Source of the DNA: Mesorhizobium australicum
Lineage (GTDB): Bacteria > Pseudomonadota > Alphaproteobacteria > Rhizobiales > Rhizobiaceae
DNA: 64,000 nucleotides
Direction of reading: 5' to 3'
Assembly: GCF_900177325.1 (NCBI RefSeq)
Contig: NZ_FXBL01000003.1
Span: forward strand, 168,174-232,173
A model generated the notes under the pieces. The model was not told the DNA's origin, made no database searches, and saw nothing but the letters and a program-made list of their open reading frames with translations. Below are positions 1-64,000 of the stretch, one piece after another; within the stretch, counting starts at the first letter, position 1; the number at the start of each line of letters is the position of its first letter. The position numbers were made by a program, and so were the translations under genes.

Positions 1-180
1 GAGGATGGCTACGTCGAAGGCTGGCTGCGTTCCCTCGATGGCCCGAATGAACGGTTCGCCGCTCCGGATGCCCATGACGGAATCGAAGCGGTCGTCACGG
101 CCTATCAAGTTGCACAATGCCGAAATCACCAGCGGATTGCGTTCGGCAATCAAGACATTGAGCTTCTTCTTTTGCGCCAT
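1..180 (-). CDS. LuxR/NarL-type response regulator, N-terminus only (runs off the window)
   Basis: The first 60 codons of a regulator start at the ATG at 180 and run off the left edge. The translation begins MAQKKKLNVLIAERNPLVIS and is clearly paralogous to the complete regulator at 34105-34749 (both share LLIAERNxLVISAL-like text and a GRDDRFD/SRDERFD stretch). By that comparison it should be a receiver-like domain followed by a LuxR helix-turn-helix. It lies 80 bp downstream of glyA on the same strand, so it may be the last gene of the serine-cycle operon. The phospho-acceptor position is outside the window. Confidence 0.8.
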   Translation of the reverse strand, partial: MAQKKKLNVLIAERNPLVISALCNLIGRDDRFDSVMGIRSGEPFIRAIEGTQPAFDVAIL

Positions 181-260
181 CGGTTAGTCATCCAACATCG
201 GCCTCGTGTCGACGCATTCCAAGCCTAGACTCCGGCCATGCCGCTCCGCAGCGACAGGAA

Positions 261-1565
261 TTAGTCGTAGATTCGGAATCGGTCGACCAGTTCGCGTGTT
301 TCTTCGCGAACGCTTGACTCTATTGCGGCGTTGCCCTTTTCGCCGTGAGCTGCCAGGCCGTCGATCACCCGCATCGTCATGCGCCCCACCTGACGGAACT
401 CGTCGATAAGGAAACCGCGGGTCGTGCAGGCGGGCGTGCCAAGCCGGACACCTGAAGTGACCATCGGCCCCTGCGGGTCGAACGGAATGCCGTTCTTGTT
501 GCAGGTGATGTGGGCGCGGCCGAGGGCCGCCTCCACCGCCTTGCCAGTAAGGTTCTTGCGACGCAGGTCGACCAGCATCAGATGCGTGTCCGTACCCCCC
601 GAGACGATGTCAACGCCGCCGTCAGCGAGCGTTTCGGCAAGCACTTTGGCATTTGCGACGACATTGGCCGCATAGACCTTGAAGTCGGGATTCAGCGCCT
701 CGCCGAAGGCCACTGCTTTGGCAGCGATGACATGCATCAACGGCCCACCCTGCAGGCCGGGAAACACCGCTGAATTGATCTTCTTGCCGATCTCCTCATC
801 ATTGGACAGCACCATGCCGCCGCGCGGGCCGCGCAAGGTCTTATGCGTGGTCGTGGTCACGATATGGGCGTGCTCGAGCGGGTTCGGATGGACGCCGCCG
901 GCGACCAGGCCGGCAAAGTGCGCCATGTCGACGAACAGCTTGGCGCCGATCTCGTCGGCGATCTCACGGAACGCCTTGAAGTCGATGATACGCGGATAGG
1001 CCGAGCCGCCGGCGAGAACCACCTTCGGCTTGTGCTTGCGCGCAAGGTCGCGCACTTGGTCGAGGTCAATGCGATGGGTATCGGGCCGAACCCCATAGGA
1101 AACGGCATTGAACCACTTGCCTGACTGGTTGGCCGCCGCGCCATGAGTGAGATGCCCGCCGGCGGCGAGGTTGAGACCGAGGAAAGTGTCGCCCGGCTGC
1201 ATCAGCGCCATGAACACTGACTGGTTGGCCTGGCTGCCGGAGTTGGGCTGGACATTTGCAAAGCTGCAGCCGAACATAGCCTTGGCACGCTCGCGCGCCA
1301 AATCCTCGACCTCGTCGACGAACTGGCAGCCGCCATAGTAGCGGCGGCCTGGATAGCCTTCTGCATATTTGTTGGTCAGCACCGAACCTTGCGCCTCAAG
1401 CACCGCCCTGGAGACGATGTTTTCGGATGCGATCAGCTCGATTTCGTCGCGCTGACGATTGAGTTCGCGCTGCACGGCGTCGCCGATGGCGGGATCCGCC
1501 TGAGCCATGCCCGTGCGGAAGAAACCATGTGCACTTCCAAGGCCAGGTCTGGTGGTGATGTTCAT
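261..1565 (-). CDS. glyA: Serine hydroxymethyltransferase
   Basis: Interconverts glycine plus methylene-tetrahydrofolate with serine in the cytoplasm; in the serine cycle this is the step that brings the C1 unit in. The 434-residue product has normal family length. The PLP lysine is K242 in [14 protein letters not shown], and ASEN (47-50) and [13 protein letters not shown] (68-79) are typical SHMT motifs. The ATG at 1565 follows a GGGAGA ribosome-binding site. It sits just downstream of ppc on the same strand. Because it is clustered with serine-cycle genes, it is probably the assimilatory isozyme, with a housekeeping glyA elsewhere (inference). Confidence 0.96.
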
Positions 1566-1599
1566 GAGGTTTCTCCCTTTGCGGCGCCATGCATTGTGG

Positions 1600-4308
1600 T
1601 CACCCCGTCCAGCCCAGGCCGGCGGAAATGCAGTTGATAGAAAACAAAAGCGCGGTTGTCGCCGGCTTAGGCGTTGCAGCGGCGCTGTCCTGCGTCCTGA
1701 CCTCGCGTAAGAGCTGCACTTGCAGCCGGTGTGTACTGTCCATCTGCGGTCTGATGCGGTCGAAATGCCGCTTGAAAGCAGGGAACCGCTCTGAAAGCTT
1801 CACGCCGCCATTGACCGTGGCGATCATTTTTCGGGTCAGTACAAATTCTGCAGCGATCTTCCGATAAATGCGTTCGCCCGCCTCGCGATCCTGCACCAGA
1901 CCGGCATACAGTCGGCCAATCTCCATGTCTGACTGATAGAGTCCCTTGTCGACCTCGTCGATGATGAGACGGAAGAAGCGCGACCGCTCGAACATATGCC
2001 TCAGCAGCTCCAGCCCGGCGTCGCCGCGAACATTGACGAACGAGTTGAGCGCGCTGCCAATGCCGTACCAATTGGTCAGCAGATGACGGTTCTGGCTCCA
2101 GGCAAAAACCCATGGGATGGCACGAAGATTGGAGATATCGCCGCTACCGAAACGGCGCGCCGGGCGTGATCCGATCTTGAGCAGCGACAGCTCCTCCACC
2201 GGGCTCGCCTGGTTGAAATAGTCGATGAAGCCACGTTCATTGATGAGGCCCGAGTAGGAGGCCTGTGACATACCGGTCAGCGCTTCGAGCGCCTCGCTGA
2301 ACTCGGGCATATCTTTGAGCTCGGCTTCGTTCTGCGATTTGACGCTGTGGGCAAAAACGCTCGCCGCCAGGATTTCGAGCTGGTAAAGCCCCGTGCCGCG
2401 ATTGGCGAATTTCGACGACACCACCTCGCCTTGTTCTGTCACGCGCATGGCACCGCCGACAGTACCGGCAGGCTGGGCGGCGATCGCCCGGCCGGTCGGC
2501 GCACCGCCACGGCTGACCGAACCGCCACGGCCATGGAAGAAGCTGATCTTGACGTTGCGCTTTTGGCTAAGGCCCGTGATCCGCCTCTGTGCCTTGTTCA
2601 ACTCCCAATTCGACGCGAGGAAGCCACCGTCCTTGTTTGAGTCGGAATAGCCGAGCATGACTTCCTGCCGGTTGCCAAAATCGCGCACAGAGCGGCGCAC
2701 GATGGAGATGCTGAACAACTGGTCGAGGATGTCTGGTGCGGCGCGCAGATCGGCAATGGTCTCGAACAGCGGCACGACGCGAAGCGCAATGGTTCCGCTA
2801 CCGTCGACCGCCGTTGCCAGCCCGGAATATTGCGCAAGGAGATAGACGGCCAGAAGATCGTCGGTCGACCGCGTCATCGAAAGGATGAAGGCGCCAACGG
2901 GGCCGCCGTTCAGCCCAGTCGAAGCTTTGCGGATGACGTCGAACAGGTCGAGAAGCTCCTGCGCTTCGTCGGACAGAGCCAGCCGGTCGACCTCCAGCTG
3001 TTCGCCGGAATTCAGCGCCGCTCTGATACGCGATGTCCATTGCGGCGTGTCAGGCGCCGGTGCGCCGGCCGCGTCGGCGAGCTTGAACAGCTCGGTCAGA
3101 ACGCGATTGACGACGGTGGAGTTCTGGCGAATGTCAAGGGAAACGGTGCGGAAGCCGAAGGTCTCGACCTGTTGTCGCAGGGGCCGGACGAAACGCTTGG
3201 CGATCAGCTTGCCGCCGAGCTGGGCCAGCACGTTTTCCAGCTCACGGAGGTCGGCTTTGAAGGCATCCGAACGGGCATAAGGCTTGGCCGAAGCCTCGCC
3301 GCGCATCGCCTCCAGGCGGTCGAGCATCGCGGCAGAGAACTGGCGCAACGGCTCGTCGGGGTTTCGCGCAACGATCTCGGCGGCATTGCCGCTGCGATGC
3401 AATGCCCGTCCGAGCGCCTTCGTGAAGGTTTCCGGGATGTTAACGACATTGGCACTGACGCTGAGCACGGTGACCAGCCGGCGTACCTGTTGGATATACC
3501 AGCCGATGATAGCTTGGCGGCACTCGTCAAGCGCACAGACAGTGATGCTGGCCGTTACATTCGGATTCCCGTCACGGTCACCGCCTATCCATGACGCGAA
3601 GCGCATGAAGGATGGCACCTTAAGATCATACTCCGGGTAGTGCCTCGCCAAAGCCTCTTCGACACTGTCATAAAGCTTGGGCGTCGCGTCAAAGATAACC
3701 TCGCGAAAGAAATGCAGCCCCCAGGCGATCTCGCGTTCCACCGATGGCCGTTCGAGCCGCAGTTCGCCCGACATCCATAAGAGCTCGATTTCGCTCTTGA
3801 GGTCGTTGATATGCTGCTCGCGCTCGCGCGGTGCCCAACGTTGCTGTTCGAGTTCGGTCAGCTTGCGGTAGATGCGGCGATGGATTTCAAGAACGGTGAC
3901 CCGCTTGGCTTCGGTCGGATGCGCCGTCATCGTCGGTCCGACGCAGAGGTCGTCGAGGGTGGCCTGGATCTGTTCCGCAGGGTAGCCGCCGGCTGCCATT
4001 TCGCCAATGACATTGGCGAAGGAGCCGATTACCTCGTCGGCGCCGCCCATCTGCTCGAGCGCGCGGCGCGAACGCATGGCAAGCAGTTCATTGGCGATCG
4101 CGACGAGCTGAAACCAGATGCCAGTCGCCTGCAACGCAGCAATACGCCGCTCGCTTGCTAGCGCATCGAGGCTCACGCGGCCGGCAAGTACCTCTGCCAT
4201 ATAGGGCTCGCGTTCACCGACAACGGCCAGAAGCAGCCTGAAAAGAAGGCTGCGGATGTCCTCGCGAAAGTTGAGTGGTCTGCTCTCCTCCAAGCGACAC
4301 CTATTCAT
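1600..4308 (-). CDS. ppc: Phosphoenolpyruvate carboxylase
   Basis: Carboxylates PEP with bicarbonate to oxaloacetate, the CO2-fixing step of the serine cycle. The 902-residue protein has full family length. It shows the catalytic TAHPTE motif (H130), a [10 protein letters not shown] motif in the central part and the [12 protein letters not shown] glycine loop, followed by a [14 protein letters not shown] segment. The C-terminus ends in WTG after SINCISAG, close to the usual ...NTG end. It is separated from glyA by about 35 bp and is probably co-transcribed with it. The upstream 550 bp hold no recognisable gene, so ppc-glyA may have its own promoter there. Confidence 0.96.
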
Positions 4309-4854
4309 CTGGTATTGTTCCGGAAGTCGAACCGTTGAAACAATCGTCCCGAAATCCTGTGTTCATGAGAGCAAGCAGACCGGTTTTTGGCCTCTTTGAA
4401 AACGCCCGGACGGGTAGATTTCCCATTCGTTCGGGTGGTTTCCGCATTGGCCGAAAGATGATGGCCGCACTCGAATTGGACAACGCACCGCCGGCCAGAC
4501 ATTTTTAACAGGGGTCCAATTTGTAAATGTACGGCAAGCATCAGAAGAATGCAGGTGAACTTCAGCTCAAACATCGCATTGCTCCGGCACGACTACACGA
4601 GCTTAAAAAGGAACATGCATGCAGAAGTGCTGCGGGAACTTTCCAGGGCCACGCGCCCATCATTCTGCATAACGCCTTTCATGACGCGCTCGAAGCGCTC
4701 GAAGACCACGCTGCAGGCGCTGTCGCGGCCGCCCGCGTGCCGCTGACGGCTTTCTTTCGTCGTCGCTAGGAAGGACGCCCAACGCCGTCTGCGTCAAGTC
4801 GTCAAGCCGTCGATGTCACGCGCCGCGGTATGCGTGCCGGGCATCATTGCAACC
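4309..4854. other. Intergenic stretch between ppc and the folC remnant
   Basis: About 550 bp without a supported gene. Short open frames exist on the plus strand (e.g. 4527-4769), but none resembles a known protein or has a convincing ribosome-binding site. It is a plausible location for the ppc-glyA promoter; I could not point to a clear -35/-10 pair. Confidence 0.5.
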
Positions 4855-5241
4855 TCAATCCGGTGGCGTTCCATTCTGCTCCAGTACCTCACCGGCGAGA
4901 TAGAGCGATCCGCCGATCAGGACGCGCGGAGCGGGTTCGCTCCGGTTCCAGCTGTCGCGCAAGCGCTCAAGGGCGTTGGCGACGGAGTTGATAGGGTCGG
5001 CAGACAGGCCGGCCGCTACCGCTCGCTTGGCAAGTTCGGCACTCGGCACAATCCGGTCCAGCGAGAGGTCGAAGCCTTTCGGGTGGAGCGCCATCAGGCG
5101 GCCGATTTCCCGATCAGCAGCAGTAAAAGATCGCTGACCCCCGGCGGGGAAGCTTTTGATCAAGGCGGCATGCCCGAAATGGTCAGCGAGAGACATGTCC
5201 AGATCTAATCCGGGCTGAAGCCTGGTGAAGTCGGGGCGCCA
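4855..5241 (-). pseudogene. Remnant of folylpolyglutamate/dihydrofolate synthase (C-terminal end)
   Basis: The frame ends with APRVLIGGSLYLAGEVLEQN, the characteristic C-terminal signature of FolC. The preceding roughly 50 residues also fit the last part of the Mur-ligase-like C-terminal domain. The ATP-binding N-terminal domain and the central domain are absent, and the open frame closes at an in-frame stop just upstream (about 5242). At about 113-128 residues against the usual 420-450, it cannot be a functional enzyme. It lies between glycerate kinase and ppc. A folate gene here fits the C1 context and suggests the cluster once held a dedicated folC. The 280 bp upstream of it (to 5524) contain no recognisable gene. 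Confidence 0.7.
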
Positions 5242-5524
5242 TCATCAGACTTCAAGCCTACTGTCCTGCGGGTAGCGGCATATTCCTCGTCCGCACACTT
5301 GTCATAGGCCAACGCAGTACCCATGGGGCTCCAGACTTCAGGTTTGGAACTTAGAACGCGATGGCGATCGGCAAGCGTCGGGAAACGTTGCGAGCATGTC
5401 ATTTGATCTACTCCACATTCATATCGTACCAGCCGCTTGTTCTTGCCTTCTCGCCTTCGAAGCGGGCGATGCAACAGGCGGGATCCACGGGACAAGGCGT
5501 CTAAACCGGAGCACCCAGCAACCG

Positions 5525-6829
5525 TCATCGCATCAGCAAAATTTGGAGGTCGGCGACATTGGTGCCGGTTGGGCCTGTGATCAACAAGTCACCGGAGGAC
5601 GCCAGCGCGTGGTAGGAATCATTGTTGTTCAGACGAGCTTCTGGGCTCCCGCCCAGCCTGCGCATCCATTCTGTCGATCCAGCATCGACAAGGCCGCCCG
5701 CCGCATCTGTCGGGCCGTCTCGACCGTCGGTACCACCGCTTAGAAAAACCCATGGTCGCCTGATCGAGGTGCGCTCGTTGAGCAATGCGAATCGAAGCGC
5801 CAGTTCCTGGTTGCGCCCGCCCTTGCCATTCCCACACACCTTGACGGTCGGTTCTCCTCCGGAGACGATAGCGAGCGGGCCATCCTGTCTCGCTGCGGAT
5901 ACAGCCAGACGGTGGAGCGTTTCTGCTGCTTCCGACACGTCGCCGCTCAGCCAGTCGTCGGCCTTCACGACCACGGGGTAATCCGAGCCGGCACTTCTCA
6001 TCACCCGTTGCAGGCTGATCGCGTTGCTGCCGACAACAACATTTTCGACATGGTCGAAGCTCGCCGCTTCGAGGTCCATCCGGGCGGCTGAACCATCGAG
6101 GTACGCGCGCAGGGTCGGGGGCAATTTCTCAAACAGGTCGTGGCGTTTGAGGATCGCGGTGGCGTCCGCCGCCGTGGTCAAGGGTTTTGCGGTCGGGCCG
6201 CTGGCGATGGTGGCGACATCGTCGCCGGGCGCGTCCGAGAGAATCAGCGACAGCATTTTTGCGTCCGAAGCAAGCTGGGCGAGGCGCCCGCCCTTCAACC
6301 TTGAAAATCTCTGCCTGATGGCGTTGACCGCGGTAATGTCGGCGCCGCTGCGGATCAGTGCTTCATTAAGTGCGATCTTGTCGGCGAGCGCGATCCCAGG
6401 CGCCGGCGCGCAGACAAGTGCCGAACCGCCGCCGCTGATCAGAACAAGCAGCAGGTCGCCGGGCCTTGTCGAACGCGCGGCGCTTTCAATTGCATCAGCG
6501 CCTCGGCAGCTTCCCTCGTCGGGCAGCGGATGGCCGCCGGCGATGACTTGGACGCCATCGATCTCGGCAAGGTTCTCTCGATTGGTGACCACACAGACCG
6601 TGTGGATCTTGTCACCAACGAAAGGCAGGGCCGCTCGCGCCATTGGGCACGCGGCCTTGCCGAAGGCGATCAGGGTGACCCGTCTGGCCGCAGCTATGAT
6701 CTCCCTCCGCGCATTTAAGGCCGAAGCAACTGCGCACCCGGGATCGGATGCGGCAATGCCCTCACGAAACAGTTCAATTGCCTGCGCGCGAAGCTTGATC
6801 AAAGCCGAAGCCGACCAGCCAAAGGCCAT
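5525..6829 (-). CDS. gckA: Glycerate 2-kinase (GckA/MOFRL family)
   Basis: Phosphorylates D-glycerate to 2-phosphoglycerate in the serine cycle. The 434-residue product has the DUF4147/MOFRL architecture: an N-terminal domain with LIAFGKAACPMARAA and LISGGGSAL, then a C-terminal MOFRL segment with GGRNQELALRFA and FLSGGTDGRDGPTDAAGG. Start choice: a GTG at 6832 and an ATG at 6829 are adjacent. I prefer the ATG, which overlaps the TGA stop of the hydroxypyruvate reductase gene (TGATG), indicating translational coupling. Confidence 0.93.
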   Translation of the reverse strand: MAFGWSASALIKLRAQAIELFREGIAASDPGCAVASALNARREIIAAARRVTLIAFGKAACPMARAALPFVGDKIHTVCVVTNRENLAEIDGVQVIAGGHPLPDEGSCRGADAIESAARSTRPGDLLLVLISGGGSALVCAPAPGIALADKIALNEALIRSGADITAVNAIRQRFSRLKGGRLAQLASDAKMLSLILSDAPGDDVATIASGPTAKPLTTAADATAILKRHDLFEKLPPTLRAYLDGSAARMDLEAASFDHVENVVVGSNAISLQRVMRSAGSDYPVVVKADDWLSGDVSEAAETLHRLAVSAARQDGPLAIVSGGEPTVKVCGNGKGGRNQELALRFALLNERTSIRRPWVFLSGGTDGRDGPTDAAGGLVDAGSTEWMRRLGGSPEARLNNNDSYHALASSGDLLITGPTGTNVADLQILLMR

Positions 6830-7797
6830 CACACCACCCGGTCCGGTACGGGGTTCCCCTCGAAGAAAGCGACAAGGTTCTCGACCGCCCGCATGCCCAT
6901 GGCTACGCGGGTTTCCTCGGTAGCGCTGCCAAGATGCGGCAAAAGCACCACATTCTCCATGCGCTTCAGGGCGTCGGGAATGTAGGGCTCACCCTCGAAG
7001 ACATCGAGGCCCGCGCCGGCGATCTTGCCGCCTTCGAGCGCATCGATCAAAGCGCCTTCGTCAACCACGTCGCCGCGAGCGGTATTGATGAGGAATGCCC
7101 TATGTTTCATCGCTGCTAGGCGAGAGGCGTTGATCAGGTGCCGGTTCTCGCCGCCGCCCGGGCAATGGAGCGAGACGAAATCGGCCTCGGCCAGCACGTC
7201 CTCGATTGTGGACAGCTGGCGTGCGCCCATAGCACGGATTTCCTCGTCGTCAACGTTGGAACGGTTGTAGAAGAGTACGTCCATATCGAAACCGAAATGG
7301 GCCCGCTTCGCAGTTGCCTTGCCGATGCGACCCATGCCGATGATCCCGAGCGTCTTCCCAGACACTTTTGTGCCGATCATGTGGGTCGGGCACCAGCCGG
7401 CCCAATCGCCGGCGCGCAGCTGACGCTCTGCCTCGCCCGCCCGCCGGGCGACCGAAAGCAGCAGGTTCATGGCGATGTCGGCAGTGCAGTCGGTCAGCAC
7501 GCCCGGCGTGTTGGTCACCACGATGTCGCGTTCGCGCGCAGCGCCGATATCGATGTGGCTGAAGCCGACGCCAAAATTGGCGAGCAGCTTCGTGCGGCTA
7601 TCGGTGTCCGGGAACACCGATGCCGGCAGCTTGTCACTGACGGTTGGCAGGATCGCATCAAAATTCAGGAACGCCGCCTTGAGCTGGATCGGGCTCAGTG
7701 GCGCGTCGCTCTGATTGAAAGTCGTATCGAACCGCTCCGCCAGGATGTGTTCGACTGCCGCAGGCCAGCGCCGCGTAACGATAACGCGTGGTTTCAT
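6829..7797 (-). CDS. Hydroxypyruvate reductase (D-2-hydroxyacid dehydrogenase family)
   Basis: Reduces hydroxypyruvate to D-glycerate with NAD(P)H, the serine-cycle step between Sga and glycerate kinase. The protein has the D-isomer-specific 2-hydroxyacid dehydrogenase layout: a split catalytic domain around a Rossmann fold with GIIGMGRIGKATAKRA, the catalytic-Arg region NTARGDVVDEGALIDAL and the catalytic-His region LLPHLGSATEETR. The open frame extends to 7854, but the best ribosome-binding site (AGGAA) is spaced properly for the ATG at 7797 (an alternative ATG lies at 7803), giving about 322 residues. The specific substrate is assigned from context. Confidence 0.9.
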   Translation of the reverse strand: MKPRVIVTRRWPAAVEHILAERFDTTFNQSDAPLSPIQLKAAFLNFDAILPTVSDKLPASVFPDTDSRTKLLANFGVGFSHIDIGAARERDIVVTNTPGVLTDCTADIAMNLLLSVARRAGEAERQLRAGDWAGWCPTHMIGTKVSGKTLGIIGMGRIGKATAKRAHFGFDMDVLFYNRSNVDDEEIRAMGARQLSTIEDVLAEADFVSLHCPGGGENRHLINASRLAAMKHRAFLINTARGDVVDEGALIDALEGGKIAGAGLDVFEGEPYIPDALKRMENVVLLPHLGSATEETRVAMGMRAVENLVAFFEGNPVPDRVV

Positions 7798-7841
7798 TTT
7801 CATTTCCTGGTCGACATGAAGGGGCGGCCGGCGCCGTCCCG

Positions 7842-7868
7842 AAGGCCGCGTCAAGCGGCCTTTTTTTG
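7842..7868 (+). terminator. Hairpin plus T-tract on the plus strand, at the mtkB/hpr junction
   Basis: AAGGCCGC, a 5-nt loop, GCGGCC and seven Ts form a textbook intrinsic terminator reading plus-strand-ward, antisense to the operon. On the minus strand the same hairpin sits over the end of mtkB but is preceded, not followed, by the T/A tract. It may stop antisense transcription or modulate the mRNA between mtkB and the reductase gene. Confidence 0.5.
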
Positions 7869-8750
7869 CTGCTCCAGCACGCCCGCGATGGTCGGACCAA
7901 ATGCCGCCGGCGTCGGTACGATTGTCACGCCGGCGTCACGGAGGATCTCGACCTTCTCCTGTGCGGACTCGCCGAATGCCGAGATGATGGCCCCAGCATG
8001 ACCCATGCGCTTGCCCTTTGGCGCCGAAAGACCGGCGATGTAGGCAATCAGCGGCTTGCGCATGTGGTGCCTGGCCCATTCCGCGGCTTCGGCTTCCTGC
8101 GGGCCGCCGATTTCGCCGATCATCACCACGGCGTCAGTATCCGGATCTTCCTCGAACAGCTTTAGGATGTCCTTGAAGGAGGAGCCGTTGATCGGGTCGC
8201 CGCCGATGCCGACGCTGGTCGAGACACCGATCCCGAGCGCCTTCATCTGCGAGGCGGCCTCGTACCCCAGAGTACCGGAGCGGCCGACGATGCCGACACG
8301 GCCCGGCAGATAGATGTTACCGGGCATGATGCCCATCAACGCCTGACCGGGCGTGATGACGCCGGCGCAGTTCGGGCCGACCAGCCGCATACGGTCCTCG
8401 TAGCGGAAACGGCGCATATAGCGCTTCACCCGCATCATGTCCTGGGAGGGGATGCCGTCGGTAATGCATACACAGAGCTTCAGGCCGGCATCGGCTGCTT
8501 CCATAATCGAGTCGGCCGCAAAGGGTGGCGGCACGAACACGATCGAGGCTTCGGCCCCTGTCTCGCGCACCGCGCCCTTGACGGTGTTGAACACGGGGAT
8601 GCCCTGGTGCATCAGCCCGCCCTTGCCGGGGGTAACGCCACCGACCACGTTGGTGCCGTAGCGCTTCATGTCGTCGGCGTGGAAGCTGCCGATCTTGCCG
8701 GTCAGACCCTGGACTATAACCCGCGTCCGGCGATTCAAAAGAACTGCCAT
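7851..8750 (-). CDS. mtkB: Malate-CoA ligase (malate thiokinase) alpha subunit
   Basis: With MtkA, activates malate to malyl-CoA using ATP, feeding malyl-CoA lyase. The 299-residue protein belongs to the succinyl-CoA synthetase alpha family, with the CoA-binding Rossmann start VIVQGLTGKIGSFHADDM and the phospho-histidine loop MGHAGAI (H251). The family also contains SucD. The malate assignment rests on the position between mtkA and the serine-cycle reductase and on the adjacent malyl-CoA lyase gene. It starts 12 bp after the mtkA stop. Confidence 0.9.
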   Translation of the reverse strand: MAVLLNRRTRVIVQGLTGKIGSFHADDMKRYGTNVVGGVTPGKGGLMHQGIPVFNTVKGAVRETGAEASIVFVPPPFAADSIMEAADAGLKLCVCITDGIPSQDMMRVKRYMRRFRYEDRMRLVGPNCAGVITPGQALMGIMPGNIYLPGRVGIVGRSGTLGYEAASQMKALGIGVSTSVGIGGDPINGSSFKDILKLFEEDPDTDAVVMIGEIGGPQEAEAAEWARHHMRKPLIAYIAGLSAPKGKRMGHAGAIISAFGESAQEKVEILRDAGVTIVPTPAAFGPTIAGVLEQQKKAA

Positions 8751-8762
8751 TTCGACCTCCCC

Positions 8763-9947
8763 TTAGTGTTTTTTCGATTTGGAGAAGGCGCGCATCGCCT
8801 CGACCGCTTTGTCGGCTGCCTCGGCGAGCGTATCGGCCACAACCACCTTTTCGCCCGACTCGGCCAGGATGCGCCGTCCCTCCTCGACATTGGTTCCGGC
8901 AAGCCGCACCACCAGCGGCACGTTGACGCCAACCTCACGGATCGCTTTGATGACACCCTCGGCCACCCAGTCGCAGCGGTTGATGCCGGCGAAGATGTTG
9001 ACCAGGATTGTGGCGATGTTCTTGTCGGCCAGAACGGCACGGAACGCTTTGGCCACACGCTCCGGCGAGGCGCCGCCGCCGATGTCCAGGAAGTTCGCTG
9101 GCTCGCCGCCAGCGATCTTGATCATGTCCATCGTCGCCATTGCGAGGCCAGCACCGTTGATGATGCAGCCGATATTGCCGTCGAGACCGACATACGACAG
9201 GCCGCGGTCGCTGGCGAAGGTTTCGCGCGGATCTTCCTGGGACTTATCGCGCAGTTCCGAGATCTCGGCTCGGCGGAACAGGGCGTTCTCGTCGAACGAC
9301 ATCTTGGCATCGAGCGCGATCAGGTTACCGTCGCGGGTCACCACCAGGGGATTGATCTCCAGCATCGAAGCGTCGAAATCGCGGAAAACGCGATAGCAGC
9401 CGAGCAGCGCGTCTACCGCCTTGCCGATCAGGCTGTTTTCAAGCCCCAGGCCGAAGGCGATCTCGCGAGCCTGAAACTGCTGCATTCCGGCGCCCGGATC
9501 TACGATGGCGCGGATGATTGAATCGGGCTGCTTTTCTGCGATTTCCTCGATCTCCATCCCGCCCGAGGCCGATGCCACGATCATCACGCGCTCTGACTTA
9601 CGATCAAGCACGATCCCGAGATAGATTTCCTGGCGGATGTCGACGGTCTCCTCGATGTAAAGGCGCGAGACAAGCTTGCCTTTTGGGCCGGTCTGGTTGG
9701 TGACCAGCTTGCGGCCGAGCATGGCTTCGGCCGCTTCGGACACTTCGTTGTCTGTAGTGCAGATACGGATGCCACCGGCCTTGCCGCGCGCGCCGGAGTG
9801 GATCTGCGCCTTGACCACCCACTTGCCGCCACCAATCTCGCTGGCGCGGTAAGTCGCCTGCTCGGGGCTATACGCAAGGCCGCCGCGAGGAATTTGCACC
9901 GAATAGCGCGAGAGCAGGTCTTTGGCCTGATATTCATGAATATCCAT
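8763..9947 (-). CDS. mtkA: Malate-CoA ligase (malate thiokinase) beta subunit
   Basis: The ATP-grasp subunit of malate thiokinase, 394 residues from [15 protein letters not shown]. The ATG at 9947 is preceded by a strong GGAGGAG site 7 nt away, so the longer open frame to 10025 is not used. Family marks include [17 protein letters not shown] (nucleotide-binding part), [13 protein letters not shown] and [15 protein letters not shown] near the C-terminus, as in SucC. It lies 13 bp from mcl and 12 bp from mtkB, within one operon. Confidence 0.92.
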
Positions 9948-9960
9948 CTTGAACTCCTCC

Positions 9961-10926
9961 TCAGTTTGGCAGGCTTGTGCGCGACCGTGTCGAATGCTCG
10001 ATCGCCTCGTGCATGACCAGCACATTGCGCGCCATACGTTCGGATGCGGCGTCGATCATCTTGCCGTCGAGGGCGGCGGCACCCTTGCCCTGCTCTTCAG
10101 CTTCCTTGAGGACTTCGATAATTCGACGGGCGCGGGTAACTTCCTTTTCCGGCGGTGAGAAAACGGCGTTCGCCAGTTCGATCTGCGAGGGGTGGATCGC
10201 CCACTTGCCTTCAATGCCCAGGGCCGCTGCACGCCTGGCGGCGGCGATGTAGGCCTCCGGGTCGGAGAAGTCGCCGAATGGCCCGTCAATGGGACGCAGC
10301 CCATAGGCGCGGCAGGCGACTGTCATCCGCGACAGCGCAGCGTGCCATTGGTCGCCAGGATAATCGGGGTTGAGACCGCCGATGCTGACAGTGCGCGCCT
10401 TGCAGCTTGCGGCGTAGTCGGCCACACCGAAATGCATAGCCTCAAGCCGCCCACCATAGGCGGCGATGGCTTCGACATTGGCCATTCCAAGCGCCGTTTC
10501 GATCAGGGCCTCGAGGCCGACGCGGGTCTTGAAGCCCTTGGCCGTCTCGATCTGCGTGACCATGGCGTCGACCATGTAGAGATCGGCCGGAACGCCAACT
10601 TTTGGAACGAGGATAGTGTCGAGGCGGTCGCCTGCCTGTTCCATCACATCAACCACATCGCGGTACATGTAGTGGGTGTCGAGGCCGTTGATGCGGACCG
10701 AAATGGTCTTGCCCTTGGCACGCCAGTCGATCTCGTTGAGCGCCTGTATGATGTTCTTGCGCGCCCGTTCCTTGTCTGGAGGTGCGACAGCATCCTCTAT
10801 GTCGAGGAAGATGTAATCGGCGTCCCCGTCGGCGGCCTTGCGGATCATCTCCGGGTTGGAGCCCGGGACGGCGAGCTCGCTACGCTGCAGGCGAAGTTTT
10901 CGCAGGTGGTGAAGTGTATGGCTCAT
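9961..10926 (-). CDS. mcl: Malyl-CoA lyase (CitE/HpcH family)
   Basis: Cleaves malyl-CoA to glyoxylate and acetyl-CoA, the branch point of the serine cycle. The 321-residue protein has the TIM-barrel CitE-like motifs [13 protein letters not shown] (Mg and CoA-binding region), [21 protein letters not shown], and [11 protein letters not shown] near the end. The start [11 protein letters not shown] at 10926 follows an AGGAGGAA-like site, while the open frame reaches 11001. It is tightly packed after sga (about 10 bp). Confidence 0.94.
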
Positions 10927-10936
10927 GCGTTCCTCC

Positions 10937-12127
10937 TCATGCCGCTTTGGCGACAGCCGGCTGGGCCGACAGGCGATAGTGTTCGAGTGCGGCGCCCACA
11001 CCGGAGCCTGGCTGGACCTTTACGCCGCAATCGCGCAGAGCCATTTCAGCCGCCGAGATCGCGCCGCACATCATCACCTCGTTAACCCAGCCGAGATGGC
11101 CGATTCGGAAGACTTTGCCGGCAACCTTGTTAAGGCCGACACCGAGCGACGTCTGGTAGCCGTGATATGCGCGACGAACGACGTCCGCGCTATCGATCCC
11201 CTCAGGGACCAAAATGGCGCTGACGGTGTCGGAATGCCACTTCGGTTCCTTAGCGCAGACATGCAGGCCCCACGCGTCAACCGCCTTGCGCACGCCCGTA
11301 GCAAGCCGGTTGTGACGCTCGAAGATGCGTTCCAGGCCTTCTTCCTGGATCAGGTCGAGGGCCGCACGCAGACCGCGCAGCAACTGTACCGCCGGCGTAT
11401 AGGGGAAAAAGCCGGTGTCGTTGGCGCGGATCTGGTCCTCGAAGGAGAAGTAGCAGCGGTGGTGCTTGGCCGCCACTGCCGCGGCCAGCGCCTTTTGGCT
11501 GACCGACAGGAAGCCGAGACCGGGCGGCAGCATGAAGCCCTTCTGCGAGCCGGAGACAGCGAGATCGACGCCCCATTCTTCCTGGCGGAAGTCGATCGAC
11601 CCGACAGAGGATACGCCATCGACGAACAGCAGAGCCGGATGCTTGGCAGCGTTGAGTGCCGCCCGCACTGCGGCGACATCGCTGGTCACGCCGGTCGCGG
11701 TTTCGTTGTGGGTGACAAAGACCGCCTTGATGCGGTGTTCCTTGTCCTTGGCAAGACGCTCGGTGTAGATTTCGACCGGAACGCCCGTTCCCCATTCCAC
11801 ATCGACCACGTCAACGTCGAGTCCGAAGCGCTCGGCCATGTCGACCCACAGATGCGAGAACTGGCCGAAGCGCGACATGAGCACCCGGTCGCCAGGGTTC
11901 AAGGTGTTGGTGATCGCCGATTCCCAGGCACCCGTGCCCGAGGAGGGAAAGATGAAGACGCGGCCAGTCTCGTTGCGGAACACTTTCATCAGGTCGGTGA
12001 AGAGGCCGCGTGTGAAGCTAGGATAATCCGGCGCGCGCATATCCTCCATCGGCATGTTCATCGCCTGCCGGACGACCTCCGGAACATTCGTCGGTCCCGG
12101 AACGAAGAGCTGGGTGAAGCCGGCCAT
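10937..12127 (-). CDS. sga: Serine-glyoxylate aminotransferase
   Basis: Transfers the amino group from serine to glyoxylate, giving hydroxypyruvate and glycine. The 396-residue class V aminotransferase starts MAGFTQLFVPGPTNVPE at 12127, behind a GGGAG site; upstream in-frame codons to 12157 are unlikely. The PLP lysine is K196 in SGSQKGFMLPPG, and FVTHNETATGV is another signature. It is the first gene of the seven-step cluster, so the operon promoter should lie in 12128-12468. Confidence 0.95.
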   Translation of the reverse strand: MAGFTQLFVPGPTNVPEVVRQAMNMPMEDMRAPDYPSFTRGLFTDLMKVFRNETGRVFIFPSSGTGAWESAITNTLNPGDRVLMSRFGQFSHLWVDMAERFGLDVDVVDVEWGTGVPVEIYTERLAKDKEHRIKAVFVTHNETATGVTSDVAAVRAALNAAKHPALLFVDGVSSVGSIDFRQEEWGVDLAVSGSQKGFMLPPGLGFLSVSQKALAAAVAAKHHRCYFSFEDQIRANDTGFFPYTPAVQLLRGLRAALDLIQEEGLERIFERHNRLATGVRKAVDAWGLHVCAKEPKWHSDTVSAILVPEGIDSADVVRRAYHGYQTSLGVGLNKVAGKVFRIGHLGWVNEVMMCGAISAAEMALRDCGVKVQPGSGVGAALEHYRLSAQPAVAKAA

Positions 12128-12468
12128 AAAATGTCTCCCGAAGATCGTCGCGGGCACGGTGCCCTATCTGTGGCGTTCGGAAGGATGATCGGTTTTGCGC
12201 CCACCGCTCACAACACCTGTCCAGATAGATTAGCGGGCTCCGGGGCGTTGGGCTGAGCCCACTCTTTCAGGTGCAGGGGCGTCCTATCGGATAGGTCGGA
12301 ACCTACCCAGGCGCATCGGCAACCGAGCACCATTTCCGTCCTGTCCACCCCGCTATCGCAGGTCGGCGCGGTGTCTCCTGCTCCCATTCGTTCATGAAAT
12401 GGTTGAATTCGGCGGTAGACGGGAAAGCGGTACCCCTGCGCCGAAAGCCGTCTGCCATGATTTGATGA
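12128..12468 (-). promoter_or_regulatory. Upstream region of the serine-cycle operon with a small palindrome
   Basis: About 340 bp between sga and the IS66 element. It contains a perfect 13-nt palindrome, CCTATCGGATAGG (12283-12295), about 155 bp upstream of the sga start. No convincing sigma-70 pair or QscR-type site was identified by eye. The IS66 element has inserted close upstream and may define its outer limit. Confidence 0.35.
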
Positions 12469-12489
12469 TTGGCTTTAAGTGCATGCCTT

Positions 12490-12897
12490 ATGTCATGCGC
12501 TACAGTCGTTTCACAAATTGAGGTTCTGGCTGCCGGTGACCTGGGCCGTCGGCGGGTCTGGACGGATGAAGAGAAGATCCGCATCGTCGAGGAGAGCTTG
12601 CAGGGCTATCGGCAGGGTTCGGCGACGGCTCGGCGCTACGGGTTATCGCGCTCGCTGCTTACGATCTGGCGTCGGGAGTACCGGAGCGGCGTTCTTGGCC
12701 GTGCGGCTTACCATGGCTTCGTGCCGCTGGCGATTTCGCCGCCGGAAGCCGAGCCTCGTGAGGTGGTGTCGCAGCCTCGGACTGATGATGACGTGCGGAT
12801 CGAGATCGGTCTACCGAATGGCCGCCGCCTGACGATCCCGGCCTCGCTCGATCCGAACATCCTGGTCCGTCTGTTGCCGGTTCTGGACGCGTCATGA
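12490..12897 (+). CDS. tnpA: IS66-family accessory protein TnpA (OrfA)
   Basis: A small helix-turn-helix protein with RRRVWTDEEKIRIVEESLQG and ARRYGLSRSLLTIWRREYR, typical of the first gene of IS66 elements. The stop overlaps the tnpB start (ATGA). The exact start (12469 or 12490) is not certain. Confidence 0.85.
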   Translation: MSCATVVSQIEVLAAGDLGRRRVWTDEEKIRIVEESLQGYRQGSATARRYGLSRSLLTIWRREYRSGVLGRAAYHGFVPLAISPPEAEPREVVSQPRTDDDVRIEIGLPNGRRLTIPASLDPNILVRLLPVLDAS

Positions 12898-13244
12898 TCG
12901 CATTTCCGGCCGGGGTGAAGGTCTGGATCGCGGGTGGCGTGACGGACATGCGTTGCGGCATGAACAGCCTGGCGCTGAAGGTGCAGGAAGGGCTCGGGCG
13001 CGATCCTCATGGCGGCGAACTCTTTTGTTTCCGGGGACGCAAGGGCGATCTGATCAAGGTCCTGTGGCATGACGGGGTTGGCATGTCGCTCTATATGAAG
13101 CGCCTGGAGGCCGGAAAGTTCATCTGGCCAATCAGCCATATCGGCTCTGCCGTTCCTGTTTCGTCAGCGCAATTGGGCTATCTTCTCGAAGGGATCGACT
13201 GGCGTAATCCGCGCTGGACGCAGCGACCTTCGAAGGCAGGTTGA
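12894..13244 (+). CDS. tnpB: IS66-family accessory protein TnpB (IS66 Orf2)
   Basis: A 116-residue protein with the family opening VKVWIAGGVTDMRCGMN and the later GDLIKVLWHDGVGMSLYMKRLE, diagnostic for IS66 Orf2. It starts within the tnpA stop codon. Confidence 0.92.
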   Translation: MIAFPAGVKVWIAGGVTDMRCGMNSLALKVQEGLGRDPHGGELFCFRGRKGDLIKVLWHDGVGMSLYMKRLEAGKFIWPISHIGSAVPVSSAQLGYLLEGIDWRNPRWTQRPSKAG

Positions 13245-13304
13245 TCGTCCATATTTATCTGTTTTTGTTAGGTTTTCGGCGGCTATCATGGTAACCTTTC
13301 CACC

Positions 13305-14942
13305 ATGGATGAAGCCGCTTCGGAGATTGCCAGATTACGCGAAGCGCTTGCGGCATCGGAGGCTCGCGCCGTCTTGGCCGAGACCGAACTTGCGCAGGTC
13401 CGCGCCGTCGTCTCAAGCTCCGAGGCGATGATCAGGCACCTCAAGCTCGAGATCGCCAAATTGCGACGCGAGCAGTATGGCCAGAGTTCGGAACGCCGTG
13501 CCCGGCTGATCGACCAGATGGAGTTGCAGCTCGAAGAACTCGAGGCCGACGCAACCGAAGACGAGATAGCGGCAGAACGCGCCGCGGCGAAGAACACGAA
13601 TGTTTCCGCCTTCGAACGTCGTCGTCCGGTGCGCAAACCATTTCCGGAACACTTACCGCGCGAGCGTCTGGTTATCGAGGCTCCCTCGACCTGCACCTGC
13701 TGCGGTTCGCCCCGAATCTTGAAGATGGGCGAAGACATAACCGAGACGCTGGAGATGATCCCTCGCCAGTGGAAGGTAATCCAGACGGTGCGCGAGAAGT
13801 TCACCTGCCGGGATTGCGAGAAGATTAGCCAGCCACCGGCGCCCTTCCATGCCACACCGCGCGGATGGGCGGGACCGAACCTGCTGGCGACGATCCTCTT
13901 CGAGAAGTTCGGCCAGCATCAGCCCCTGAACCGCCAGGCCGAGCGTTATGCCAGGGAAGGCGTCGATCTCAGCCTCTCCACGCTGGCCGATCAGGTCGGC
14001 GCTTGCGCCACCGCCCTGCAGCCGGTCCATGATCTGATCCGGGCACATGTTCTCGCCGCCGAGAGGTTGCATGGGGATGACACCACCGTGCCGCTTCTGG
14101 CTCGGGGAGCAACGAGGCAGGCCCGGCTCTGGACCTACGTCCGCGATGACCGCCCCTTCGCGGGCGGCGCTCCTCCCGCGGCACTTTTCTACTTCTCTTC
14201 CGATCGTGAGAAGACCCATCCCAACCGGCATCTCGCTGGATGGAGCGGCACACTGCAGGCTGACGCCTACGGTGGCTACAACGACCTCTATCGTGCAGGC
14301 CGCAGCCCCGCGCCGGTGCTCAGCGCCCTGTGCTGGAGCCATGCGCGGCGCAAGTTCTTCGAACTGGCAGACATTGCCGGCAATGTGCGCAAAGGCAAAC
14401 CCGGTCACGAGATCTCGCCTGTCGCGTTTCAGGCCGTGGCTCTTATCGACGCCCTGTTCGACATCGAGCGTGGGATAAACGGTATGCCTGCCGAGAAGCG
14501 GCTTGCTGCCCGACAGCAGCATGCCCGCCCTCTCGTCGAGGAATTGCACGACTGGCTCAAGGCCCAGCGCGCGCAAATGTCCAGGCACAATCCCGTTGCC
14601 AAGGCGATCAACTACATGTTCGAGAAGGAGGGACGCTGGGAGGCCTTCACCCGTTTCCTCGAAGACGGCAGGCTTTGTCTTACGAACAACGCCGCCGAAC
14701 GCGCTCTGCGCGGTATCGCTCTCGGCAGAAAGGCATGGCTCTTCGCCGGTTCCCAGCGCGGAGGCGAGCGCGCCGCTTTCATGTATTCCCTGATCGTTAC
14801 GGCAAAGATGAACAATATCGACCCGCAGGCCTGGCTGGCGGACGTGCTCGCCAGGATGCCCAGCTTCCCCGTATCCAGAGTACCTGAACTGCTGCCGTGG
14901 AACTGGTCTCCCGCCGGAGACGCCCGGCAAGAGGCCGCCTGA
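13305..14942 (+). CDS. tnpC: IS66-family transposase TnpC
   Basis: A 545-residue DDE transposase. It has an N-terminal coiled coil (ARLREALAASEARAVLAET), a CTCCGSPRI/CRDCEKI zinc finger, the LHGDDTTVPLL catalytic Asp, LQADAYGGYNDLY, and a C-terminal LTNNAAERALRGIALGRKAWLFAGS segment carrying the catalytic Glu. Full length and apparently intact, so this element may be active. Confidence 0.95.
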   Translation: MDEAASEIARLREALAASEARAVLAETELAQVRAVVSSSEAMIRHLKLEIAKLRREQYGQSSERRARLIDQMELQLEELEADATEDEIAAERAAAKNTNVSAFERRRPVRKPFPEHLPRERLVIEAPSTCTCCGSPRILKMGEDITETLEMIPRQWKVIQTVREKFTCRDCEKISQPPAPFHATPRGWAGPNLLATILFEKFGQHQPLNRQAERYAREGVDLSLSTLADQVGACATALQPVHDLIRAHVLAAERLHGDDTTVPLLARGATRQARLWTYVRDDRPFAGGAPPAALFYFSSDREKTHPNRHLAGWSGTLQADAYGGYNDLYRAGRSPAPVLSALCWSHARRKFFELADIAGNVRKGKPGHEISPVAFQAVALIDALFDIERGINGMPAEKRLAARQQHARPLVEELHDWLKAQRAQMSRHNPVAKAINYMFEKEGRWEAFTRFLEDGRLCLTNNAAERALRGIALGRKAWLFAGSQRGGERAAFMYSLIVTAKMNNIDPQAWLADVLARMPSFPVSRVPELLPWNWSPAGDARQEAA

Positions 14943-15241
14943 TGGCACGCCCAACCCGTGTCTACACCATCGAATACGTCGCCACGCTGATAGGCGAGAA
15001 CCTCGAACTCCTCCAGGAAATCACCGGCAATTCGGAGAACATCGACTACGGCGAGATGATCCATGTCCACGACGGAAGCGAAGAGGGCATCACTACCTTC
15101 ACCGACCGAGGCATCGAAAGCCTGAAGGAGTTCCTCGCAGACGTACGGACCTGGGACGGCGGTGTGCGACAGTTCCTCGCGGATTCCCAATGCGATCCGG
15201 GAATGATCAAGCGCGTCATGGCAGACAAACCAAATTCCTGA
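14942..15241 (+). CDS. Small passenger protein of the IS66 element
   Basis: A 99-residue acidic protein starting MARPTRVYTIEYVATLIGEN. The ATG at 14942 overlaps the tnpC stop by one base, so translation is coupled to the transposase. I do not recognise a catalytic motif. Its position at the element's 3' end marks it as IS66 cargo, possibly a regulator of transposition or a conserved hypothetical passenger. Confidence 0.65.
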   Translation: MARPTRVYTIEYVATLIGENLELLQEITGNSENIDYGEMIHVHDGSEEGITTFTDRGIESLKEFLADVRTWDGGVRQFLADSQCDPGMIKRVMADKPNS

Positions 15242-15359
15242 TCTCTCGCGGTCTTGGCCGGATGGATACGGAAAGCGAGGAACGCCCGCGCTTTATATTG
15301 CGCTTCCCGACCGTCGAAGCCCGAGCCGCATGCTAAACCATAGACCTATATGGCGCTGC

Positions 15360-15572
15360 TTCACCGGACCAGTCCTCGGCCACGCACACGTCAGCGACAC
15401 CTACTGGTATCTGCAGGCAACGCGAGATCCTGATGGTGCAGATCGCGGCGGCCGGGGAGCCTTTGCACCAAGGAGCCGTCACATGACCGCGCTGGCTCCT
15501 CATCTCTCAGCGTTCTTACGGAAGCACCTACCGCACGAGCGGCGGGCGAGCCAACACACCTGTGAGGCTTAG
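15360..15572 (+). pseudogene. Remnant of a tandem tyrosine recombinase (integrase) pair
   Basis: VLGHAHVSDTYWYLQAT matches the C-terminal active-site region (the H-x-x-x-x-x-Y end) of XerC/D-like recombinases. After a one-frame shift it continues EILMVQIAAAGEP to a TGA that overlaps an ATG. The next frame, MTALAPHLSAFLRKHLPHER, is the typical start of the second recombinase of a tandem set (as in Rit-type trios of rhizobia), cut off after about 30 residues. Only this junction survives. Confidence 0.75.
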
Positions 15573-15665
15573 GGAAGATGCCTTCCGGATCGGCGCCCGA
15601 CAGCGTGAACTCGTGTTGTCCAACGTCCGTAGTCCCAGCGCGACGGTTAGTGCAGTGTCAAACGC

Positions 15666-16532
15666 TCAATACCAGTCGGGCGTGTGGCGACTGCCGAGCA
15701 TTTCACCGTAGGTATCGATACGACGATCGCGGAGCACTTGATTGAAAGCGTTGCGCCGGGCGTCTGCGAGATTGACTGTGGCGATAAGCACTTCCTCTTT
15801 ATCCTGACTCGCCGGACCGGCGACCGGCCAACCGCTGTGGCCGGCGATCAGGCTCTGGCCAATGAACGGCTGACCGCGTTCGGTGCCGATACGATCTGCG
15901 GCTGCAACGAATACCGAATTGCTGTGCGCAGCTGCCATCACAAGGATGTTGGCCATGGCTTGGCTCTTCGGATCCTGCCCCGGGATCGGCACCCAGTTGG
16001 TCGGTACGCAAATTATTTCCGCGCCTTGCAACGCAGAAAGCCTGAAACATTCAGGGAACCAACAGTCATAACAGATGTGACAACTGATGCGCCCGAGGGG
16101 TGTATCGAACACCGGGAAACCAAGGTTACCTGGCGAGAAGTATAACACTTCGTCCCCCCATAGATGCATCTTGCGGTAGCGCCCAATCACACCATCGGGT
16201 CCGAGGATTACCGCCGAGTTGTAAAGCTTCTCACCATCGCGTTCGACGATGCCGGCTACTAGGTGCATACCCAGCCGATTGGCGGCACGACACCATGCCT
16301 CGGTCGACGATCCTGCCGGAATCAGTTCCGCCAGCGATCGCGCCTCAGCACGCGTCTGAAAGACATAGCCGGTATTGCACAGCTCCGGCAATACCATAAG
16401 ATTTGCCCCCTTCGCAGCAGCCTTTTCCATTAGCGTAATGCTGCGCGTCACATTCGTCTCGATCGCACCGAAGCTCGGTTCCATCTGGCCGACGGCGACG
16501 GTGACCTCGGCTTCTTTGTTCCGTTTCGACAT
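15666..16532 (-). CDS. Carbon-nitrogen hydrolase (nitrilase superfamily amidohydrolase)
   Basis: A cytoplasmic amidase or nitrilase-fold hydrolase of 288 residues. The catalytic triad is visible: E50 in LMVLPELCNTGY, K121 in GRYRKMHLW, C154 in CHICYDCWFPE. Family members cleave amides, carbamoyl-amines or nitriles; the substrate cannot be read from sequence. It is the last gene of the urea/amide operon, downstream of hupE and the AmiC/AmiR pair, so a small amide is a reasonable guess. The ATG at 16532 follows GGTGAG. A decayed second copy lies at about 23560-23875. Confidence 0.88.
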   Translation of the reverse strand: MSKRNKEAEVTVAVGQMEPSFGAIETNVTRSITLMEKAAAKGANLMVLPELCNTGYVFQTRAEARSLAELIPAGSSTEAWCRAANRLGMHLVAGIVERDGEKLYNSAVILGPDGVIGRYRKMHLWGDEVLYFSPGNLGFPVFDTPLGRISCHICYDCWFPECFRLSALQGAEIICVPTNWVPIPGQDPKSQAMANILVMAAAHSNSVFVAAADRIGTERGQPFIGQSLIAGHSGWPVAGPASQDKEEVLIATVNLADARRNAFNQVLRDRRIDTYGEMLGSRHTPDWY

Positions 16533-16587
16533 TAGCTCACCAAAATGGCTTTTCCAAAACGCTACTCAGTCTGCAGACGCAGCGAAA

Positions 16588-16640
16588 CTGGATGGGTGCC
16601 ACCCGTTCGCATAGTCATTCATCCGGGGCACCCGATCCAG
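16588..16640. repeat. Intercistronic inverted repeat between hupE and the nitrilase gene
   Basis: Arms CTGGATGGGTGCC (16588-16600) and GGCACCCGATCCAG (16627-16640) pair over 13 positions with one bulged base and a loop of about 26 nt. There is no T-tract, so it is more likely an mRNA-stabilising or processing hairpin than a terminator. Confidence 0.5.
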
Positions 16641-16671
16641 TCCGGAAATTTTGCGCCCGGCAAGTCGCCGA

Positions 16672-17273
16672 CTAGATACTACCTGTGACGATTGCGACAC
16701 CCGCAACCGCGGCAAGGCCCCCTGCTACACGGACTAAGGTTTCTCCGCGGGATCCGACTTTGCTGGCGGCGATCAGGCCAAGCGCCAGGCCGCAGGCATG
16801 CAGCAGCGCCGTCGCAATGATGAAGCCGGCGCCGTAGGCAAGGCCAGCGACGGTTTCTGGCATCTCGGCGCCATGGGCGTAGCCGTGGAAGAGGGCAAAG
16901 ATGCCGACCAGCGCCATGGCTACGGCAATCACGATCCTGAAGCCAAGCGCGACTGCGGCGCCGAGCACAACGATCGACAGGCCGATGCCAAGCTCGACGA
17001 AGGGCACAGGGATGCCAGCGAAACCGATGGCGCCGCCGATGGCCATGACCGAAACGAACGCAGCCGGCACCAGCGACAGCGGCATCCGCCCAACTGGGCA
17101 GCGAGCAGGCCGACCATGACCATGGCGAGCACGTGGTCGACGCCGCCGATCGGATGCCAGAAGCCGTGTGCGACTCCGCCGATGTCGCCGACCCCGACAT
17201 GGGGGCTGGCAATCATCGAGCTGGCAGCAAGCATGGCCATTGCGGCCAATGCGGTAATCGGAGTTCTTTCCAT
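16672..17273 (-). pseudogene. hupE: HupE/UreJ nickel permease, frameshifted
   Basis: HupE/UreJ proteins are small membrane permeases that import nickel for urease or hydrogenase. The gene starts at the ATG at 17273 (MERTPITALAAMAMLAASS, a signal-like segment) behind AAGGAG and reads well through HPIGGVDHVLAMVMVGLLAAQLGG. It then needs a one-base shift near 17096 to continue MPLSLVPAAFVSVMAIGG, FALFHGYAHGAEMP and the C-terminal helices to the stop at 16672. Either it carries a single-base deletion or the sequence has an error. An intact paralogue is at 37601-38182. It lies downstream of the SBP_bac_5 gene in the urease operon. Confidence 0.85.
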
Positions 17274-17421
17274 CTTCAGTCTCCTTGCATTCGGGTTGTT
17301 GCCGGTAATATGACTGTTGCCTCTTACTTTCGGCGTGGTGTCGGCAGCACCCCGAAGGCCGCCTCCACGGAGAGCGCAAAGGCGTTCGAGTTCGCGCTGT
17401 TGTGGGATCAAACTGATTCGA

Positions 17422-18981
17422 TCAAAGGTTTGAATCCGTCCATACATTCTTGAACGAATGCCAATTCTGCCTTGGATTGCTAAAACCTTTAACCCGGGGG
17501 TGATAGCAGACAGAGCCACGTCGCAAAGTCAGCATTGGCAGGACCGGCAGATCGTCCATGATCAATGCGTGGGCCTCTCGATACAGCTGGCTTCGTTGAT
17601 CGCCACTCTGGGCTTGCCGAGCTTTGTCTAGCAAGCGATCTACGGCGGAATTGGAGTAATATCCTGCATTGAACCCAAACGGCGAAGTGTTCCGGGAATG
17701 CAGCACCTGCTCCAGCCAGACATCGCAGGACATGCCCCAGCTCATCTGCGAGACGCCTGCGCCATCCGGCAACCCGGATCGCCATTCGTTGCAGTAGAAA
17801 ACCCAGTCTTCTGTCCGCACAATCTCTGCACCGAATCCAATCGCCTCAAGATTCCTCGCCAGATGCTCGCAAATACGGACGGGCATGAGCTGGCCGGATC
17901 CTGCGTTGGCCGTCACGATGCGCAATCGCCAGCCTGGGGGGACGCCTGCTTCCGCCAACAGCTGCCGGGCACGCTCGGGATCGTATCGGTAGGGAAAATT
18001 GTACCCCCCATCGAAGGCCGGTGAAGCGGGCGGCAGCATGCCGGACGCGACGGCCGTGTGTCCGCGGAAAATGTCGTGGCTCAGCCTGTCCCGGTCGACC
18101 GCATGCGCTATGGCGTGACGCACTCGAACGTCGCTGAGGACCGGATCGCGCATGTTGAAAATGAAATACCAGACATAGGGTACCTGGCCTTCGAGGACGA
18201 CAAATCCACGCCGTTCTAATTTGTCGAGATCGCTCCCCTCTAGGCCGTAGGCCAGATCGGCATCACCATTGAGCAATGCGTTGTACCGATCTTCAAGGTT
18301 TGGATACGGCTTGAACTCAATACCTTTGAGCTTGGGCAAACCACCCCAGTAATCCTCATTCCGCCGCAGCCGAACGCCACTGCCGAAAGGTGTTGAAAAG
18401 CGATTGTCAAAACGAAAGGGGCCGGTGCCCGGCGCATGGTCGGCAATGCCTGAGTTGCCAAGCTTTTTTAGAGCCTCTGGACTGATGAAGACATGCGCAC
18501 CCGGTGCGTCCTCCTGTGTCATGTAGCGGAGGAACTCCGGAAATGGCTCCTTTAGCGTGAGTAGGATCGAAAATGGCCCCAAGACTTCCACGGACTTCAA
18601 TGCTTCAAGTCCAATCCGGTTGTAATCCGCCGCCACTGGCGAATATTGAGGCGCCTCAGGATTCCACATGCGGTCAATGTTGAACCGCACGGCCTCCGCA
18701 TCAAGCCGGGTGCCATCGTGGAACCGAACATGCTCCCGCAGACGAAACAAATATTGCAGTCCGTTGCTGGAAACCTCGACTGAAGTGGCAAGCGCTGGGA
18801 TAAGCCGCGTCGGACTGGCTACTTCATCCTCCAGATCGTCCTCGTACAGGCTCTCGAACATCTGCTGGACAACTCTGCCTGTATTCCAACCGCCAAACGA
18901 TGCGGGCGGATCGATCGCGTCCACCTCCCAGTCAAGGGCGACGCGAAGAACAGAGTCAGGGGCGCTTTCCGGTGCCGTCAT
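17422..18981 (-). CDS. SBP_bac_5 (family 5 solute-binding) protein without a signal peptide, copy 1
   Basis: A 519-residue protein of the oligopeptide/nickel-binding (DppA/NikA-like) family. Typical motifs include LRVALDWEVDAIDPPAS at the mature start, YLFRLREHVRFHDGT, VRHAIAHAVDRDRL and YDPERARQLLAEAGVP. It begins only 10-12 residues before the first strand of the fold: no signal peptide, lipobox or Tat motif. The start cannot lie further upstream unnoticed, because its ATG overlaps the stop of the AmiR-like gene (ATGA, 18978-18981). It is therefore predicted to be cytoplasmic, and a ligand-sensing role beside AmiC/AmiR is inferred. No cognate permease genes are adjacent. Copy 2 is at 23876-25444. 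Confidence 0.85.
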   Translation of the reverse strand: MTAPESAPDSVLRVALDWEVDAIDPPASFGGWNTGRVVQQMFESLYEDDLEDEVASPTRLIPALATSVEVSSNGLQYLFRLREHVRFHDGTRLDAEAVRFNIDRMWNPEAPQYSPVAADYNRIGLEALKSVEVLGPFSILLTLKEPFPEFLRYMTQEDAPGAHVFISPEALKKLGNSGIADHAPGTGPFRFDNRFSTPFGSGVRLRRNEDYWGGLPKLKGIEFKPYPNLEDRYNALLNGDADLAYGLEGSDLDKLERRGFVVLEGQVPYVWYFIFNMRDPVLSDVRVRHAIAHAVDRDRLSHDIFRGHTAVASGMLPPASPAFDGGYNFPYRYDPERARQLLAEAGVPPGWRLRIVTANAGSGQLMPVRICEHLARNLEAIGFGAEIVRTEDWVFYCNEWRSGLPDGAGVSQMSWGMSCDVWLEQVLHSRNTSPFGFNAGYYSNSAVDRLLDKARQAQSGDQRSQLYREAHALIMDDLPVLPMLTLRRGSVCYHPRVKGFSNPRQNWHSFKNVWTDSNL

Positions 18982-19595
18982 GATATCTCCTTCGGGTTTA
19001 TATCAGAAATCGGATCCCGCAACCCGGCCGCAGCCAGAACTTGGTCGGCGATGTGGGTCATCGATGCGTGTCCTTCCAGGGACCAGCGCCGGATGAGTTG
19101 ATACGCTTGCTCTTCGCTGATCGATCGCTCGGCGGCGAGGTGCCGGACCGCATTATTCACCACGCGACGCGATCGCAGGGTTTCTTCCAGCTTCGCGATC
19201 TTGCTGTTCTGCCGGCGTTCAAATCGGTATCGCGAACTTGCAACCGTCAACGTCGACAAAATCCCAAAGGGGTGGATGGGCTTGCCGATGATGGCTTGCA
19301 CGTCCGCTTCAAGGAGTTCGCGGACGACCGTGGGGCTCTCATACTCGACGATGCCTATAAGGGCGCCATCGCGATCCCGTTTCAGGTCGCTCACATTGAG
19401 GGAAGAGTGCCCGCCGAAGGTGCAGAAGACGACATCGGCATCAGCCGGCCAACGATCGGGTACCGGCCACAGGGTGTCGACTTGGCATCCGATCCGCTTC
19501 AAGTGCCGAACAAGTTCATCACAGACCGAATCCGGCGGATGGATCACACATGCTCGAAGGTTCCGCAATTCACGAATCAACGCCTCACCGGACAT
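18978..19595 (-). CDS. AmiR-like ANTAR-domain transcription antiterminator
   Basis: A 205-residue protein starting MSGEALIRELRNLRACVIHPP, with a degenerate receiver-like N-terminal half, a coiled coil (SKIAKLEETLRSRRVVNNAV) and a C-terminal ANTAR domain (AAERSISEEQAYQLIRRWS). In Pseudomonas, AmiR binds leader RNA of the amidase operon and is held inactive by AmiC until an amide binds. The gene overlaps the AmiC-like stop by 11 bp and the SBP gene start by 4 bp, so the three are translationally coupled. The target leader is not identified here. A truncated, frameshifted copy lies at about 25445-25712. Confidence 0.9.
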   Translation of the reverse strand: MSGEALIRELRNLRACVIHPPDSVCDELVRHLKRIGCQVDTLWPVPDRWPADADVVFCTFGGHSSLNVSDLKRDRDGALIGIVEYESPTVVRELLEADVQAIIGKPIHPFGILSTLTVASSRYRFERRQNSKIAKLEETLRSRRVVNNAVRHLAAERSISEEQAYQLIRRWSLEGHASMTHIADQVLAAAGLRDPISDINPKEIS

Positions 19596-20781
19596 TGTCG
19601 ATTTCCTCGTATCCGTGATCCCGGTCGATGCGGCCGAGGCCCACATAGTTCACAAGGTACGGGTCCGGTTTCATCGCCCTCTTGAACTCCGCGACGACCC
19701 CGAATTGCCGCCCCGCCTCCGTCATGCCGATTCTAGGCCAGAGGTAGGTATGGCTGTTGTCCGGATCGACCATGACCACGCCCTGGGGAGCCGAGATCTC
19801 GAGGCCGAGCACCTCCGTGCGAAGCCGTTCCGGATCCAGCGTTCCCGCACGTTCCAAGGCTCGCGCAAAGAGCAGCACGGTAAAATATGCAGCCTCCGCA
19901 CAGGCATCGGCCGGGCGCTTGGCTCCGAAACGTTGGTGATAATTGGCAACGAAGCTGCTGTTTCGCGGCGATTGCACCGTTTCGAAATAGGGCGCCGAGA
20001 CAATGTGGCCCGGCCGCGGCTCGAACCACATTTCCTGAAGATGCGCCTCGTTGGTCGTAAGGGAGGCGATCGGCATAACGGCCGGATCGAGATTCTCGGC
20101 CGCGTAGGCATCGTAAAGTGCCGCTATTCCCGGCCCCACCACCGTCGAGAAGATGACATCGGCGCCGAGCGATCGCGCTTCCTTGACCACAGCCACAAAG
20201 GCATCCCTCTGAGCGCCGAACGGCAGATAGTATTCGCCGACGATGCTGCCTCCGATTTCGGACAGGAGGTCGCGCATGATCCTGTTGGATTCACGCGGGA
20301 AGAGATAGTCCGTGCCGACGCACATCAGCTTCCGTCCGTAGCGCGGGAACAGATATTCGGCGAGCGGCAGGTGCAGCTGGTTTGGGGCAGGGCCGGTGTA
20401 GATGACGTTGGACGAATATTCGAATCCCTCGTAACCGATCGAATACCAAAGCAAGCCTCCGCGGCGCTCGACTGCCGGAACCACAGCCTTTCGGCTGTAG
20501 GACGCCGAGCAGCCGAATATGTTGGTCACGCCGCGGTCCATGAGGAGCGAACTGGCGAGTTGGGTATAGCGCTGCGGATCGGAAGCCGGATCCAGGATCA
20601 AGGGAGAAATCGGCTTTCCAAGCACGCCGCCTGCGGCGTTTATCTCCGAAACGGCGAGCAATGTTCCCTGCAATTGCGAAGTCTCGGCAATCGCTGTGAT
20701 CCCGCTTCTCGAGTACAGGACACCCACCGGCCATGTACCCTCCGAACGATAGGACTCCTGCAGTTCGCCAATGCCGGACAT
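19585..20781 (-). CDS. AmiC-like amide/urea sensor (type I solute-binding fold, cytoplasmic)
   Basis: A 398-residue protein of the AmiC/UrtA/FmdD binding-protein group with WPVGVLYSRSGITAIAET near the start and GVLGKPISPLILDPASD. It has no signal peptide, as in Pseudomonas AmiC, where the protein stays in the cytoplasm and sequesters AmiR. It lies 14 bp after ureF and overlaps the AmiR-like gene, so it belongs to the urease operon. Whether the ligand is urea, formamide or another amide is unknown. Confidence 0.88.
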   Translation of the reverse strand: MSGIGELQESYRSEGTWPVGVLYSRSGITAIAETSQLQGTLLAVSEINAAGGVLGKPISPLILDPASDPQRYTQLASSLLMDRGVTNIFGCSASYSRKAVVPAVERRGGLLWYSIGYEGFEYSSNVIYTGPAPNQLHLPLAEYLFPRYGRKLMCVGTDYLFPRESNRIMRDLLSEIGGSIVGEYYLPFGAQRDAFVAVVKEARSLGADVIFSTVVGPGIAALYDAYAAENLDPAVMPIASLTTNEAHLQEMWFEPRPGHIVSAPYFETVQSPRNSSFVANYHQRFGAKRPADACAEAAYFTVLLFARALERAGTLDPERLRTEVLGLEISAPQGVVMVDPDNSHTYLWPRIGMTEAGRQFGVVAEFKRAMKPDPYLVNYVGLGRIDRDHGYEEIDNVR

Positions 20782-20795
20782 CTCGTGCCTTCCTG

Positions 20796-21503
20796 CTAGG
20801 TTGCAAACAGGCGCAGTGGATTACGCTGAAGCTGCAGCATCGCAATATCCAGTTCGAGCGTGGTCGAACTCATGTCGTCGAGAGCCAGGAGCAGGGCCTT
20901 TTCTGCAGCCTCAACAATGGTTGGGACACATTGATAGAGATGAACCTGGGCTTCAGCCGATCCCATCCGGCCGAGCCGCACGGCTGCCGAAAGGAGGCCG
21001 CTTGCCGTGCCGCGCAACTCCGCTAGGAGCGTGTTCTCAATGCCAATTCCCCTGGAGGCCGACACGGCTGCTGCGACGACGGCGAGGTTGCCGGTCTCAC
21101 GCAGCTGCACTTCGCGGCAGAATGGATCGAGCACTTCGTGCGGCCAGACCTGAAGGGCGAGTTTTGCCAGCTGGCGACCGCACGAGGTCGATGCGTTCCG
21201 GGCCGGAACCGACAGCTTTGTGGCCAGAAGACGCTCGTCGACATCGTGCAATTGGTCGAGATCGGCCACCGAAAACATCCGATGCGCATGAGCGGCTGCA
21301 ACGGCGTCGCAGCGGCCCGAGCCGTGGAGCAGCACCGCTTTGACGACTTCCACGATTTGAGCCGAGTTCTTTGGAAGCTCCTCCAGAATTCCTTCCAATC
21401 CGCTGGAGTGGACATAACGCCCGATCGGCAGCGAACTGTCGGCCAACTGAAGGGCCGTCAGGAAACTCGTGTCTATCGCGGTTCCTACCCACATTTCATT
21501 CAT
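20796..21503 (-). CDS. ureF: Urease accessory protein UreF
   Basis: A GTPase-gating factor of the UreD-UreF-UreG nickel-insertion complex. The 235-residue product has the family opening LQLADSSLPIGRYVHSSGLE and a helical remainder including LRETGNLAVVAAAVSASRGIG. It overlaps ureE by 8 bp. The C-terminus ends LQRNPLRLFAT. A divergent second ureF is at 58710. Confidence 0.92.
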   Translation of the reverse strand: MNEMWVGTAIDTSFLTALQLADSSLPIGRYVHSSGLEGILEELPKNSAQIVEVVKAVLLHGSGRCDAVAAAHAHRMFSVADLDQLHDVDERLLATKLSVPARNASTSCGRQLAKLALQVWPHEVLDPFCREVQLRETGNLAVVAAAVSASRGIGIENTLLAELRGTASGLLSAAVRLGRMGSAEAQVHLYQCVPTIVEAAEKALLLALDDMSSTTLELDIAMLQLQRNPLRLFAT

Positions 21504-21990
21504 GGGCGTGCCCCGTCATCAAAAGGGGACGAGAGGCTCCCAGCCGGACGTAGTCGAAACGCAGGGATAGTTCGCCGAGCTTGAGATCTCGAACCGTCTT
21601 CGTCATGAGGTCCACACTCGACAGCATCGGCACGCGGATGGAGCACCCGTCCGCCTCAACCGGTACGTGCTGGTTGCCGAATGCGTGGCCGATAAGCGCG
21701 GCCTGCCGAACGATATCCGGAACCGAGCTGGTCTGGCTGAGGTCAACGATGAGGGCGAGCTCCTCGGGCCTGCACACGACCACCGTGTGATCCTCGTTGT
21801 CAAATAGGACTGCACCGTGAAAAAGGTACTGGCTGTGCTGCATCGATACCGCGAAATCGAGCCCGCCCTTCGTGTGCCGCCGAAGCCGCCGCTTGCCGGC
21901 CTCCGCCCAAGGCACATCGATGAAATCTAATGTACCGGCGCAGCCTTGGACTGCGTCCAAGGCGCCAACTATTCCGTTCGAGATAAGCAT
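21496..21990 (-). CDS. ureE: Urease accessory protein UreE (nickel metallochaperone)
   Basis: A 164-residue two-domain chaperone that delivers nickel to the UreG/D/F complex. The central GHAFGNQHVPVEADGCSIRV segment matches the UreE metal-binding domain, with the conserved GN-H pattern. The C-terminus is short, ending GHAHE, rather than the long poly-His tail of Klebsiella UreE. Starts 5 bp after ureD; overlaps ureF. Confidence 0.9.
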   Translation of the reverse strand: MLISNGIVGALDAVQGCAGTLDFIDVPWAEAGKRRLRRHTKGGLDFAVSMQHSQYLFHGAVLFDNEDHTVVVCRPEELALIVDLSQTSSVPDIVRQAALIGHAFGNQHVPVEADGCSIRVPMLSSVDLMTKTVRDLKLGELSLRFDYVRLGASRPLLMTGHAHE

Positions 21991-21995
21991 GGGAC

Positions 21996-22829
21996 CTATT
22001 TCCTCTTAGATGGCGCTGGCGCCCCGATCATCTGCATCCGAATCCTTGACCAAGCGTCTTCCATGAGACGCGTGATTGTTGAGGACGACCGGGCGAGGAC
22101 ACGGACGATGATCCCTACCGCTCCGGGCAGGGCGCCTACGCCCAATCGAAAATCCTCGCCCGTCATGTCCAGGGACGAAGCGGCATCGTAAACGCCCTTT
22201 GCGTTGCCACCTGGAATGAGCGCCAGCAGGTTTCCCGAGTAGAGAAAGGAGCCGAGGACGCCTCTTATATTGATCGGCGTCGTCGTCGGTTCCAAGACTA
22301 TGCGGTCCGTGAAAAGCGTGCTTCCGTCGAGCCTAATCTGCGTTTCCAGTTTGAGGCGGCTGAACGCGAAAATCTCGCCACGGGCCAAACGTCCCGGCGC
22401 GATGATTTCGCTCGCAATGAGCATGGATCCGCGATCGAGATTGATCGTAGTCTCCTGGTTGTAGGAGGATTGCGCCTGCGGTATGAGCTGGTCCGGCAGG
22501 TACTCAATGTACGACCCCTGCTTTGCCTCCAGCTGCACCTTCTGAAACGCTGATCCGTCGAGCATCCGGTGCAGCTTGGTCGCGGACGTGCTCGTGACAT
22601 GAAGTTTTGCGCCGTTCCGCGCAGCAATCCGCAGTTCCAGCTGGTCGCCGCTAAACACCGCGCCCGAGGGATTCTGGACATAAATGAAAGCCATGCCAGG
22701 CTGGCTCTCGTCCAGAAAAAGGGGTGTGGTGAAATGCAAGGGAAATCTCTGGGCCCGCCGCATGAGGTGTGTTTTCCCGAGGCAGTCGGCTGCAAATTCC
22801 AGGTCGAGTAGGCCGGACGAGCGTGTCAT
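21996..22829 (-). CDS. ureD: Urease accessory protein UreD
   Basis: The scaffold of the nickel-insertion complex, 277 residues. It has FIYVQNPSGAVFSGDQLELRI and VTSTSATKLHRM, the typical UreD core, then YLPDQLIPQAQSSY and a C-terminal LGVGALPGAVGIIVRVLA. It begins 6 bp after ureG, an order (ureG-ureD-ureE-ureF) less usual than D-A-B-C-E-F-G. Confidence 0.92.
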   Translation of the reverse strand: MTRSSGLLDLEFAADCLGKTHLMRRAQRFPLHFTTPLFLDESQPGMAFIYVQNPSGAVFSGDQLELRIAARNGAKLHVTSTSATKLHRMLDGSAFQKVQLEAKQGSYIEYLPDQLIPQAQSSYNQETTINLDRGSMLIASEIIAPGRLARGEIFAFSRLKLETQIRLDGSTLFTDRIVLEPTTTPINIRGVLGSFLYSGNLLALIPGGNAKGVYDAASSLDMTGEDFRLGVGALPGAVGIIVRVLARSSSTITRLMEDAWSRIRMQMIGAPAPSKRK

Positions 22830-22835
22830 GCCCGA

Positions 22836-23456
22836 TCAATGCACCGCACAGCCGAACAGGGCCTCCCTTTTGATGATGTCAAAGACCTCCCATGCACCTT
22901 CCGGCGAACGCAAATTCGTGTAGATGGTCGCCTTTTGAGGGCGGTTGACCTGAACGTCGTGACGGATGCGATTCAGGTCGGCGCCTACATGCGGAGCGAG
23001 GTCTACCTTGTTTACGATAAGGAGATCGGCCTGGAGCATTCCAAGCCCCCGCTTGCGCGGGATGTCGTCGCCTGCGGCGCAGTCGATCACGAAGATCCAA
23101 TAGTCCACGAGTTCCGAAGAAAATGTCGCGGCCAGATTGTCTCCGCCGCTCTCGATCAGGATCAAATCGAGCGAGTTGTCGCGTTCCAATGCATCGGCGG
23201 CCTGAATGTTGACTGAAGGGTCCTCGCGGATCGCGGTATGAGGGCACGCGCCGGTTTCAACGCCGATGACCAGCGTTTCTTCGATGAGGCCGCTTGCCTT
23301 GACCCGCATCGCGTCCTCCAGAGTCACAAGATCGTTGGTGATGACCGCAGGCTTCAGTCCCGCCTCATGGATGAGGGGCAGGAGACACTCGATTAGCCTC
23401 GTCTTCCCGGAGCCCACCGGACCACCGATGCCGATGCGAACGGCTTTTGCGGACAT
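22836..23456 (-). CDS. ureG: Urease accessory GTPase UreG
   Basis: A SIMIBI-class GTPase that powers nickel insertion, 206 residues. The P-loop [15 protein letters not shown] is near residues 8-22; [16 protein letters not shown] and [16 protein letters not shown] are the metal-binding CPH and switch regions; [17 protein letters not shown] is the guanine-specificity motif. There is no His-rich N-terminus. The DNA just upstream repeats the ureC-ureG junction found at 25941-25990, marking the duplicated block. Confidence 0.95.
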
Positions 23457-23476
23457 GACACTCTCCTATTTCAACG

Positions 23477-23875
23477 TTAAAGGGCGCCAAGCGGCACCTT
23501 GCTGGCCGGAAGCGACGTGCAGTGCTCACCGATCCGGCCGAGCGGTGCATCGGCAAAACCAAGGTTACTTGGCGGTAACCCATAGATGGATTCTTGCGGT
23601 AGCACGCAATCATCGTATCCGAGGACTACCGCCGAGTTGAGAAGCTTTTCACCGTCGCATTCGACGATGCCGTTCACTAGTTGCATACCCAGCCGGTTGG
23701 CGGCACGACACCATGCCTCGGTCGACGGTCTTGCCGAAATCAGTTCCGCCAGCAATCGCGCCTCAGCACGTGTCTGACAGAAATAGCGAGTATCACACAG
23801 CTCCCACAATACCATAAGATTGGCAGCAACCTTTTCCATAAACGTAATGCTGCGCGTTACATTCATCTCGTGGGA
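23477..23875 (-). pseudogene. Fused fragments: nitrilase N-terminal half joined to the ureC C-terminal tail
   Basis: The reading frame starts with NVTRSITFMEKVAAN and LAELISARPSTEAWCRAANR, clearly the nitrilase of 15666-16532 but with deletions. The catalytic Glu segment is altered (LWELCDTRY), and the Lys and Cys regions are missing. Near its end it switches to [17 protein letters not shown], the last residues of ureC. It lies between SBP copy 2 and ureG. It is the tail of a tandem duplication that joined the end of one operon copy to the end of another ureC. Confidence 0.85.
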
Positions 23876-25444
23876 TCAAACTGGTTCGATCAAAATGTCT
23901 GAATCCGTCCATACATTTTTGAACGAATGCCAATTCTGCCTTGGGTTACGAAACCCCTTTACTCGAGGGTGATAACAAACGTTACCACGTAGCAAATTCA
24001 ACATTGGCAGTACCGGCAGATCTTCCATGATCTTTGCATTGGCCTGTCGATATAGCTGGCCTCGTTGATCATCGTTCTGGGTTCGTCGGGCTTTGTCCAG
24101 CAAATCATCTGCGACCAGATTGGAGTAATATCCTGCATTGAATCCAAACGGCGAACTGTTCCTGGAATGAAGTACCTGCTCCAGCCAGACGTCGCAGGAC
24201 ATACCCCAGCTCATCTGCGAGACACCGGCGCCATCCGGCAAACCGGATCGCCATTCGTTGCAATAAGAAATCCAGTCTTCTGTCCACACAAACTCTGCAC
24301 CACACCCAATCTCCGCAAGACTCTTCGCCAGATACTCGCAAATCTGAACGGAATGCCCGGACCCAGCTTTTGCCGACATGATGCGCAATCGCCAGCCCGA
24401 GGGGACGCTAGCTTCCGTCAGTAGCTGCCGGGCACGCTTCGGATCGTATTCATAAGGAAAATTGTAGTCCGCATCGAAGGCTGGCGAAGCGGGCGGCAGC
24501 ATGCCGGGAGCGGCGGCGGTGTGTCCGCTGAAGAAGTCATTGCTTAGCTTCTCCCGATCGATTGCGTGGGCGATGGCGTGACGCACGCGGACGTCGCTCA
24601 GGACGGGATCGCGCATATTGAAAATGAAGTACCAGATATAGGGTACCTGGCCTTCTAGGACGACGAAGCCGCGCCGCACCAACTCGTCGAGATTGCTCCC
24701 CTCGAGGCCGTAAGCCACGTCGGCTTCGCCGTCGAGCAAGGCCCTATAGCGGTCTTCAAGTCTCGGATACGGCCTGAACTCGATCGCGTTGAGCTTAGAT
24801 CTCCCTCCCCAGTAGTCCTCGTTCCTGCTCAGCCGAACGCCGCTGCCGAAGGGCGTTGAAAAGCGACTGTCGAACCGAAACGGACCGGTTCCTGGGGCAA
24901 GGTCCGCAATTCCCGAATTACCGTGCTGTTTCAGTGCCTGCGGGCTGATGAAGACATGAGCGCCCGGGGCGTCCTCCTGCGTCATGTAGCGGAGGAATTC
25001 AGGGAAGGGCTCCTTCAGGGTAAGCAGGATCGTGAGCGGCCCCAAAACCTCAACGGATTTCAGCGCTTCGAGACCGATCCGGTTGTAGTCCGCTGCCACA
25101 GGCGAATACTGCGGCGCCTCAAGGTTCCACATGCGTTCTATGTTGAACCGCACAGCCTCCGCATCGAACCGGCTTCCATCGTGGAAACGCACACCCTCCC
25201 GCAAGCGGAATAGATATTCCAGCCCGTCGCCGGAGATCTCGACCGAAGTGGCAAGAGCGGGGATAAGCCGCGTCGGACTGGCTGCCTCATCCTCCAGATC
25301 GTCTTCGTATAGGCTCTCAAATACCTGCTGAACAACCCTCCCCGTATTCCAACCGCCAAAAGAGGCGGGCGGATCGATCGCGTCCACCTCCCAGTCGAGA
25401 GCGACTCGAAGAACAGAGTCGCGGGCGTTTCTAGATGCCGTCAT
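23876..25444 (-). CDS. SBP_bac_5 protein without a signal peptide, copy 2
   Basis: A 522-residue paralogue of the protein at 17422-18981, nearly collinear and roughly 85 percent identical by eye. The start MTASRNARDSVLRVALDWEVD at 25444 is the homologous one; the open frame continues upstream to 25618 only through decayed amiR sequence. It again lacks a signal peptide. It remains open across its whole length, while the flanking duplicated genes are all broken. Its former upstream partner amiR is truncated and frameshifted, so it may be translated from its own site or poorly. Confidence 0.85.
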   Translation of the reverse strand: MTASRNARDSVLRVALDWEVDAIDPPASFGGWNTGRVVQQVFESLYEDDLEDEAASPTRLIPALATSVEISGDGLEYLFRLREGVRFHDGSRFDAEAVRFNIERMWNLEAPQYSPVAADYNRIGLEALKSVEVLGPLTILLTLKEPFPEFLRYMTQEDAPGAHVFISPQALKQHGNSGIADLAPGTGPFRFDSRFSTPFGSGVRLSRNEDYWGGRSKLNAIEFRPYPRLEDRYRALLDGEADVAYGLEGSNLDELVRRGFVVLEGQVPYIWYFIFNMRDPVLSDVRVRHAIAHAIDREKLSNDFFSGHTAAAPGMLPPASPAFDADYNFPYEYDPKRARQLLTEASVPSGWRLRIMSAKAGSGHSVQICEYLAKSLAEIGCGAEFVWTEDWISYCNEWRSGLPDGAGVSQMSWGMSCDVWLEQVLHSRNSSPFGFNAGYYSNLVADDLLDKARRTQNDDQRGQLYRQANAKIMEDLPVLPMLNLLRGNVCYHPRVKGFRNPRQNWHSFKNVWTDSDILIEPV

Positions 25445-25940
25445 GGTGCTTCCTTCGAATCGATATTGAAATTCGGATCGCTCTACTCCGACCCGCAGGC
25501 CAGAACCTGATCGGCGACCTTGGTCATCGACGTGCGTCCCTCCAGAGACCAGCGCCGGATGCACTGATACGCATGCTCTTCCTGATCGATCGCTCCGCAG
25601 CGAGATGCCGGACCGCATTATTCACGACGCGCCGCGACCGCAGGGTCTCTTCCAACTTGGCGATCTTGCTGTTCTGTCGGCGTTCGAACCGGTAGCGCGA
25701 ACTTGCAACCGTCGAGGCCGAGCACCTCCGCGCGAAGCCGTTCCGACGCGGATGACCAGTGTCTCTTCGAGAGCCGCTCGCATTGAGCCGCATGGCATGC
25801 TCCAGTGTCACAAGGTCGTTGGTGATGGCCGCGAGCTTCAGTCCCGCACTATGCATCAGGGGCAGTAGACGCTCGAATAGCTTGGTCTTCCGGCAGCCTA
25901 CCGGACCACCGATGCCGATGCGAACGGCCTTTGCGGACAT
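25445..25940 (-). pseudogene. Chimeric remnant: ureG start, short amiC piece, amiR ANTAR part
   Basis: From right to left three fragments are joined. Positions 25752-25940 are the first 60 or so codons of ureG, with a ruined P-loop (GGPVGCRKTKL). About 25712-25747 match a short stretch of amiC (19795-19840). About 25445-25712 match the C-terminal half of amiR (TVASSRYRFERRQNSKIAKL onward) with a one-base loss after AAERSI that breaks the ANTAR domain. This is the upstream part of the decayed operon duplication. Confidence 0.85.
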
Positions 25941-25949
25941 GAATCTCTC

Positions 25950-27665
25950 CTATTTCAACGTATAAAGGACGCCAAGCGGCACCTTGCCGGCCGGAAGGGA
26001 CGTGCAGTGCTCACCGTCGACTTCGACTCTGTAGGTTTCCGGATCTACCGTTACTTTCGGGGCCTTGTCATTCCAGAGCATGTCTCTCTTCGAGAGCTTT
26101 CGGGTTCCGGACACCGGCAGGCAACGTGCGCGCAGCTCCAGCTTTCCGGCCACATCGCGGTCTATAGCTCGCTGAGACATGAAACGAACCGAAAGCGACT
26201 GCGCAGCGCGCCCGAACCAGCCCCATTGCGGACGGTAACGCAACGGCTCGCAGCAATTCAGGGAGGCGTTCGCCTCACCCATGACCGCCATCACCGGAAA
26301 GCCCGACTTGAAGACAGCCTCCGGTTTGACGCCGAACAGCCCCGGCTTCCAGAACACGAGATCGGCCAACTTGCCCGGTTCGAGCGAGCCGACATATTTC
26401 TCCACACCGAACATGCGCGCGGGGTTGATGGTGTATTTGGCGATGAACCGTTTGATGCGGGTGTTGTCGTTGCCGCGGCCGCTGTCCTCGGGGAGAGCGC
26501 CCCGCTGCGCCTTCATGCGGGATGCGGTCTGCCAGGTACGGGCGATGGTTTCTGCGATCCGTCCCATTCCCTGGGAGTCCGACCCTATGGCGCTGATGGC
26601 GCCGATATCGTGCAGCACACCTTCGGCCGCGATGGTTTCGTGGCGGATCCGAGATTCGGCAAAGGCGACATCCTCCGGCAATCTCGGATTGAGGTGATGG
26701 CTAACCATCGCCATGTCGAAATGCTCGTCGAATGTATTGACCGTGTAGGGGTTGGTCGGGTTGGTCGACGAAGGCAGGACGTTCTCGAAGCCGCACACCT
26801 TAATGATGTCGGGGGCATGGCCCCCGCCGGCACCTTCCACGTGGTAGGCGTGAATGGTACGGCCGTCGATTGCCTTCAAGGTGCGCTCGAGGAACCCAAA
26901 CTCGTTCAGCGTGTCGGTGTGCAACTGAATTTGCACGTCCGCCTCGTCAGCAGCCACCAGTGCTGAATGGATCGCGGCGGTTGTGGCGCCCCAATCCTCG
27001 TGAATTTTCAGCCCTGCGGCGCCTGCCTCGAGCTGCTCGATCAGGGGCTTTTGGCTGTCTGAGGCCGCCTTTCCGAAGAAGCCGAAATTAAGCGGGAACG
27101 CCTCGGCTGCCTGGAGCATATATCCGAGGTTCACAGTGCCGGTGGAGGCGATCGGAACAGTGGTAGCGCCCAGTCCGCCGCCGAACAGGGTGGTGATGCC
27201 GCTGGCCAGCGCCTCTTCGCACTGACCCGGATCTATGAAATGGACGTGGCAGTCAACGCCGCCGGCCGTGACTATCAGCCCCTCCGCCGCGCGAACGTCC
27301 GTGTTGGTACCGACGATCAGTTTCGGGTCCACCCCGTCCATTATCCGGGGGTCACCCGCCTTGCCGATGCCGGCGATCAGGCCGTCTTTGATCCCTATAT
27401 CGGCCTTGATGATGCCGAGGACCGGATCGATGATCGTGGCATTCGTTATCACCAGATCGAGTGCACCGTCTGCCGCAGTGATGTGGCCATGACAGCCGGT
27501 GCCCACTCTCAGGGTTTTTCCAGCCCCGAAGACGAGTTCGTCGCCCGGAACCAGGAGATCCCGCTCGACTTCCGCCCAGAGATCCGTGTCCCCAAGACGG
27601 ACCCGGTCTCCCGTCGTCGGCCCGTACAGCTCGACATATTGGCGGCGCGACAGCATCTTAGCCAT
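25950..27665 (-). CDS. ureC: Urease alpha (catalytic) subunit
   Basis: Hydrolyses urea to ammonia and carbamate at a di-nickel centre. From [15 protein letters not shown] (ATG at 27665, overlapping the ureAB stop) it has 571 residues. Nickel ligands are in place: H140 and H142 (VDCHVHF), carbamylated K220 ([10 protein letters not shown]), H249, H275 and D363 (GSDSQGMGR). Two oddities: the active-site flap reads MVSHHLNP, with Ser322 where most ureases have Cys, and the C-terminus ends [11 protein letters not shown] instead of the usual ...MAQRYFLF. Confidence 0.96.
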
Positions 27666-28359
27666 GGTCGGCTCCCCTGAACCCTTCGGCTGCTGCGCGT
27701 GCAACCGCCCTGCGCTTCACCTCCGGGTTGTCCAAGTCACCATTGGTCAGGTTGTTAAGCCCTTCGACGCGCCGCTCGCCGCCGATTGCGACAAGGTCGA
27801 CGGTCTTCTCGTCCCCCGGCTCGAACCGGACCGTCGTTCCCGCCGGAATGTCGAGACGGAAGCCAAAGGCTGCGGCCCGGTCAAACTCCAGTTCGGGGTT
27901 TACTTCGAAGAAGTGGAAATGGGAGCCGATCTGAATGGGGCGGTCGCCAAAGTTGCGAACAACTACCCGCGTCGTCGCACGACCGACATTGATCTCTATT
28001 CCTTCCTTCGCCAGGCGATAGCCGCCTGGTTTGTCCTCCTCTTCGGTATTCTGCGGCAGGCCGAGGGGGTCGTGGACACAAACGAGCTTCTGACCGTCCG
28101 GAAACATCGGCTCGACCATCAGCATTTCCAACAGCGGCACGACGCCGGGTTGGACTTCCTCAGGCTGCAGTATAGTGCGGCCAAAGGCCATCAATTCCGA
28201 GACCGAACTCCCTCGTCTGGCCTTTTCGTGGATTGCATCGGCGATTACCGCTCTGGCCTCCGGTAAATTCAGCGGTATGCCGTCGGCCAGGCGGCGCCGA
28301 GCCATCTGCGCCGCCGCGAAAATCAGAAGTCTGTCGCTTTCCCTGTTGGTCAGATACAC
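27658..28359 (-). CDS. ureAB: Fused urease gamma-beta subunit (UreA-UreB)
   Basis: A 233-residue fusion. Residues 1-100 are the gamma subunit ([21 protein letters not shown] and [14 protein letters not shown]); the rest is the beta subunit ([19 protein letters not shown]-like text and [18 protein letters not shown]). A GTG start at 28359 is used, with GAGGGC upstream. Such fusions are known from Helicobacter UreA and some proteobacteria; free-living rhizobia usually keep the two genes separate. It overlaps ureC by 8 bp. Confidence 0.94.
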
Positions 28360-28397
28360 GAGATGCCCTCGCCCTTTTTCTAGTCGTTTTCGGATGA

Positions 28398-29105
28398 TCA
28401 GAGGCTTATGTGAGCCGTGATCTTTTCGTGCGTATCCGCGTCCCGTGTGTTTCCGGATCCCGATATTTCGCCCTTATCCAGGAGGACATATCTATCGGAA
28501 ACGGCGCGGGTGAACGGAATGTTCTGTTCAACCAGCAGAACGCCGAGGCCCGAGCGATCCCTCTCCGTCTTGATGATGTTCACTAGGTTGGAGATGATCG
28601 AAGGCTGCATGCCTTCGGTTATCTCGTCGATCAGCAGCACCTTGGCTCCGACGGAGAGGCCGCGTGCCATCAGGAGCATCTTCTGCTCGCCGCCACTGAG
28701 CGTGCCGGCTTTTTGCTGCAACCGCTGGAGGAGAAACGGGAAGCAACGGCCGATCGTCGCCTTTGCCTCGTTCCAGCCTGCCGAGCCACGCAACGCCAAG
28801 CGAATGTTTTCCTCGACCGTAAGGTCCTGAAATAACGCTTTTTCCTGCGGCACATAAGCCACGCCAAGCCGGGCAATCTGATGGGGCCGGGATTCGCTGA
28901 TAGCATTCTGCGCCATCGACACGGAGCCTGAAAACTTCGGCAAATACCCCATGATCGACTTGAGAAGTGTACTCTTGCCCATGCCGTTCTTGCCGACCAC
29001 GGCGACGATTTCGCCGCGGGCAATCGTCAAGTCCAGGTTCCGTACTACGGTCGCCTGTCCATATCCGCTGCTGAGACCATTCACAGCGAGCATTGCTTCC
29101 GTCAT
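28398..29105 (-). CDS. urtE: Urea/amide ABC transporter ATPase UrtE (LivF-like)
   Basis: A 235-residue ABC ATPase with Walker [11 protein letters not shown], signature LSGGEQKML, Walker [11 protein letters not shown] and LLVEQN. It is the second ATPase of a branched-chain/urea-type (HAAT) importer. It follows the fused permease-ATPase by 14 bp and precedes ureAB by 38 bp. Substrate is inferred from the neighbouring urease genes. Confidence 0.9.
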
Positions 29106-29119
29106 GATTCCATCTCTCC

Positions 29120-30946
29120 TCAGTGCCCCGACCCGGCATAGACCGACTTGACGAGCTCGGAATTCACGACCTCATCGACCGAGCCGTTAAGAACAATCCG
29201 ACCTTGATGCAGAACGATCACCCGCGAAGAAATCTCGCGGACAAACTCCAGGTCGTGCTCCACGAGCAGAATGCAGAGTTGCTCCGCTTTGGCGAGTTCC
29301 GTCAGGATCGTTCCGATCAGCGTGCGCTCGGCTTTGGTGAGACCAGCCGTGGGCTCATCCAGGAGGACGACTTTGGGCTCGAGAGCCAACACCATTGCCA
29401 ATTCGAGCGCCTGCTTCTTTCCGTGCGACAGCACTTGCGCAGGCACGTTCAGATCGCTGTGAAGACCCGTGGCCCTGACGACGCGCATGGCAGAGGGCGG
29501 CAGACTGCAAACACCGGATTTTTGCCATTTCGACAAAGGATCCAGGCGCGCCCGGGCAATCTGGAGGCACTCGCCGACCGTCAAAGTGTCAAAAACGTTG
29601 GCCGTCTGGAACTTGCGGCCGACTCCGAGACGCACGCACTCTTCAGGCGGACGATGACCGATATCCTGGCCAGCGACCGAAATCGTGCCGCCGCTGCGCT
29701 TCGAGCCGTCGGCGATGCAGGTCATCAGGGTCGTCTTGCCGGCGCCGTTGGGCCCCACGAGACTGACGATCTCGCCATAGGTAGCTTCGAAATCGATGCC
29801 GGACAGAACCTCCAGGCTGCCGAATCGCTTCTCGACCCCGCTCACCGCAAGCGCCGGTCCGCTGGACCCAGCCGCAATGTGGTTATGTTCGCTCCTGCTC
29901 GCTTTGCGCAGCTGGAGCTGAGAGTATGGATGCGGCTGGGCTTTGCCGGTGCGACCACGGAACCAGTTTGCGGCCTGAGAAATTAACGGCAGGATACCGC
30001 GCGGCAAGGCTACGATAACGGAAACAAAGACTATTCCGATGACAAGCTTCCACACGAAGGGAAAATCGCCCTGCAACTGCGCACTGGCATAGTCAATGAT
30101 GATCGTTCCGATCACCGGGCCAAACAGCGTGCCGCGCCCGCCCAATGCTACCCAGATCAGAAGCTCCGTTCCGAACGTGAAGCCGGCGATTTCAGGAGCA
30201 ACGACCATCGTGTAGTTGGCGTACATCCAGCCGGCGATCGCGCCAATTGCGGCACAGATCAGAAAAATCACCTTTTTGATGTTCGAGGTGTTCAAGCCAA
30301 GATACTTGCACCGCTGCTCGTTCTCGCGGATCGCGATCAGAAGCCGTCCCGCGTCGCTGCGTGTGTACATCCAAGCCGCTGCCGTCAGGACTACCAGCCA
30401 GACGCCGACCACCCAGAACCACCCTTCGGAGCTCAGGGGAATAGTGTCGAAGCCAGTCAGGCCGCTGCTGGAGCCGGTGTAGGTTCCGCCGGAAAACAGA
30501 AGCTGGGTGACAATGATCGGCAGGACGAGGGTGATCACCGACGCATACAGCGCCGACGCGCCATGCCAGAAGGCCAGGAATGCCACCAAGCCGGCGAGAG
30601 CGACCGCGACCGCGATACCAATCAGGAGGGCGGCGAAGGCAAATTCAGCCGAAAAGCCGCCGTAGGTGAAAACCAATGCCGTCGCGTAGGCGCCGGCCGC
30701 AAAGAATGCCGACTGACCGAAGGTCAGAACTCCGAGGTAGCCCCAGAGGATGTCGACCGACAGTGCGATCGTCGCATAAATCATCGATCTCACGAGGACG
30801 TTCACGGAATAGGCGTCCATAAAAAATGGCGCGGCGCCGACGCCGATCAGAACGATCGAAGCGACGATCACCATCCTTGTCAGCGGGGGAACCTGGGGTC
30901 GTGGAACGGAAGTGCTTCCCAATTCCTTAACGTTCGCATCACTCAT
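29120..30946 (-). CDS. urtCD: Fused ABC permease-ATPase (UrtC-UrtD)
   Basis: A 608-residue fusion. The first roughly 330 residues form a LivM/UrtC-type permease with about nine membrane segments (e.g. LWGYLGVLTFGQSAFFAAGAY and VALGGRGTLFGPVIG). A charged linker (about 340-370) follows, then a LivG/UrtD-type ATPase with GPNGAGKTTLM, a slightly unusual signature LSHGKKQALELAM and Walker B VVLLDEPTAGL. The fusion ties one permease to one ATPase at equal dosage. It overlaps urtB by 8 bp. Confidence 0.92.
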   Translation of the reverse strand: MSDANVKELGSTSVPRPQVPPLTRMVIVASIVLIGVGAAPFFMDAYSVNVLVRSMIYATIALSVDILWGYLGVLTFGQSAFFAAGAYATALVFTYGGFSAEFAFAALLIGIAVAVALAGLVAFLAFWHGASALYASVITLVLPIIVTQLLFSGGTYTGSSSGLTGFDTIPLSSEGWFWVVGVWLVVLTAAAWMYTRSDAGRLLIAIRENEQRCKYLGLNTSNIKKVIFLICAAIGAIAGWMYANYTMVVAPEIAGFTFGTELLIWVALGGRGTLFGPVIGTIIIDYASAQLQGDFPFVWKLVIGIVFVSVIVALPRGILPLISQAANWFRGRTGKAQPHPYSQLQLRKASRSEHNHIAAGSSGPALAVSGVEKRFGSLEVLSGIDFEATYGEIVSLVGPNGAGKTTLMTCIADGSKRSGGTISVAGQDIGHRPPEECVRLGVGRKFQTANVFDTLTVGECLQIARARLDPLSKWQKSGVCSLPPSAMRVVRATGLHSDLNVPAQVLSHGKKQALELAMVLALEPKVVLLDEPTAGLTKAERTLIGTILTELAKAEQLCILLVEHDLEFVREISSRVIVLHQGRIVLNGSVDEVVNSELVKSVYAGSGH

Positions 30947-31775
30947 AAGAAAACCCCTGCGGACGGATACGGAGGACGACAGCAGCCAGGGCGGCGATCG
31001 TCATGCCGCCGAGGACCGGCCCGAAATAATTGCTCACGAGGACTTGGGCGCCGCCCAGCACAATGCTCGCGACAGCCAGGCTATAGAGCGAGGAACCCGA
31101 TACGAGCACGAGCATGAAGGCGCTGATCAGCCAGGCGACGCCCATGTTCGGATCGACGCTGGATAGGGGCGTTATCAGAGCTCCCGCCACCGCCGCCAAC
31201 CCGGAGCCGAGGGTGAACGTGACGGAGCGGACAAGTCCGCTGTTGATACCGAGCCCGCGTGCGAGGTCCTCGTTCATGATAACCGCGCGTGTGGATAGGC
31301 CTAGCGAGGTACCCCGGAGCGCCAGCGTCAAGCCGACCCCGAGCAGCAGCGCAAGGGCGATCAGGATCAGCCTATAGGTCGAATACGGCTCCCCAAGGAT
31401 GCTGATTACGCCCCTGATCGGAGGTTCGGCGAAATGAACGCCCCGATCAAAAACCAACGTGATGATCTGCCCGATGATGATACTCAGGCCCCAAGTCGCC
31501 AGAATTGCATCGAGGGGACGATTGTAGAGCGAGCGTACGACGACACGCTCCATGCCGAGACCGACGATACCACCGAAGATCGCAGCCAAGGGTATACCGA
31601 CCCAGGGACTTACCCCCATCGCGGTGGCCATGACCGCAGCATAACCGCCGAGCGTCATCAATGCGCCATGCGCGAAGTTGATCAGTTTCATAACGCCGAA
31701 TACAAGAAGCAATCCCAAAGACACGATGTATAAGATTGCTGCAGTTGTTATGATATCAAGTAGTACCGGAACCAT
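30939..31775 (-). CDS. urtB: ABC transporter permease UrtB (LivH-like)
   Basis: A 278-residue integral membrane permease of the LivH/UrtB group, with about eight hydrophobic segments and motifs VFGVMKLINFAHGALMTLGGY and TRAVIMNEDLARGLGIN. It partners UrtCD. The ATG at 31775 lies about 160 bp downstream of urtA, separated by a strong hairpin; its stop overlaps urtCD. Confidence 0.92.
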   Translation of the reverse strand: MVPVLLDIITTAAILYIVSLGLLLVFGVMKLINFAHGALMTLGGYAAVMATAMGVSPWVGIPLAAIFGGIVGLGMERVVVRSLYNRPLDAILATWGLSIIIGQIITLVFDRGVHFAEPPIRGVISILGEPYSTYRLILIALALLLGVGLTLALRGTSLGLSTRAVIMNEDLARGLGINSGLVRSVTFTLGSGLAAVAGALITPLSSVDPNMGVAWLISAFMLVLVSGSSLYSLAVASIVLGGAQVLVSNYFGPVLGGMTIAALAAVVLRIRPQGFSYE

Positions 31776-31905
31776 CTAAGTCTCCGACTCCTCTGTGGCG
31801 TGCTGTATTGATCTCTTGCGTGATCGATGACGAAAAGGCGGTTTCGTACATGACCGCGTCTGGCGGATCAACACAGCATCGCCACTATTGGTTGGTCAGC
31901 AGAGG

Positions 31906-31928
31906 CAGGCGGCGGAAAGCGCCGCCTG
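31906..31928 (-). promoter_or_regulatory. Intercistronic hairpin just downstream of urtA
   Basis: CAGGCGGCG, a 5-nt loop and CGCCGCCTG form a perfect 9-bp stem immediately 3' of the urtA stop, without a T-tract. Such hairpins after a binding-protein gene usually protect the upstream mRNA and lower downstream expression, giving excess binding protein over permease. Confidence 0.6.
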
Positions 31929-31934
31929 TTCTGA

Positions 31935-33095
31935 TCACAGATTGGGGCACTGCTCGCCCGGGTCCACGTTGGGCTGGGACTTGATGATCGTGGTGTCGCC
32001 CTGAGCATTGACCTGCGCGAGATACATCGTCAGCGGAGCATGACGTTGCTTCGACATTTGTATGGGGCCTCTAGGACCATCAAAACTTACTTCGCTCAGA
32101 GCCTTTACGACGGCGTCCGTGTCCACTGTGCCGGCTTTTGCTACAGCTAGAGCATAGAGATGAACGGCGTCATAATTCGGGACCGAGAGTTCACTTGACG
32201 TTTTTGTCTCTGCGCCGAATTTATCATTTAACGCTTTTAAGAACTGCGCATTTTTCTCAGAATTGATGCCTGTGTAGTACGTGCCGCCGAGATAAATTCC
32301 TTCCCCATCCGACCCTAGGGTCTTTGCAGTACCTTCATCCAGTGCGTAGCTGCCATAGTTGGCGGTGATGCCGGCCGCCCGTAACTGCTTTGTGAACGTC
32401 ACATTTGGCGCGCCTGCCGCAGTGGAAGTTATGATGACATCTGGATTGGCCTCGCGGATCTTGCTAACGGTCGCCGTCCAATCACTGGCGTCGATCGGAT
32501 TATATTCTTCTCCGACGACCATCCCACCTTTCTCTGTGACATAATTGTTGGTATCGCCAAGAAGACCTCGGCCGAAGGCATAGTCGTTTCCAACTAGGAA
32601 GAATGTCTTCGCGCCTAGATCCTTCATGAAGTAGTCAACCATGAGGGACACCACTTGCTGTGGCACCCAGGCGTTGATGTGCTGATACTTGTTACAGGAA
32701 CCTCCTTCATAGAAGGAAGTATAAATGTACGGGATCTTTCCCCTAGTGATGATCGGCAGGCCAGCGTTTCTGGCCGCGCTCGGCTCCGATGAAATTATAA
32801 CGTCGACTTTTTTTTGATACACGAGAGAGTCGTACGCCTTTTGAGCTCCTGCAGCACTGGATGCACTGTCAGCAAGTTCAATAACAAGCTTTCTGCCCAA
32901 CACCCCCCCTGCGTCGTTGATTTCAGAGACTGCAAGCTCCGTCGCCTGAATAACCGCGGGAGCCGTGATGCTGTTTGCACCGCTCAATCCGATTGGAATG
33001 CCCAACACGATCGGCTCGTCTTGCGCAACTGCGCTCCCGGTCAATAGGGCAGTTACGGCAAGCAACACGGAAATCTTCTGCATAGATGGTTTCAT
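31935..33095 (-). CDS. urtA: Periplasmic urea/short-chain amide binding protein (UrtA/FmdD-like)
   Basis: A 386-residue type I solute-binding protein with a signal peptide (MKPSMQKISVLLAVTALLTG, cleavage near AVAQ). The mature part opens EPIVLGIPIGLSGANSITAP and ends DPGEQCPNL. It is the first gene of the urt-ure operon, behind an AAGGGGAA site. It resembles urea, amide and branched-chain binders; the urease genes downstream favour urea or a small amide. Its base composition looks lower in G+C than its neighbours. A decayed copy lies at 42407-43385. Confidence 0.88.
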   Translation of the reverse strand: MKPSMQKISVLLAVTALLTGSAVAQDEPIVLGIPIGLSGANSITAPAVIQATELAVSEINDAGGVLGRKLVIELADSASSAAGAQKAYDSLVYQKKVDVIISSEPSAARNAGLPIITRGKIPYIYTSFYEGGSCNKYQHINAWVPQQVVSLMVDYFMKDLGAKTFFLVGNDYAFGRGLLGDTNNYVTEKGGMVVGEEYNPIDASDWTATVSKIREANPDVIITSTAAGAPNVTFTKQLRAAGITANYGSYALDEGTAKTLGSDGEGIYLGGTYYTGINSEKNAQFLKALNDKFGAETKTSSELSVPNYDAVHLYALAVAKAGTVDTDAVVKALSEVSFDGPRGPIQMSKQRHAPLTMYLAQVNAQGDTTIIKSQPNVDPGEQCPNL

Positions 33096-33346
33096 TTGCG
33101 TTCCCCTTGTGATTTTTTTGCCCGCTCAAAGCGCCAGCTGACACCGTTTCCGTTGAGCAGACGGCAGCCGTCGGCCAGATGAAATGATGTCGATAAATTT
33201 GAGAGTGCTGGCGAAACTGCGCGCTGGCAGGAATGTATCCTGAGCGTGGCACGTGGTACCAGATTGCGGATGGCTATCCCGCCACCCATTTGGAACGCTC
33301 GCACACATGCAACATGACGTCAATATCGGTAGTGTCTCAGTTTGAA
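33096..33346 (-). promoter_or_regulatory. Leader/promoter region of the urt-ure operon
   Basis: No gene is visible. Several blocks (around 33175-33190, 33221-33231 and 33300-33330) are repeated upstream of the pseudogene copy of urtA (43430-43610), so the duplication included the control region. A GACGGC/GCCGTC hairpin lies about 60 bp before the start. A leader antitermination site for the AmiR-like protein might be expected here, but I cannot delineate the two-hairpin ANTAR target or a sigma-54 promoter by eye. Confidence 0.4.
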
Positions 33347-34000
33347 TTATATGGGCCGAATCCAACCGGCTGGCGGTCGGTAAGCATCTGGTCGCGGGAT
33401 CGGTTTGCCTGACCGTCCAATCAACGGGTCGTCAAAGACACAACGCTCCAAGTCGGCCATTGTTAGCTCAAAGTGAGTGTCGGCATAAGTGATCAGCTTC
33501 TCCGGCACCTTATTCGAGGGGGGCGCTACGCCAACGAGATACTTGTTCGGGAACCACGATTTGAGCATTTTCGCCGTGGCGGCTTGATCTGAATCCGAGC
33601 TGAGTATGTAGGCACAGTCATATACGTTGTCGTGCGCATCCCGGATGAGATGGAGGGCGAGGTTTATATCGGTTTGCTTCTCCTGACGCTTCCCTGAGTC
33701 GGGATCAATGACGTGATGCCCCTCAACGATATCGACCCCCACCGCGCGAAGGGCTGTGTTGAAGGTTCGATGCCTCGATTTAACGTCTTCCGGCTCATCT
33801 GGAACGGCTGTGAAAAAGCAAACCTTCACTGAGATAGTGCCATGCCTTGCGCAGATCAGACGCCCCAACCGGCGAGACACTACCTCAATATCCAATGACG
33901 GTTCCGTGTCGTTAATTTTGAAGCAATCACAGGATAACGGCTGCGTCGGTTCATCTGACGGTGACAGATCGGAAATCGCTGATTGGCCTGACGCAGCCAA
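33347..34000 (-). pseudogene. NYN-domain (LabA/DUF88-type) protein, N-terminally truncated
   Basis: The frame has the core of a NYN/PIN-like RNase domain: KVCFFTAVPDEPEDVKSRH, the acidic KQTDINLALHLIRDA and YILSSDSDQAATAKML, with the conserved Asp residues of the metal site. The expected opening strand with an invariant Asp (the DGFNLY-type motif) is missing: the region before residue 40 does not match and runs into out-of-frame sequence towards the regulator gene. It was probably truncated at its 5' end by recombination. Role unknown; unrelated to the neighbouring metabolism. Confidence 0.65.
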
Positions 34001-34104
34001 GGCGCGCGTCGCGCCGCCGAGACGCTCGGGTTCGAACTGTCCGCAAATGAAGGTCGGCTTGCCGCGCGCGAGAATCGCGACCTGGGAAGCAGGCGTTGGA
34101 GACT

Positions 34105-34749
34105 TTAATGTTTCGTATCGGTGAGAAACAGCGCAACCGCCATTGCCCGATTGCGGACGCCGAGCTTGTCGTACAGGTTCTTGAGATGGTACTTGACCGT
34201 GTTCTCCGAAATGCCCGTCCTGGTCGCAATCTGCAGATTGGTCCAGCCATTGGCGAGCACAGCGAGCAATTCTAGTTCGCGCGGCGTCAGGCGTGACAAC
34301 GGCGTTTCGTTGATTTTGGATACGTCAATGAAGGGAATGCAGATGCGGCCGTTTGCGACCGCAGCAAGCGTGTCGAACAGAATGCCGGGATCGTCGAACT
34401 GATAGCAGAAGCCGTGCGCACCGAGGCGTACGCACTGCTTCAGTATGCCTATGTCGTGATCATTGCAGAAGATGACCACGCGCGTCGCGCACTGCCGGCG
34501 ACGAAGTTCGATCAGCAGTTCGCCGGCATCCATGTCGGATAGTTTCCAGCCGACGATTGCTATGTCGAAGGCCCTCTGCGGTTCCTCCACGGCTTTCAGA
34601 AACGCCTTGCCGCTATGGATGCCGGCGGCGAAGTCGAAACGTTCGTCGCGGCTGATCATGTCGCGCAACGCTGAGATCACCAGCTGATTACGCTCGGCAA
34701 TCAGCAGCCTTTTCGGCCGTGTCGGCTTTTTTACGTCGCCGCCATGCAT
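34105..34749 (-). CDS. LuxR/NarL-type regulator with a pseudo-receiver domain
   Basis: A 214-residue regulator. Residues 15-130 fold like a receiver domain, but where the phospho-acceptor Asp is expected the sequence reads FDIAIVGWKLSDMDAGELL, with Gly in its place. The C-terminus is a normal LuxR helix-turn-helix (LTPRELELLAVLANGWTNLQIA and ISENTVKYHLKNLYDKLGV). It lies 4 bp after folD, so it is in the fhs-folD operon. A paralogue starts at 180, just after glyA. Control is probably phosphorylation-independent. Confidence 0.88.
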   Translation of the reverse strand: MHGGDVKKPTRPKRLLIAERNQLVISALRDMISRDERFDFAAGIHSGKAFLKAVEEPQRAFDIAIVGWKLSDMDAGELLIELRRRQCATRVVIFCNDHDIGILKQCVRLGAHGFCYQFDDPGILFDTLAAVANGRICIPFIDVSKINETPLSRLTPRELELLAVLANGWTNLQIATRTGISENTVKYHLKNLYDKLGVRNRAMAVALFLTDTKH

Positions 34750-34752
34750 CGA

Positions 34753-35661
34753 TCAACCGTAAGCTTCGAGGGCAAACGCCCGCCCGGCCGCACGCGAGGC
34801 CGATGTGACGGTGTTGGCCATCAAGAGCGCAATCGTCATCGGTCCCACGCCGCCGGGGACGGGCGTTATGGCGCCTGCCTTTGTGGCGGCTTCTTCATAA
34901 GACACGTCCCCGACCAGGCGCGTCTTGCCGTTGCTGCCGCCGGAAATACGGTTGATGCCGACGTCGATCACGGTCGCGCCGGGCTTGATCCAGTCCGCCT
35001 TGATCATTTCAGGTCTACCAACAGCCGCAACAAGGATGTCGGCGCTTCGGCACAGCTCCGGCAGGTTCTTGGTGCGGCTGTGGGCGATGGTCACGGTGGC
35101 ATTGGCGTGGAGCAGGAGATTGGCCATCGGCTTGCCGACTATGTTGGAGCGTCCGACGATTACGGCGTTGAGGCCCGACAGATCACGGCCGTGCTCGCGC
35201 TCGATCAGAATCATCGAGCCGGCCGGCGTGCAGGGCACGAAGGCGGTGTCGAGTTCGCCCGTGCCGAGCTTGCCGACATTGATGAAGTGGAACCCGTCGA
35301 CGTCCTTTTCCGGAGCGATCGTCTGGATGATGCGGCCGGAATCGATGTGGTCCGGCAGGGGCAACTGCACCAGGATCCCGTGGATTGCAGGATCGGCATT
35401 GAGCTTTTCGACTAGCGCGACCAACTCTTCCTCGGTAGTGTGCGTCGGCAGTGCATCCTCGGTCGAATGGAAGCCGCACTCCTTGGCCTTCTTGCCTTTG
35501 GACGCGACATAGACCTTGCTGGCCGGATCCTGGCCGACTATGACGACAGCGATACCTGGAACTACACCGGTTTCCGCGGTCAGCTGCTGGGCGGCCACTT
35601 TGAGCCTTGCAAGCACATCCGCTGCAGCCGCATTGCCGTCGATTATCTTTGGCATGTCCAA
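34753..35661 (-). CDS. folD: Methylene-THF dehydrogenase/methenyl-THF cyclohydrolase
   Basis: The bifunctional enzyme converting formyl-THF to methylene-THF with NADPH. The 302-residue product shows [14 protein letters not shown] (catalytic Lys), [38 protein letters not shown] and the C-terminal [19 protein letters not shown]. It sits 21 bp after fhs. Together they supply C1 units from formate to the serine cycle, replacing the MtdA/Fch pair of classical methylotrophs. Confidence 0.95.
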
Positions 35662-35681
35662 ACTCCTTCGGTCTGCCTTGC

Positions 35682-37361
35682 TCAGCTAAGGCCTTCGATG
35701 TCGCCGTTTTCGTTGAGGAGTATCTTCTCGGAGGAGGGCGCCTTGGGCAGGCCGGGCATGGTCATGACGTCGCCGCAGATGGCGACGACGAAGCCGGCGC
35801 CGGCCGACAGCCTGACTTCGCGCACCGGCACGGTGTGGCCGGTCGGCGCGCCGCGCAGGTTCGGATCAGTCGAGAAGGAATACTGTGTCTTGGCCATGCA
35901 CACCGGCAAATTGCCGTAGCCGGCCGCCTCCCAGGCATGGAGTTGGTCGCGCACGCTCTTGTCGGCGATCGCTTCCGAGCCGCGATAGATGCGCTGTACG
36001 ATGGTGTTGATCTTCTCGAACAGCGGCATGGCGTCGGGATAGAGCGGCGCGAATTGCGACGCGCCGGACTCGGCGAGCGCCACCACCTTATGCGCGAGAT
36101 TCTCGATGCCGGCCGAGCCTTGCGCCCAGTGCTTGCACAAGATCGCCTCTTCGCCCATTGAGGCGACGTAATCCTTCAACGCCTGGATTTCGGCTTCGGT
36201 GTCCGAGTGGAAATGGTTGATCGCAACCACCGCGGGCACGCCGAACTGCCTGACATTCTCGATATGGCGGCCGAGGTTGGGACATCCCTTCCTGACGGCC
36301 GCGACGTCTTCCGTGCCGAGATTTTCCTTCTTGACGCCGCCATTCATCTTCATGGCGCGAACCGTCGCGACGATGACCGCGGCGGCCGGCTTCAGCCCGG
36401 CCTTGCGGCATTTGATGTCGAAGAATTTTTCCGCCCCGAGATCGGCGCCGAAACCGGCTTCGGTGACGACATAGTCGGCGAGCTTCAGCGCCGTCGTGGT
36501 GGCGACCACCGAGTTGCAGCCATGCGCGATGTTGGCGAACGGGCCGCCATGCACGAAGGCCGGATTGTTCTCCAGCGTCTGCACCAGATTGGGCTGCATG
36601 GCGTCCTTCAGCAGCACCGACATCGCGCCCGGCGCCTTGATGTCGCGCGCGAAGACCGGGGTCTTGTCGCGGCGATAGGCGACGATGATGTCGCCGAGCC
36701 GCTTCTCCAAATCCTTGAGATCCTTGGCCAGGCACAGGATCGCCATGACCTCCGAGGCAACGGTGATGTCGAAGCCCGCTTCGCGCGGATAGCCGTTGGC
36801 GACGCCGCCGAGCGAGCAGATGATCTCGCGCAGCGCCCGGTCGTTCATGTCCATGACCCGCCGCCAGACGACGCGCCGGGTGTCGATGCCGAGTTCGTTG
36901 CCCCAATAGATGTGGTTGTCGATCAGCGCCGAAAGCAGGTTGTGCGCCGAGGTGATGGCGTGGAAGTCGCCGGTGAAGTGCAGGTTCATGTCGTCCATCG
37001 GCACCACCTGCGCCAGGCCGCCGCCGGCCGCGCCGCCCTTCATGCCGAAGTTCGGCCCGAGCGAAGCCTCGCGGATGCAGACGATCGCTCGTTTGCCGAT
37101 ACGGTTCAGCCCGTCGCCGAGGCCGACCGTCGTCGTCGTCTTGCCTTCGCCGGCCGGGGTCGGGTTGATCGCGGTCACCAGGATCAGCTTGCCGTCGCTG
37201 TTTCCCCTGACCGATTTGATGAATTCCGCCGACACCTTCGCCTTGTCGTGGCCATAGGGCAGGAGGTGTTCGGTCGGAATGCCGATCTTGGCGCCGATCT
37301 CCTGGATCGGCTTCTTTTTCGCAGCACGCGCAATCTCGATGTCGGACTTCACTTCGAACAT
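35682..37361 (-). CDS. fhs: Formate-tetrahydrofolate ligase
   Basis: Activates formate with ATP to 10-formyl-THF. 559 residues from [17 protein letters not shown] (ATG at 37361, with GGAGGG just upstream). The P-loop-like [37 protein letters not shown] and the later [24 protein letters not shown] segment are family marks. The longer frame to 37511 reads through a folD remnant and is not the real start. Many rhizobia lack fhs, so it points to formate assimilation. Confidence 0.95.
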
Positions 37362-37379
37362 GTTTCCCTCCGGAACGGT

Positions 37380-37550
37380 GTTCGATCCGGCAGCGCCGGA
37401 TCGCGATGGGTTTAAAAGACGCGGCGGCCGCTGGCCTGCGGCACGGAAGGCGGAGGCCACCGTTTTCGCCATCAAAAGCGTGATCGTCATCGGTCCGATG
37501 CCGCCAGGCACGGGCGTCAGCGAACCGGCTTTTTGCCAAGTGGTTCGACC
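37380..37550 (-). pseudogene. folD 3'-end remnant upstream of fhs
   Basis: Minus-strand reading gives [20 protein letters not shown] followed by [17 protein letters not shown], matching the last 35 or so residues of FolD (the intact one has [19 protein letters not shown]). Nothing upstream of it belongs to folD. It directly precedes the fhs ribosome-binding site, so an earlier folD-fhs order was probably rearranged, leaving this piece. Confidence 0.8.
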
Positions 37551-37600
37551 TGCTTTGACGAAGCAAAATTGCGGCCGATATCCCTCGCCCGCAGTTGCGA

Positions 37601-38182
37601 TCAGATGAGGCCGGCCGAAATGCCCAGCCCCAAACCAGCCACGGCCCCACCTGTCAGTCTGACAAGCGGCGAGCCACCAAATGCTGCGATCCCTGCGCCA
37701 AACACAATCCCTGCAGCGTTGAGCAGTGCCGTCGTCAGCACGAAACCTAGCGCGTAGCCGGTGACGCTGCCATCAATTGGCATTTCGGCAACATGGGCGT
37801 GACCGTGAAACACGGCAAAGAATCCGGTGATCGCGAGTGCGACGCCGGCAGGAACGTTGGGAGCGATCAAAATCATGGCTCCGATCACGATGACGGAGAG
37901 GACTATTCCGATCTCGACGGCCAACAGATCGATGCCGCCAACGCTGAGCGCACCCCCGAAGACCATCATTCCCAGGAAAGCAGCCGGCAGGAGCCAACGG
38001 AGACGGCCGCCGAACAGGTATCCGAGCAGGCCCACGGCCGCCATGGCAAGAACATGGTCCAGACCGCCAAGCGGATGGGAAAGACCGGCGGCAATCCCAT
38101 GTGCCTGGCCGGTTCCGGGATGAGCCTCGGCGGTCGTCGCGGCCGCAAGTGATAATGCAGTCATCAGAAGGAATCTGGTCAT
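37601..38182 (-). CDS. hupE: HupE/UreJ nickel permease, intact copy
   Basis: A 193-residue membrane protein with an N-terminal signal segment ([20 protein letters not shown], then HPG) and six further hydrophobic helices. Family motifs: [21 protein letters not shown] and [15 protein letters not shown]. The ATG at 38182 has GGAG about 9 nt upstream. It sits between the gcvT-like gene and fhs in the C1 operon, but nickel import would serve the urease; the other copy (16672-17273) is frameshifted. Confidence 0.92.
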
Positions 38183-38262
38183 AGGTCTTCTCCGATTGGA
38201 GGAAGGAAAACCGTGCCGGTTGACAGCTTCCCCAGCTGATGGGGAAGCTTTCAACACCTGGA

Positions 38263-39369
38263 TTAGGCGAAGTTCTTGGTGCGGGTGTCGCCGGGATCAT
38301 ACAGCGGCATCACCGACAGCTTCGCACCCGCTCGTTTGCCATTCCCCAGCACGACCGCAACGTCCAGACTCGGAACCGCGTGGGCGGGATTGACATAGGC
38401 CATGGCGGTTCCGCGCTTTCTGGTGGGCGAAAAGGATCCGCTGGTGACCACTCCGATCTCGCGGTCGCCGACAACTATCTTGTCGCCGGTTTCAGCCACA
38501 TCGCCGGACGGAATGTCGAGCCATACCATCCGGCGGGTAACCCCTTCGTGGACGATTCGCTGCAAGGCCGCCTTGCCTATGAAATCCTCTTTTCCAAACT
38601 TCACGGCAAAGCCGATGCCGGCTTCGAAGGGATTGGTGCGGCGATCATGGTCCTTGCCGACCAAAAGATATCCGGCTTCCTGACGGAGGCTCTCCAGAGC
38701 GGCTTGAGCACATGGAACAATGTCGTGGGGCTTGCCGGCCTTCATGACCAGGTTCCAGATGGTCGGCCCTTCACTTGAGGCGAAATGGAGCTCGAAACCG
38801 GCTTCGCCCGTGTAGCCCATGCGCGCAATGATGCACTCGATGCCGGAGATCTTTGCCGGCCGGAAGCGATAATAGCCGATGGTCGACAGGTCGATGTCTG
38901 CCAGCTGCTGCAGCACGCGATTGGCCTTCGGCCCCTGCAGCGCAAGCGTTGTATGCTTATCGGTCACGTTGGTGGTGGTCACGTTGTACGACTTCGCCTG
39001 CTTGGATATCCAGACGTAGTCGTCTTCCGAACCACTGATGATCATGTACTTGTTATTGTCCAGGCACCAGATCGTGCAGTCGTCGATCATCTGACCGTCT
39101 TCGTCACACATGGCGGTGTATTGCACGGAGCCGATCGTCTTCTTGGAATAGTCGTTTGTCGCGAGCATCTGGATGAACCGAAGCGCATCGGGTCCTTCGA
39201 CAACGAATTCGCCCATATAATCCAGATCACACAGAGAGACGCTCTCGCGAGTACCCAAGTGTTCCCGGGAATGTCCTGCGCTGTACTCCCAAGGAAGGTA
39301 GTAGCCGAACAACTCGATCATTTTGGCCCCATACTCAAGGCCGCTTCCGTAAAACGGAGTCTTCTTCAT
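38263..39369 (-). CDS. GcvT-family aminomethyltransferase/THF-dependent demethylase
   Basis: A 368-residue protein of the GcvT fold, a family whose members move one-carbon units onto tetrahydrofolate. It opens KKTPFYGSGLEYGAKMIELFG and has ARMGYTGEAGFELHF (the folate-site signature region), LRQEAGYLLVG, NPFEAGIGFAVKF and SFSPTRKRGTAMAYV. It departs from canonical GcvT (DYMGE where SHMGQ is usual), and no gcvH or gcvP is nearby. A stand-alone THF-linked demethylase is therefore plausible (inference). It has its own leader with a strong terminator. Confidence 0.85.
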   Translation of the reverse strand: MKKTPFYGSGLEYGAKMIELFGYYLPWEYSAGHSREHLGTRESVSLCDLDYMGEFVVEGPDALRFIQMLATNDYSKKTIGSVQYTAMCDEDGQMIDDCTIWCLDNNKYMIISGSEDDYVWISKQAKSYNVTTTNVTDKHTTLALQGPKANRVLQQLADIDLSTIGYYRFRPAKISGIECIIARMGYTGEAGFELHFASSEGPTIWNLVMKAGKPHDIVPCAQAALESLRQEAGYLLVGKDHDRRTNPFEAGIGFAVKFGKEDFIGKAALQRIVHEGVTRRMVWLDIPSGDVAETGDKIVVGDREIGVVTSGSFSPTRKRGTAMAYVNPAHAVPSLDVAVVLGNGKRAGAKLSVMPLYDPGDTRTKNFA

Positions 39370-39398
39370 GGCGCGTTTCTCCTCCTAGTGCGCAAAAC

Positions 39399-39440
39399 AA
39401 AAAAAGCCCCCGACGGCGCCATCGCGCCAGTCGGGGGCTT
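39399..39440 (-). terminator. Intrinsic terminator/attenuator just upstream of the gcvT-like gene
   Basis: On the minus strand AGCCCCCGAC and GTCGGGGGCT form a perfect 10-bp stem. The intervening bases add a GGCGC/GCGCC inner stem, and seven Ts follow. It lies only about 30-70 nt before the ATG at 39369 and directly upstream of its ribosome-binding site, so a transcript must read through it to express the gene. Confidence 0.8.
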
Positions 39441-39512
39441 CAAATACCCCAATTCCGATGCAGCTAGCCCGCTGCATCACCTTTCTTATTTTCTTGTCCC
39501 GAGTTGTGTCAA
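39441..39512 (-). promoter_or_regulatory. Promoter and short leader RNA of the gcvT-like gene
   Basis: TTGACA (minus strand, 39512-39507) is followed 17 nt later by ATAAGA (39489-39484), a fair sigma-70 pair. The predicted RNA then starts at or near a GATGCAG/CTGCATC hairpin (39478-39457) with an 8-nt loop CGGGCTAG. The GGGCT of this loop can pair with AGCCC in the 5' arm of the terminator at 39399-39440, an H-type pseudoknot that would compete with termination. It looks like a small riboswitch or attenuator; no known consensus was recognised. Confidence 0.5.
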
Positions 39513-39539
39513 GGCATTTATCAGGTGAAGTGCCCGCCG

Positions 39540-39680
39540 ACAAAACAGCCATTCATGCGCAATTTTCTGCAAGAAACGGACCGGCCTGTTATTGGCGATG
39601 CGGAACTCAACGCCGCCCGCGCCCACATGGACGTCCAGCCACGCTTTACACACATCGATGCCGACATAGACTGGCGTCAT
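39540..39680 (-). pseudogene. IS110-family transposase, N-terminal fragment
   Basis: MTPVYVGIDVCKAWLDVHV is the RuvC-like opening of IS110-family transposases, with the first catalytic Asp. The match fades after about 45 residues and the frame runs into the gcvT leader region. Confidence 0.75.
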
Positions 39681-39940
39681 CGTGTTCGGTTCGGACAATG
39701 CCTTGCCTTGCATGCAGGACTTGCTCCCCATCATCTGTTCAGGACCAGCGCGAGGAAGGATGGACCAAGCTCACCCACGGTGCTTGCCAAAGGGGGCGCG
39801 CAGCCAAATTCCCCCCTTGCGAAGACGTCTACATCCACCTGCTTAGCCCAACACACCGGCCACGCGGACGCGGAAGCATGCCGCGACGTCGATTATCAGG
39901 TACATCGATCTCAACCGGGTCCAACTGGACGAGGCCTGGC

Positions 39941-40285
39941 ATGACCCACAACGCAATGGTTTCCGGCTTTGTTGATAGTCTTCAAGATCCGCGCACGCCA
40001 TATATCTCGCCAAAGCGCCTGTCGAAGTCTCTTGGTGACAGGCGTTCACCGCAACATTCTCCGCAATCCTTCGTCGGAGCGCCTGCAGGGCAGAATGCGG
40101 GAGACGGTGAAGGTGATTTCGGCTGCAACGGAACTCACCGGCGACAACGAAGGGCGATCTACTGGTATCGCAACGAGCCGATCGTCGACTATGGCCATCG
40201 CACAGCAGCCGAGCTCGTCGCAGAAGGTCATACCGAGGCGGTTCTGGCTTTCATCCGGGATCTCGAGAATGGGGCGAGCGGGTGA
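39941..40285 (+). pseudogene. Frameshifted antitoxin-like gene (MbcA/ParS/DUF2384 type)
   Basis: Three pieces in different frames make one coherent protein: MTHNAMVSGFVDSLQDPRTP, then GVHRNILRNPSSERLQGRM, then IYWYRNEPIVDYGHRTAAEL with VAEGHTEAVLAFIRDLENG. The last piece has the W-x-N-E-P and KTAxELV-like pattern of the toxin-binding C-terminus of Xre/MbcA/ParS antitoxins. At least two frameshifts make it non-functional. No toxin gene is seen next to it. Confidence 0.55.
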
Positions 40286-40740
40286 AGTCTGCGACCCACA
40301 GCATGTTCGGCGCCGAGACATGGAACTGGCGGTTGACGTGGTCGAGAGGGCAAGGTGCGGCCTTGTCGCTCACCGTAGTGCGGATCGGCTTGCCGCGGAT
40401 AATGCCTTCGAGGCCCATGGCTTTCATCAGGCGGGCGACCGTGCAACGGGCGACATCGAAGCCCAACTGCCGCCAGACCTTGCGAACGCCGTAAACGCGG
40501 AAATTCGCATCGAACACGCGTCGGACCTCATCCTTCAAAGCCTCATCCCGCTTTGCCCGAGCCGACAGCCGGGAGGGATCGATACGCTTGGCGACATGGT
40601 CGTAGTAGGTCGACGGGGCGATCGGCAACACCTTGCAGATCGGCTCGACCCCATGCGCCTCGCGGTGATCGTCGATGAACGCGAACATGGCTTGAACTGG
40701 CGGTCGAGCTCCGCCTGGGCATGTGTGGATGCCCCCGTGA
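40280..40740 (-). pseudogene. IS3-family transposase OrfB, N-terminal part (with end of OrfA)
   Basis: AQAELDRQFKP (end of OrfA) runs into MFAFIDDHREAHGVEPICK and VYGVRKVWRQLGFDVARCTVARLM, the HTH_21 start of IS3 (IS2/IS51-group) OrfB. It breaks off at NMLWVADFT, just after the first catalytic Asp. The other part of OrfA is at 42060-42311 on the far side of an inserted IS110 element. Confidence 0.85.
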
Positions 40741-41000
40741 GTGCAAGTGGCTTTCGAACGGTTTGGGTGCGTGATCGGGTGCGGTCATGTGTCAGGCCTC
40801 AAAGACGCGGCTCTCATCATGGCCGCTGGCCGGTATGGCGATGCGCCGGACGGGGTCACATCAAAATAGCGAGCTCGAAGCTCCTGCTCAGGCAATGACT
40901 TGCCCGCCCGCGATCTTGTCGATCATTTGCCCATACTGTTCCTCGACCTCCTCACACCCCCCAACGCCGGGGCAGTTCCGCTTGATCTTTGCGATCACGC

Positions 41001-42021
41001 GGCAGCTGCTACCGGACCCCGGTAATCTTCCTGCTTCGTCATCATGGCCCAGATGCCTCGTGCCATTTAGTTGGCGAGGGCGATCGCAACCAGCATTCTT
41101 GGCTTCTTTCCCAGCATTCGCGCGAGCCACGAACCCACCGGCGGTGCCGACCGGGCGCTCGCCTTCAGCACCGACATCGCGCCAATGATCAGCAGCCGGC
41201 GGATATCGCGCTGCCCCATCTTTGACGTTTTCCGAGGCGTGGTTTGTCACCCGTCGAGCACTGGCGCGGCACAAGCCCGAGCCAAGCCGCAAAGTCCCGA
41301 CCGCTGCGGAAGGTTTGCATAGCCGGCGCGAACGTTTCCACCGCAACTGCCGTGATCGGTCCCACGCCTGGTATGGTCTGCAGTCGCCGAGTCGTCTCGG
41401 CCTGCCCGGTGGCCGAGCGCAGTTTCTTGTCGAGTTCGCCGATCTTTGTGTCGAGCGCGTCGATCTGCTCGAGAAAGAGCAGACCGAGGTCTCTCACCAT
41501 CTCCGGCAGAAGGGATGTCTCGTCGGCGATGGCGTCCGCTAGGCGCTTCAAATGGGCTGGCCCTTGCGCCGCCACCACGTCATGCTCAGCGAGATGGCCG
41601 CGCATCGCATTGATCAACTGGGTGCGCTGGCGCACCAGCAGGTCGCGGGTACGGAACAGCATTGCCCGGGCCTGCTGAGCCTCGTTCTTCACGGCCACAA
41701 ACCGCATGGTCGGGCGCGATGCCGCTTCGGCGATGGCCTCCGCGTCGGCGGCATCGTCTTCTGTCGCTTTACGAAGGGCTTCACGTAAATGGGTGGGATC
41801 AGGCGGACCGTGTGCCCAAGCTTCTCAATCTCGCGGCCCCAGTCGTGGGCCGTCGCGCAGGCTTCCATCGCTACGATGCAGGTTGGCTGAGCGCTGAGGA
41901 ACAGCAGAAGCCGGTCACGGGAAAGCTTTTTCCTGAACGCCACAGAGCCATCGGTGACCGCCCCGTGCGTCTGGAATATCCGCTTTGCGAGATCGATTCC
42001 GATGATGCTAACCTCTGACAT
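41001..42021 (-). pseudogene. IS110-family transposase, frameshifted
   Basis: Starts MSEVSIIGIDLAKRIFQTHG (42021). It changes frame near 41740 to MRFVAVKNEAQQARAMLFRTR and RLQTIPGVGPITAVAVETFAPA (transposase_20 domain), then changes frame again near 41215 to ARGIWAMMTKQEDYRGPVAAA. Full length but with at least two frameshifts. It is inserted in an IS3-family element. Confidence 0.88.
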
Positions 42022-42059
42022 GGATGTCCTCTCCTCGCGTGATGTCTTTGAAGATCACA

Positions 42060-42311
42060 CCTTGGCACATTGCGATGCCGTCGGGAGGGGGCATCCCCGC
42101 CATCAAAATACGCGCTCGCCTTGCGCAGGATCTCGTTGGCCTGCCGAAGCTCGCGGTTCTCGCGCTCCAAAGCCTTGAGCTTCGTCACCACGACCGGCGT
42201 CCTTACGATCCATCCCCTCTCGCCGCCTGCGGTCGTGATGGCCCGCTGTCGGCACCCCACTTTGGCCTTCAAACGCGGAAATGTCATAAGACAAGCGGTT
42301 CTGGTTTTCAC
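42060..42311 (-). pseudogene. IS3-family OrfA fragment, separated from its OrfB
   Basis: TKLKALERENRELRQANEIL with RKASAYF is the leucine-zipper end of OrfA of IS3-family elements. It is interrupted by the IS110 copy at 41001-42021, beyond which OrfB resumes at 40740. Confidence 0.8.
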
Positions 42312-42406
42312 TTAACCGGCAGAACCGCTCTAGAGCAGCATCTTGGTCAAAGACGTGTGGACGAGTGGAAAGTTCTCCCGACCAAAAGGATGCTTATATA
42401 TACGAA

Positions 42407-43385
42407 TTACAGATCAGGACATTGCTCGCCCGGGTTTACATTTTGCTCTGACTTAATAATATCCGTATCTCCCTGAGCATTAACCTGAGCGAGATACATT
42501 GTCAGAGGGGCATGACGCTGCTTCGACATTTGTACGGGACCTCTCGGGCCATTGTAGGTTACTTCGCTCAGAGCCTTTACAACGGCATCGGTATCCGTTG
42601 TGCCGGCTTTTGCCACAGCTAGAGCATAGAGATGAACGGCATCATATTGCGGGACCGAGAGTTCGCTCGCGGTCTTTGTCTCGGCTCCAAATTTGTCCTT
42701 TAATGCTTTTAGGAACTTCTCATTACTCTCAGAATTGATACTGGTGTAGTATGTGCCACCGAGATAAATACCTTCCGCATCAGCACCCAGGCTTTTTGCA
42801 GTGCCTTCATCGAGCCGCCCTTCTCCGTGATGTATTTGTTGGTGTCGCCTAGGAGACCACGGCCAAAGGCATAGTCGTTTCCGACCAGGAAAAATGTCTT
42901 GGCGCCTTTATCCTTTATAAAGGCGTCGACCATGAGGGACACCATCTGCTGCGGCACCCAAGCATTGATATGTTGATATTTGTTGCAGGACCCGCCCTCA
43001 TAGAATGAAGTGTAGATATAAGGGATTTTTCCTCTGGTGATGATCGGCAGCCCAGCGTTTCTGGCCGCGCTCGGTTCCGATGAAATTATGACATTGACTT
43101 TCTTCTGAAACACAAGGGAGTCATACGCCTTTTGGGCGCCTGCGGCGCTAGATGCACTGTCGGCAAGTTCCATGGCGAACTTCCTATTCAACACTCCTCC
43201 CGCGTCATTAATTTCTGAAATTGCAAGATCCATTGCCTGAATCACTGCGGGAGCGGTGACACTGTTTGCACCACTTAGTCCGAGTGGAATACCCAACAAA
43301 ATTGGATCGTCTTCAGCAACAGCTCCTCCCATCGAAAGTGCAGTTACAGCAAAAAAAACAGAGCTTTCTGTAGTGATGTTCTCAT
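42407..43385 (-). pseudogene. Second urtA copy, frameshifted and internally deleted
   Basis: Closely similar to urtA at 31935-33095. The signal peptide (MRTSLQKALFF) is knocked out of frame in a run of eight Ts. The mature part restarts GGAVAEDDPILLGIPLGLSG and is collinear up to YITEKGG. About 70 codons are then missing, and after a frame change it resumes DEGTAKSLGADAEGIYLGG and ends NPGEQCPDL. The similarity extends into the upstream region (about 43386-43620). No transporter genes accompany it. Confidence 0.92.
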
Positions 43386-43659
43386 TGCGTTCTCCTTATA
43401 ACCTTTCACCTCCTTCGAGGCTGCGACCAAATGCGGACAGCAGCCATCGCCGGGAATGAAATGATGTTTAGTTTTGAGAATGCTACGCGCCATACGACCG
43501 TGCTGGCAGGAAAACCTGCGGGTCGAACTTGACGCTGGTGTCACAGTGGCTAGCCCGCCACTGAAAGAGAAAGCTTGCACACAACCAAAATGACGTCAAT
43601 ATCGCTGACGTTGCCCCTGGGATGCCCTCGGTTTGAACTGGACTCCGTCGAAAGGAGAC

Positions 43660-44462
43660 GCAGATTAAGAAGAGCCGGTTCACGAAAGACCAGATCATTG
43701 GCGTGCTGAAGGAGCACCAGGCGGGAATCCCGACGGCGGAATTGTGCCGCAAGCACGGGATCTCGGAGGCTACCTTCTACAACTGGCGCAGCCCCTATGG
43801 CGGCATGGAAGTGTCGGATGCGCGTCGGCTGAAGAGCCTTGAGGATGAGAACCGACGGCTGAGGAGACGTCGCGACGCTGAAGGAAGCGTTGGGAAAGTT
43901 CTGACGCCCGAGACAAGGAAGCGCTTCGTGACCTGGGCAATCAAAGAGAAGTGTTATTCGCAGCGGCGTGCCTGCGGTCTGGTCGGGCTCGCCCCGAAGA
44001 CCTTCCGCTATGCGTCCCGACGGCCGGACGACACCGCCGTGCGCAAGGGGCTGAAGGAACTGGCGCTGGAACGGCGTCGGTTCGGCTATCGGCGGCTGCA
44101 CATCCTGCTGCGGCGGGAGGGCCTCGACCTGAACCACAAGAAGCTGTTCCGTCTCTATCGCGAGGAACGGCTGACCGTGAAGAAACGCGGCGGCCGCAAG
44201 CGGGCCTTGGGCACACGAGCGCCTATGACATTGCCGCAGGGTCCGAAACCAGCGCTGGAGCCTGGACTTCGTGTCGGCCATGCTGACCGATGGCAGGCGG
44301 TTCCGGGTCCTGGTGGTGGTCGACGACTTCACCCGCGAGTGCCTGGCGCTCGTCGTTGACACATCGCTATCCGGCATGCGGGTGGCACGGGAACTCGACG
44401 CCATCGCCGAGGTCCGCGGCCGACCGCTGATGATCATCTCCGACAACGTCCTAAGAGACTGA
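43660..44462 (+). pseudogene. IS3-family (IS407-like) transposase, broken
   Basis: KKSRFTKDQIIGVLKEHQAG and CRKHGISEATFYNWR are the OrfA opening; ATG is lacking at the expected place. OrfB follows (SQRRACGLVGLAPKTFRYA and RFGYRRLHILLRREG) with a frame change near 44220 to TDGRRFRVLVVVDDFTREC. It stops at MIISDN, where the IS5-family element begins. Confidence 0.88.
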
Positions 44463-45406
44463 ATCATAATGAGCGTCGCCTTTTCAAGGCTTTGCGAGCC
44501 TACGGGTGAGCAGGCGGATATTTGCAATGAAGACCCATGCCTCGGCGGAGGCAATGGTTCGTTCGAAGTCCTTTGCCAGCCTTCGGCACCGGCCCAGCCA
44601 TGCGAATGTGCGTTCCACCACCCATCGGCGCGGCAGAACCTCGAAGCCTTTGACGCTGTCCGAGCGCTTGATGATTTCCAGCGTGAACTTGCCAACCTTT
44701 TTCAGCGCCCCTTTCAGCTTCGGTCCGGCATAGCCGCCATCGGCAAAGACATGGCGCAGCCACGGCCAGCGTTTGAGGATCGATTTCAGGACGACGGGCG
44801 CACCGTCACGGTCCTGAACGTCGGCGGCGTGGATGACGAGACCGACCAGCAGGCCGAGTGTGTCGACAACGATATGCCGCTTGCGGCCCATGACCTTCTT
44901 GCCGGCGTCAAACCCACGAATTCCGCCGCTTTCGGTGGTCTTGACCGACTGGCTGTCGATGACGCCGGCCGTGGGGCTTGCCTCTCGGCCTTGCCGTTCG
45001 CGCGCCGCCATCACCAGTTCATTGTTGATGGCGCGAAGCAGGCCATTGTCGCGCCAGCGGTAGAAGTATTTCTGCACCGTCGAGAACGGCGGAAAGTCCT
45101 TCGGCAAAAGCCGCCATGCCCCGCCCGAGGAGGCCATATACAAAAGCGCGTTCATAACCTCGCGCAGGTCCGTCTTTGCGCGGGCGCCCAATACGGTTCG
45201 GCGATGGCATCAGCGCTTCGATCAGCGACCACTCTTCGTCGGTCAGATCGCTTGCGTAGCGGGCGCAACGCCGCTCATAGTGCCGATTCCGACGAAGCCG
45301 CCCTCTTATTCCGATTTGATTGCGCCCCCGGATTCCGAGATGATCTCGCCCCCGTGGGCCGGGGCTCTGCTGGCGACGTTTGTTGTCATTTCGTCAGGGA
45401 TCGATG

Positions 45407-45552
45407 TCAAGCATTTCGCGTTTCCTTTCGGCGCAGGCTTTCGCCCGTCAGATCGATGCGATGGGCGTTGTGGACGAGCCTGTCGAGGATGGCGTCGGCG
45501 TAAGTCGGATTCCCGATCACGTCAAGCGGTCGAGGGTGGGATGTGCAAGCAT
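45407..45552 (-). pseudogene. istB: istB with a large internal deletion
   Basis: Only the start (MLAHPTLDRL, ATG at 45552) and, after a frame change, the end (VIGNPTYADAILDRLVHNAH through GESLRRKETRNA) remain. The AAA+ ATPase core is gone, so the element cannot transpose by itself. Confidence 0.88.
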
Positions 45553-45563
45553 GTCTTTCTCCT

Positions 45564-47114
45564 TCAGTGGTAATAGCGGGAACCGCGGATATTGGGGTGG
45601 TCGATGGGTTCGCGTGATGCCGGACGCGCTGACGCCGGGGCCTGGTCGAGCCGATTGTCGAGGATCGAGCGGACCGAGCCATAGGTCCGCGCGCCGATCT
45701 CGAGCGCGCGGCCGCAGGCAGCATTGACCCTTTCCCGGCCAAAGCCCTTGGCGAGGCGGATGATGCCCATACAGGGCCGGAAGCCCTGTTCCGGATGCGG
45801 CCGGTCGGCAAGGATCTTCTCGCAAAGCAAGGCCGCGTCCGGGCCGATGGCCGAGGTTTCCCGGCTGATCCGCTCGATCGTCCAGTCGGCAAAGCGGCGG
45901 TGCGCAGAGGGCATGTGCTCCGGGACGGTCGTATGCCGGCCGTTGCCGCTCGACCGCATATGGGCGGCGATCCGCTCGCCCTTGCGGAACAGTTCGATGG
46001 TGTTGGCGGTGATGCGCGCCTCGACCTGCTCACGCGCGAAGCGCCAGGGGACTGAGTAATAGTGGCGATCGATCTCGACATGATAGTCGAGACCGGCGCG
46101 CCGGATGCGCCATTCGGCAAAGACGTATCGTTCCACAGGCAAGGATCGCAGCGCCGGGCGATCGATCTCTTCGAACAGTTGCCGCCGCGTGCGCCCGACA
46201 CGACGCAGAACCCGACGATCGTTGAGATCGGCAAGCAGTTCGGCAATGGCGGCGTTCACCTCGGCCAGGCTGTAGAAGACGCGATGACGCAGACGGCCGA
46301 GAAGCCAGCGCTCGACAATCAGCACCGCTGCCTCGACCTTGGCCTTGTCGCGCGGCCGCCGCGGCCGGGTCGGCAGCACCGAACTGCCGTAATGGGCCGC
46401 CATCCCGGCATAGCTGCGGTTGACCTGGGGATCGTAGCGGCATGCCTTGATCACCGCCACTTTGGCATTGTCGGGCACGAACAGTGCCGGCGCGCCGCCG
46501 ATGGCTTCGAGCGCATGAACATGGCACCCAATCCAGTCCGGCAGCGTCTCGCTCCAGCGCGCTTCCGCGTAGGACAGGCTCGATGCCCCCAGCACCGCCA
46601 CGAACAGATGCGCCTGACGCGTCTTGCCCTTGAGCCGGTCGACGACGACCGTCACCGTGTCGCCGGCATAATCGACAAACAGCTTCTCGCCGGCAGCATG
46701 GTTCTGCCGCATCGTCACCGGCAGATTGGCCGCCCAGCCCCGGTAAAGGTCGCAGAAGCGGCTGTAGCGGTAGCCATCCGGATGGCGCTCGATATATTCG
46801 TCCCACAGGATTTGAAGCGTCACATGCTTGCGCTTCAGCTCACGATGGACATGGGCCCAGTCCGGCTCGACGCTACGGCGGTGGCCCGTCTTCGTCCCGG
46901 CCGCCTCGTAAAGCGCGGCTTCCAGAACCGCGTCGGTGATCTCGTCGCCCAAAGGCCAGACAAGACCGGCAGCCTCCGCGCGCCGCAGCGTTTCGCGCAC
47001 CGTCGAGGGCGCAGCTCTAACCCGGTACGATATCGCCTTGTGGCCAAGGCCCTCTTCAAATCGGTGTCTCAAAATCTCGCGGACACGCCGCATGGTCAAT
47101 CTCTCCGCCGGCAT
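45564..47114 (-). CDS. istA: IS21-family transposase IstA
   Basis: A roughly 516-residue transposase from MPAERLTMRRVREILRHRF. It has an N-terminal helix-turn-helix ([20 protein letters not shown]), the integrase core beginning KLFVDYAGDTVTVV, VPDNAKVAVIKACRYDPQVN and RPRDKAKVEAAVLIVERWL, and the C-terminal Mu-like segment. Intact, but its partner istB is deleted. Confidence 0.94.
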   Translation of the reverse strand: MPAERLTMRRVREILRHRFEEGLGHKAISYRVRAAPSTVRETLRRAEAAGLVWPLGDEITDAVLEAALYEAAGTKTGHRRSVEPDWAHVHRELKRKHVTLQILWDEYIERHPDGYRYSRFCDLYRGWAANLPVTMRQNHAAGEKLFVDYAGDTVTVVVDRLKGKTRQAHLFVAVLGASSLSYAEARWSETLPDWIGCHVHALEAIGGAPALFVPDNAKVAVIKACRYDPQVNRSYAGMAAHYGSSVLPTRPRRPRDKAKVEAAVLIVERWLLGRLRHRVFYSLAEVNAAIAELLADLNDRRVLRRVGRTRRQLFEEIDRPALRSLPVERYVFAEWRIRRAGLDYHVEIDRHYYSVPWRFAREQVEARITANTIELFRKGERIAAHMRSSGNGRHTTVPEHMPSAHRRFADWTIERISRETSAIGPDAALLCEKILADRPHPEQGFRPCMGIIRLAKGFGRERVNAACGRALEIGARTYGSVRSILDNRLDQAPASARPASREPIDHPNIRGSRYYH

Positions 47115-47370
47115 CTCATTCCTTCCTTCGGACACGCCAAAAAGAAGGAAGTTTTCACCAGCAGAACACCCGGCCCAAACACCGCCACCAAGGGGGCGGC
47201 ATCATCTCGGAATCAGGGGGCGACTAATTCTCGGAACAGGGGGGCGAGATCATTTCGGAATCCGGGGGCGACATCCCTCGGAATCAGCAGCTCATAGTGC
47301 GGGCGAGTGATTTCGGTCCAGGGCATCGTGATCTCCGTCGAATCTCAGCAATCCGACTGAACCACAACCC

Positions 47371-47650
47371 ACTGAAATCACTCACTCCTTTTTGGAACGG
47401 ACACTAAGAGCGGAAGGAAATTGGAGCAGACGGTCAAAGTCTCTCTATCCGCCAGCATGCTCTCGCTGCGTGACGTTGGTCAAGTCGTCGAAACAGGCGG
47501 CTTCCACCGGCAAGGGAAAAGGTCTCGTCCATAGCAAACACAGGGTACGCACGAAGGCGGCCCTCACCGTCCTCAACACGAGCTTCTGATCCAGGCGGAA
47601 GACCCGAACATTATCTACAGGGTCATCGAAGCGATGCCCTCACGGCCCTA
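47371..47650. other. Non-coding scrap between IS5-family and IS630 elements
   Basis: No gene or known repeat is recognised. Short frames here have no matches I can name. It may be the remains of the host sequence or of the IS3 element broken at 44462. Confidence 0.4.
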
Positions 47651-48702
47651 GAGCATTTTCGTTGAATGCCGAGTCGGTTTGAGGATTCCCGTGTCGTTCG
47701 TTGTCTGATTCACTGCTCCTGGTGATTTGCCAGGAGGTGCTGATGACGAGGAGCCTGAGCTGCGACCTTCGTGGTCGAGTGATTGCCGCGATCGAGGACG
47801 GGATTTCTACGCGCGAGGCGGCACGGCGCTTCCGGATCGGGATCTCGACGGCCGGGGCCTGGTATCGGCGCTACCGGGAGACCGGCGAGATGGAAGCGCG
47901 CAAGCCGGGCCAGCCGTCACGTTCAAAGCTCGATGCGCACGAGGCCTTCATTCTCGGCCTGATCGAGGAGGTGCCGGACATCACGCTGGCCGAGATCGGG
48001 GAGCGCCTTGTCGCCGAGCGCGGCGTGCGGGCGGCACCCTCGACGGTGTGGCTGTTCCTCGACCGGCGCGGCATCACGTTCAAAAAAAGACGGCGCACGC
48101 CTCGGAGCAGCAGCGCCCCGATGTCCTGCGCCGCCGCATGGCCTGGTTCGACGGGCAGCTCGACCTCGACCCCGAGAGACTGATCTTCATCGACGAGACC
48201 GCCGCCTCCACGAAGATGGCCCGGCTGCGCGGCAGGGCGCCATGTGGCGAGCGATGCCGGGCGGCGGTTCCCCACGGCCATTGGAAGACCACCACCTTCA
48301 CCGCCGGCCTGCGGCTGTCCGGCATGGCGGCGCCGATGCTGCTCGACGGTCCCATGAACGGTCTGGCATTCCTCGCCTATGCCGAGCAGGTTCTCGCGCC
48401 CGAGCTTCGCCCCGGAGACATCGTGGTCATGGACAATCTGCCAGCTCACAGGATCGGCGGCGTGCGCGAGGTCATCGAGAAGGTCGGAGCGCGGCTCCTG
48501 TTCCTGCCGCCATACTCGCCGGACTTCAATCCGATCGAGATGGCCTTCTCGAAGTTCAAGGCCCTGCTCCGAAAGGCAGCCGCCAGAACCGTCGACGAAC
48601 TCTGGTCCGTCGTCGCCGACTGCCTCTCCGCCTTCACGCCAGAGGAATGCAGAAACTACTTCGAGGCAGCCGGATATGACCCGGATTAAGTCGAATCTGC
48701 TC
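47651..48702 (+). mobile_element. IS630-family element 1 (flanked by TA)
   Basis: Imperfect terminal repeats (GAGCATTTTCG at the left, reverse complement of GAGCAGATTCG at the right) are bounded by TA on both sides (47649-47650 and 48703-48704), the target duplication of IS630/Tc1 elements. It inserted at the 3' end of an IS110-family gene. Confidence 0.88.
47743..48689 (+). CDS. IS630-family transposase with probable programmed frameshift
   Basis: The first frame (47743 to about 48087) gives [20 protein letters not shown] and a paired helix-turn-helix. At TTCAAAAAAAG (about 48079-48088) the coding frame shifts to [50 protein letters not shown] and [18 protein letters not shown] (DDE). The slippery A-run at this fixed place is shared with the second IS630 copy, so frameshifting is probably programmed. 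Confidence 0.88.
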
Positions 48703-48704
48703 TA

Positions 48705-49440
48705 GCTGACAGAGGTTCTTCCACCTGGCACCCGCCCCTCGACGAAGGGCCGGTAGTCGGAACCACCTTTGACGACGGCGTGCACGACACGCGCCATCTT
48801 GGCGGTAATTGCGGTCATAGCCTTGCGGCGCAGATCTGGATTGTCGCGATCTCTTGCGACGTAGCGTTCGAACTTGTGCCGGAAGCCGTTCTCGCGCTGG
48901 CGGATGGCAACCTGCCCGGCGATCCACAGGGTGCGACGCAGCCGAGCATTGCCGAATTTGGAAAGGCGGGTCTGGCCGCGATATTGACCTGACTGCTGGG
49001 TTGAGAGATCCAGCCCGCAGAACTTCAGAAACTGGCGATGATGATGGAAGCGGCGAAGGTCTCCGGCCTCGGCGATGATCGTCAACGCATTGATCGGCCG
49101 GATCTGGCGCAGGAGCTGATAATCCTGGCTGTGCCGCAACATCGCGTCGGCCTGCGCTTCGATCTCATTGCGTTGCCGGATCAGGCTGCGTGCTTCGTCA
49201 ATGACCATCCGGAACATGCGAATAGCAGGCGCATCGAGCGGCAGCGGCAACCCGATCGATGAGCGTGCCGTCTCGTAAATATCCATCAGAATCTGTGTCT
49301 TGCTGACCTTGCGGCCGACGACATCCCAGGCTGCTGTCACAAACTCCTCCTTCGTCAGCACCGTGATGCTTGCTGGGGTCGGAAAGGCATCGAGGAAGGC
49401 GAAGAACCAGTCGCTACGGTGTTTCCCCGGAAGCGATCGA
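48705..49440 (-). pseudogene. IS110-family transposase, C-terminal two thirds
   Basis: Reads HRSDWFFAFLDAFPTPASIT, then LLRQIRPINALTIIAEAGDL and FLKFCGLDLSTQQSGQYRGQ, the transposase_20 part, to the end. The N-terminal RuvC-like half is missing except for an out-of-frame scrap (EHAGRLEIDRFRG). Confidence 0.85.
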
Positions 49441-49464
49441 TCTCGAGGCGGCCAGCGTGCTCCT

Positions 49465-49633
49465 GCACCGGACGAAGAAATGGTCCACGCTGAAAGCTTG
49501 GGGATGCGTCTGTCGAGGCGGATCGGCATGAAGAATGCCCAAAGTCGCGGTCGCCCGCAAGATCGCCGTGCTGCTTCACTGCATCTGGGTCGACGGCACC
49601 AGCTTCGAATGGGGAAATGAGAAAATGGCGTAA
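49465..49633 (+). pseudogene. IS110-family transposase, C-terminal scrap
   Basis: WSTLKAWG and [20 protein letters not shown] with SFEWG form the C-terminus of another IS110-family transposase, in opposite orientation to the neighbouring fragment and with a frame change. Confidence 0.7.
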
Positions 49634-49889
49634 TGATGCCACTCTAGGCGCAACCTATCGCGGCCCGCGGCATACGGATCGCGACGTCCCCGCCGGGACG
49701 GTGGTTGTGGCGACCTCGTTGAATCGGCTGACGTCAATCGAACGTCGTTTGCACACGTTTAGGCGCCCGACCCGAACTTCATCATGAGGCATCCGACCTC
49801 GGAAAGGACCATGACCCCGGCGATGGCAGTGCGAGATCCGGATTGACAACTACCCGCAATTAAAGGGCCGATCCAGGGTCCCCATTCCG

Positions 49890-50340
49890 AACCGATTGAC
49901 AGGACTCGGCAGTCGCGCGATAGCACGCCGACGCGCAGAGCAAGAACTCATCGAGGGTTTCCCGCCTGATCAGCTTGCATCATTGGACAGGCTATTGGAG
50001 GTTGACCCAACGATCGGGTAGACGCGCTTTCATTGGTTGCGATCGGCCCCGGATGCGCCTGGTGCGTTGAACCTGATCGGTCTGACCGAACGGATTGCCT
50101 TCATGCGTATTCTGGAGATCGATCCGAAAGTGCAGATGCGCATATCACCGGGACGCAACGCATGGCTGGCCAACGACTTCAATGCCAGCCGTCGACACAC
50201 GCCGATCGTGTGCAGATTATCAAGCTCGGCCAGAAGCTCACCGACGATGCAGCAATATGCGACCGTCAACAAGTATTCCGGTGCGTTCCTGCGGGCGTTC
50301 ACGTTCTGCTCAGCGTCGCCACGATCCCCCTCTTGCGGCA
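49890..50340 (+). pseudogene. Tn3-family transposase remnant
   Basis: LLEVDPTIG, a stop, then TRFHWLRSAPDAPGALNLIG and LTERIAFMRILEIDPKVQM, then AWLANDFNASRRHT, with a shift to VQIIKLGQKLTDDA. This matches the N-terminal to middle part (DUF4158 region) of Tn3-family TnpA, with stops and frame changes. No resolvase or terminal repeats are seen. Confidence 0.7.
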
Positions 50341-50993
50341 ATTTCGCTGCTGAAAGTTCCAACCAGTCGCTTCAATGTCCAGCAGAAGTCTTTCTCGATG
50401 ATCGTGTTGCCGACGCCTCGGTCGGCGCCAGCCGCGCGGTCACGCGCCGGAAGCAGAGCAACCTTAACCATTCGGTGTGTCCGAAGCCGTGGTGCCGATC
50501 GAGAGCAGCGTGGGTCGCATCCAGGCCGGGCCTGGACCGCGTTGGACATGAATACCTTGTCGCTGGCCGACAGCCGACGCTCTACCACGTCGGCGGCTCG
50601 CACAGGGCCAACATGGCGAAGAGCCTGGACAACGGCCCCGGCAGGACTGCCGAGCGCGATCAGGTGCTTGGGTGAAGCATGTCGCAGATCGACCACCCGT
50701 TTGCCCAGCACGATCCGGCGTGAGGGCCCGTCCGTCAGGTAGAGGCTCTTTGCGGGCACTTGCGTCGAGAGGCCGAGCGCATTGGCAGCGTGTACGCCAG
50801 CGATCTGCGCCTGCGAACCAGTCTCCCGCGCAAGAGCGCGTGCAACGTCGTCAGAAGCCGGTGAAAGCGGCCCCAGCTTCGCATGGACATTCGGATAGTC
50901 GTAGAGGCCATGCGCTAGGCGGCGTAGCTTGAAGACACCGCCGCGCCCCGCAGAGCGGGCACGTCGCATGATCCGATCGGGAACTGATGTCAT
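50310..50993 (-). pseudogene. AbiEi-type antitoxin gene with deletions, fused to the start of an AbiEii-type toxin
   Basis: Opens MTSVPDRIMRRARSAGRG and continues KLRRLAHGLYDYPNVHAKLG, LGLSTQVPAKSLYLTDGPSR and VVQALRHVGPVRA, the type IV antitoxin AbiEi/DUF6088 pattern. About 30 residues (the wing-helix part) are missing after GGVF. The frame runs without a stop into MVKVALLPARDRA and IIEKDFCWTLKRLVG, the first segment of the nucleotidyltransferase toxin AbiEii, which then ends. Both partners are inactivated. Confidence 0.65.
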
Positions 50994-51368
50994 CGCCGTA
51001 GAACTTGGAATTAGGATCGGCACATTTCGTGGCGGGAAACGGCCGCCGCGGCCGCCGCGAATGTTCGGCCTCGCGCAACCCCTCCGCCCAGGTGGTGAAG
51101 CACTCGGAAAACGGCCCGGCCGACAGCGCGTTCATCACGTCGTTCAGCGCGTCGTGCGAGGCAATGCCCTTCTCGAACGCAAGGGCCAGCGCTGGAAGGC
51201 CAGCTTCCGGCGCGCCCAGCGCTCAATCTCGACGAAGTCCTCCGCCCCCGCCAGCGTTCCGCACAGGATCACAGCCAAAATCTCGGGCAGCGGATAGACA
51301 ACCTTCCACGACTGACGTGGATCGTCGAGGGCGGAAAAGTGGTCGAGAGCACTCTTGCTGGACATCAA
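50994..51368 (-). pseudogene. ISAs1-family transposase, N-terminal part
   Basis: MMSSKSALDHFSALDDPRQS and VYPLPEILAVILCGTLAGAE are the DDE_Tnp_1-associated opening of ISAs1 transposases. After a frame change it continues GIASHDALNDVMNALSAGPF and breaks off near 51010. A C-terminal ISAs1 piece lies at 60660-61145. Confidence 0.82.
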
Positions 51369-51599
51369 AAACCCCGTTGATTCGAGGTCTCCCCGTCTGC
51401 AAGGGGTTTGTGAAGCTGGTTCTGTTCAGTCTGCGTCAACGTATCCGGTCTCGGGTTCGTGCCCGGCCAAGATGGAGATCCGCACAGCTTGGGCCTCATA
51501 ATCATACCGACCTCGATCGACCGTTCAATGGTCCAGGTTTCCAGGCTGCCGTTCGACCGTCAGGCCATCTTCCTCTCACCACCCGCAGATTGCCGCGAC

Positions 51600-52717
51600 C
51601 ATCAGCTCAGCGGCCGATGATCTCCTGTTCCTATGCCGCTGCGATCGCCGGATCGAGCCGCGCTCCTTGCGCAGCACCGCCCAGACGATGCGCGCGAGTC
51701 TTGCGGCCAGCGCAACCACCACGACATTCTTGTGTGTCCGTTCCGACAGGCCACGCACCCACCTGCCCAGCGGCGTATCCTGGCCCATGATGCGCGGCAG
51801 GACCGCCCGCGCGCCGTGGATCAGGTTAGCTCGCAGGTAGCGGTTGCCCGTTTCGAGATTCCCAGCAGCCTTTGCTTTCCTCCCGTCGTCGCTTGTCGAG
51901 GCGTCAGCCCCAGCCAGGCGGCAAGATCGCGACCGCGCCCGAAGCTGGCCGCATCACCGATCGCCGCCGTTAGCGCGGTGGCGTTGATCACCCCTATGCC
52001 GGGAATCGTCGAAAGGCGGCGGGCTGCCTCGTCCTCGCGCCATGCGCACGAACTCCGCATCAAAGGCGGCGATCCGCTCATCAGACTGCGCCACTCGGCG
52101 CGCAAATCCTCGACCAAAGCACGTATGCGCGGTGATAGCCTCGGATCATTCTCGTCGGCAAAGACCGAAAGCGCGTCCTCCAGCTTGCGTCGCCCCTGGG
52201 CCACTACGATGCCGCGCTCCAGCAGCAGAGCACGAAGATGATTGATCAGCGCGGTGCGTTCCGCCACCAGACGCGAGCGTGCCCGATGCAGCGCCTGAAT
52301 ATCCGATTGCACCTCGCTCTTCACGGGCACGAAGCGCATCGTCGGCCGCGTCGCTGCTTCCGTGATCGCCTCGGCATCCAGATCGTCGTTCTTGTTCGCC
52401 TTCACATAGGGCCGCACATATTCCGGCGACATCAGCCGGATCGCGTGACCCACACCGCCGAGCACCCGCCCGAGATGATGCGCGCCGCAGCAGGCTTCCA
52501 TCGCCACAATGCAAGCCGGTAGCTTTCCGATAAACTCCGCGACGCTGTCATGGCGAAGACGCCGGCGCAGAACAACTGCACCCGCCTCATCCAACCCTAC
52601 AAGGCTGCAAACGTTCTTGCCAAAATCAATCCGAGCACAAATATCGTCATCGGTCCGTTCCTCTCTCGTGCCAAAACAGAGCGATCCTAACCGATCGCTC
52701 CAGAGAGGGCGGGCCAT
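51600..52717 (-). pseudogene. IS110-family transposase, several frameshifts
   Basis: Segments in order: IDFGKNVCSLVGLDEAGAVV, CIVAMEACCGAHHLGRVLGG, YVKANKNDDLDAEAITEAAT, RRLSTIPGIGVINATALTAA and GRDLAAWLGLTPRQATTGGK. Then, in another frame (51576-51788), DTPLGRWVRGLSERTHKNVV and VALAARLARIVWAVL. The start and the 51840 region are out of frame, and a local shift lies near 52040. Confidence 0.85.
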
Positions 52718-52768
52718 CCCATAATCACAGCAACTTCCATGCCGGAATCCCTCAGCCCTTCAAGCGAT

Positions 52769-52784
52769 TGCCCTGGCTCCAGGG
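52769..52784 (+). repeat. 16-bp direct repeat, left copy (target duplication)
   Basis: TGCCCTGGCTCCAGGG, identical to 55116-55131; together they flank the IS1202-like element. The repeat contains the palindrome CCCTGG-CT-CCAGGG. Confidence 0.75.
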
Positions 52785-53864
52785 TGTCGGTAGCTAATCA
52801 AGATGTCCGGTTTTGATAGCACATCATCTGTCCGCTTCTGTTTTGGCGTCGAAGCGGTTCACGGGGCGTTTTGACTTCGGTTTGGTTGCCCGACAGGGTG
52901 GCGTCTAGATTGTAGCTTGCGATACGTCGGTGTTCGTGGAAGACGGCGATCGAGCCGTCCGGGTAGCGGCGGACCTTGACGGTTGCCTTGACGAAGTGAT
53001 GGCGGTGAGGGCTTGGCGGCAATTGCAGTCTGAGCCGGCCGAAGGTGACGGTGTTGTCGCGGCCGACGACGCGCTCCTCCTCGATGCACAGAATCTCGGC
53101 CAGCTGGCGCGGATCGGCGGCGACGAAGGCGCTGTCCTCGATCTCGGGCGGCCTGGCGAAGCGGGCATTGTGGCCCGGCAGGTAGGTTTCGGCTATGAAA
53201 CTGTTCGCCGCCTCGACGCTAGCGATCCCGGCCAGCTTCAACTCCTTGGGCAGCCGGCCCTGCAGCGTCGAGAACATCCGCTCCGAGCGGCCCCTGGCCT
53301 CCGGCGAATAGGCCGGGATATGTTCGATGCCCAGTTGCCGCAGCGCCCGACCGACCTGGGTCAATCGGCCCTTGTCGACGGCCTCGCCGGCCTTGAGCGT
53401 CACGAAGTAGTGGCTGCCGCGGTCGGTATAGAGGCTTGAAGGCAGTCCTTTGCTCAAAAATGTCTCCTCAAGCCCGCGAAAACTCGAGGCCGTGCCCTCC
53501 TCCTCGACCAGGAAGGCCGAGTAGACAGTGCTCGTCGCGTCGTCCATCCTGGTGCAGCATCATGCCCTCGCACGGCTTCCTCTCCCGTTTGCGCCGGTGC
53601 GCGCCGCGCCCGCTTGGCTCGCTCCACAAGCCCGGCCGCGTGTAGTTGCGTCTTGATGAAGGTGTAGCCCCAGCTGAAATGATGATCGCGCACCAGATGC
53701 TCGTGAAAATGCTTCACGTTCCAGCCAAGATAGCGGTGACGGTAGAGCTCCAGCATCTCGATCGCCTCCGCTGGAACCCGGCGCGTCGAGATCTTGCCCA
53801 AATGCCGGTCGCGCAAGCCTTCCTCGCCAGCCTCTTCGTAGTGATCCCGATAGCGCCGGAACTA

Positions 53865-54911
53865 GAGCGGTTCACGGCTTGACCGAATCGGACGGGATTC
53901 CCGTTCGGTCGGAATTGTGATTCAAGATGCTGGCTGGATTGGAGGCCAGCATCTGATGACCCGAGCTCTTTCCAATGATCTTCGAGGGCGTGTTGTTGCG
54001 GCGGTGGCTGCCGGTCAGAGCTGCCGATCGGTTGCCGAACGGTTCGGTGTTGCGGTTTCGTCCGTGGTGAAATGGTCGCAGCGCTATCGTGCGACAGGTT
54101 CGGTTGCGCCGGGCAAGATGGGCGGGCATCGCAAGCGGCTTCTGGAGCCGCATCGCGCCTTCATTGTGGAGCGGATCAACCAGACCTCGCACCTGACGCT
54201 GCATGGGCTGAAGGAGGAACTGGCGGCGCGCGGGGTCAAGGTATCGCACAACGCGGTATGGCTGTTCCTGCGGCGCGAAGGGCTGCGGTTCAAAAAAAAC
54301 GCTGTTCGCCCTTGAGCAGGCCCGCGCCGACATCGCGCGGCGACGACAGCGCTGGCGCTCCTGGCAGGCCGGCCTGGATCCGCGCCGGCTGGTCTTCATC
54401 GACGAGACCTGGATCAAGACCAACATGACCCCGTTGCGCGGCTGGGGGCCGAAAGGAAGGCCGCTGCGCGGCTTCGCCCCGCACGGTCACTGGCGCACGC
54501 TGACCTTCCTCGGCGCGCTGCGCTGCGACCGGCTCACCGCACCTTGCGTCTTCGACGGGCCGATCAACGGCGAGTGCTTCCGCGCCTATGTCGAACAGCA
54601 GCTCGTTCCAGTCCTGGAACCAGGCGACATCGTCATCCTCGACAATCTCGGCTCCCACAAGTCGACGGCTGTCCGGCAGACGATCCAAGCCGCCGGCGCC
54701 AGGCTCTGGTACCTGCCGCCCTACTCGCCCGACCTCAATCCGATCGAGCAGGCCTTCGCCAAGATCAAGCACTGGATGCGCAAGGCCCAGAAACGATCGA
54801 TCGAGGACACATGGCGACATATCGGCAACCTCGTCGCCACCATCGACCCTGGCGAATGCGATAACTACTTCGCAAACGCAGGCTACGCTTCCGTCAAATC
54901 GTGAAAGACTC
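53865..54911 (+). mobile_element. IS630-family element 2 (flanked by TA), inserted in the IS1202-like element
   Basis: Terminal repeats GAGCGGTTCACGGCTTGAC (left) and the reverse complement of GAGTCTTTCACGATTTGAC (right), bounded by TA at 53863-53864 and 54912-54913. It interrupts the host transposase after the codons for LGMSER. Confidence 0.9.
53956..54904 (+). CDS. IS630-family transposase with probable programmed frameshift (copy 2)
   Basis: The first frame MTRALSNDLRGRVVAAVAAG ends in a TTCAAAAAAAAC run (about 54288-54299). The second frame gives RADIARRRQRWRSWQAGLDP, LVFIDETWIKTNMTPLRGWG, VILDNLGSHKS and PPYSPDLNPIEQAFAKIKHW to the stop at 54904. Same layout as copy 1 but a divergent sequence, so the A-run shift is a shared design. 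Confidence 0.88.
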
Positions 54912-55115
54912 TAACGCTCCGACATGCCGAGCAACTCACCAGCCTCCAGCATCGAAAGATCGCCGCCATCCCAGCGCCTCAAAACATCCCGAAACTTCTG
55001 CATTCTCCGGTCCTGTAGCCATGCTGCCCGTCTCATCCCCAGCCTCCATCCGCTGGGCATCAAATCGGACAGCTCGTGTGCTACCTAAACCGGACAACTC
55101 ATCTGCTTACGACAG

Positions 55116-55131
55116 TGCCCTGGCTCCAGGG
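55116..55131 (+). repeat. 16-bp direct repeat, right copy, in the promoter region of the FrmR/RcnR-type gene
   Basis: Identical to 52769-52784. It lies about 50 bp upstream of the regulator start, so the palindrome CCCTGG-CT-CCAGGG was present in that promoter region before the transposon came in and may be an operator. Confidence 0.6.
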
Positions 55132-55180
55132 TTGAAACCTATCCCTTGTACAGTATGCTGAGTGGCATGGGGAATATCTG

Positions 55181-55465
55181 ATGCCACATTCACCTGAAGA
55201 GAAGAAGCGGGCCATCACTCGCCTTCGTCGCATCAGAGGGCAGGCCGAGGCGCTTGAGCGCGCGATCGAGGCCGATTGCGAATGCGGTCCTTTGTTGCAG
55301 CAGATCGTTGCCATGCGGGGTGCGACGAATGGTTTGATCGCGGAGGTCCTGGAGGGCCATTTGCGGGTAACCTTTGGCCGCGGCGATGATCCCGCCAAGC
55401 GAGGTATCGACGTCGATGGCGAGATCGACGGAGTCATGAGGATCTTTCGCACCTACCTGAAATGA
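55181..55465 (+). CDS. FrmR/RcnR-type (CsoR family) repressor
   Basis: A 94-residue all-helical DUF156 repressor opening MPHSPEEKKRAITRLRRIRG, then ECGPLLQQIVAMRGATNGL. It has H3, C35 and H60, the ligand positions shared by formaldehyde-sensing FrmR and nickel/cobalt-sensing RcnR, but Thr at position 64, where RcnR has a metal-binding His. The N-terminus is more FrmR-like. Formaldehyde or a metal would relieve repression; no frmAB or rcnA gene is adjacent. The nearest neighbours are a uvrA paralogue and nickel genes. Confidence 0.85.
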   Translation: MPHSPEEKKRAITRLRRIRGQAEALERAIEADCECGPLLQQIVAMRGATNGLIAEVLEGHLRVTFGRGDDPAKRGIDVDGEIDGVMRIFRTYLK

Positions 55466-55541
55466 ACGGTCCCTGGAGAGCGTCTGAAACTTGGCCCGGC
55501 GCAAGGCGGACCGGGCATGAGACGGGCGGTCGCGATGTCGG

Positions 55542-58002
55542 TCATCGCCCCGGAGATCCAGGCGCGATACTTCTCTTATCCTGATGGTATCGTTTTAGAT
55601 ATGCCGCCGTCCGACTATTCGTCGCGTTGGCGAATTCGGCCGGCGCGCCAGCGGCGATGATGCGCCCACCGTCTTCGCCCGCCCCCGGTCCAAGATCGAT
55701 GACCCAGTCCACTTGCGCGATGACACGAATGTCATGCTCGACGACGACGACTGTGTTGCCGGCGCCGAGCAGCCCCTGCAAGTGGCGCATCAATCGGTCG
55801 ATATCGGCCGGATGAAGGCCGGCGGTCGGCTCGTCGAGGATATAGAACGTATTTCCGCGTTGCGCCCGCTGGAGTTCGGTCGCCAACTTGATGCGCTGCG
55901 CCTCGCCGCCGGAAAGCTCCGTCGCCGGCTGCCCCAGACGCAGGTAGCCGAGCCCGATCTCGCTCAGCACGTTCAGCGGTCGCAACACCTGCGGCTCGCA
56001 GGCGAAGAATTGACAGGCTTCGTCGACCGTCATCTCCAGTGCCTGCGCAATGTTGCGGCCGTACCATTCGATATCGAGTGTCTGTGGATTATATCTGCTG
56101 CCGTTGCAGGCCGAGCATGGCGCATAGACGCTGGGCAGGAAGAGAAGCTCGACCATCATGAAGCCTTCGCCCTCGCAGACCGGGCAGCGGCCATGGGCGA
56201 CGTTGAACGAGAACCTGCCCGCGCCATAACGGCGACTTCGCGCCATGTCCGTCCTGGCAAAAAGTTGGCGTACATGATCGAACAGGCCGCTGTAAGTCGC
56301 CAGATTCGAGCGCGGCGTGCGCCCGATCGGTTTCTGGTCCACCTGAACGAGACGGCGGAAGTGCTCCATGCCGCCGACGACATGCCCCTCGGCCGGCGCC
56401 TGCGCGATTGCAGGCAGAGGATCGTCTTCATCCTCATCCGCTGAGCCAAGCGGCCTGCCGAGGCGATGGTCGTGGCCGGGTTGCTGAAGAGATAATGGCG
56501 CGTGATCGAGGTTTCGACGCCTGCCAGTCCTGCAGGCGGCCCGCTATAGATCACGCGGCCGCCTTTCTCGCCGGCGCCGGGACCTACGTCTACCAGCCAT
56601 TCGGCGTGACGTATAAGGTCGAGATCGTGCTCGACGATAAACAGCGAGTTGCCTGCGCACTTGAGGCGATCAAGGAGCTTGAGCAACGCCTCGCTGTCCG
56701 CCGGATGCAGCCCGGCAGACGGTTCGTCCAGCACGTAGACCACGCCAAAGAGCTGCAAGGATAATTGAGTCGCCAGTCGTAGGCGTTGCAGTTCGCCCGA
56801 AGACAATGTCGGCGTGCTTCGGTCCAGAGAAGGTAACCCAAACCGGGATCGATGAGCGGCGCGAGCCGTTCGAGCAATTCCGAAGCCATGCGCCGGGCAG
56901 CCATGCGTTTCTCTTCGGGGAGATTCGACGTGTGGCGGATGTCCGGTGGGCTCCTGTGCGCCGATCCTCCCGCGTCGTGGCTGGCGAACTCGCCACGCGC
57001 CACGGGCGATAGCAAATCCATCAGTTTCAACAGGGACAGATCGCCGAATTCGGCGATGTCGAGCCCGGCGAACCGCACCGACAGCGCTTCGCGCTTCAAC
57101 TGCTTGCCATGACAGGCGGGGCAATCATGGCTGACCATAAACTGCGCGACGCGCCTCTTCATCAGCGCGCTTTTGGTATTGGCGAATGTCTGGAGGACAT
57201 ATCGCCGGGCGCCTGTGAAGGTGCCCTTGTAGCTGGGCTTCAAGCCCCGCTTGAGCGCGGCGCGGGTTTCTTGCGGCGTAAGGCCGGCATACACTCCTAC
57301 GGTCGGCTGTTCCTCGGTAAAGAGAATCCAGTTCCGGTCCTTTTCCGGCAGATCGCGCCAGGGCGTGTGGACGTCATAGCCAAGCGCCACCAGGATATCG
57401 CGGAGATTCTGTCCGTGCCATGCGGGCGGCCAGGCGGCGACCGCGCGCTCACGAATGGTCAGAGAGGGATCGGGCACCATCGACTTCTCGGTTGCGTCGT
57501 AAACACGACCGAGGCCATGGCAGATGGGACAGGCCCCCTCGACGGTGTTCGGCGAAAAATCCTCGGCATAGAGCATCGGCTGGTTCGGCGGATACTCGCC
57601 GGCGCGGGAATAGAGCACGCGCACCAGACTCGACAGCGTCGTCAAGCTGCCGACTGACGAGCGCGCATTCGGCGAACTACGCTGTTGCTGCAAGGCGACC
57701 GCCGGTGGCAATCCGTCGATCGAACTTACTTCCGGGACGCCGACCTGGTCGATCAATCTGCGTGCATATGGCGCCACCGACTCAAAGTAGCGACGCTGCG
57801 CTTCGGCATAGAGGGTACCGAATGCGAGCGACGATTTGCCGGACCCTGATATGCCAGTGAATACCACGAGCGCGTCGCGCGGAATGTCGACGTCGACTTT
57901 CTTCAGATTGTTTTCGCGGGCGCCTCGCACCCGCACGAAATTGGATCGCTCCGCCTTGCCGCCACCAGCGACGTCCGATGTCGAAAGCGGACTTTTGTTC
58001 AT
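55542..58002 (-). pseudogene. UvrA-like excinuclease paralogue, two frame breaks and missing second Walker A
   Basis: The start [15 protein letters not shown] (58002) is followed by [16 protein letters not shown] and Walker [21 protein letters not shown]. The frame changes near 56830 to LSSGELQRLRLATQL and VVYVLDEPSAGLHPAD, then near 56435 to EHFRRLVQVDQKPIGRTPRS, CPVCEGEGFMMVEL (zinc module), ELSGGEAQRIKLATEL and [19 protein letters not shown]. At the second break about 50-60 residues, including the second Walker A, are absent compared with UvrA-type proteins. Expected length would be 840 or so residues (UvrA2/DrrC-like). Probably inactive. Confidence 0.88.
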
Positions 58003-58282
58003 GTCGGTGTTCCGGGAGTGGAATGTTTGGTGGGCATACTGCCTAGGAGTATCCGGACGGCATGTCAAGATTACGCTGGCGTTGCAGCTGTCCGATGCGA
58101 CTGGATTTCTTGTTCCCGTCAGTTCAACTTCGCGGCTGCTAGCCAGGCGTCAAAATTGATAGAGGCCCTTGCATACTGGTAGAGAGTATTCTACAGTGAA
58201 AAGCTTTCAATTGCATTCCATACTGAGCGCGAGCTTGGCGTGCGGTATTCAGTCACATCCCAAAGAAGAGGAGCGGGTTGGC
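58003..58282. other. Divergent intergenic region between uvrA paralogue and ureE2
   Basis: 280 bp with no gene. It contains an imperfect dyad around ATACTGGTAGAGAGTAT (about 58172-58188) that could be a regulator site for either side. No NikR-type GTATGA...TCATAC pair was found here. Confidence 0.35.
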
Positions 58283-58735
58283 ATGCTGCGGATCGAGAGC
58301 GTTCTTGGCAATGTTCGCGATGCGCCGTTCGCCGACGTCGTGCATCGCCTCGCGCATGAGGGCGCTGTGGAATATCTCTTCATCGAAGAGGCGGACATGG
58401 GGCGCCACCGGATCCGCCTCGACACCGATCGCGGCACTGATTGCGCGGTAAGCCTGTCCCGCGATGAATCGCTCGAGGATGGTGCGGTGCTGTTTCTCGA
58501 CCAGAGCCGGGCGGTCGTGGTTCGCGTGGGCGCGCCCCGAATACTTCGGCTGCGTGCGGCGAGCGTTGATGGGGCGTTGCGCCTAGGCTGGCATGCCGGC
58601 AACCTGCATTGGCGCGTCCGGTTTGAAGAGGGCGCGCTCGTCGTCCTGCTCGATGGCCCGCGCGCGGATTACCTGGCCCGGCTCGGAGCGCTCATCGAAG
58701 GGGGGGTGGATGTCATCGACGACCATCACCATTGA
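58283..58735 (+). CDS. ureE: Urease accessory protein UreE, second copy
   Basis: A 150-residue UreE-family nickel chaperone starting MLRIESVLGNVRDAPFADVV and ending DVIDDHHH, with RLGWHAGNLHWRVRF as the metal-binding-domain segment. It is only distantly related to the ureE at 21496, so it comes from a different urease operon, not the local duplication. Overlaps ureF2 by 26 bp. No structural urease gene is nearby. Confidence 0.85.
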   Translation: MLRIESVLGNVRDAPFADVVHRLAHEGAVEYLFIEEADMGRHRIRLDTDRGTDCAVSLSRDESLEDGAVLFLDQSRAVVVRVGAPRILRLRAASVDGALRLGWHAGNLHWRVRFEEGALVVLLDGPRADYLARLGALIEGGVDVIDDHHH

Positions 58736-59399
58736 TGAGGCGCTCCTCGTGGCGCAACTTGCCGACAGCGCCTTCCCATCCGGCGCGTTCACTTTCTCCT
58801 GGGGCATCGAAGGGCTCGCCGGAGACGGCCTGCTCAATTCTCCGGCGGATCTGGCGAAAATCGTCGAGGAGCAGATAACCCTGCGCTGGGCCGGTATGGA
58901 TCGTCCGTTGCTGGCGCGCGCCCATGCCGCCCCGGACCCTGAGGCGGTCCTCACCGTCGATCGCGAGGCCGAGGCCGCAACAGCCTCCGCGCCGCTCCGC
59001 GCAGGAAGCCGTCGGGCCGGCAGGCGTCTTCTCGGCGTCTTTGCGGGGCGCGGGTATCCGGATGCCGACAGCTATCGCGACCTCATCCGCGACGTCGAGG
59101 AGGCGGGTCATCTGCCCGTGGTCCAGGGCCTCGTCTTCCGCGCTGCGGGACTGGAGTTCGAAGCTGCCCTCGTCGTCAGCGGATGGACAACGGCGAGCGG
59201 CCTCGTCAGCGCTGCGCTCCGCCTCGGCATCGTCGGCCATCGCGACGCGCAGGACATCCTCGACGGACTTCGCCCTGTGATCGCGGAGGCAATCGCTGCT
59301 CCCATAGACCCGGCCATGCTCCCGTGGAGTTTCACGCCAGTCGTCGACATAGCGCTGGCGCGGTCCTCGGGCCGGCAAGGACGGATGTTCACCACTTAG
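58710..59399 (+). CDS. ureF: Urease accessory protein UreF, second copy
   Basis: A 229-residue protein from MSSTTITIDEALLVAQLADS, with FPSGAFTFSWGIEGLAGDGL (typical UreF opening) and ALVVSGWTTASGLVSAALRL. The start within ureE2 implies translational coupling. The operon is cut right after its stop by transposase debris, so ureG, ureD and ureABC of this set are lost or elsewhere. Confidence 0.88.
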   Translation: MSSTTITIDEALLVAQLADSAFPSGAFTFSWGIEGLAGDGLLNSPADLAKIVEEQITLRWAGMDRPLLARAHAAPDPEAVLTVDREAEAATASAPLRAGSRRAGRRLLGVFAGRGYPDADSYRDLIRDVEEAGHLPVVQGLVFRAAGLEFEAALVVSGWTTASGLVSAALRLGIVGHRDAQDILDGLRPVIAEAIAAPIDPAMLPWSFTPVVDIALARSSGRQGRMFTT

Positions 59400-59529
59400 T
59401 GGAACCGCGCCATGGCGATGAATCTCACACCTGCCGGAACTTGAGCGCCTGATCATCTTCTCGGCGAACACCGTGATCTGCCGGCAGCGCTTTCTGCACA
59501 ATGCTTTGGAGCACCGTGGCGGCCGGACC

Positions 59530-59740
59530 GCATTGTCATCGACGGCGGCTGGACCAACCAGGAGGCGGTTGGTGCCTGCGATGCCGAGAGAGCCGTCTGT
59601 GGGACAGGCCGCGACACGCATTGAAACCGATCCACATCCGCAAGAGCCAATATCTCAACAACCGCATCGAACAGGATCATCGGCGCATCAAGCGGCGGGC
59701 AAGGAACAGTTCGAGGCGATCACCGCCTGAAATCCGGCAG
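59530..59740 (+). pseudogene. IS6-family transposase fragment
   Basis: VIDGGWTNQEAVGACDAE and, in another frame, KPIHIRKSQYLNNRIEQDHR with RIKRRARN match the DDE region of IS6-family transposases. Only about 70 codons with frame changes remain. Confidence 0.72.
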
Positions 59741-59789
59741 GTGATTAGCCTTTCTGCCGCCGTCAAAATGTTTGCAACATAACCAACGT

Positions 59790-60055
59790 GTCTAGACCGC
59801 AAAGACTCTGCTCCAAGGGTTCAAAGCCGAGGCCGTTCTGGCCGATAGGGCCTATGATAACAACGATTTGCGTCGCACCATCGCCGACATGAACGCAGAA
59901 GCCGTCAGGCTGCGCAACCGTATCGAGCGCTGCTCCAACAGGCTCAAGCACTTCAGAACGCTCTGCAATCAGATACGACGACCGACGCGCAGACTACTGC
60001 CTCGCCTTCGTCCACATCGCCGCCATCGCATTATGGCTCCGATAAATGTGGATTC
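59790..60055 (+). pseudogene. IS5-family transposase, C-terminal fragment
   Basis: FKAEAVLADRAYDNNDLRRT with IADMNAEAV, then RLRNRIERCSNRLKHFRTL and, in another frame, RRADYCLAFVHIAAI-like text: the end of an IS427-group transposase, with an internal deletion. Confidence 0.72.
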
Positions 60056-60057
60056 GC

Positions 60058-60589
60058 CCTAATCGACTGGTCGACGGTCGAGCATCGCCTGGCCGTAATT
60101 TCCTGCGCAGCCAACGGCGAACCGGCATGGCGATGCTGCTTTCGGTCTGGTACGACTTGTCGGACGTGAAGCTGGCCGAGGCGCTGGATGATCGGGCCTC
60201 GTTCCGGCGGTTCTGCGGATTTTCGGCAATCGGAGCCGACGCCCGAACGCACGGCCTTTGTTCGTTTTCGCAAGGCGCTCGTGATGCATGGACCTGATCG
60301 GTCCTTGTTCCACGCGATCATCGCATTGGCCAGCGGGGAAGACGGCGATACGTATTGGGTCAGCCACAAGGGCAAGCCAACGGTTCACTGCTTCAAGGCG
60401 CATGTCGGCGCCGATGCCGATGTCGGTACGGCACTGGTGGAAGAGCTTGCCATCCCTGCGGCCAACGTCAACGACGGCAAAGCCGGGCCCGATGCCCTGT
60501 CGGATTGCGGATTCCGATCTTATCCGGCCGGGTATTCCGATTTGAAGCCGGCCACCATTCCGATCAATCTAGGCCCTTTGTCTTACTGA
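60058..60589 (+). pseudogene. IS5-family transposase, N-terminal to middle part
   Basis: MLLSVWYDLSDVKLAEALDD and RASFRRFCGFSAI, then in another frame EPTPERTAFVRFRKALVMHG, and SHKGKPTVHCFKAHVGADAD with NVNDGKAGPDAL. It breaks off before the end of the DDE domain. A different IS5 subgroup from the preceding fragment. Confidence 0.8.
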
Positions 60590-60659
60590 GTCACAAAATG
60601 GAAGATGGTGGGATTCGCTTTCGGCGACGATTCCCCCCTCGAGGCTCGCCAGCCGTCCC

Positions 60660-61145
60660 GGCCAGGGAATTGAACGGGCCGATCGCAAGGACATGCGCCC
60701 CGCCGAGACGGTGCAGAAGGGGATGGCCGCATCGAGACGCGGCGCATCGCGGTGCGGCCGATCCCGTCCCGTCTCGACCGCAACTGGCCCGGCGCAACCC
60801 GGATCGTGCGGCTGGAGCGTCTGCGCGAGCTGAAGGACCGATGTTCGCGCCAGATCGTCTACGCCATCACCTCGATCCCGCCCGAAGCCATGGACGCCGA
60901 AGCCTTGCTCGCCCTCGCCCGCGCCCACTGGCAGATCGAGAACAGGCTCTTCCGCGTCCGCGACGGAGCCTTCGCCGAGGACGCATGCCGCGTCAGACCG
61001 GAAGCGCGCCCGCGGCGCTCGCCCATCTGCGCGACGCCAGCCTCACCCTCATCCGCAAACGCAATAGAAGCCAAAGCCCCCCGGCGAGGCCTTCGCAGCA
61101 AACCCCAAGGCTGCCATCAGAGCCGTCATCCGCGCATGAATTGAA
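60660..61145 (+). pseudogene. ISAs1-family transposase, C-terminal part
   Basis: GATRIVRLERLRELKDRCSR, QIVYAITSIPPEAMDAEALL and HWQIENRLFRVRDGAFAEDA belong to the C-terminal half of ISAs1 transposases. A frame change near 60990 leads to LAHLRDASLTLIRKRNRS. The N-terminal half of such an element is at 50994-51368 in inverted orientation. Confidence 0.8.
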
Positions 61146-61355
61146 TTGCCTTGGCCACGCCGCTTGCATTTGAACATAAGAGTTCCATCGAGATGAAAAT
61201 CGCGCCAAGATCGGTGCGGATGGCGGTCGGTTCCTCAGTTCGCTAGGCTGTAATAGGCATGATCGTCTCCAGAGTGGTTGGTGAGCAACTCCACTCTGAC
61301 AGCGAACAGGCCGCTATCCACCGCCCATGGGATCTGACAGTCCCCTTGGAACCGC

Positions 61356-61823
61356 TTATCTGACCTTGATATGCGGGTGTTTGCGTGCGGCGAGATTTCC
61401 GTGGCCGTGGCTGTACATCTCGACGTCCACCGGCACGAAGATGAGGCGTCCATGACGAACCCCACGTTCGGCAATTATGTGCTCGGCAACATGTTGCACC
61501 TCGCGCACCTCGCCCTTGAGGACGGCTATCTCCATGCAATCATCGTGGTCGAGATGAATGTGCACGGTCGCCAATGACAGGCTATGATGATCGTGAAGCG
61601 TCTGCACGAGACGCTTCGACAATTCCCGCGCCGTGTGATCATAGACATAGACCAGCGCCGCCACGCAGTTCTTGCTGTCGCCCACCTCCATCCTGGCCTC
61701 GCGGATGCCGGCGCGCGCCAGATCCCTGATCGCTTCCGACCGGTTCTGATAGCCTTTTGTGGCGATGATGCAGTCGAGATCCTTCATCAGATCATCGTCG
61801 AGATTTATGGTTACGCGCGGCAT
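61356..61823 (-). CDS. nikR: Nickel-responsive regulator NikR
   Basis: A 155-residue ribbon-helix-helix repressor: MPRVTINLDDDLMKDLDCII and NRSEAIRDLARAGIREAR form the DNA-binding part. The C-terminal ACT-like domain carries the high-affinity nickel ligands in ATVHIHLDHDDCMEIAVLKG (H88, H90, C96 by count). It is longer than E. coli NikR by about 20 residues, with a His-containing tail. The start at 61823 is the family-typical MPRV; the upstream in-frame extension is unlikely. Divergent from nikK and separated from it by the predicted operator. Confidence 0.93.
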   Translation of the reverse strand: MPRVTINLDDDLMKDLDCIIATKGYQNRSEAIRDLARAGIREARMEVGDSKNCVAALVYVYDHTARELSKRLVQTLHDHHSLSLATVHIHLDHDDCMEIAVLKGEVREVQHVAEHIIAERGVRHGRLIFVPVDVEMYSHGHGNLAARKHPHIKVR

Positions 61824-61938
61824 ACTGTCGACCATCTCAGAATACATCATATACATGTGTATCTGGAGAAACCCGGCCCGGAAAGCAAGGTCGTCAGAAC
61901 TTCCCAATCGCTCTGGCTAGAGGGCTTGCCGTTGACAA

Positions 61939-61966
61939 GTATGATGTTTTGGCTAAAAGATCTTAC
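61939..61966 (+). promoter_or_regulatory. NikR operator overlapping the nikK promoter
   Basis: GTATGA, 16 nt, TCTTAC: one mismatch from the E. coli NikR operator GTATGA-N16-TCATAC. It overlaps a promoter with TTGACA at 61932-61937 and a -10-like TAAAAG about 17 nt on, so NikR with nickel would block transcription of nikKML. Confidence 0.8.
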
Positions 61967-61998
61967 CAGCCAAAACCTCAGAGCCAAGGTGGCGGATC

Positions 61999-62766
61999 AT
62001 GAAGAAAGCGGGCATCGTAGCCTTCGTGTTAGTGACTTGCGTGCTAGGTTCCGCCGCGCATGCGCATTTTCAAGAGATTCTTCCATCCACGGACAGTTTT
62101 AGTCCGGGCGACGCCGAGATTTCGCTGAATCTGGTTTTCACCCATCCAATGGATCGCGGCCCGACGATGGATATGAAGAAGCCCGTCAGGTTCGGCGTGG
62201 TGACGAATTCAGGGGAGGTGGACCTGCTCGGTTCTCTGACCGAAGCGCCCCATGACGGCAAGTCGGCTTGGAAGGCGGCCTACACGCCAGGCGAACCGGG
62301 CGCCTATGTCTTCTTCGTCGAGCCGCAACCCTATTGGGAGCCGGTGGAGGACAAGTCGATCATCCACTACGCCAAGGTTGTCGTCGACGCCTTCGACAGC
62401 GGCTCGTATTGGGACAGGCTGGTCGGCCTTCCCGTCGAGATCGAACCCCTCACCCGGCCCTATGGCCTGTGGACCGGTAATGTGTTCAGCGGCATCGTCC
62501 GCGCCAAGGGCGCCCCGGTTCCCTTCGCGGAGATCGAGGTGGAATGGGTGAACGACGGCTCGGTCACGCCCCCCGGCGACGCTTTCGTCACCCAGATCGT
62601 CAAGGCGGACGAGCGCGGCGTGTTTCACTATGCGATGCCGCGCGCCGGATGGTGGGGGTTCGCCGCGCTGGTCGAGGCGGACTACCAGTTGAAGGACCCG
62701 TCGGGCGCGGACAAGCCGGTGGAACTTGGCGGCCTCATCTGGGTGAAAGCCGTGGACATGAAATAA
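61999..62766 (+). CDS. nikK: Nickel-uptake periplasmic component NikK (DUF4198)
   Basis: A 255-residue protein with a signal peptide (MKKAGIVAFVLVTCVLGSAA, mature start AHAHFQEILP). The early AHFQEI His, FTHPMDRGPTMDM and YWEPVEDKSIIHYAKVVVD are typical of the DUF4198 proteins found with NikM/NikL in nickel ECF-type transporters. First gene of the NikR-controlled operon, 14 bp before nikM. Confidence 0.9.
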   Translation: MKKAGIVAFVLVTCVLGSAAHAHFQEILPSTDSFSPGDAEISLNLVFTHPMDRGPTMDMKKPVRFGVVTNSGEVDLLGSLTEAPHDGKSAWKAAYTPGEPGAYVFFVEPQPYWEPVEDKSIIHYAKVVVDAFDSGSYWDRLVGLPVEIEPLTRPYGLWTGNVFSGIVRAKGAPVPFAEIEVEWVNDGSVTPPGDAFVTQIVKADERGVFHYAMPRAGWWGFAALVEADYQLKDPSGADKPVELGGLIWVKAVDMK

Positions 62767-62779
62767 AGGGGCGGGGCAG

Positions 62780-63409
62780 ATGGCGCATATTCCCGATGGC
62801 GTCCTCCTCGACGCCTGTACTGGTCGGCGGCGGGGTCGTGACGGCGGCCCTGCTCGGCTGGTCGGTGCGCGAGCTGGACGAGGACAGCCTTCCGAAAGTC
62901 GCCGTCGTCGCGGCCCTGTTCTTCATCGTCAGCCTCATCAACGTCCCGATCGGAGCGACCACCACGCATCTTCTCCTGACCGGGCTGATGGGCCTGGTGA
63001 TCGGTCGGGCGACCGTCCCGGCCGTCTTCATCGCGCTGGTCCTCCAGGCCGTCTTCTTTGGCTTTGGCGGCATCTCCACGCTTGGGGTCAATACGGTCGA
63101 CATGGCCCTTCCCGCCGTACTGTGGGCGCTGGCCTTCGCTCCGCTGATGCGGCGGGCCGCATCGCCGGGCCGCATGGCCGTGCTCGGCGCAGGCGTTGCC
63201 GCGTTGTCGGTGCTGTCGACCGCGCTCATGGTTGCAGCGGCGCTGACGCTCAGCGACGCGGCCTATTCCGCTCGGCCAAAATCGTGCTGATAAGCTATAT
63301 TCCGTTGATCCTTGGCGAGGCGCTGGTCATCGGCTTCGCCTGCGGCTTTCTCAGCCGCGTCAAGCCGGACGCCTTCTGGTGCACCCGCACGGGAACGGCC
63401 TATGCATAG
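62780..63409 (+). pseudogene. nikM: Nickel ECF transporter membrane component NikM, two frame breaks
   Basis: Starts MAHIPDGVL, the hallmark N-terminus (the amino group, H3 and nearby residues bind Ni). It needs a shift at about 62808 (an extra C in GTCCTCCTCG) to read STPVLVGGGVVTAALLGWSV, PIGATTTHLLLTGLMGLVIG and FFGFGGISTLGVNTVDM. A second shift near 63275 leads to SAKIVLISYIPLILGEALVI and the stop at 63409. Otherwise full length; it could be decay or sequence error. Confidence 0.85.
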
Positions 63410-64000
63410 CCGCTTCGCGGTCGGGCTGCTGGCTGCCCTTACGCTGGCGGTCTCGCTTGCTCCGGCGCCGCGCATCGGCTGAAGGTCTTCGCCAGCGTCG
63501 TCGGAGCCAGCGTCGAAGGCAGGGCCTATTTCGTCGGCGGCGGCGTTGCCCGGAAACGCTCCGGTCACCTTGCGCGACGGCGGCGGGAAGATCGTTGCCG
63601 AGGAGCGGACGGACTCCAACGGCCGCTTTGCCCTCCTCGCGCCCATCAGGACGGATCTGACGGTGATCGTGGACGCGAAGGACGGGCATGTGGCGCGCTT
63701 CGACATTCCGGCCGCACACCTGCCCGACACGCTTCCAGCCGGAGATGACGAAAGAAACGGCGACGACGCCGACGGCGGAGCCGGGAACCGGAAGCCTGCT
63801 GACGCATACGCGGCAGCAAGCGCCGACGAAATCGACGCCGTCGTCGCGCGCCAGATCGCACCGCTGCCGAGCGGTTCGATTCGCTCGAATCCTCACTGCG
63901 GCTGCGTGATTGTGCTGGGCGGCCTCGGCTACATCGTCGGCATATTCGGACTGATCGCCTTCCTCAAGGCGCGACATCGTGCGCCGGACAAGAGCGCGCC
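63402..64000 (+). pseudogene. nikL: Nickel transporter small component NikL, frame breaks, runs to the window end
   Basis: Starts MHSRFAVGLLAALTLAVSLA (signal-like). It shifts near 63465 to AAHRLKVFASVVGASVEGRA, and again near 63550 to NAPVTLRDGGGKIVAEERTD. A carboxypeptidase-like beta domain, a charged linker and a C-terminal membrane helix (GGLGYIVGIFGLIAFL) follow. This matches NikL proteins of NikKMLQO systems. The stop lies beyond the window; nikQ and nikO are expected further on. Confidence 0.75.

Follow-up and report, generated by a model that had tools for sequence, protein, structure and literature searches.

Proteins of the SBP_bac_5 family are generally taken as extracytoplasmic, and the question raised by this locus is what one of them, starting without an export signal, might be doing in a urease operon. 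The locus lies within a stretch of 64,000 nucleotides from Mesorhizobium australicum (referred to here as the window), in which all of the features described for the operon are on the minus strand. The SBP_bac_5 gene (17422..18981), encoding a protein of 519 aa (hereafter SBP), has its ATG within the stop of an amiR-like gene (18978..19595; 205 aa, frame open to 19646) for an ANTAR antiterminator with AmiR_N and ANTAR domains, and this in turn follows an amiC-like gene (19585..20781; 398 aa, Peripla_BP_5) for a cytoplasmic ligand sensor. A preliminary description of the window placed the three genes directly after ureF, with overlaps of 11 bp (amiC/amiR) and 4 bp (amiR/SBP_bac_5), and we confirmed this arrangement.

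Reading upstream from amiC, the operon contains ureF (20796..21503; PF01730), which belongs to a distinct clade, a ureE-like gene (21496..21990) with Pfam matches under the cut-off, ureD (21996..22829) and ureG (22836..23456). These are preceded by a nitrilase gene fragment (23579..23870) that duplicates 16157-16461, a second SBP copy (23876..25444) that is intact, signal-less and 83% identical, a truncated and frame-broken amiR remnant upstream of that copy (25445..25730), and a duplicate of the 5' piece of ureG (25740..25940). Beyond them lie ureC (25950..27704), for urease alpha, and a ureAB fusion (27658..28359; urease gamma/beta), then a urtE-like ATPase gene (28398..29105) and a urtCD-like fusion (29120..30946), both under equivalog cut-offs, the permease gene urtB (30939..31775), named by homology through a 94% match to an annotated Aminobacter permease, and a urtA-like gene (31935..33095), under curated cut-offs, whose product is exported and has a signal-like N-terminus. 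A conserved leader element (33268..33324) precedes urtA. On the other side of SBP are a hupE/ureJ-like gene (16672..17379; PF04955), the frame of which is seemingly split near 17090, with two-frame matches in relatives, and a gene for a nitrilase-family amidohydrolase (15666..16532; PF00795) whose solved relatives include N-carbamoyl-type enzymes. In the best reading, SBP is a cytosolic part of a mobile module, which would comprise the nitrilase, a UrtABCDE importer, a urease with serine in its mobile flap together with accessory proteins, and usually AmiC-AmiR.

SBP matched PF00496 (SBP_bac_5) with 256.9 bits against a curated cut-off of 32.4; this is its sole domain, starting at residue 10, and the two-lobed fold is complete. 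Twenty-two places were examined for an export signal or lipobox, and none was found in the 20 readable N-termini, the other two being frame-broken at the 5' end. Hydropathy of the N-terminal 12 aa was 0.41-1.0 in 18 rows of the SBP clade and 1.88-2.70 in four exported outgroups, a contrast that uses the nearest four of the 40 non-clade rows in A2, since among the other 36, with starts that were script-set and unchecked, 23 scored at or below 1.0, no higher than the clade. An ordinary transporter protein with a mis-called start was rejected because in the window and in most Mesorhizobium copies the frame is closed by a stop a few codons before the start. Where the upstream frames were longer (the second copies in the window and in L010, and L014, L126, L127, L130 and L136), either no usable start or no signal-like stretch was seen by eye. 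The earlier claim that the missing signal peptide is not an annotation artefact was borne out. A partner permease was also looked for next to SBP in the module and none was seen; no Dpp/Opp set is annotated in the module regions opened, and L016, the only relative flanked by Dpp genes, encodes an exported SBP apart from this one. The protein is cytoplasmic by the sequence criteria applied; this, together with its travelling alongside one unusual urease type and usually an RNA-binding switch, points to an unrecognised cytoplasmic component of a nitrogen-scavenging system.

Unlike the dipeptide/glutathione-type proteins DppA and GsiB/YliB, which share PF00496, SBP lacks a signal and a permease/ATPase partner in the module, and it scores far under the GsiB and DppA model cut-offs. 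SgrR of E. coli is a cytoplasmic regulator that combines an SBP_bac_5 domain with a DNA-binding domain; set beside it by description only, SBP is similar in having a cytoplasmic SBP_bac_5 domain, but consists of the fold alone, with no fused DNA-binding domain.

Signal-less relatives with 50-91% identity are found in alpha-, beta- and gammaproteobacteria, often plasmid-borne, and form a monophyletic clade (100/100) against four exported outgroups. L011, whose frame stops at 413 aa, and L015 and L018, which are chimeric or reach a contig end, were left out of A2 and the tree; A2 also excludes L057, and the 22-row tree also excludes L131, L133, L134, L136 and L139-L141. With no permease next to SBP in the module, and four module copies seemingly frame-broken (C2 of the own genome, L011, L131 and L133), SBP might be taken for a vestigial transport protein, carried along once its signal and transporter were lost. 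We regard this as very improbable, given that omega was 0.07-0.20 in eight of nine pairs (undefined in the ninth), that 143 of 519 positions are invariant across 18 rows, and that the clade, which by these measures is under purifying selection, is conserved over three classes and has intact extra copies. The own genome and that of L011 each retain another intact copy. Outside the urease operon, intact copies occur behind a standalone urtA (own C2, L012 and L017) and, in L016, adjoining the Dpp-type transporter. Such copies could also be expected if SBP were a substrate buffer or carrier, binding an intermediate that passes between import, nitrilase and urease and is toxic or in short supply, with no part in regulation: a copy of the conserved leader precedes the standalone urtA with which extra SBP copies are paired, as if import and binding were raised together, and duplications are repeated, with their frames kept. 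A binding protein that buffers in bulk would be costly, however, and we consider this explanation rather unlikely.

Judging from co-occurrence, the constant partner of SBP is the urease. Among plasmid records, this UreF type and this SBP occur in exactly the same 18 (18/18), and their coordinates place the two genes next to each other or with amiCR alone between them (12 of the 18 regions were opened). Because ten of the 18 records are close enterobacterial relatives and the others include near-identical pairs, they amount to only about five or six lineages. In the phylum samples (398 and 396 genomes), SBP was confined to the own genome and G995, as was UreC at 72% or above. Over 11 loci, SBP distances gave a Mantel r of 0.978 with UreC and 0.935 with AmiC, so that SBP tracks UreC slightly better, with AmiC co-diverging too. 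Linkage of SBP with the cluster is conserved, and could reflect hitch-hiking on one module. A cytosolic clade tied to one urease type would, if true, put the fold to a new use and directly raise the question of what that urease really acts on.

UreC of the window scored 818.2 bits against a urease model cut-off of 680 and retains the catalytic Lys/His/Asp motifs, in both respects like classical urease (UreABC with UreDEFG) accompanied by UrtABCDE. It differs in the change of the flap Cys to Ser (SHH in the window) and in a clade-specific GGGLG(A/P)T motif (GGGLGAT in the window), and the module differs in its fused UreAB, fused UrtCD and constant SBP partner. Serine occupied the mobile-flap position in all 19 clade UreC rows, while the 20 other rows had Cys (18) or Gly (2). 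It is conceivable, though in our estimation doubtful, that ureases with the Ser flap form an enzyme class of their own, with a substituted urea or amide, more than urea itself, as substrate. SBP would then be a transport-family binding protein converted into the dedicated partner of that enzyme in the cytosol, either as a subunit gated by ligand or as a factor in assembly, and the two would move between classes as one mobile module.

The AmiC-AmiR pair of the window resembles the regulators of the P. aeruginosa amidase in gene order, in domains, and in that AmiC of P. aeruginosa is the closest solved structure. An account of that system (PMC3369931) describes amide-bound AmiC as releasing AmiR, which acts on the mRNA leader. 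Unlike there, amiCR is here tied to a urease/urea-transport/nitrilase module with an extra signal-less SBP_bac_5 protein, and the preliminary description proposed dual sensing, in which SBP would bind AmiC or AmiR and add a second antitermination input. This would fit the 4-bp overlap that couples SBP to amiR in the window and in Aminobacter, the position of amiCR beside SBP in all but one of the four arrangements with amiCR, the succession of SBP, amiC and amiR within one unit in type III, and the lack of signals on both SBP and AmiC. The coupling is not general, however. AmiC-AmiR occupies four different positions across arrangements; outside the coupled loci amiCR is inverted, after SBP, or about 11 kb off at the opposite operon end (in type IV it is at the far end from SBP, which lies behind a terminator after amiR), and it was not found near SBP in type V or in enterobacterial plasmids. 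An AmiC relative is present on 139 plasmid records, compared with 18 for SBP, and SBP was found at none of the 29 other AmiR loci examined. What stands of the dual-sensing proposal is a cytoplasmic SBP linked to the cluster; a role as second sensor is not favoured, and we think it unlikely, because the coupling is not general and SBP tracks the urease.

The window leader contains an ATTGAC box (33297-33324) and a covarying hexaloop hairpin (33268-33287), for which one of five pair-count measures (further pair types) was not above shuffles, 431 of 500 reaching it. Unlike the P. aeruginosa leader, it shows neither an A1/G4 pair of hexaloops nor a clear U-tract terminator. Dual A1/G4 hexaloops were not found in this leader, the tandem pairs on the minus strand (stem of at least 4) lying only elsewhere, at 24234-24276, 52510-52531 and 60032-60060; a looser hexaloop rule gave eight tandem pairs in 128 kb of window strand. 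Only two of 18 leaders, those of the type III loci L129 and L139, have tandem A1/G4 hexaloops, upstream of ureAB, with random sequence giving such a pair in 62 and 37 of 2000. In type III the unit from ureAB to SBP follows a leader that combines a terminator with two A1/G4 hexaloops; because amiCR is in this unit along with SBP, regulator and output are not set apart by the leader there. In type IV, a terminator lies between amiR and the operon whose last gene is SBP. These terminators were found by folding sequences that had been picked by eye once seen, so that their z-scores do not amount to a blind test. In L129 and L142 the terminator scan gave counts not above those of shuffles, and with its loop limit of 8 it overlooked the long type III and IV terminators. 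Applied to the window, scanning gave 23 terminator-like sites (against a mean of 16.0, sd 4.5) with promoters not in excess, and no conclusion is built on it.

A link to nickel was considered as well. SBP shares fold family and urease context with NikA and CntA, its structural relatives in SBP_bac_5 include nickel-binding proteins, and its linkage to urease accessory genes would suit a cytosolic carrier of nickel or a nickel chelate for urease maturation, with putative Ni binding. SBP scored, however, only 132.4 bits with the NikA model (NCBIfam equivalog cut-off 393) and 108 with CntA (cut-off 800). UreE is encoded in the module and retains its GNQH, that of Paracoccus also carrying a His-rich tail, the own genome has other urease-like genes, and hupE, which lies beside SBP in Mesorhizobium-type loci and Microvirga, with a weak match in Aminobacter, went unmatched in types III-V and Ancylobacter. 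We consider such a carrier quite improbable, and one in place of UreE was dropped because UreE retains GNQH and the NikA cut-off was missed. The nickel sensor raised in the preliminary description is likewise not supported by the NikA score, the intact UreE motif or the patchy hupE.

The explanation that we tentatively prefer, at somewhat less than even confidence, is that SBP is a cytosolic ligand-gated adaptor or accessory factor at the urease end of the module, for which we infer AmiC-AmiR control, a ligand, a partner and a step. AmiC-AmiR would sense an amide or ureide and, under putative AmiR control, transcription would continue into the module, SBP being one product. As a Venus-flytrap protein, it would most likely bind a small pathway compound in the cytosol and act on or with the urease end rather than in transport, because ureF is its constant neighbour, directly or across amiCR. 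This preference draws on the lack of an export signal, the full fold, purifying selection, strict co-occurrence with the urease clade in the collections searched, and the place of SBP behind a leader with a terminator in types III and IV; the intact copies outside the urease operon and the four frame-broken module copies argue against it. Plasmids of Enterobacter, Klebsiella and E. coli also carry the module, and several of them come from clinical samples; there it would pass as an ordinary urease operon, and in the annotated plasmid records seen, SBP is named as an ABC transporter substrate-binding protein.

The SBP_bac_5 protein (SBP) encoded at window positions 17422..18981 on the reverse strand belongs to a distinct clade. 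Among 77 loci from a scan of genome contigs, ten (L009-L018, from Mesorhizobium and Microvirga) carried close relatives with at least 58% identity; the next relatives were at most 34% identical, and the nearest four of these had signal-like N-termini. The plasmid collection, searched at E 1e-60, gave 99 SBP records, 18 of them at 50-86% identity and the next at 34.5%. Clade N-termini were checked at 22 places, and no signal peptide was found in the 20 that were readable, bearing out the preliminary description of the protein as signal-less; the other two (L131 and L133) were frame-broken there. In a tree, 18 clade proteins grouped together at 100/100 against four exported outgroups, and 143 of 519 positions were invariant over 18 rows. 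Counting the M. australicum genome each time, this rare clade was found in 1 of 397 genomes of the order, 2 of 394 of the family and 2 of 398 of the phylum; of 5426 E. coli genomes, 2 had the enterobacterial version, on plasmids. Omega was 0.07-0.20 for eight of nine pairs (saturation left the ninth undefined), and four copies of the nitrilase-Urt-urease-SBP module appeared frame-broken (L011, L131, L133 and one on contig C2 of the M. australicum genome itself); that the SBP is a relic seems to us highly improbable.

The window operon has the order urtA-urtB-urtCD-urtE-ureAB-ureC-[insert]-ureG-ureD-ureE-ureF-amiC-amiR-SBP, where amiC (19585..20781) and the ANTAR antiterminator gene amiR (18978..19595) form the pair amiCR, and hupE and then a nitrilase gene follow 3' of the SBP gene. 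The hupE frame (16672-17519, reverse strand) is apparently split near 17090, with its N-terminal and C-terminal parts in different frames. Between ureC and ureG, a mosaic duplication of ~82-86% nucleotide identity forms the insert; it comprises a 5' ureG piece, an amiR that is truncated and frame-broken, a second, complete SBP gene (23876..25444, reverse strand; 83% identical and also without signal peptide) and a nitrilase fragment. Contig C2 carries a third intact SBP gene after a standalone urtA, as well as a second urt-ure-amiCR operon whose SBP gene is frame-broken.

Elsewhere, the linkage of amiCR to the SBP gene that had been proposed from the window held in part. The genes adjoin in type I (ureF-amiC-amiR-SBP, then hupE; the window, Mesorhizobium and Aminobacter, the last with a weak hupE match), type II (ureF, inverted amiC-amiR, SBP; Microvirga and Ancylobacter) and type III (ureAB...ureF-SBP-amiC-amiR-urtA...urtE-nitrilase; Comamonas, Cupriavidus and genome G995, assigned over a fetched stretch that ends in urtCD), but amiCR lies at the far end of the operon in type IV (amiC-amiR-nitrilase-urt-ure...ureF-SBP; three Paracoccus and genome G646) and was not found in type V (nitrilase-urt-ure-SBP; Enterobacter/Klebsiella), where the search covered 29.9 of 61.4 kb in pENT-784. 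Outside the module operon, SBP genes follow a standalone urtA on C2, L012 and L017, and in Mesorhizobium Root552 (L016:2468-4018) a signal-less SBP gene, 59% identical, closely precedes an operon for a Dpp-type transporter, which has an exported SBP of its own (26% identical). Of 397 genomes, 103 gave AmiR_N matches; among the 29 best-scoring of these loci outside the M. australicum genome, examined over 1.5 kb on each side, all 29 contained an AmiC-like frame and none an SBP_bac_5 gene. We consider it unlikely that the SBP is a second sensor for AmiR, possibly responding to nickel or an amide, as first suggested.

On plasmids, the closest UreF proteins (at least 37.8% identity) came from 18 records whose accessions match exactly the 18 that carry the SBP at 50% identity or above. 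By their coordinates, ureF and the SBP gene are adjacent in all of them, except that amiCR alone intervenes in Aminobacter and two Ancylobacter; the remaining 20 of 38 UreF records (at most 34.5%) fell outside this set. The 18 represent about five or six lineages, since ten are enterobacterial relatives and near-identical pairs are present. In contrast, AmiC relatives at E 1e-90 occurred in 139 plasmid records. Across two phylum samples that had been drawn separately, of 398 and 396 genomes, the M. australicum genome and G995 were the only ones with the SBP, and likewise the only ones with UreC at 72% or more. We tentatively favor, at less than even confidence, a cytosolic, ligand-gated SBP that would act at the module's urease end. 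Adjacency to urease genes might also be read as that of a nickel carrier, which we think quite improbable. Counting against action at the urease end are the standalone, L016 and broken copies, the single unit shared by SBP and amiCR in type III, and the co-divergence with the SBP of AmiC (Mantel r 0.935) as well as UreC (0.978) over 11 loci, the AmiC of L140 being partial; one inherited module would explain this co-divergence without direct contact. Plasmids of Enterobacter, Klebsiella and E. coli (L128/L132, L134, L133, L145, L167) carry the module, whole or truncated, amid transposase and recombinase genes, and resistance genes adjoin some copies.

A leader element combines an ATTGAC box with a hexaloop hairpin of seven pairs. 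Its pattern matched the M. australicum genome at exactly three sites, each upstream of a urtA copy, and was built from these same leaders and their relatives; the reversed pattern gave 0 matches there. Three of the seven pairs change on both sides, as would those of a DNA palindrome, and in the two-helix structure 98.7% of cells pair, compared with at most 54.5% in slid controls. The loop of this hairpin (GGGATA/GGGCTA) does not show A1/G4, the hexaloop rule stated in PMC3369931, and no terminator was seen in leaders of the window type. Strong terminators (z -3.4 to -6.8, for sequences picked by eye) are present in two arrangements: between amiR and nitrilase in type IV, while in type III one precedes ureAB and another separates amiR from urtA. 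Ahead of ureAB in type III, in L129 and the related L139, the leader also contains a pair of A1/G4 hexaloops separated by 6 nt. No other of the 18 leaders compared has such a tandem pair (random sequence yielded one in 62 and 37 of 2000 trials). The type III urtA leader has an exact repeat of the second hairpin, with AGCGCT where the first would stand. The type III unit ending in SBP is thus likely to be under AmiR control. In type IV the terminator separates amiCR, on its upstream side, from the SBP gene on its downstream side, the position that an output gene should have. An NYN-domain (nuclease-like) gene (33347-34000, reverse strand) lies immediately upstream of the urtA leader, and a second, frame-broken urtA copy (42406-43390, reverse strand), a pseudogene by sequence, has the conserved leader element at 43573-43600.

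The window UreC passes urease models, and clade UreC proteins retain the carbamylated-Lys, metal-His and Asp motifs. The mobile flap is S-H-H (S-H-N in the C2 copy), compared with C-H-H in most ureases; the flap Cys is, to our knowledge, near-universal, and it is not strictly essential. Ser was found in all 19 clade rows, a set that includes close relatives, and Cys in 8 of 10 non-clade rows of the same comparison and 10 of 10 in further genomes. The two exceptions, with Gly at the flap, are the urease-alpha-like genes L149 and L150 on C2 (G000:C2:118751-120466 and 124740-126434), ~4 kb apart in opposite orientations, whose G-H-S flap lacks both the Cys and the second His. The stretch GGGLG(A/P)T---TVPIASTG was clade-specific (18 of 18 covering rows, 0 of 10 others). 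The Ser-flap urease may have a changed substrate. A carrier of a pathway compound, another role conceivable for the SBP, appears rather unlikely. Serine-cycle type C1 pathway genes lie on both sides of the module (261-12256 and 34753-39369), and the module's substrate may bear methyl or formyl groups. The flanking genes encode SHMT, PEP carboxylase, MOFRL/DUF4147 (glycerate-kinase-like), a hydroxyacid dehydrogenase, a CoA-ligase pair, a class-V aminotransferase, FolD, formate-THF ligase and a GcvT domain; FolD and formate-THF ligase genes likewise precede the module on Aminobacter pSR3.
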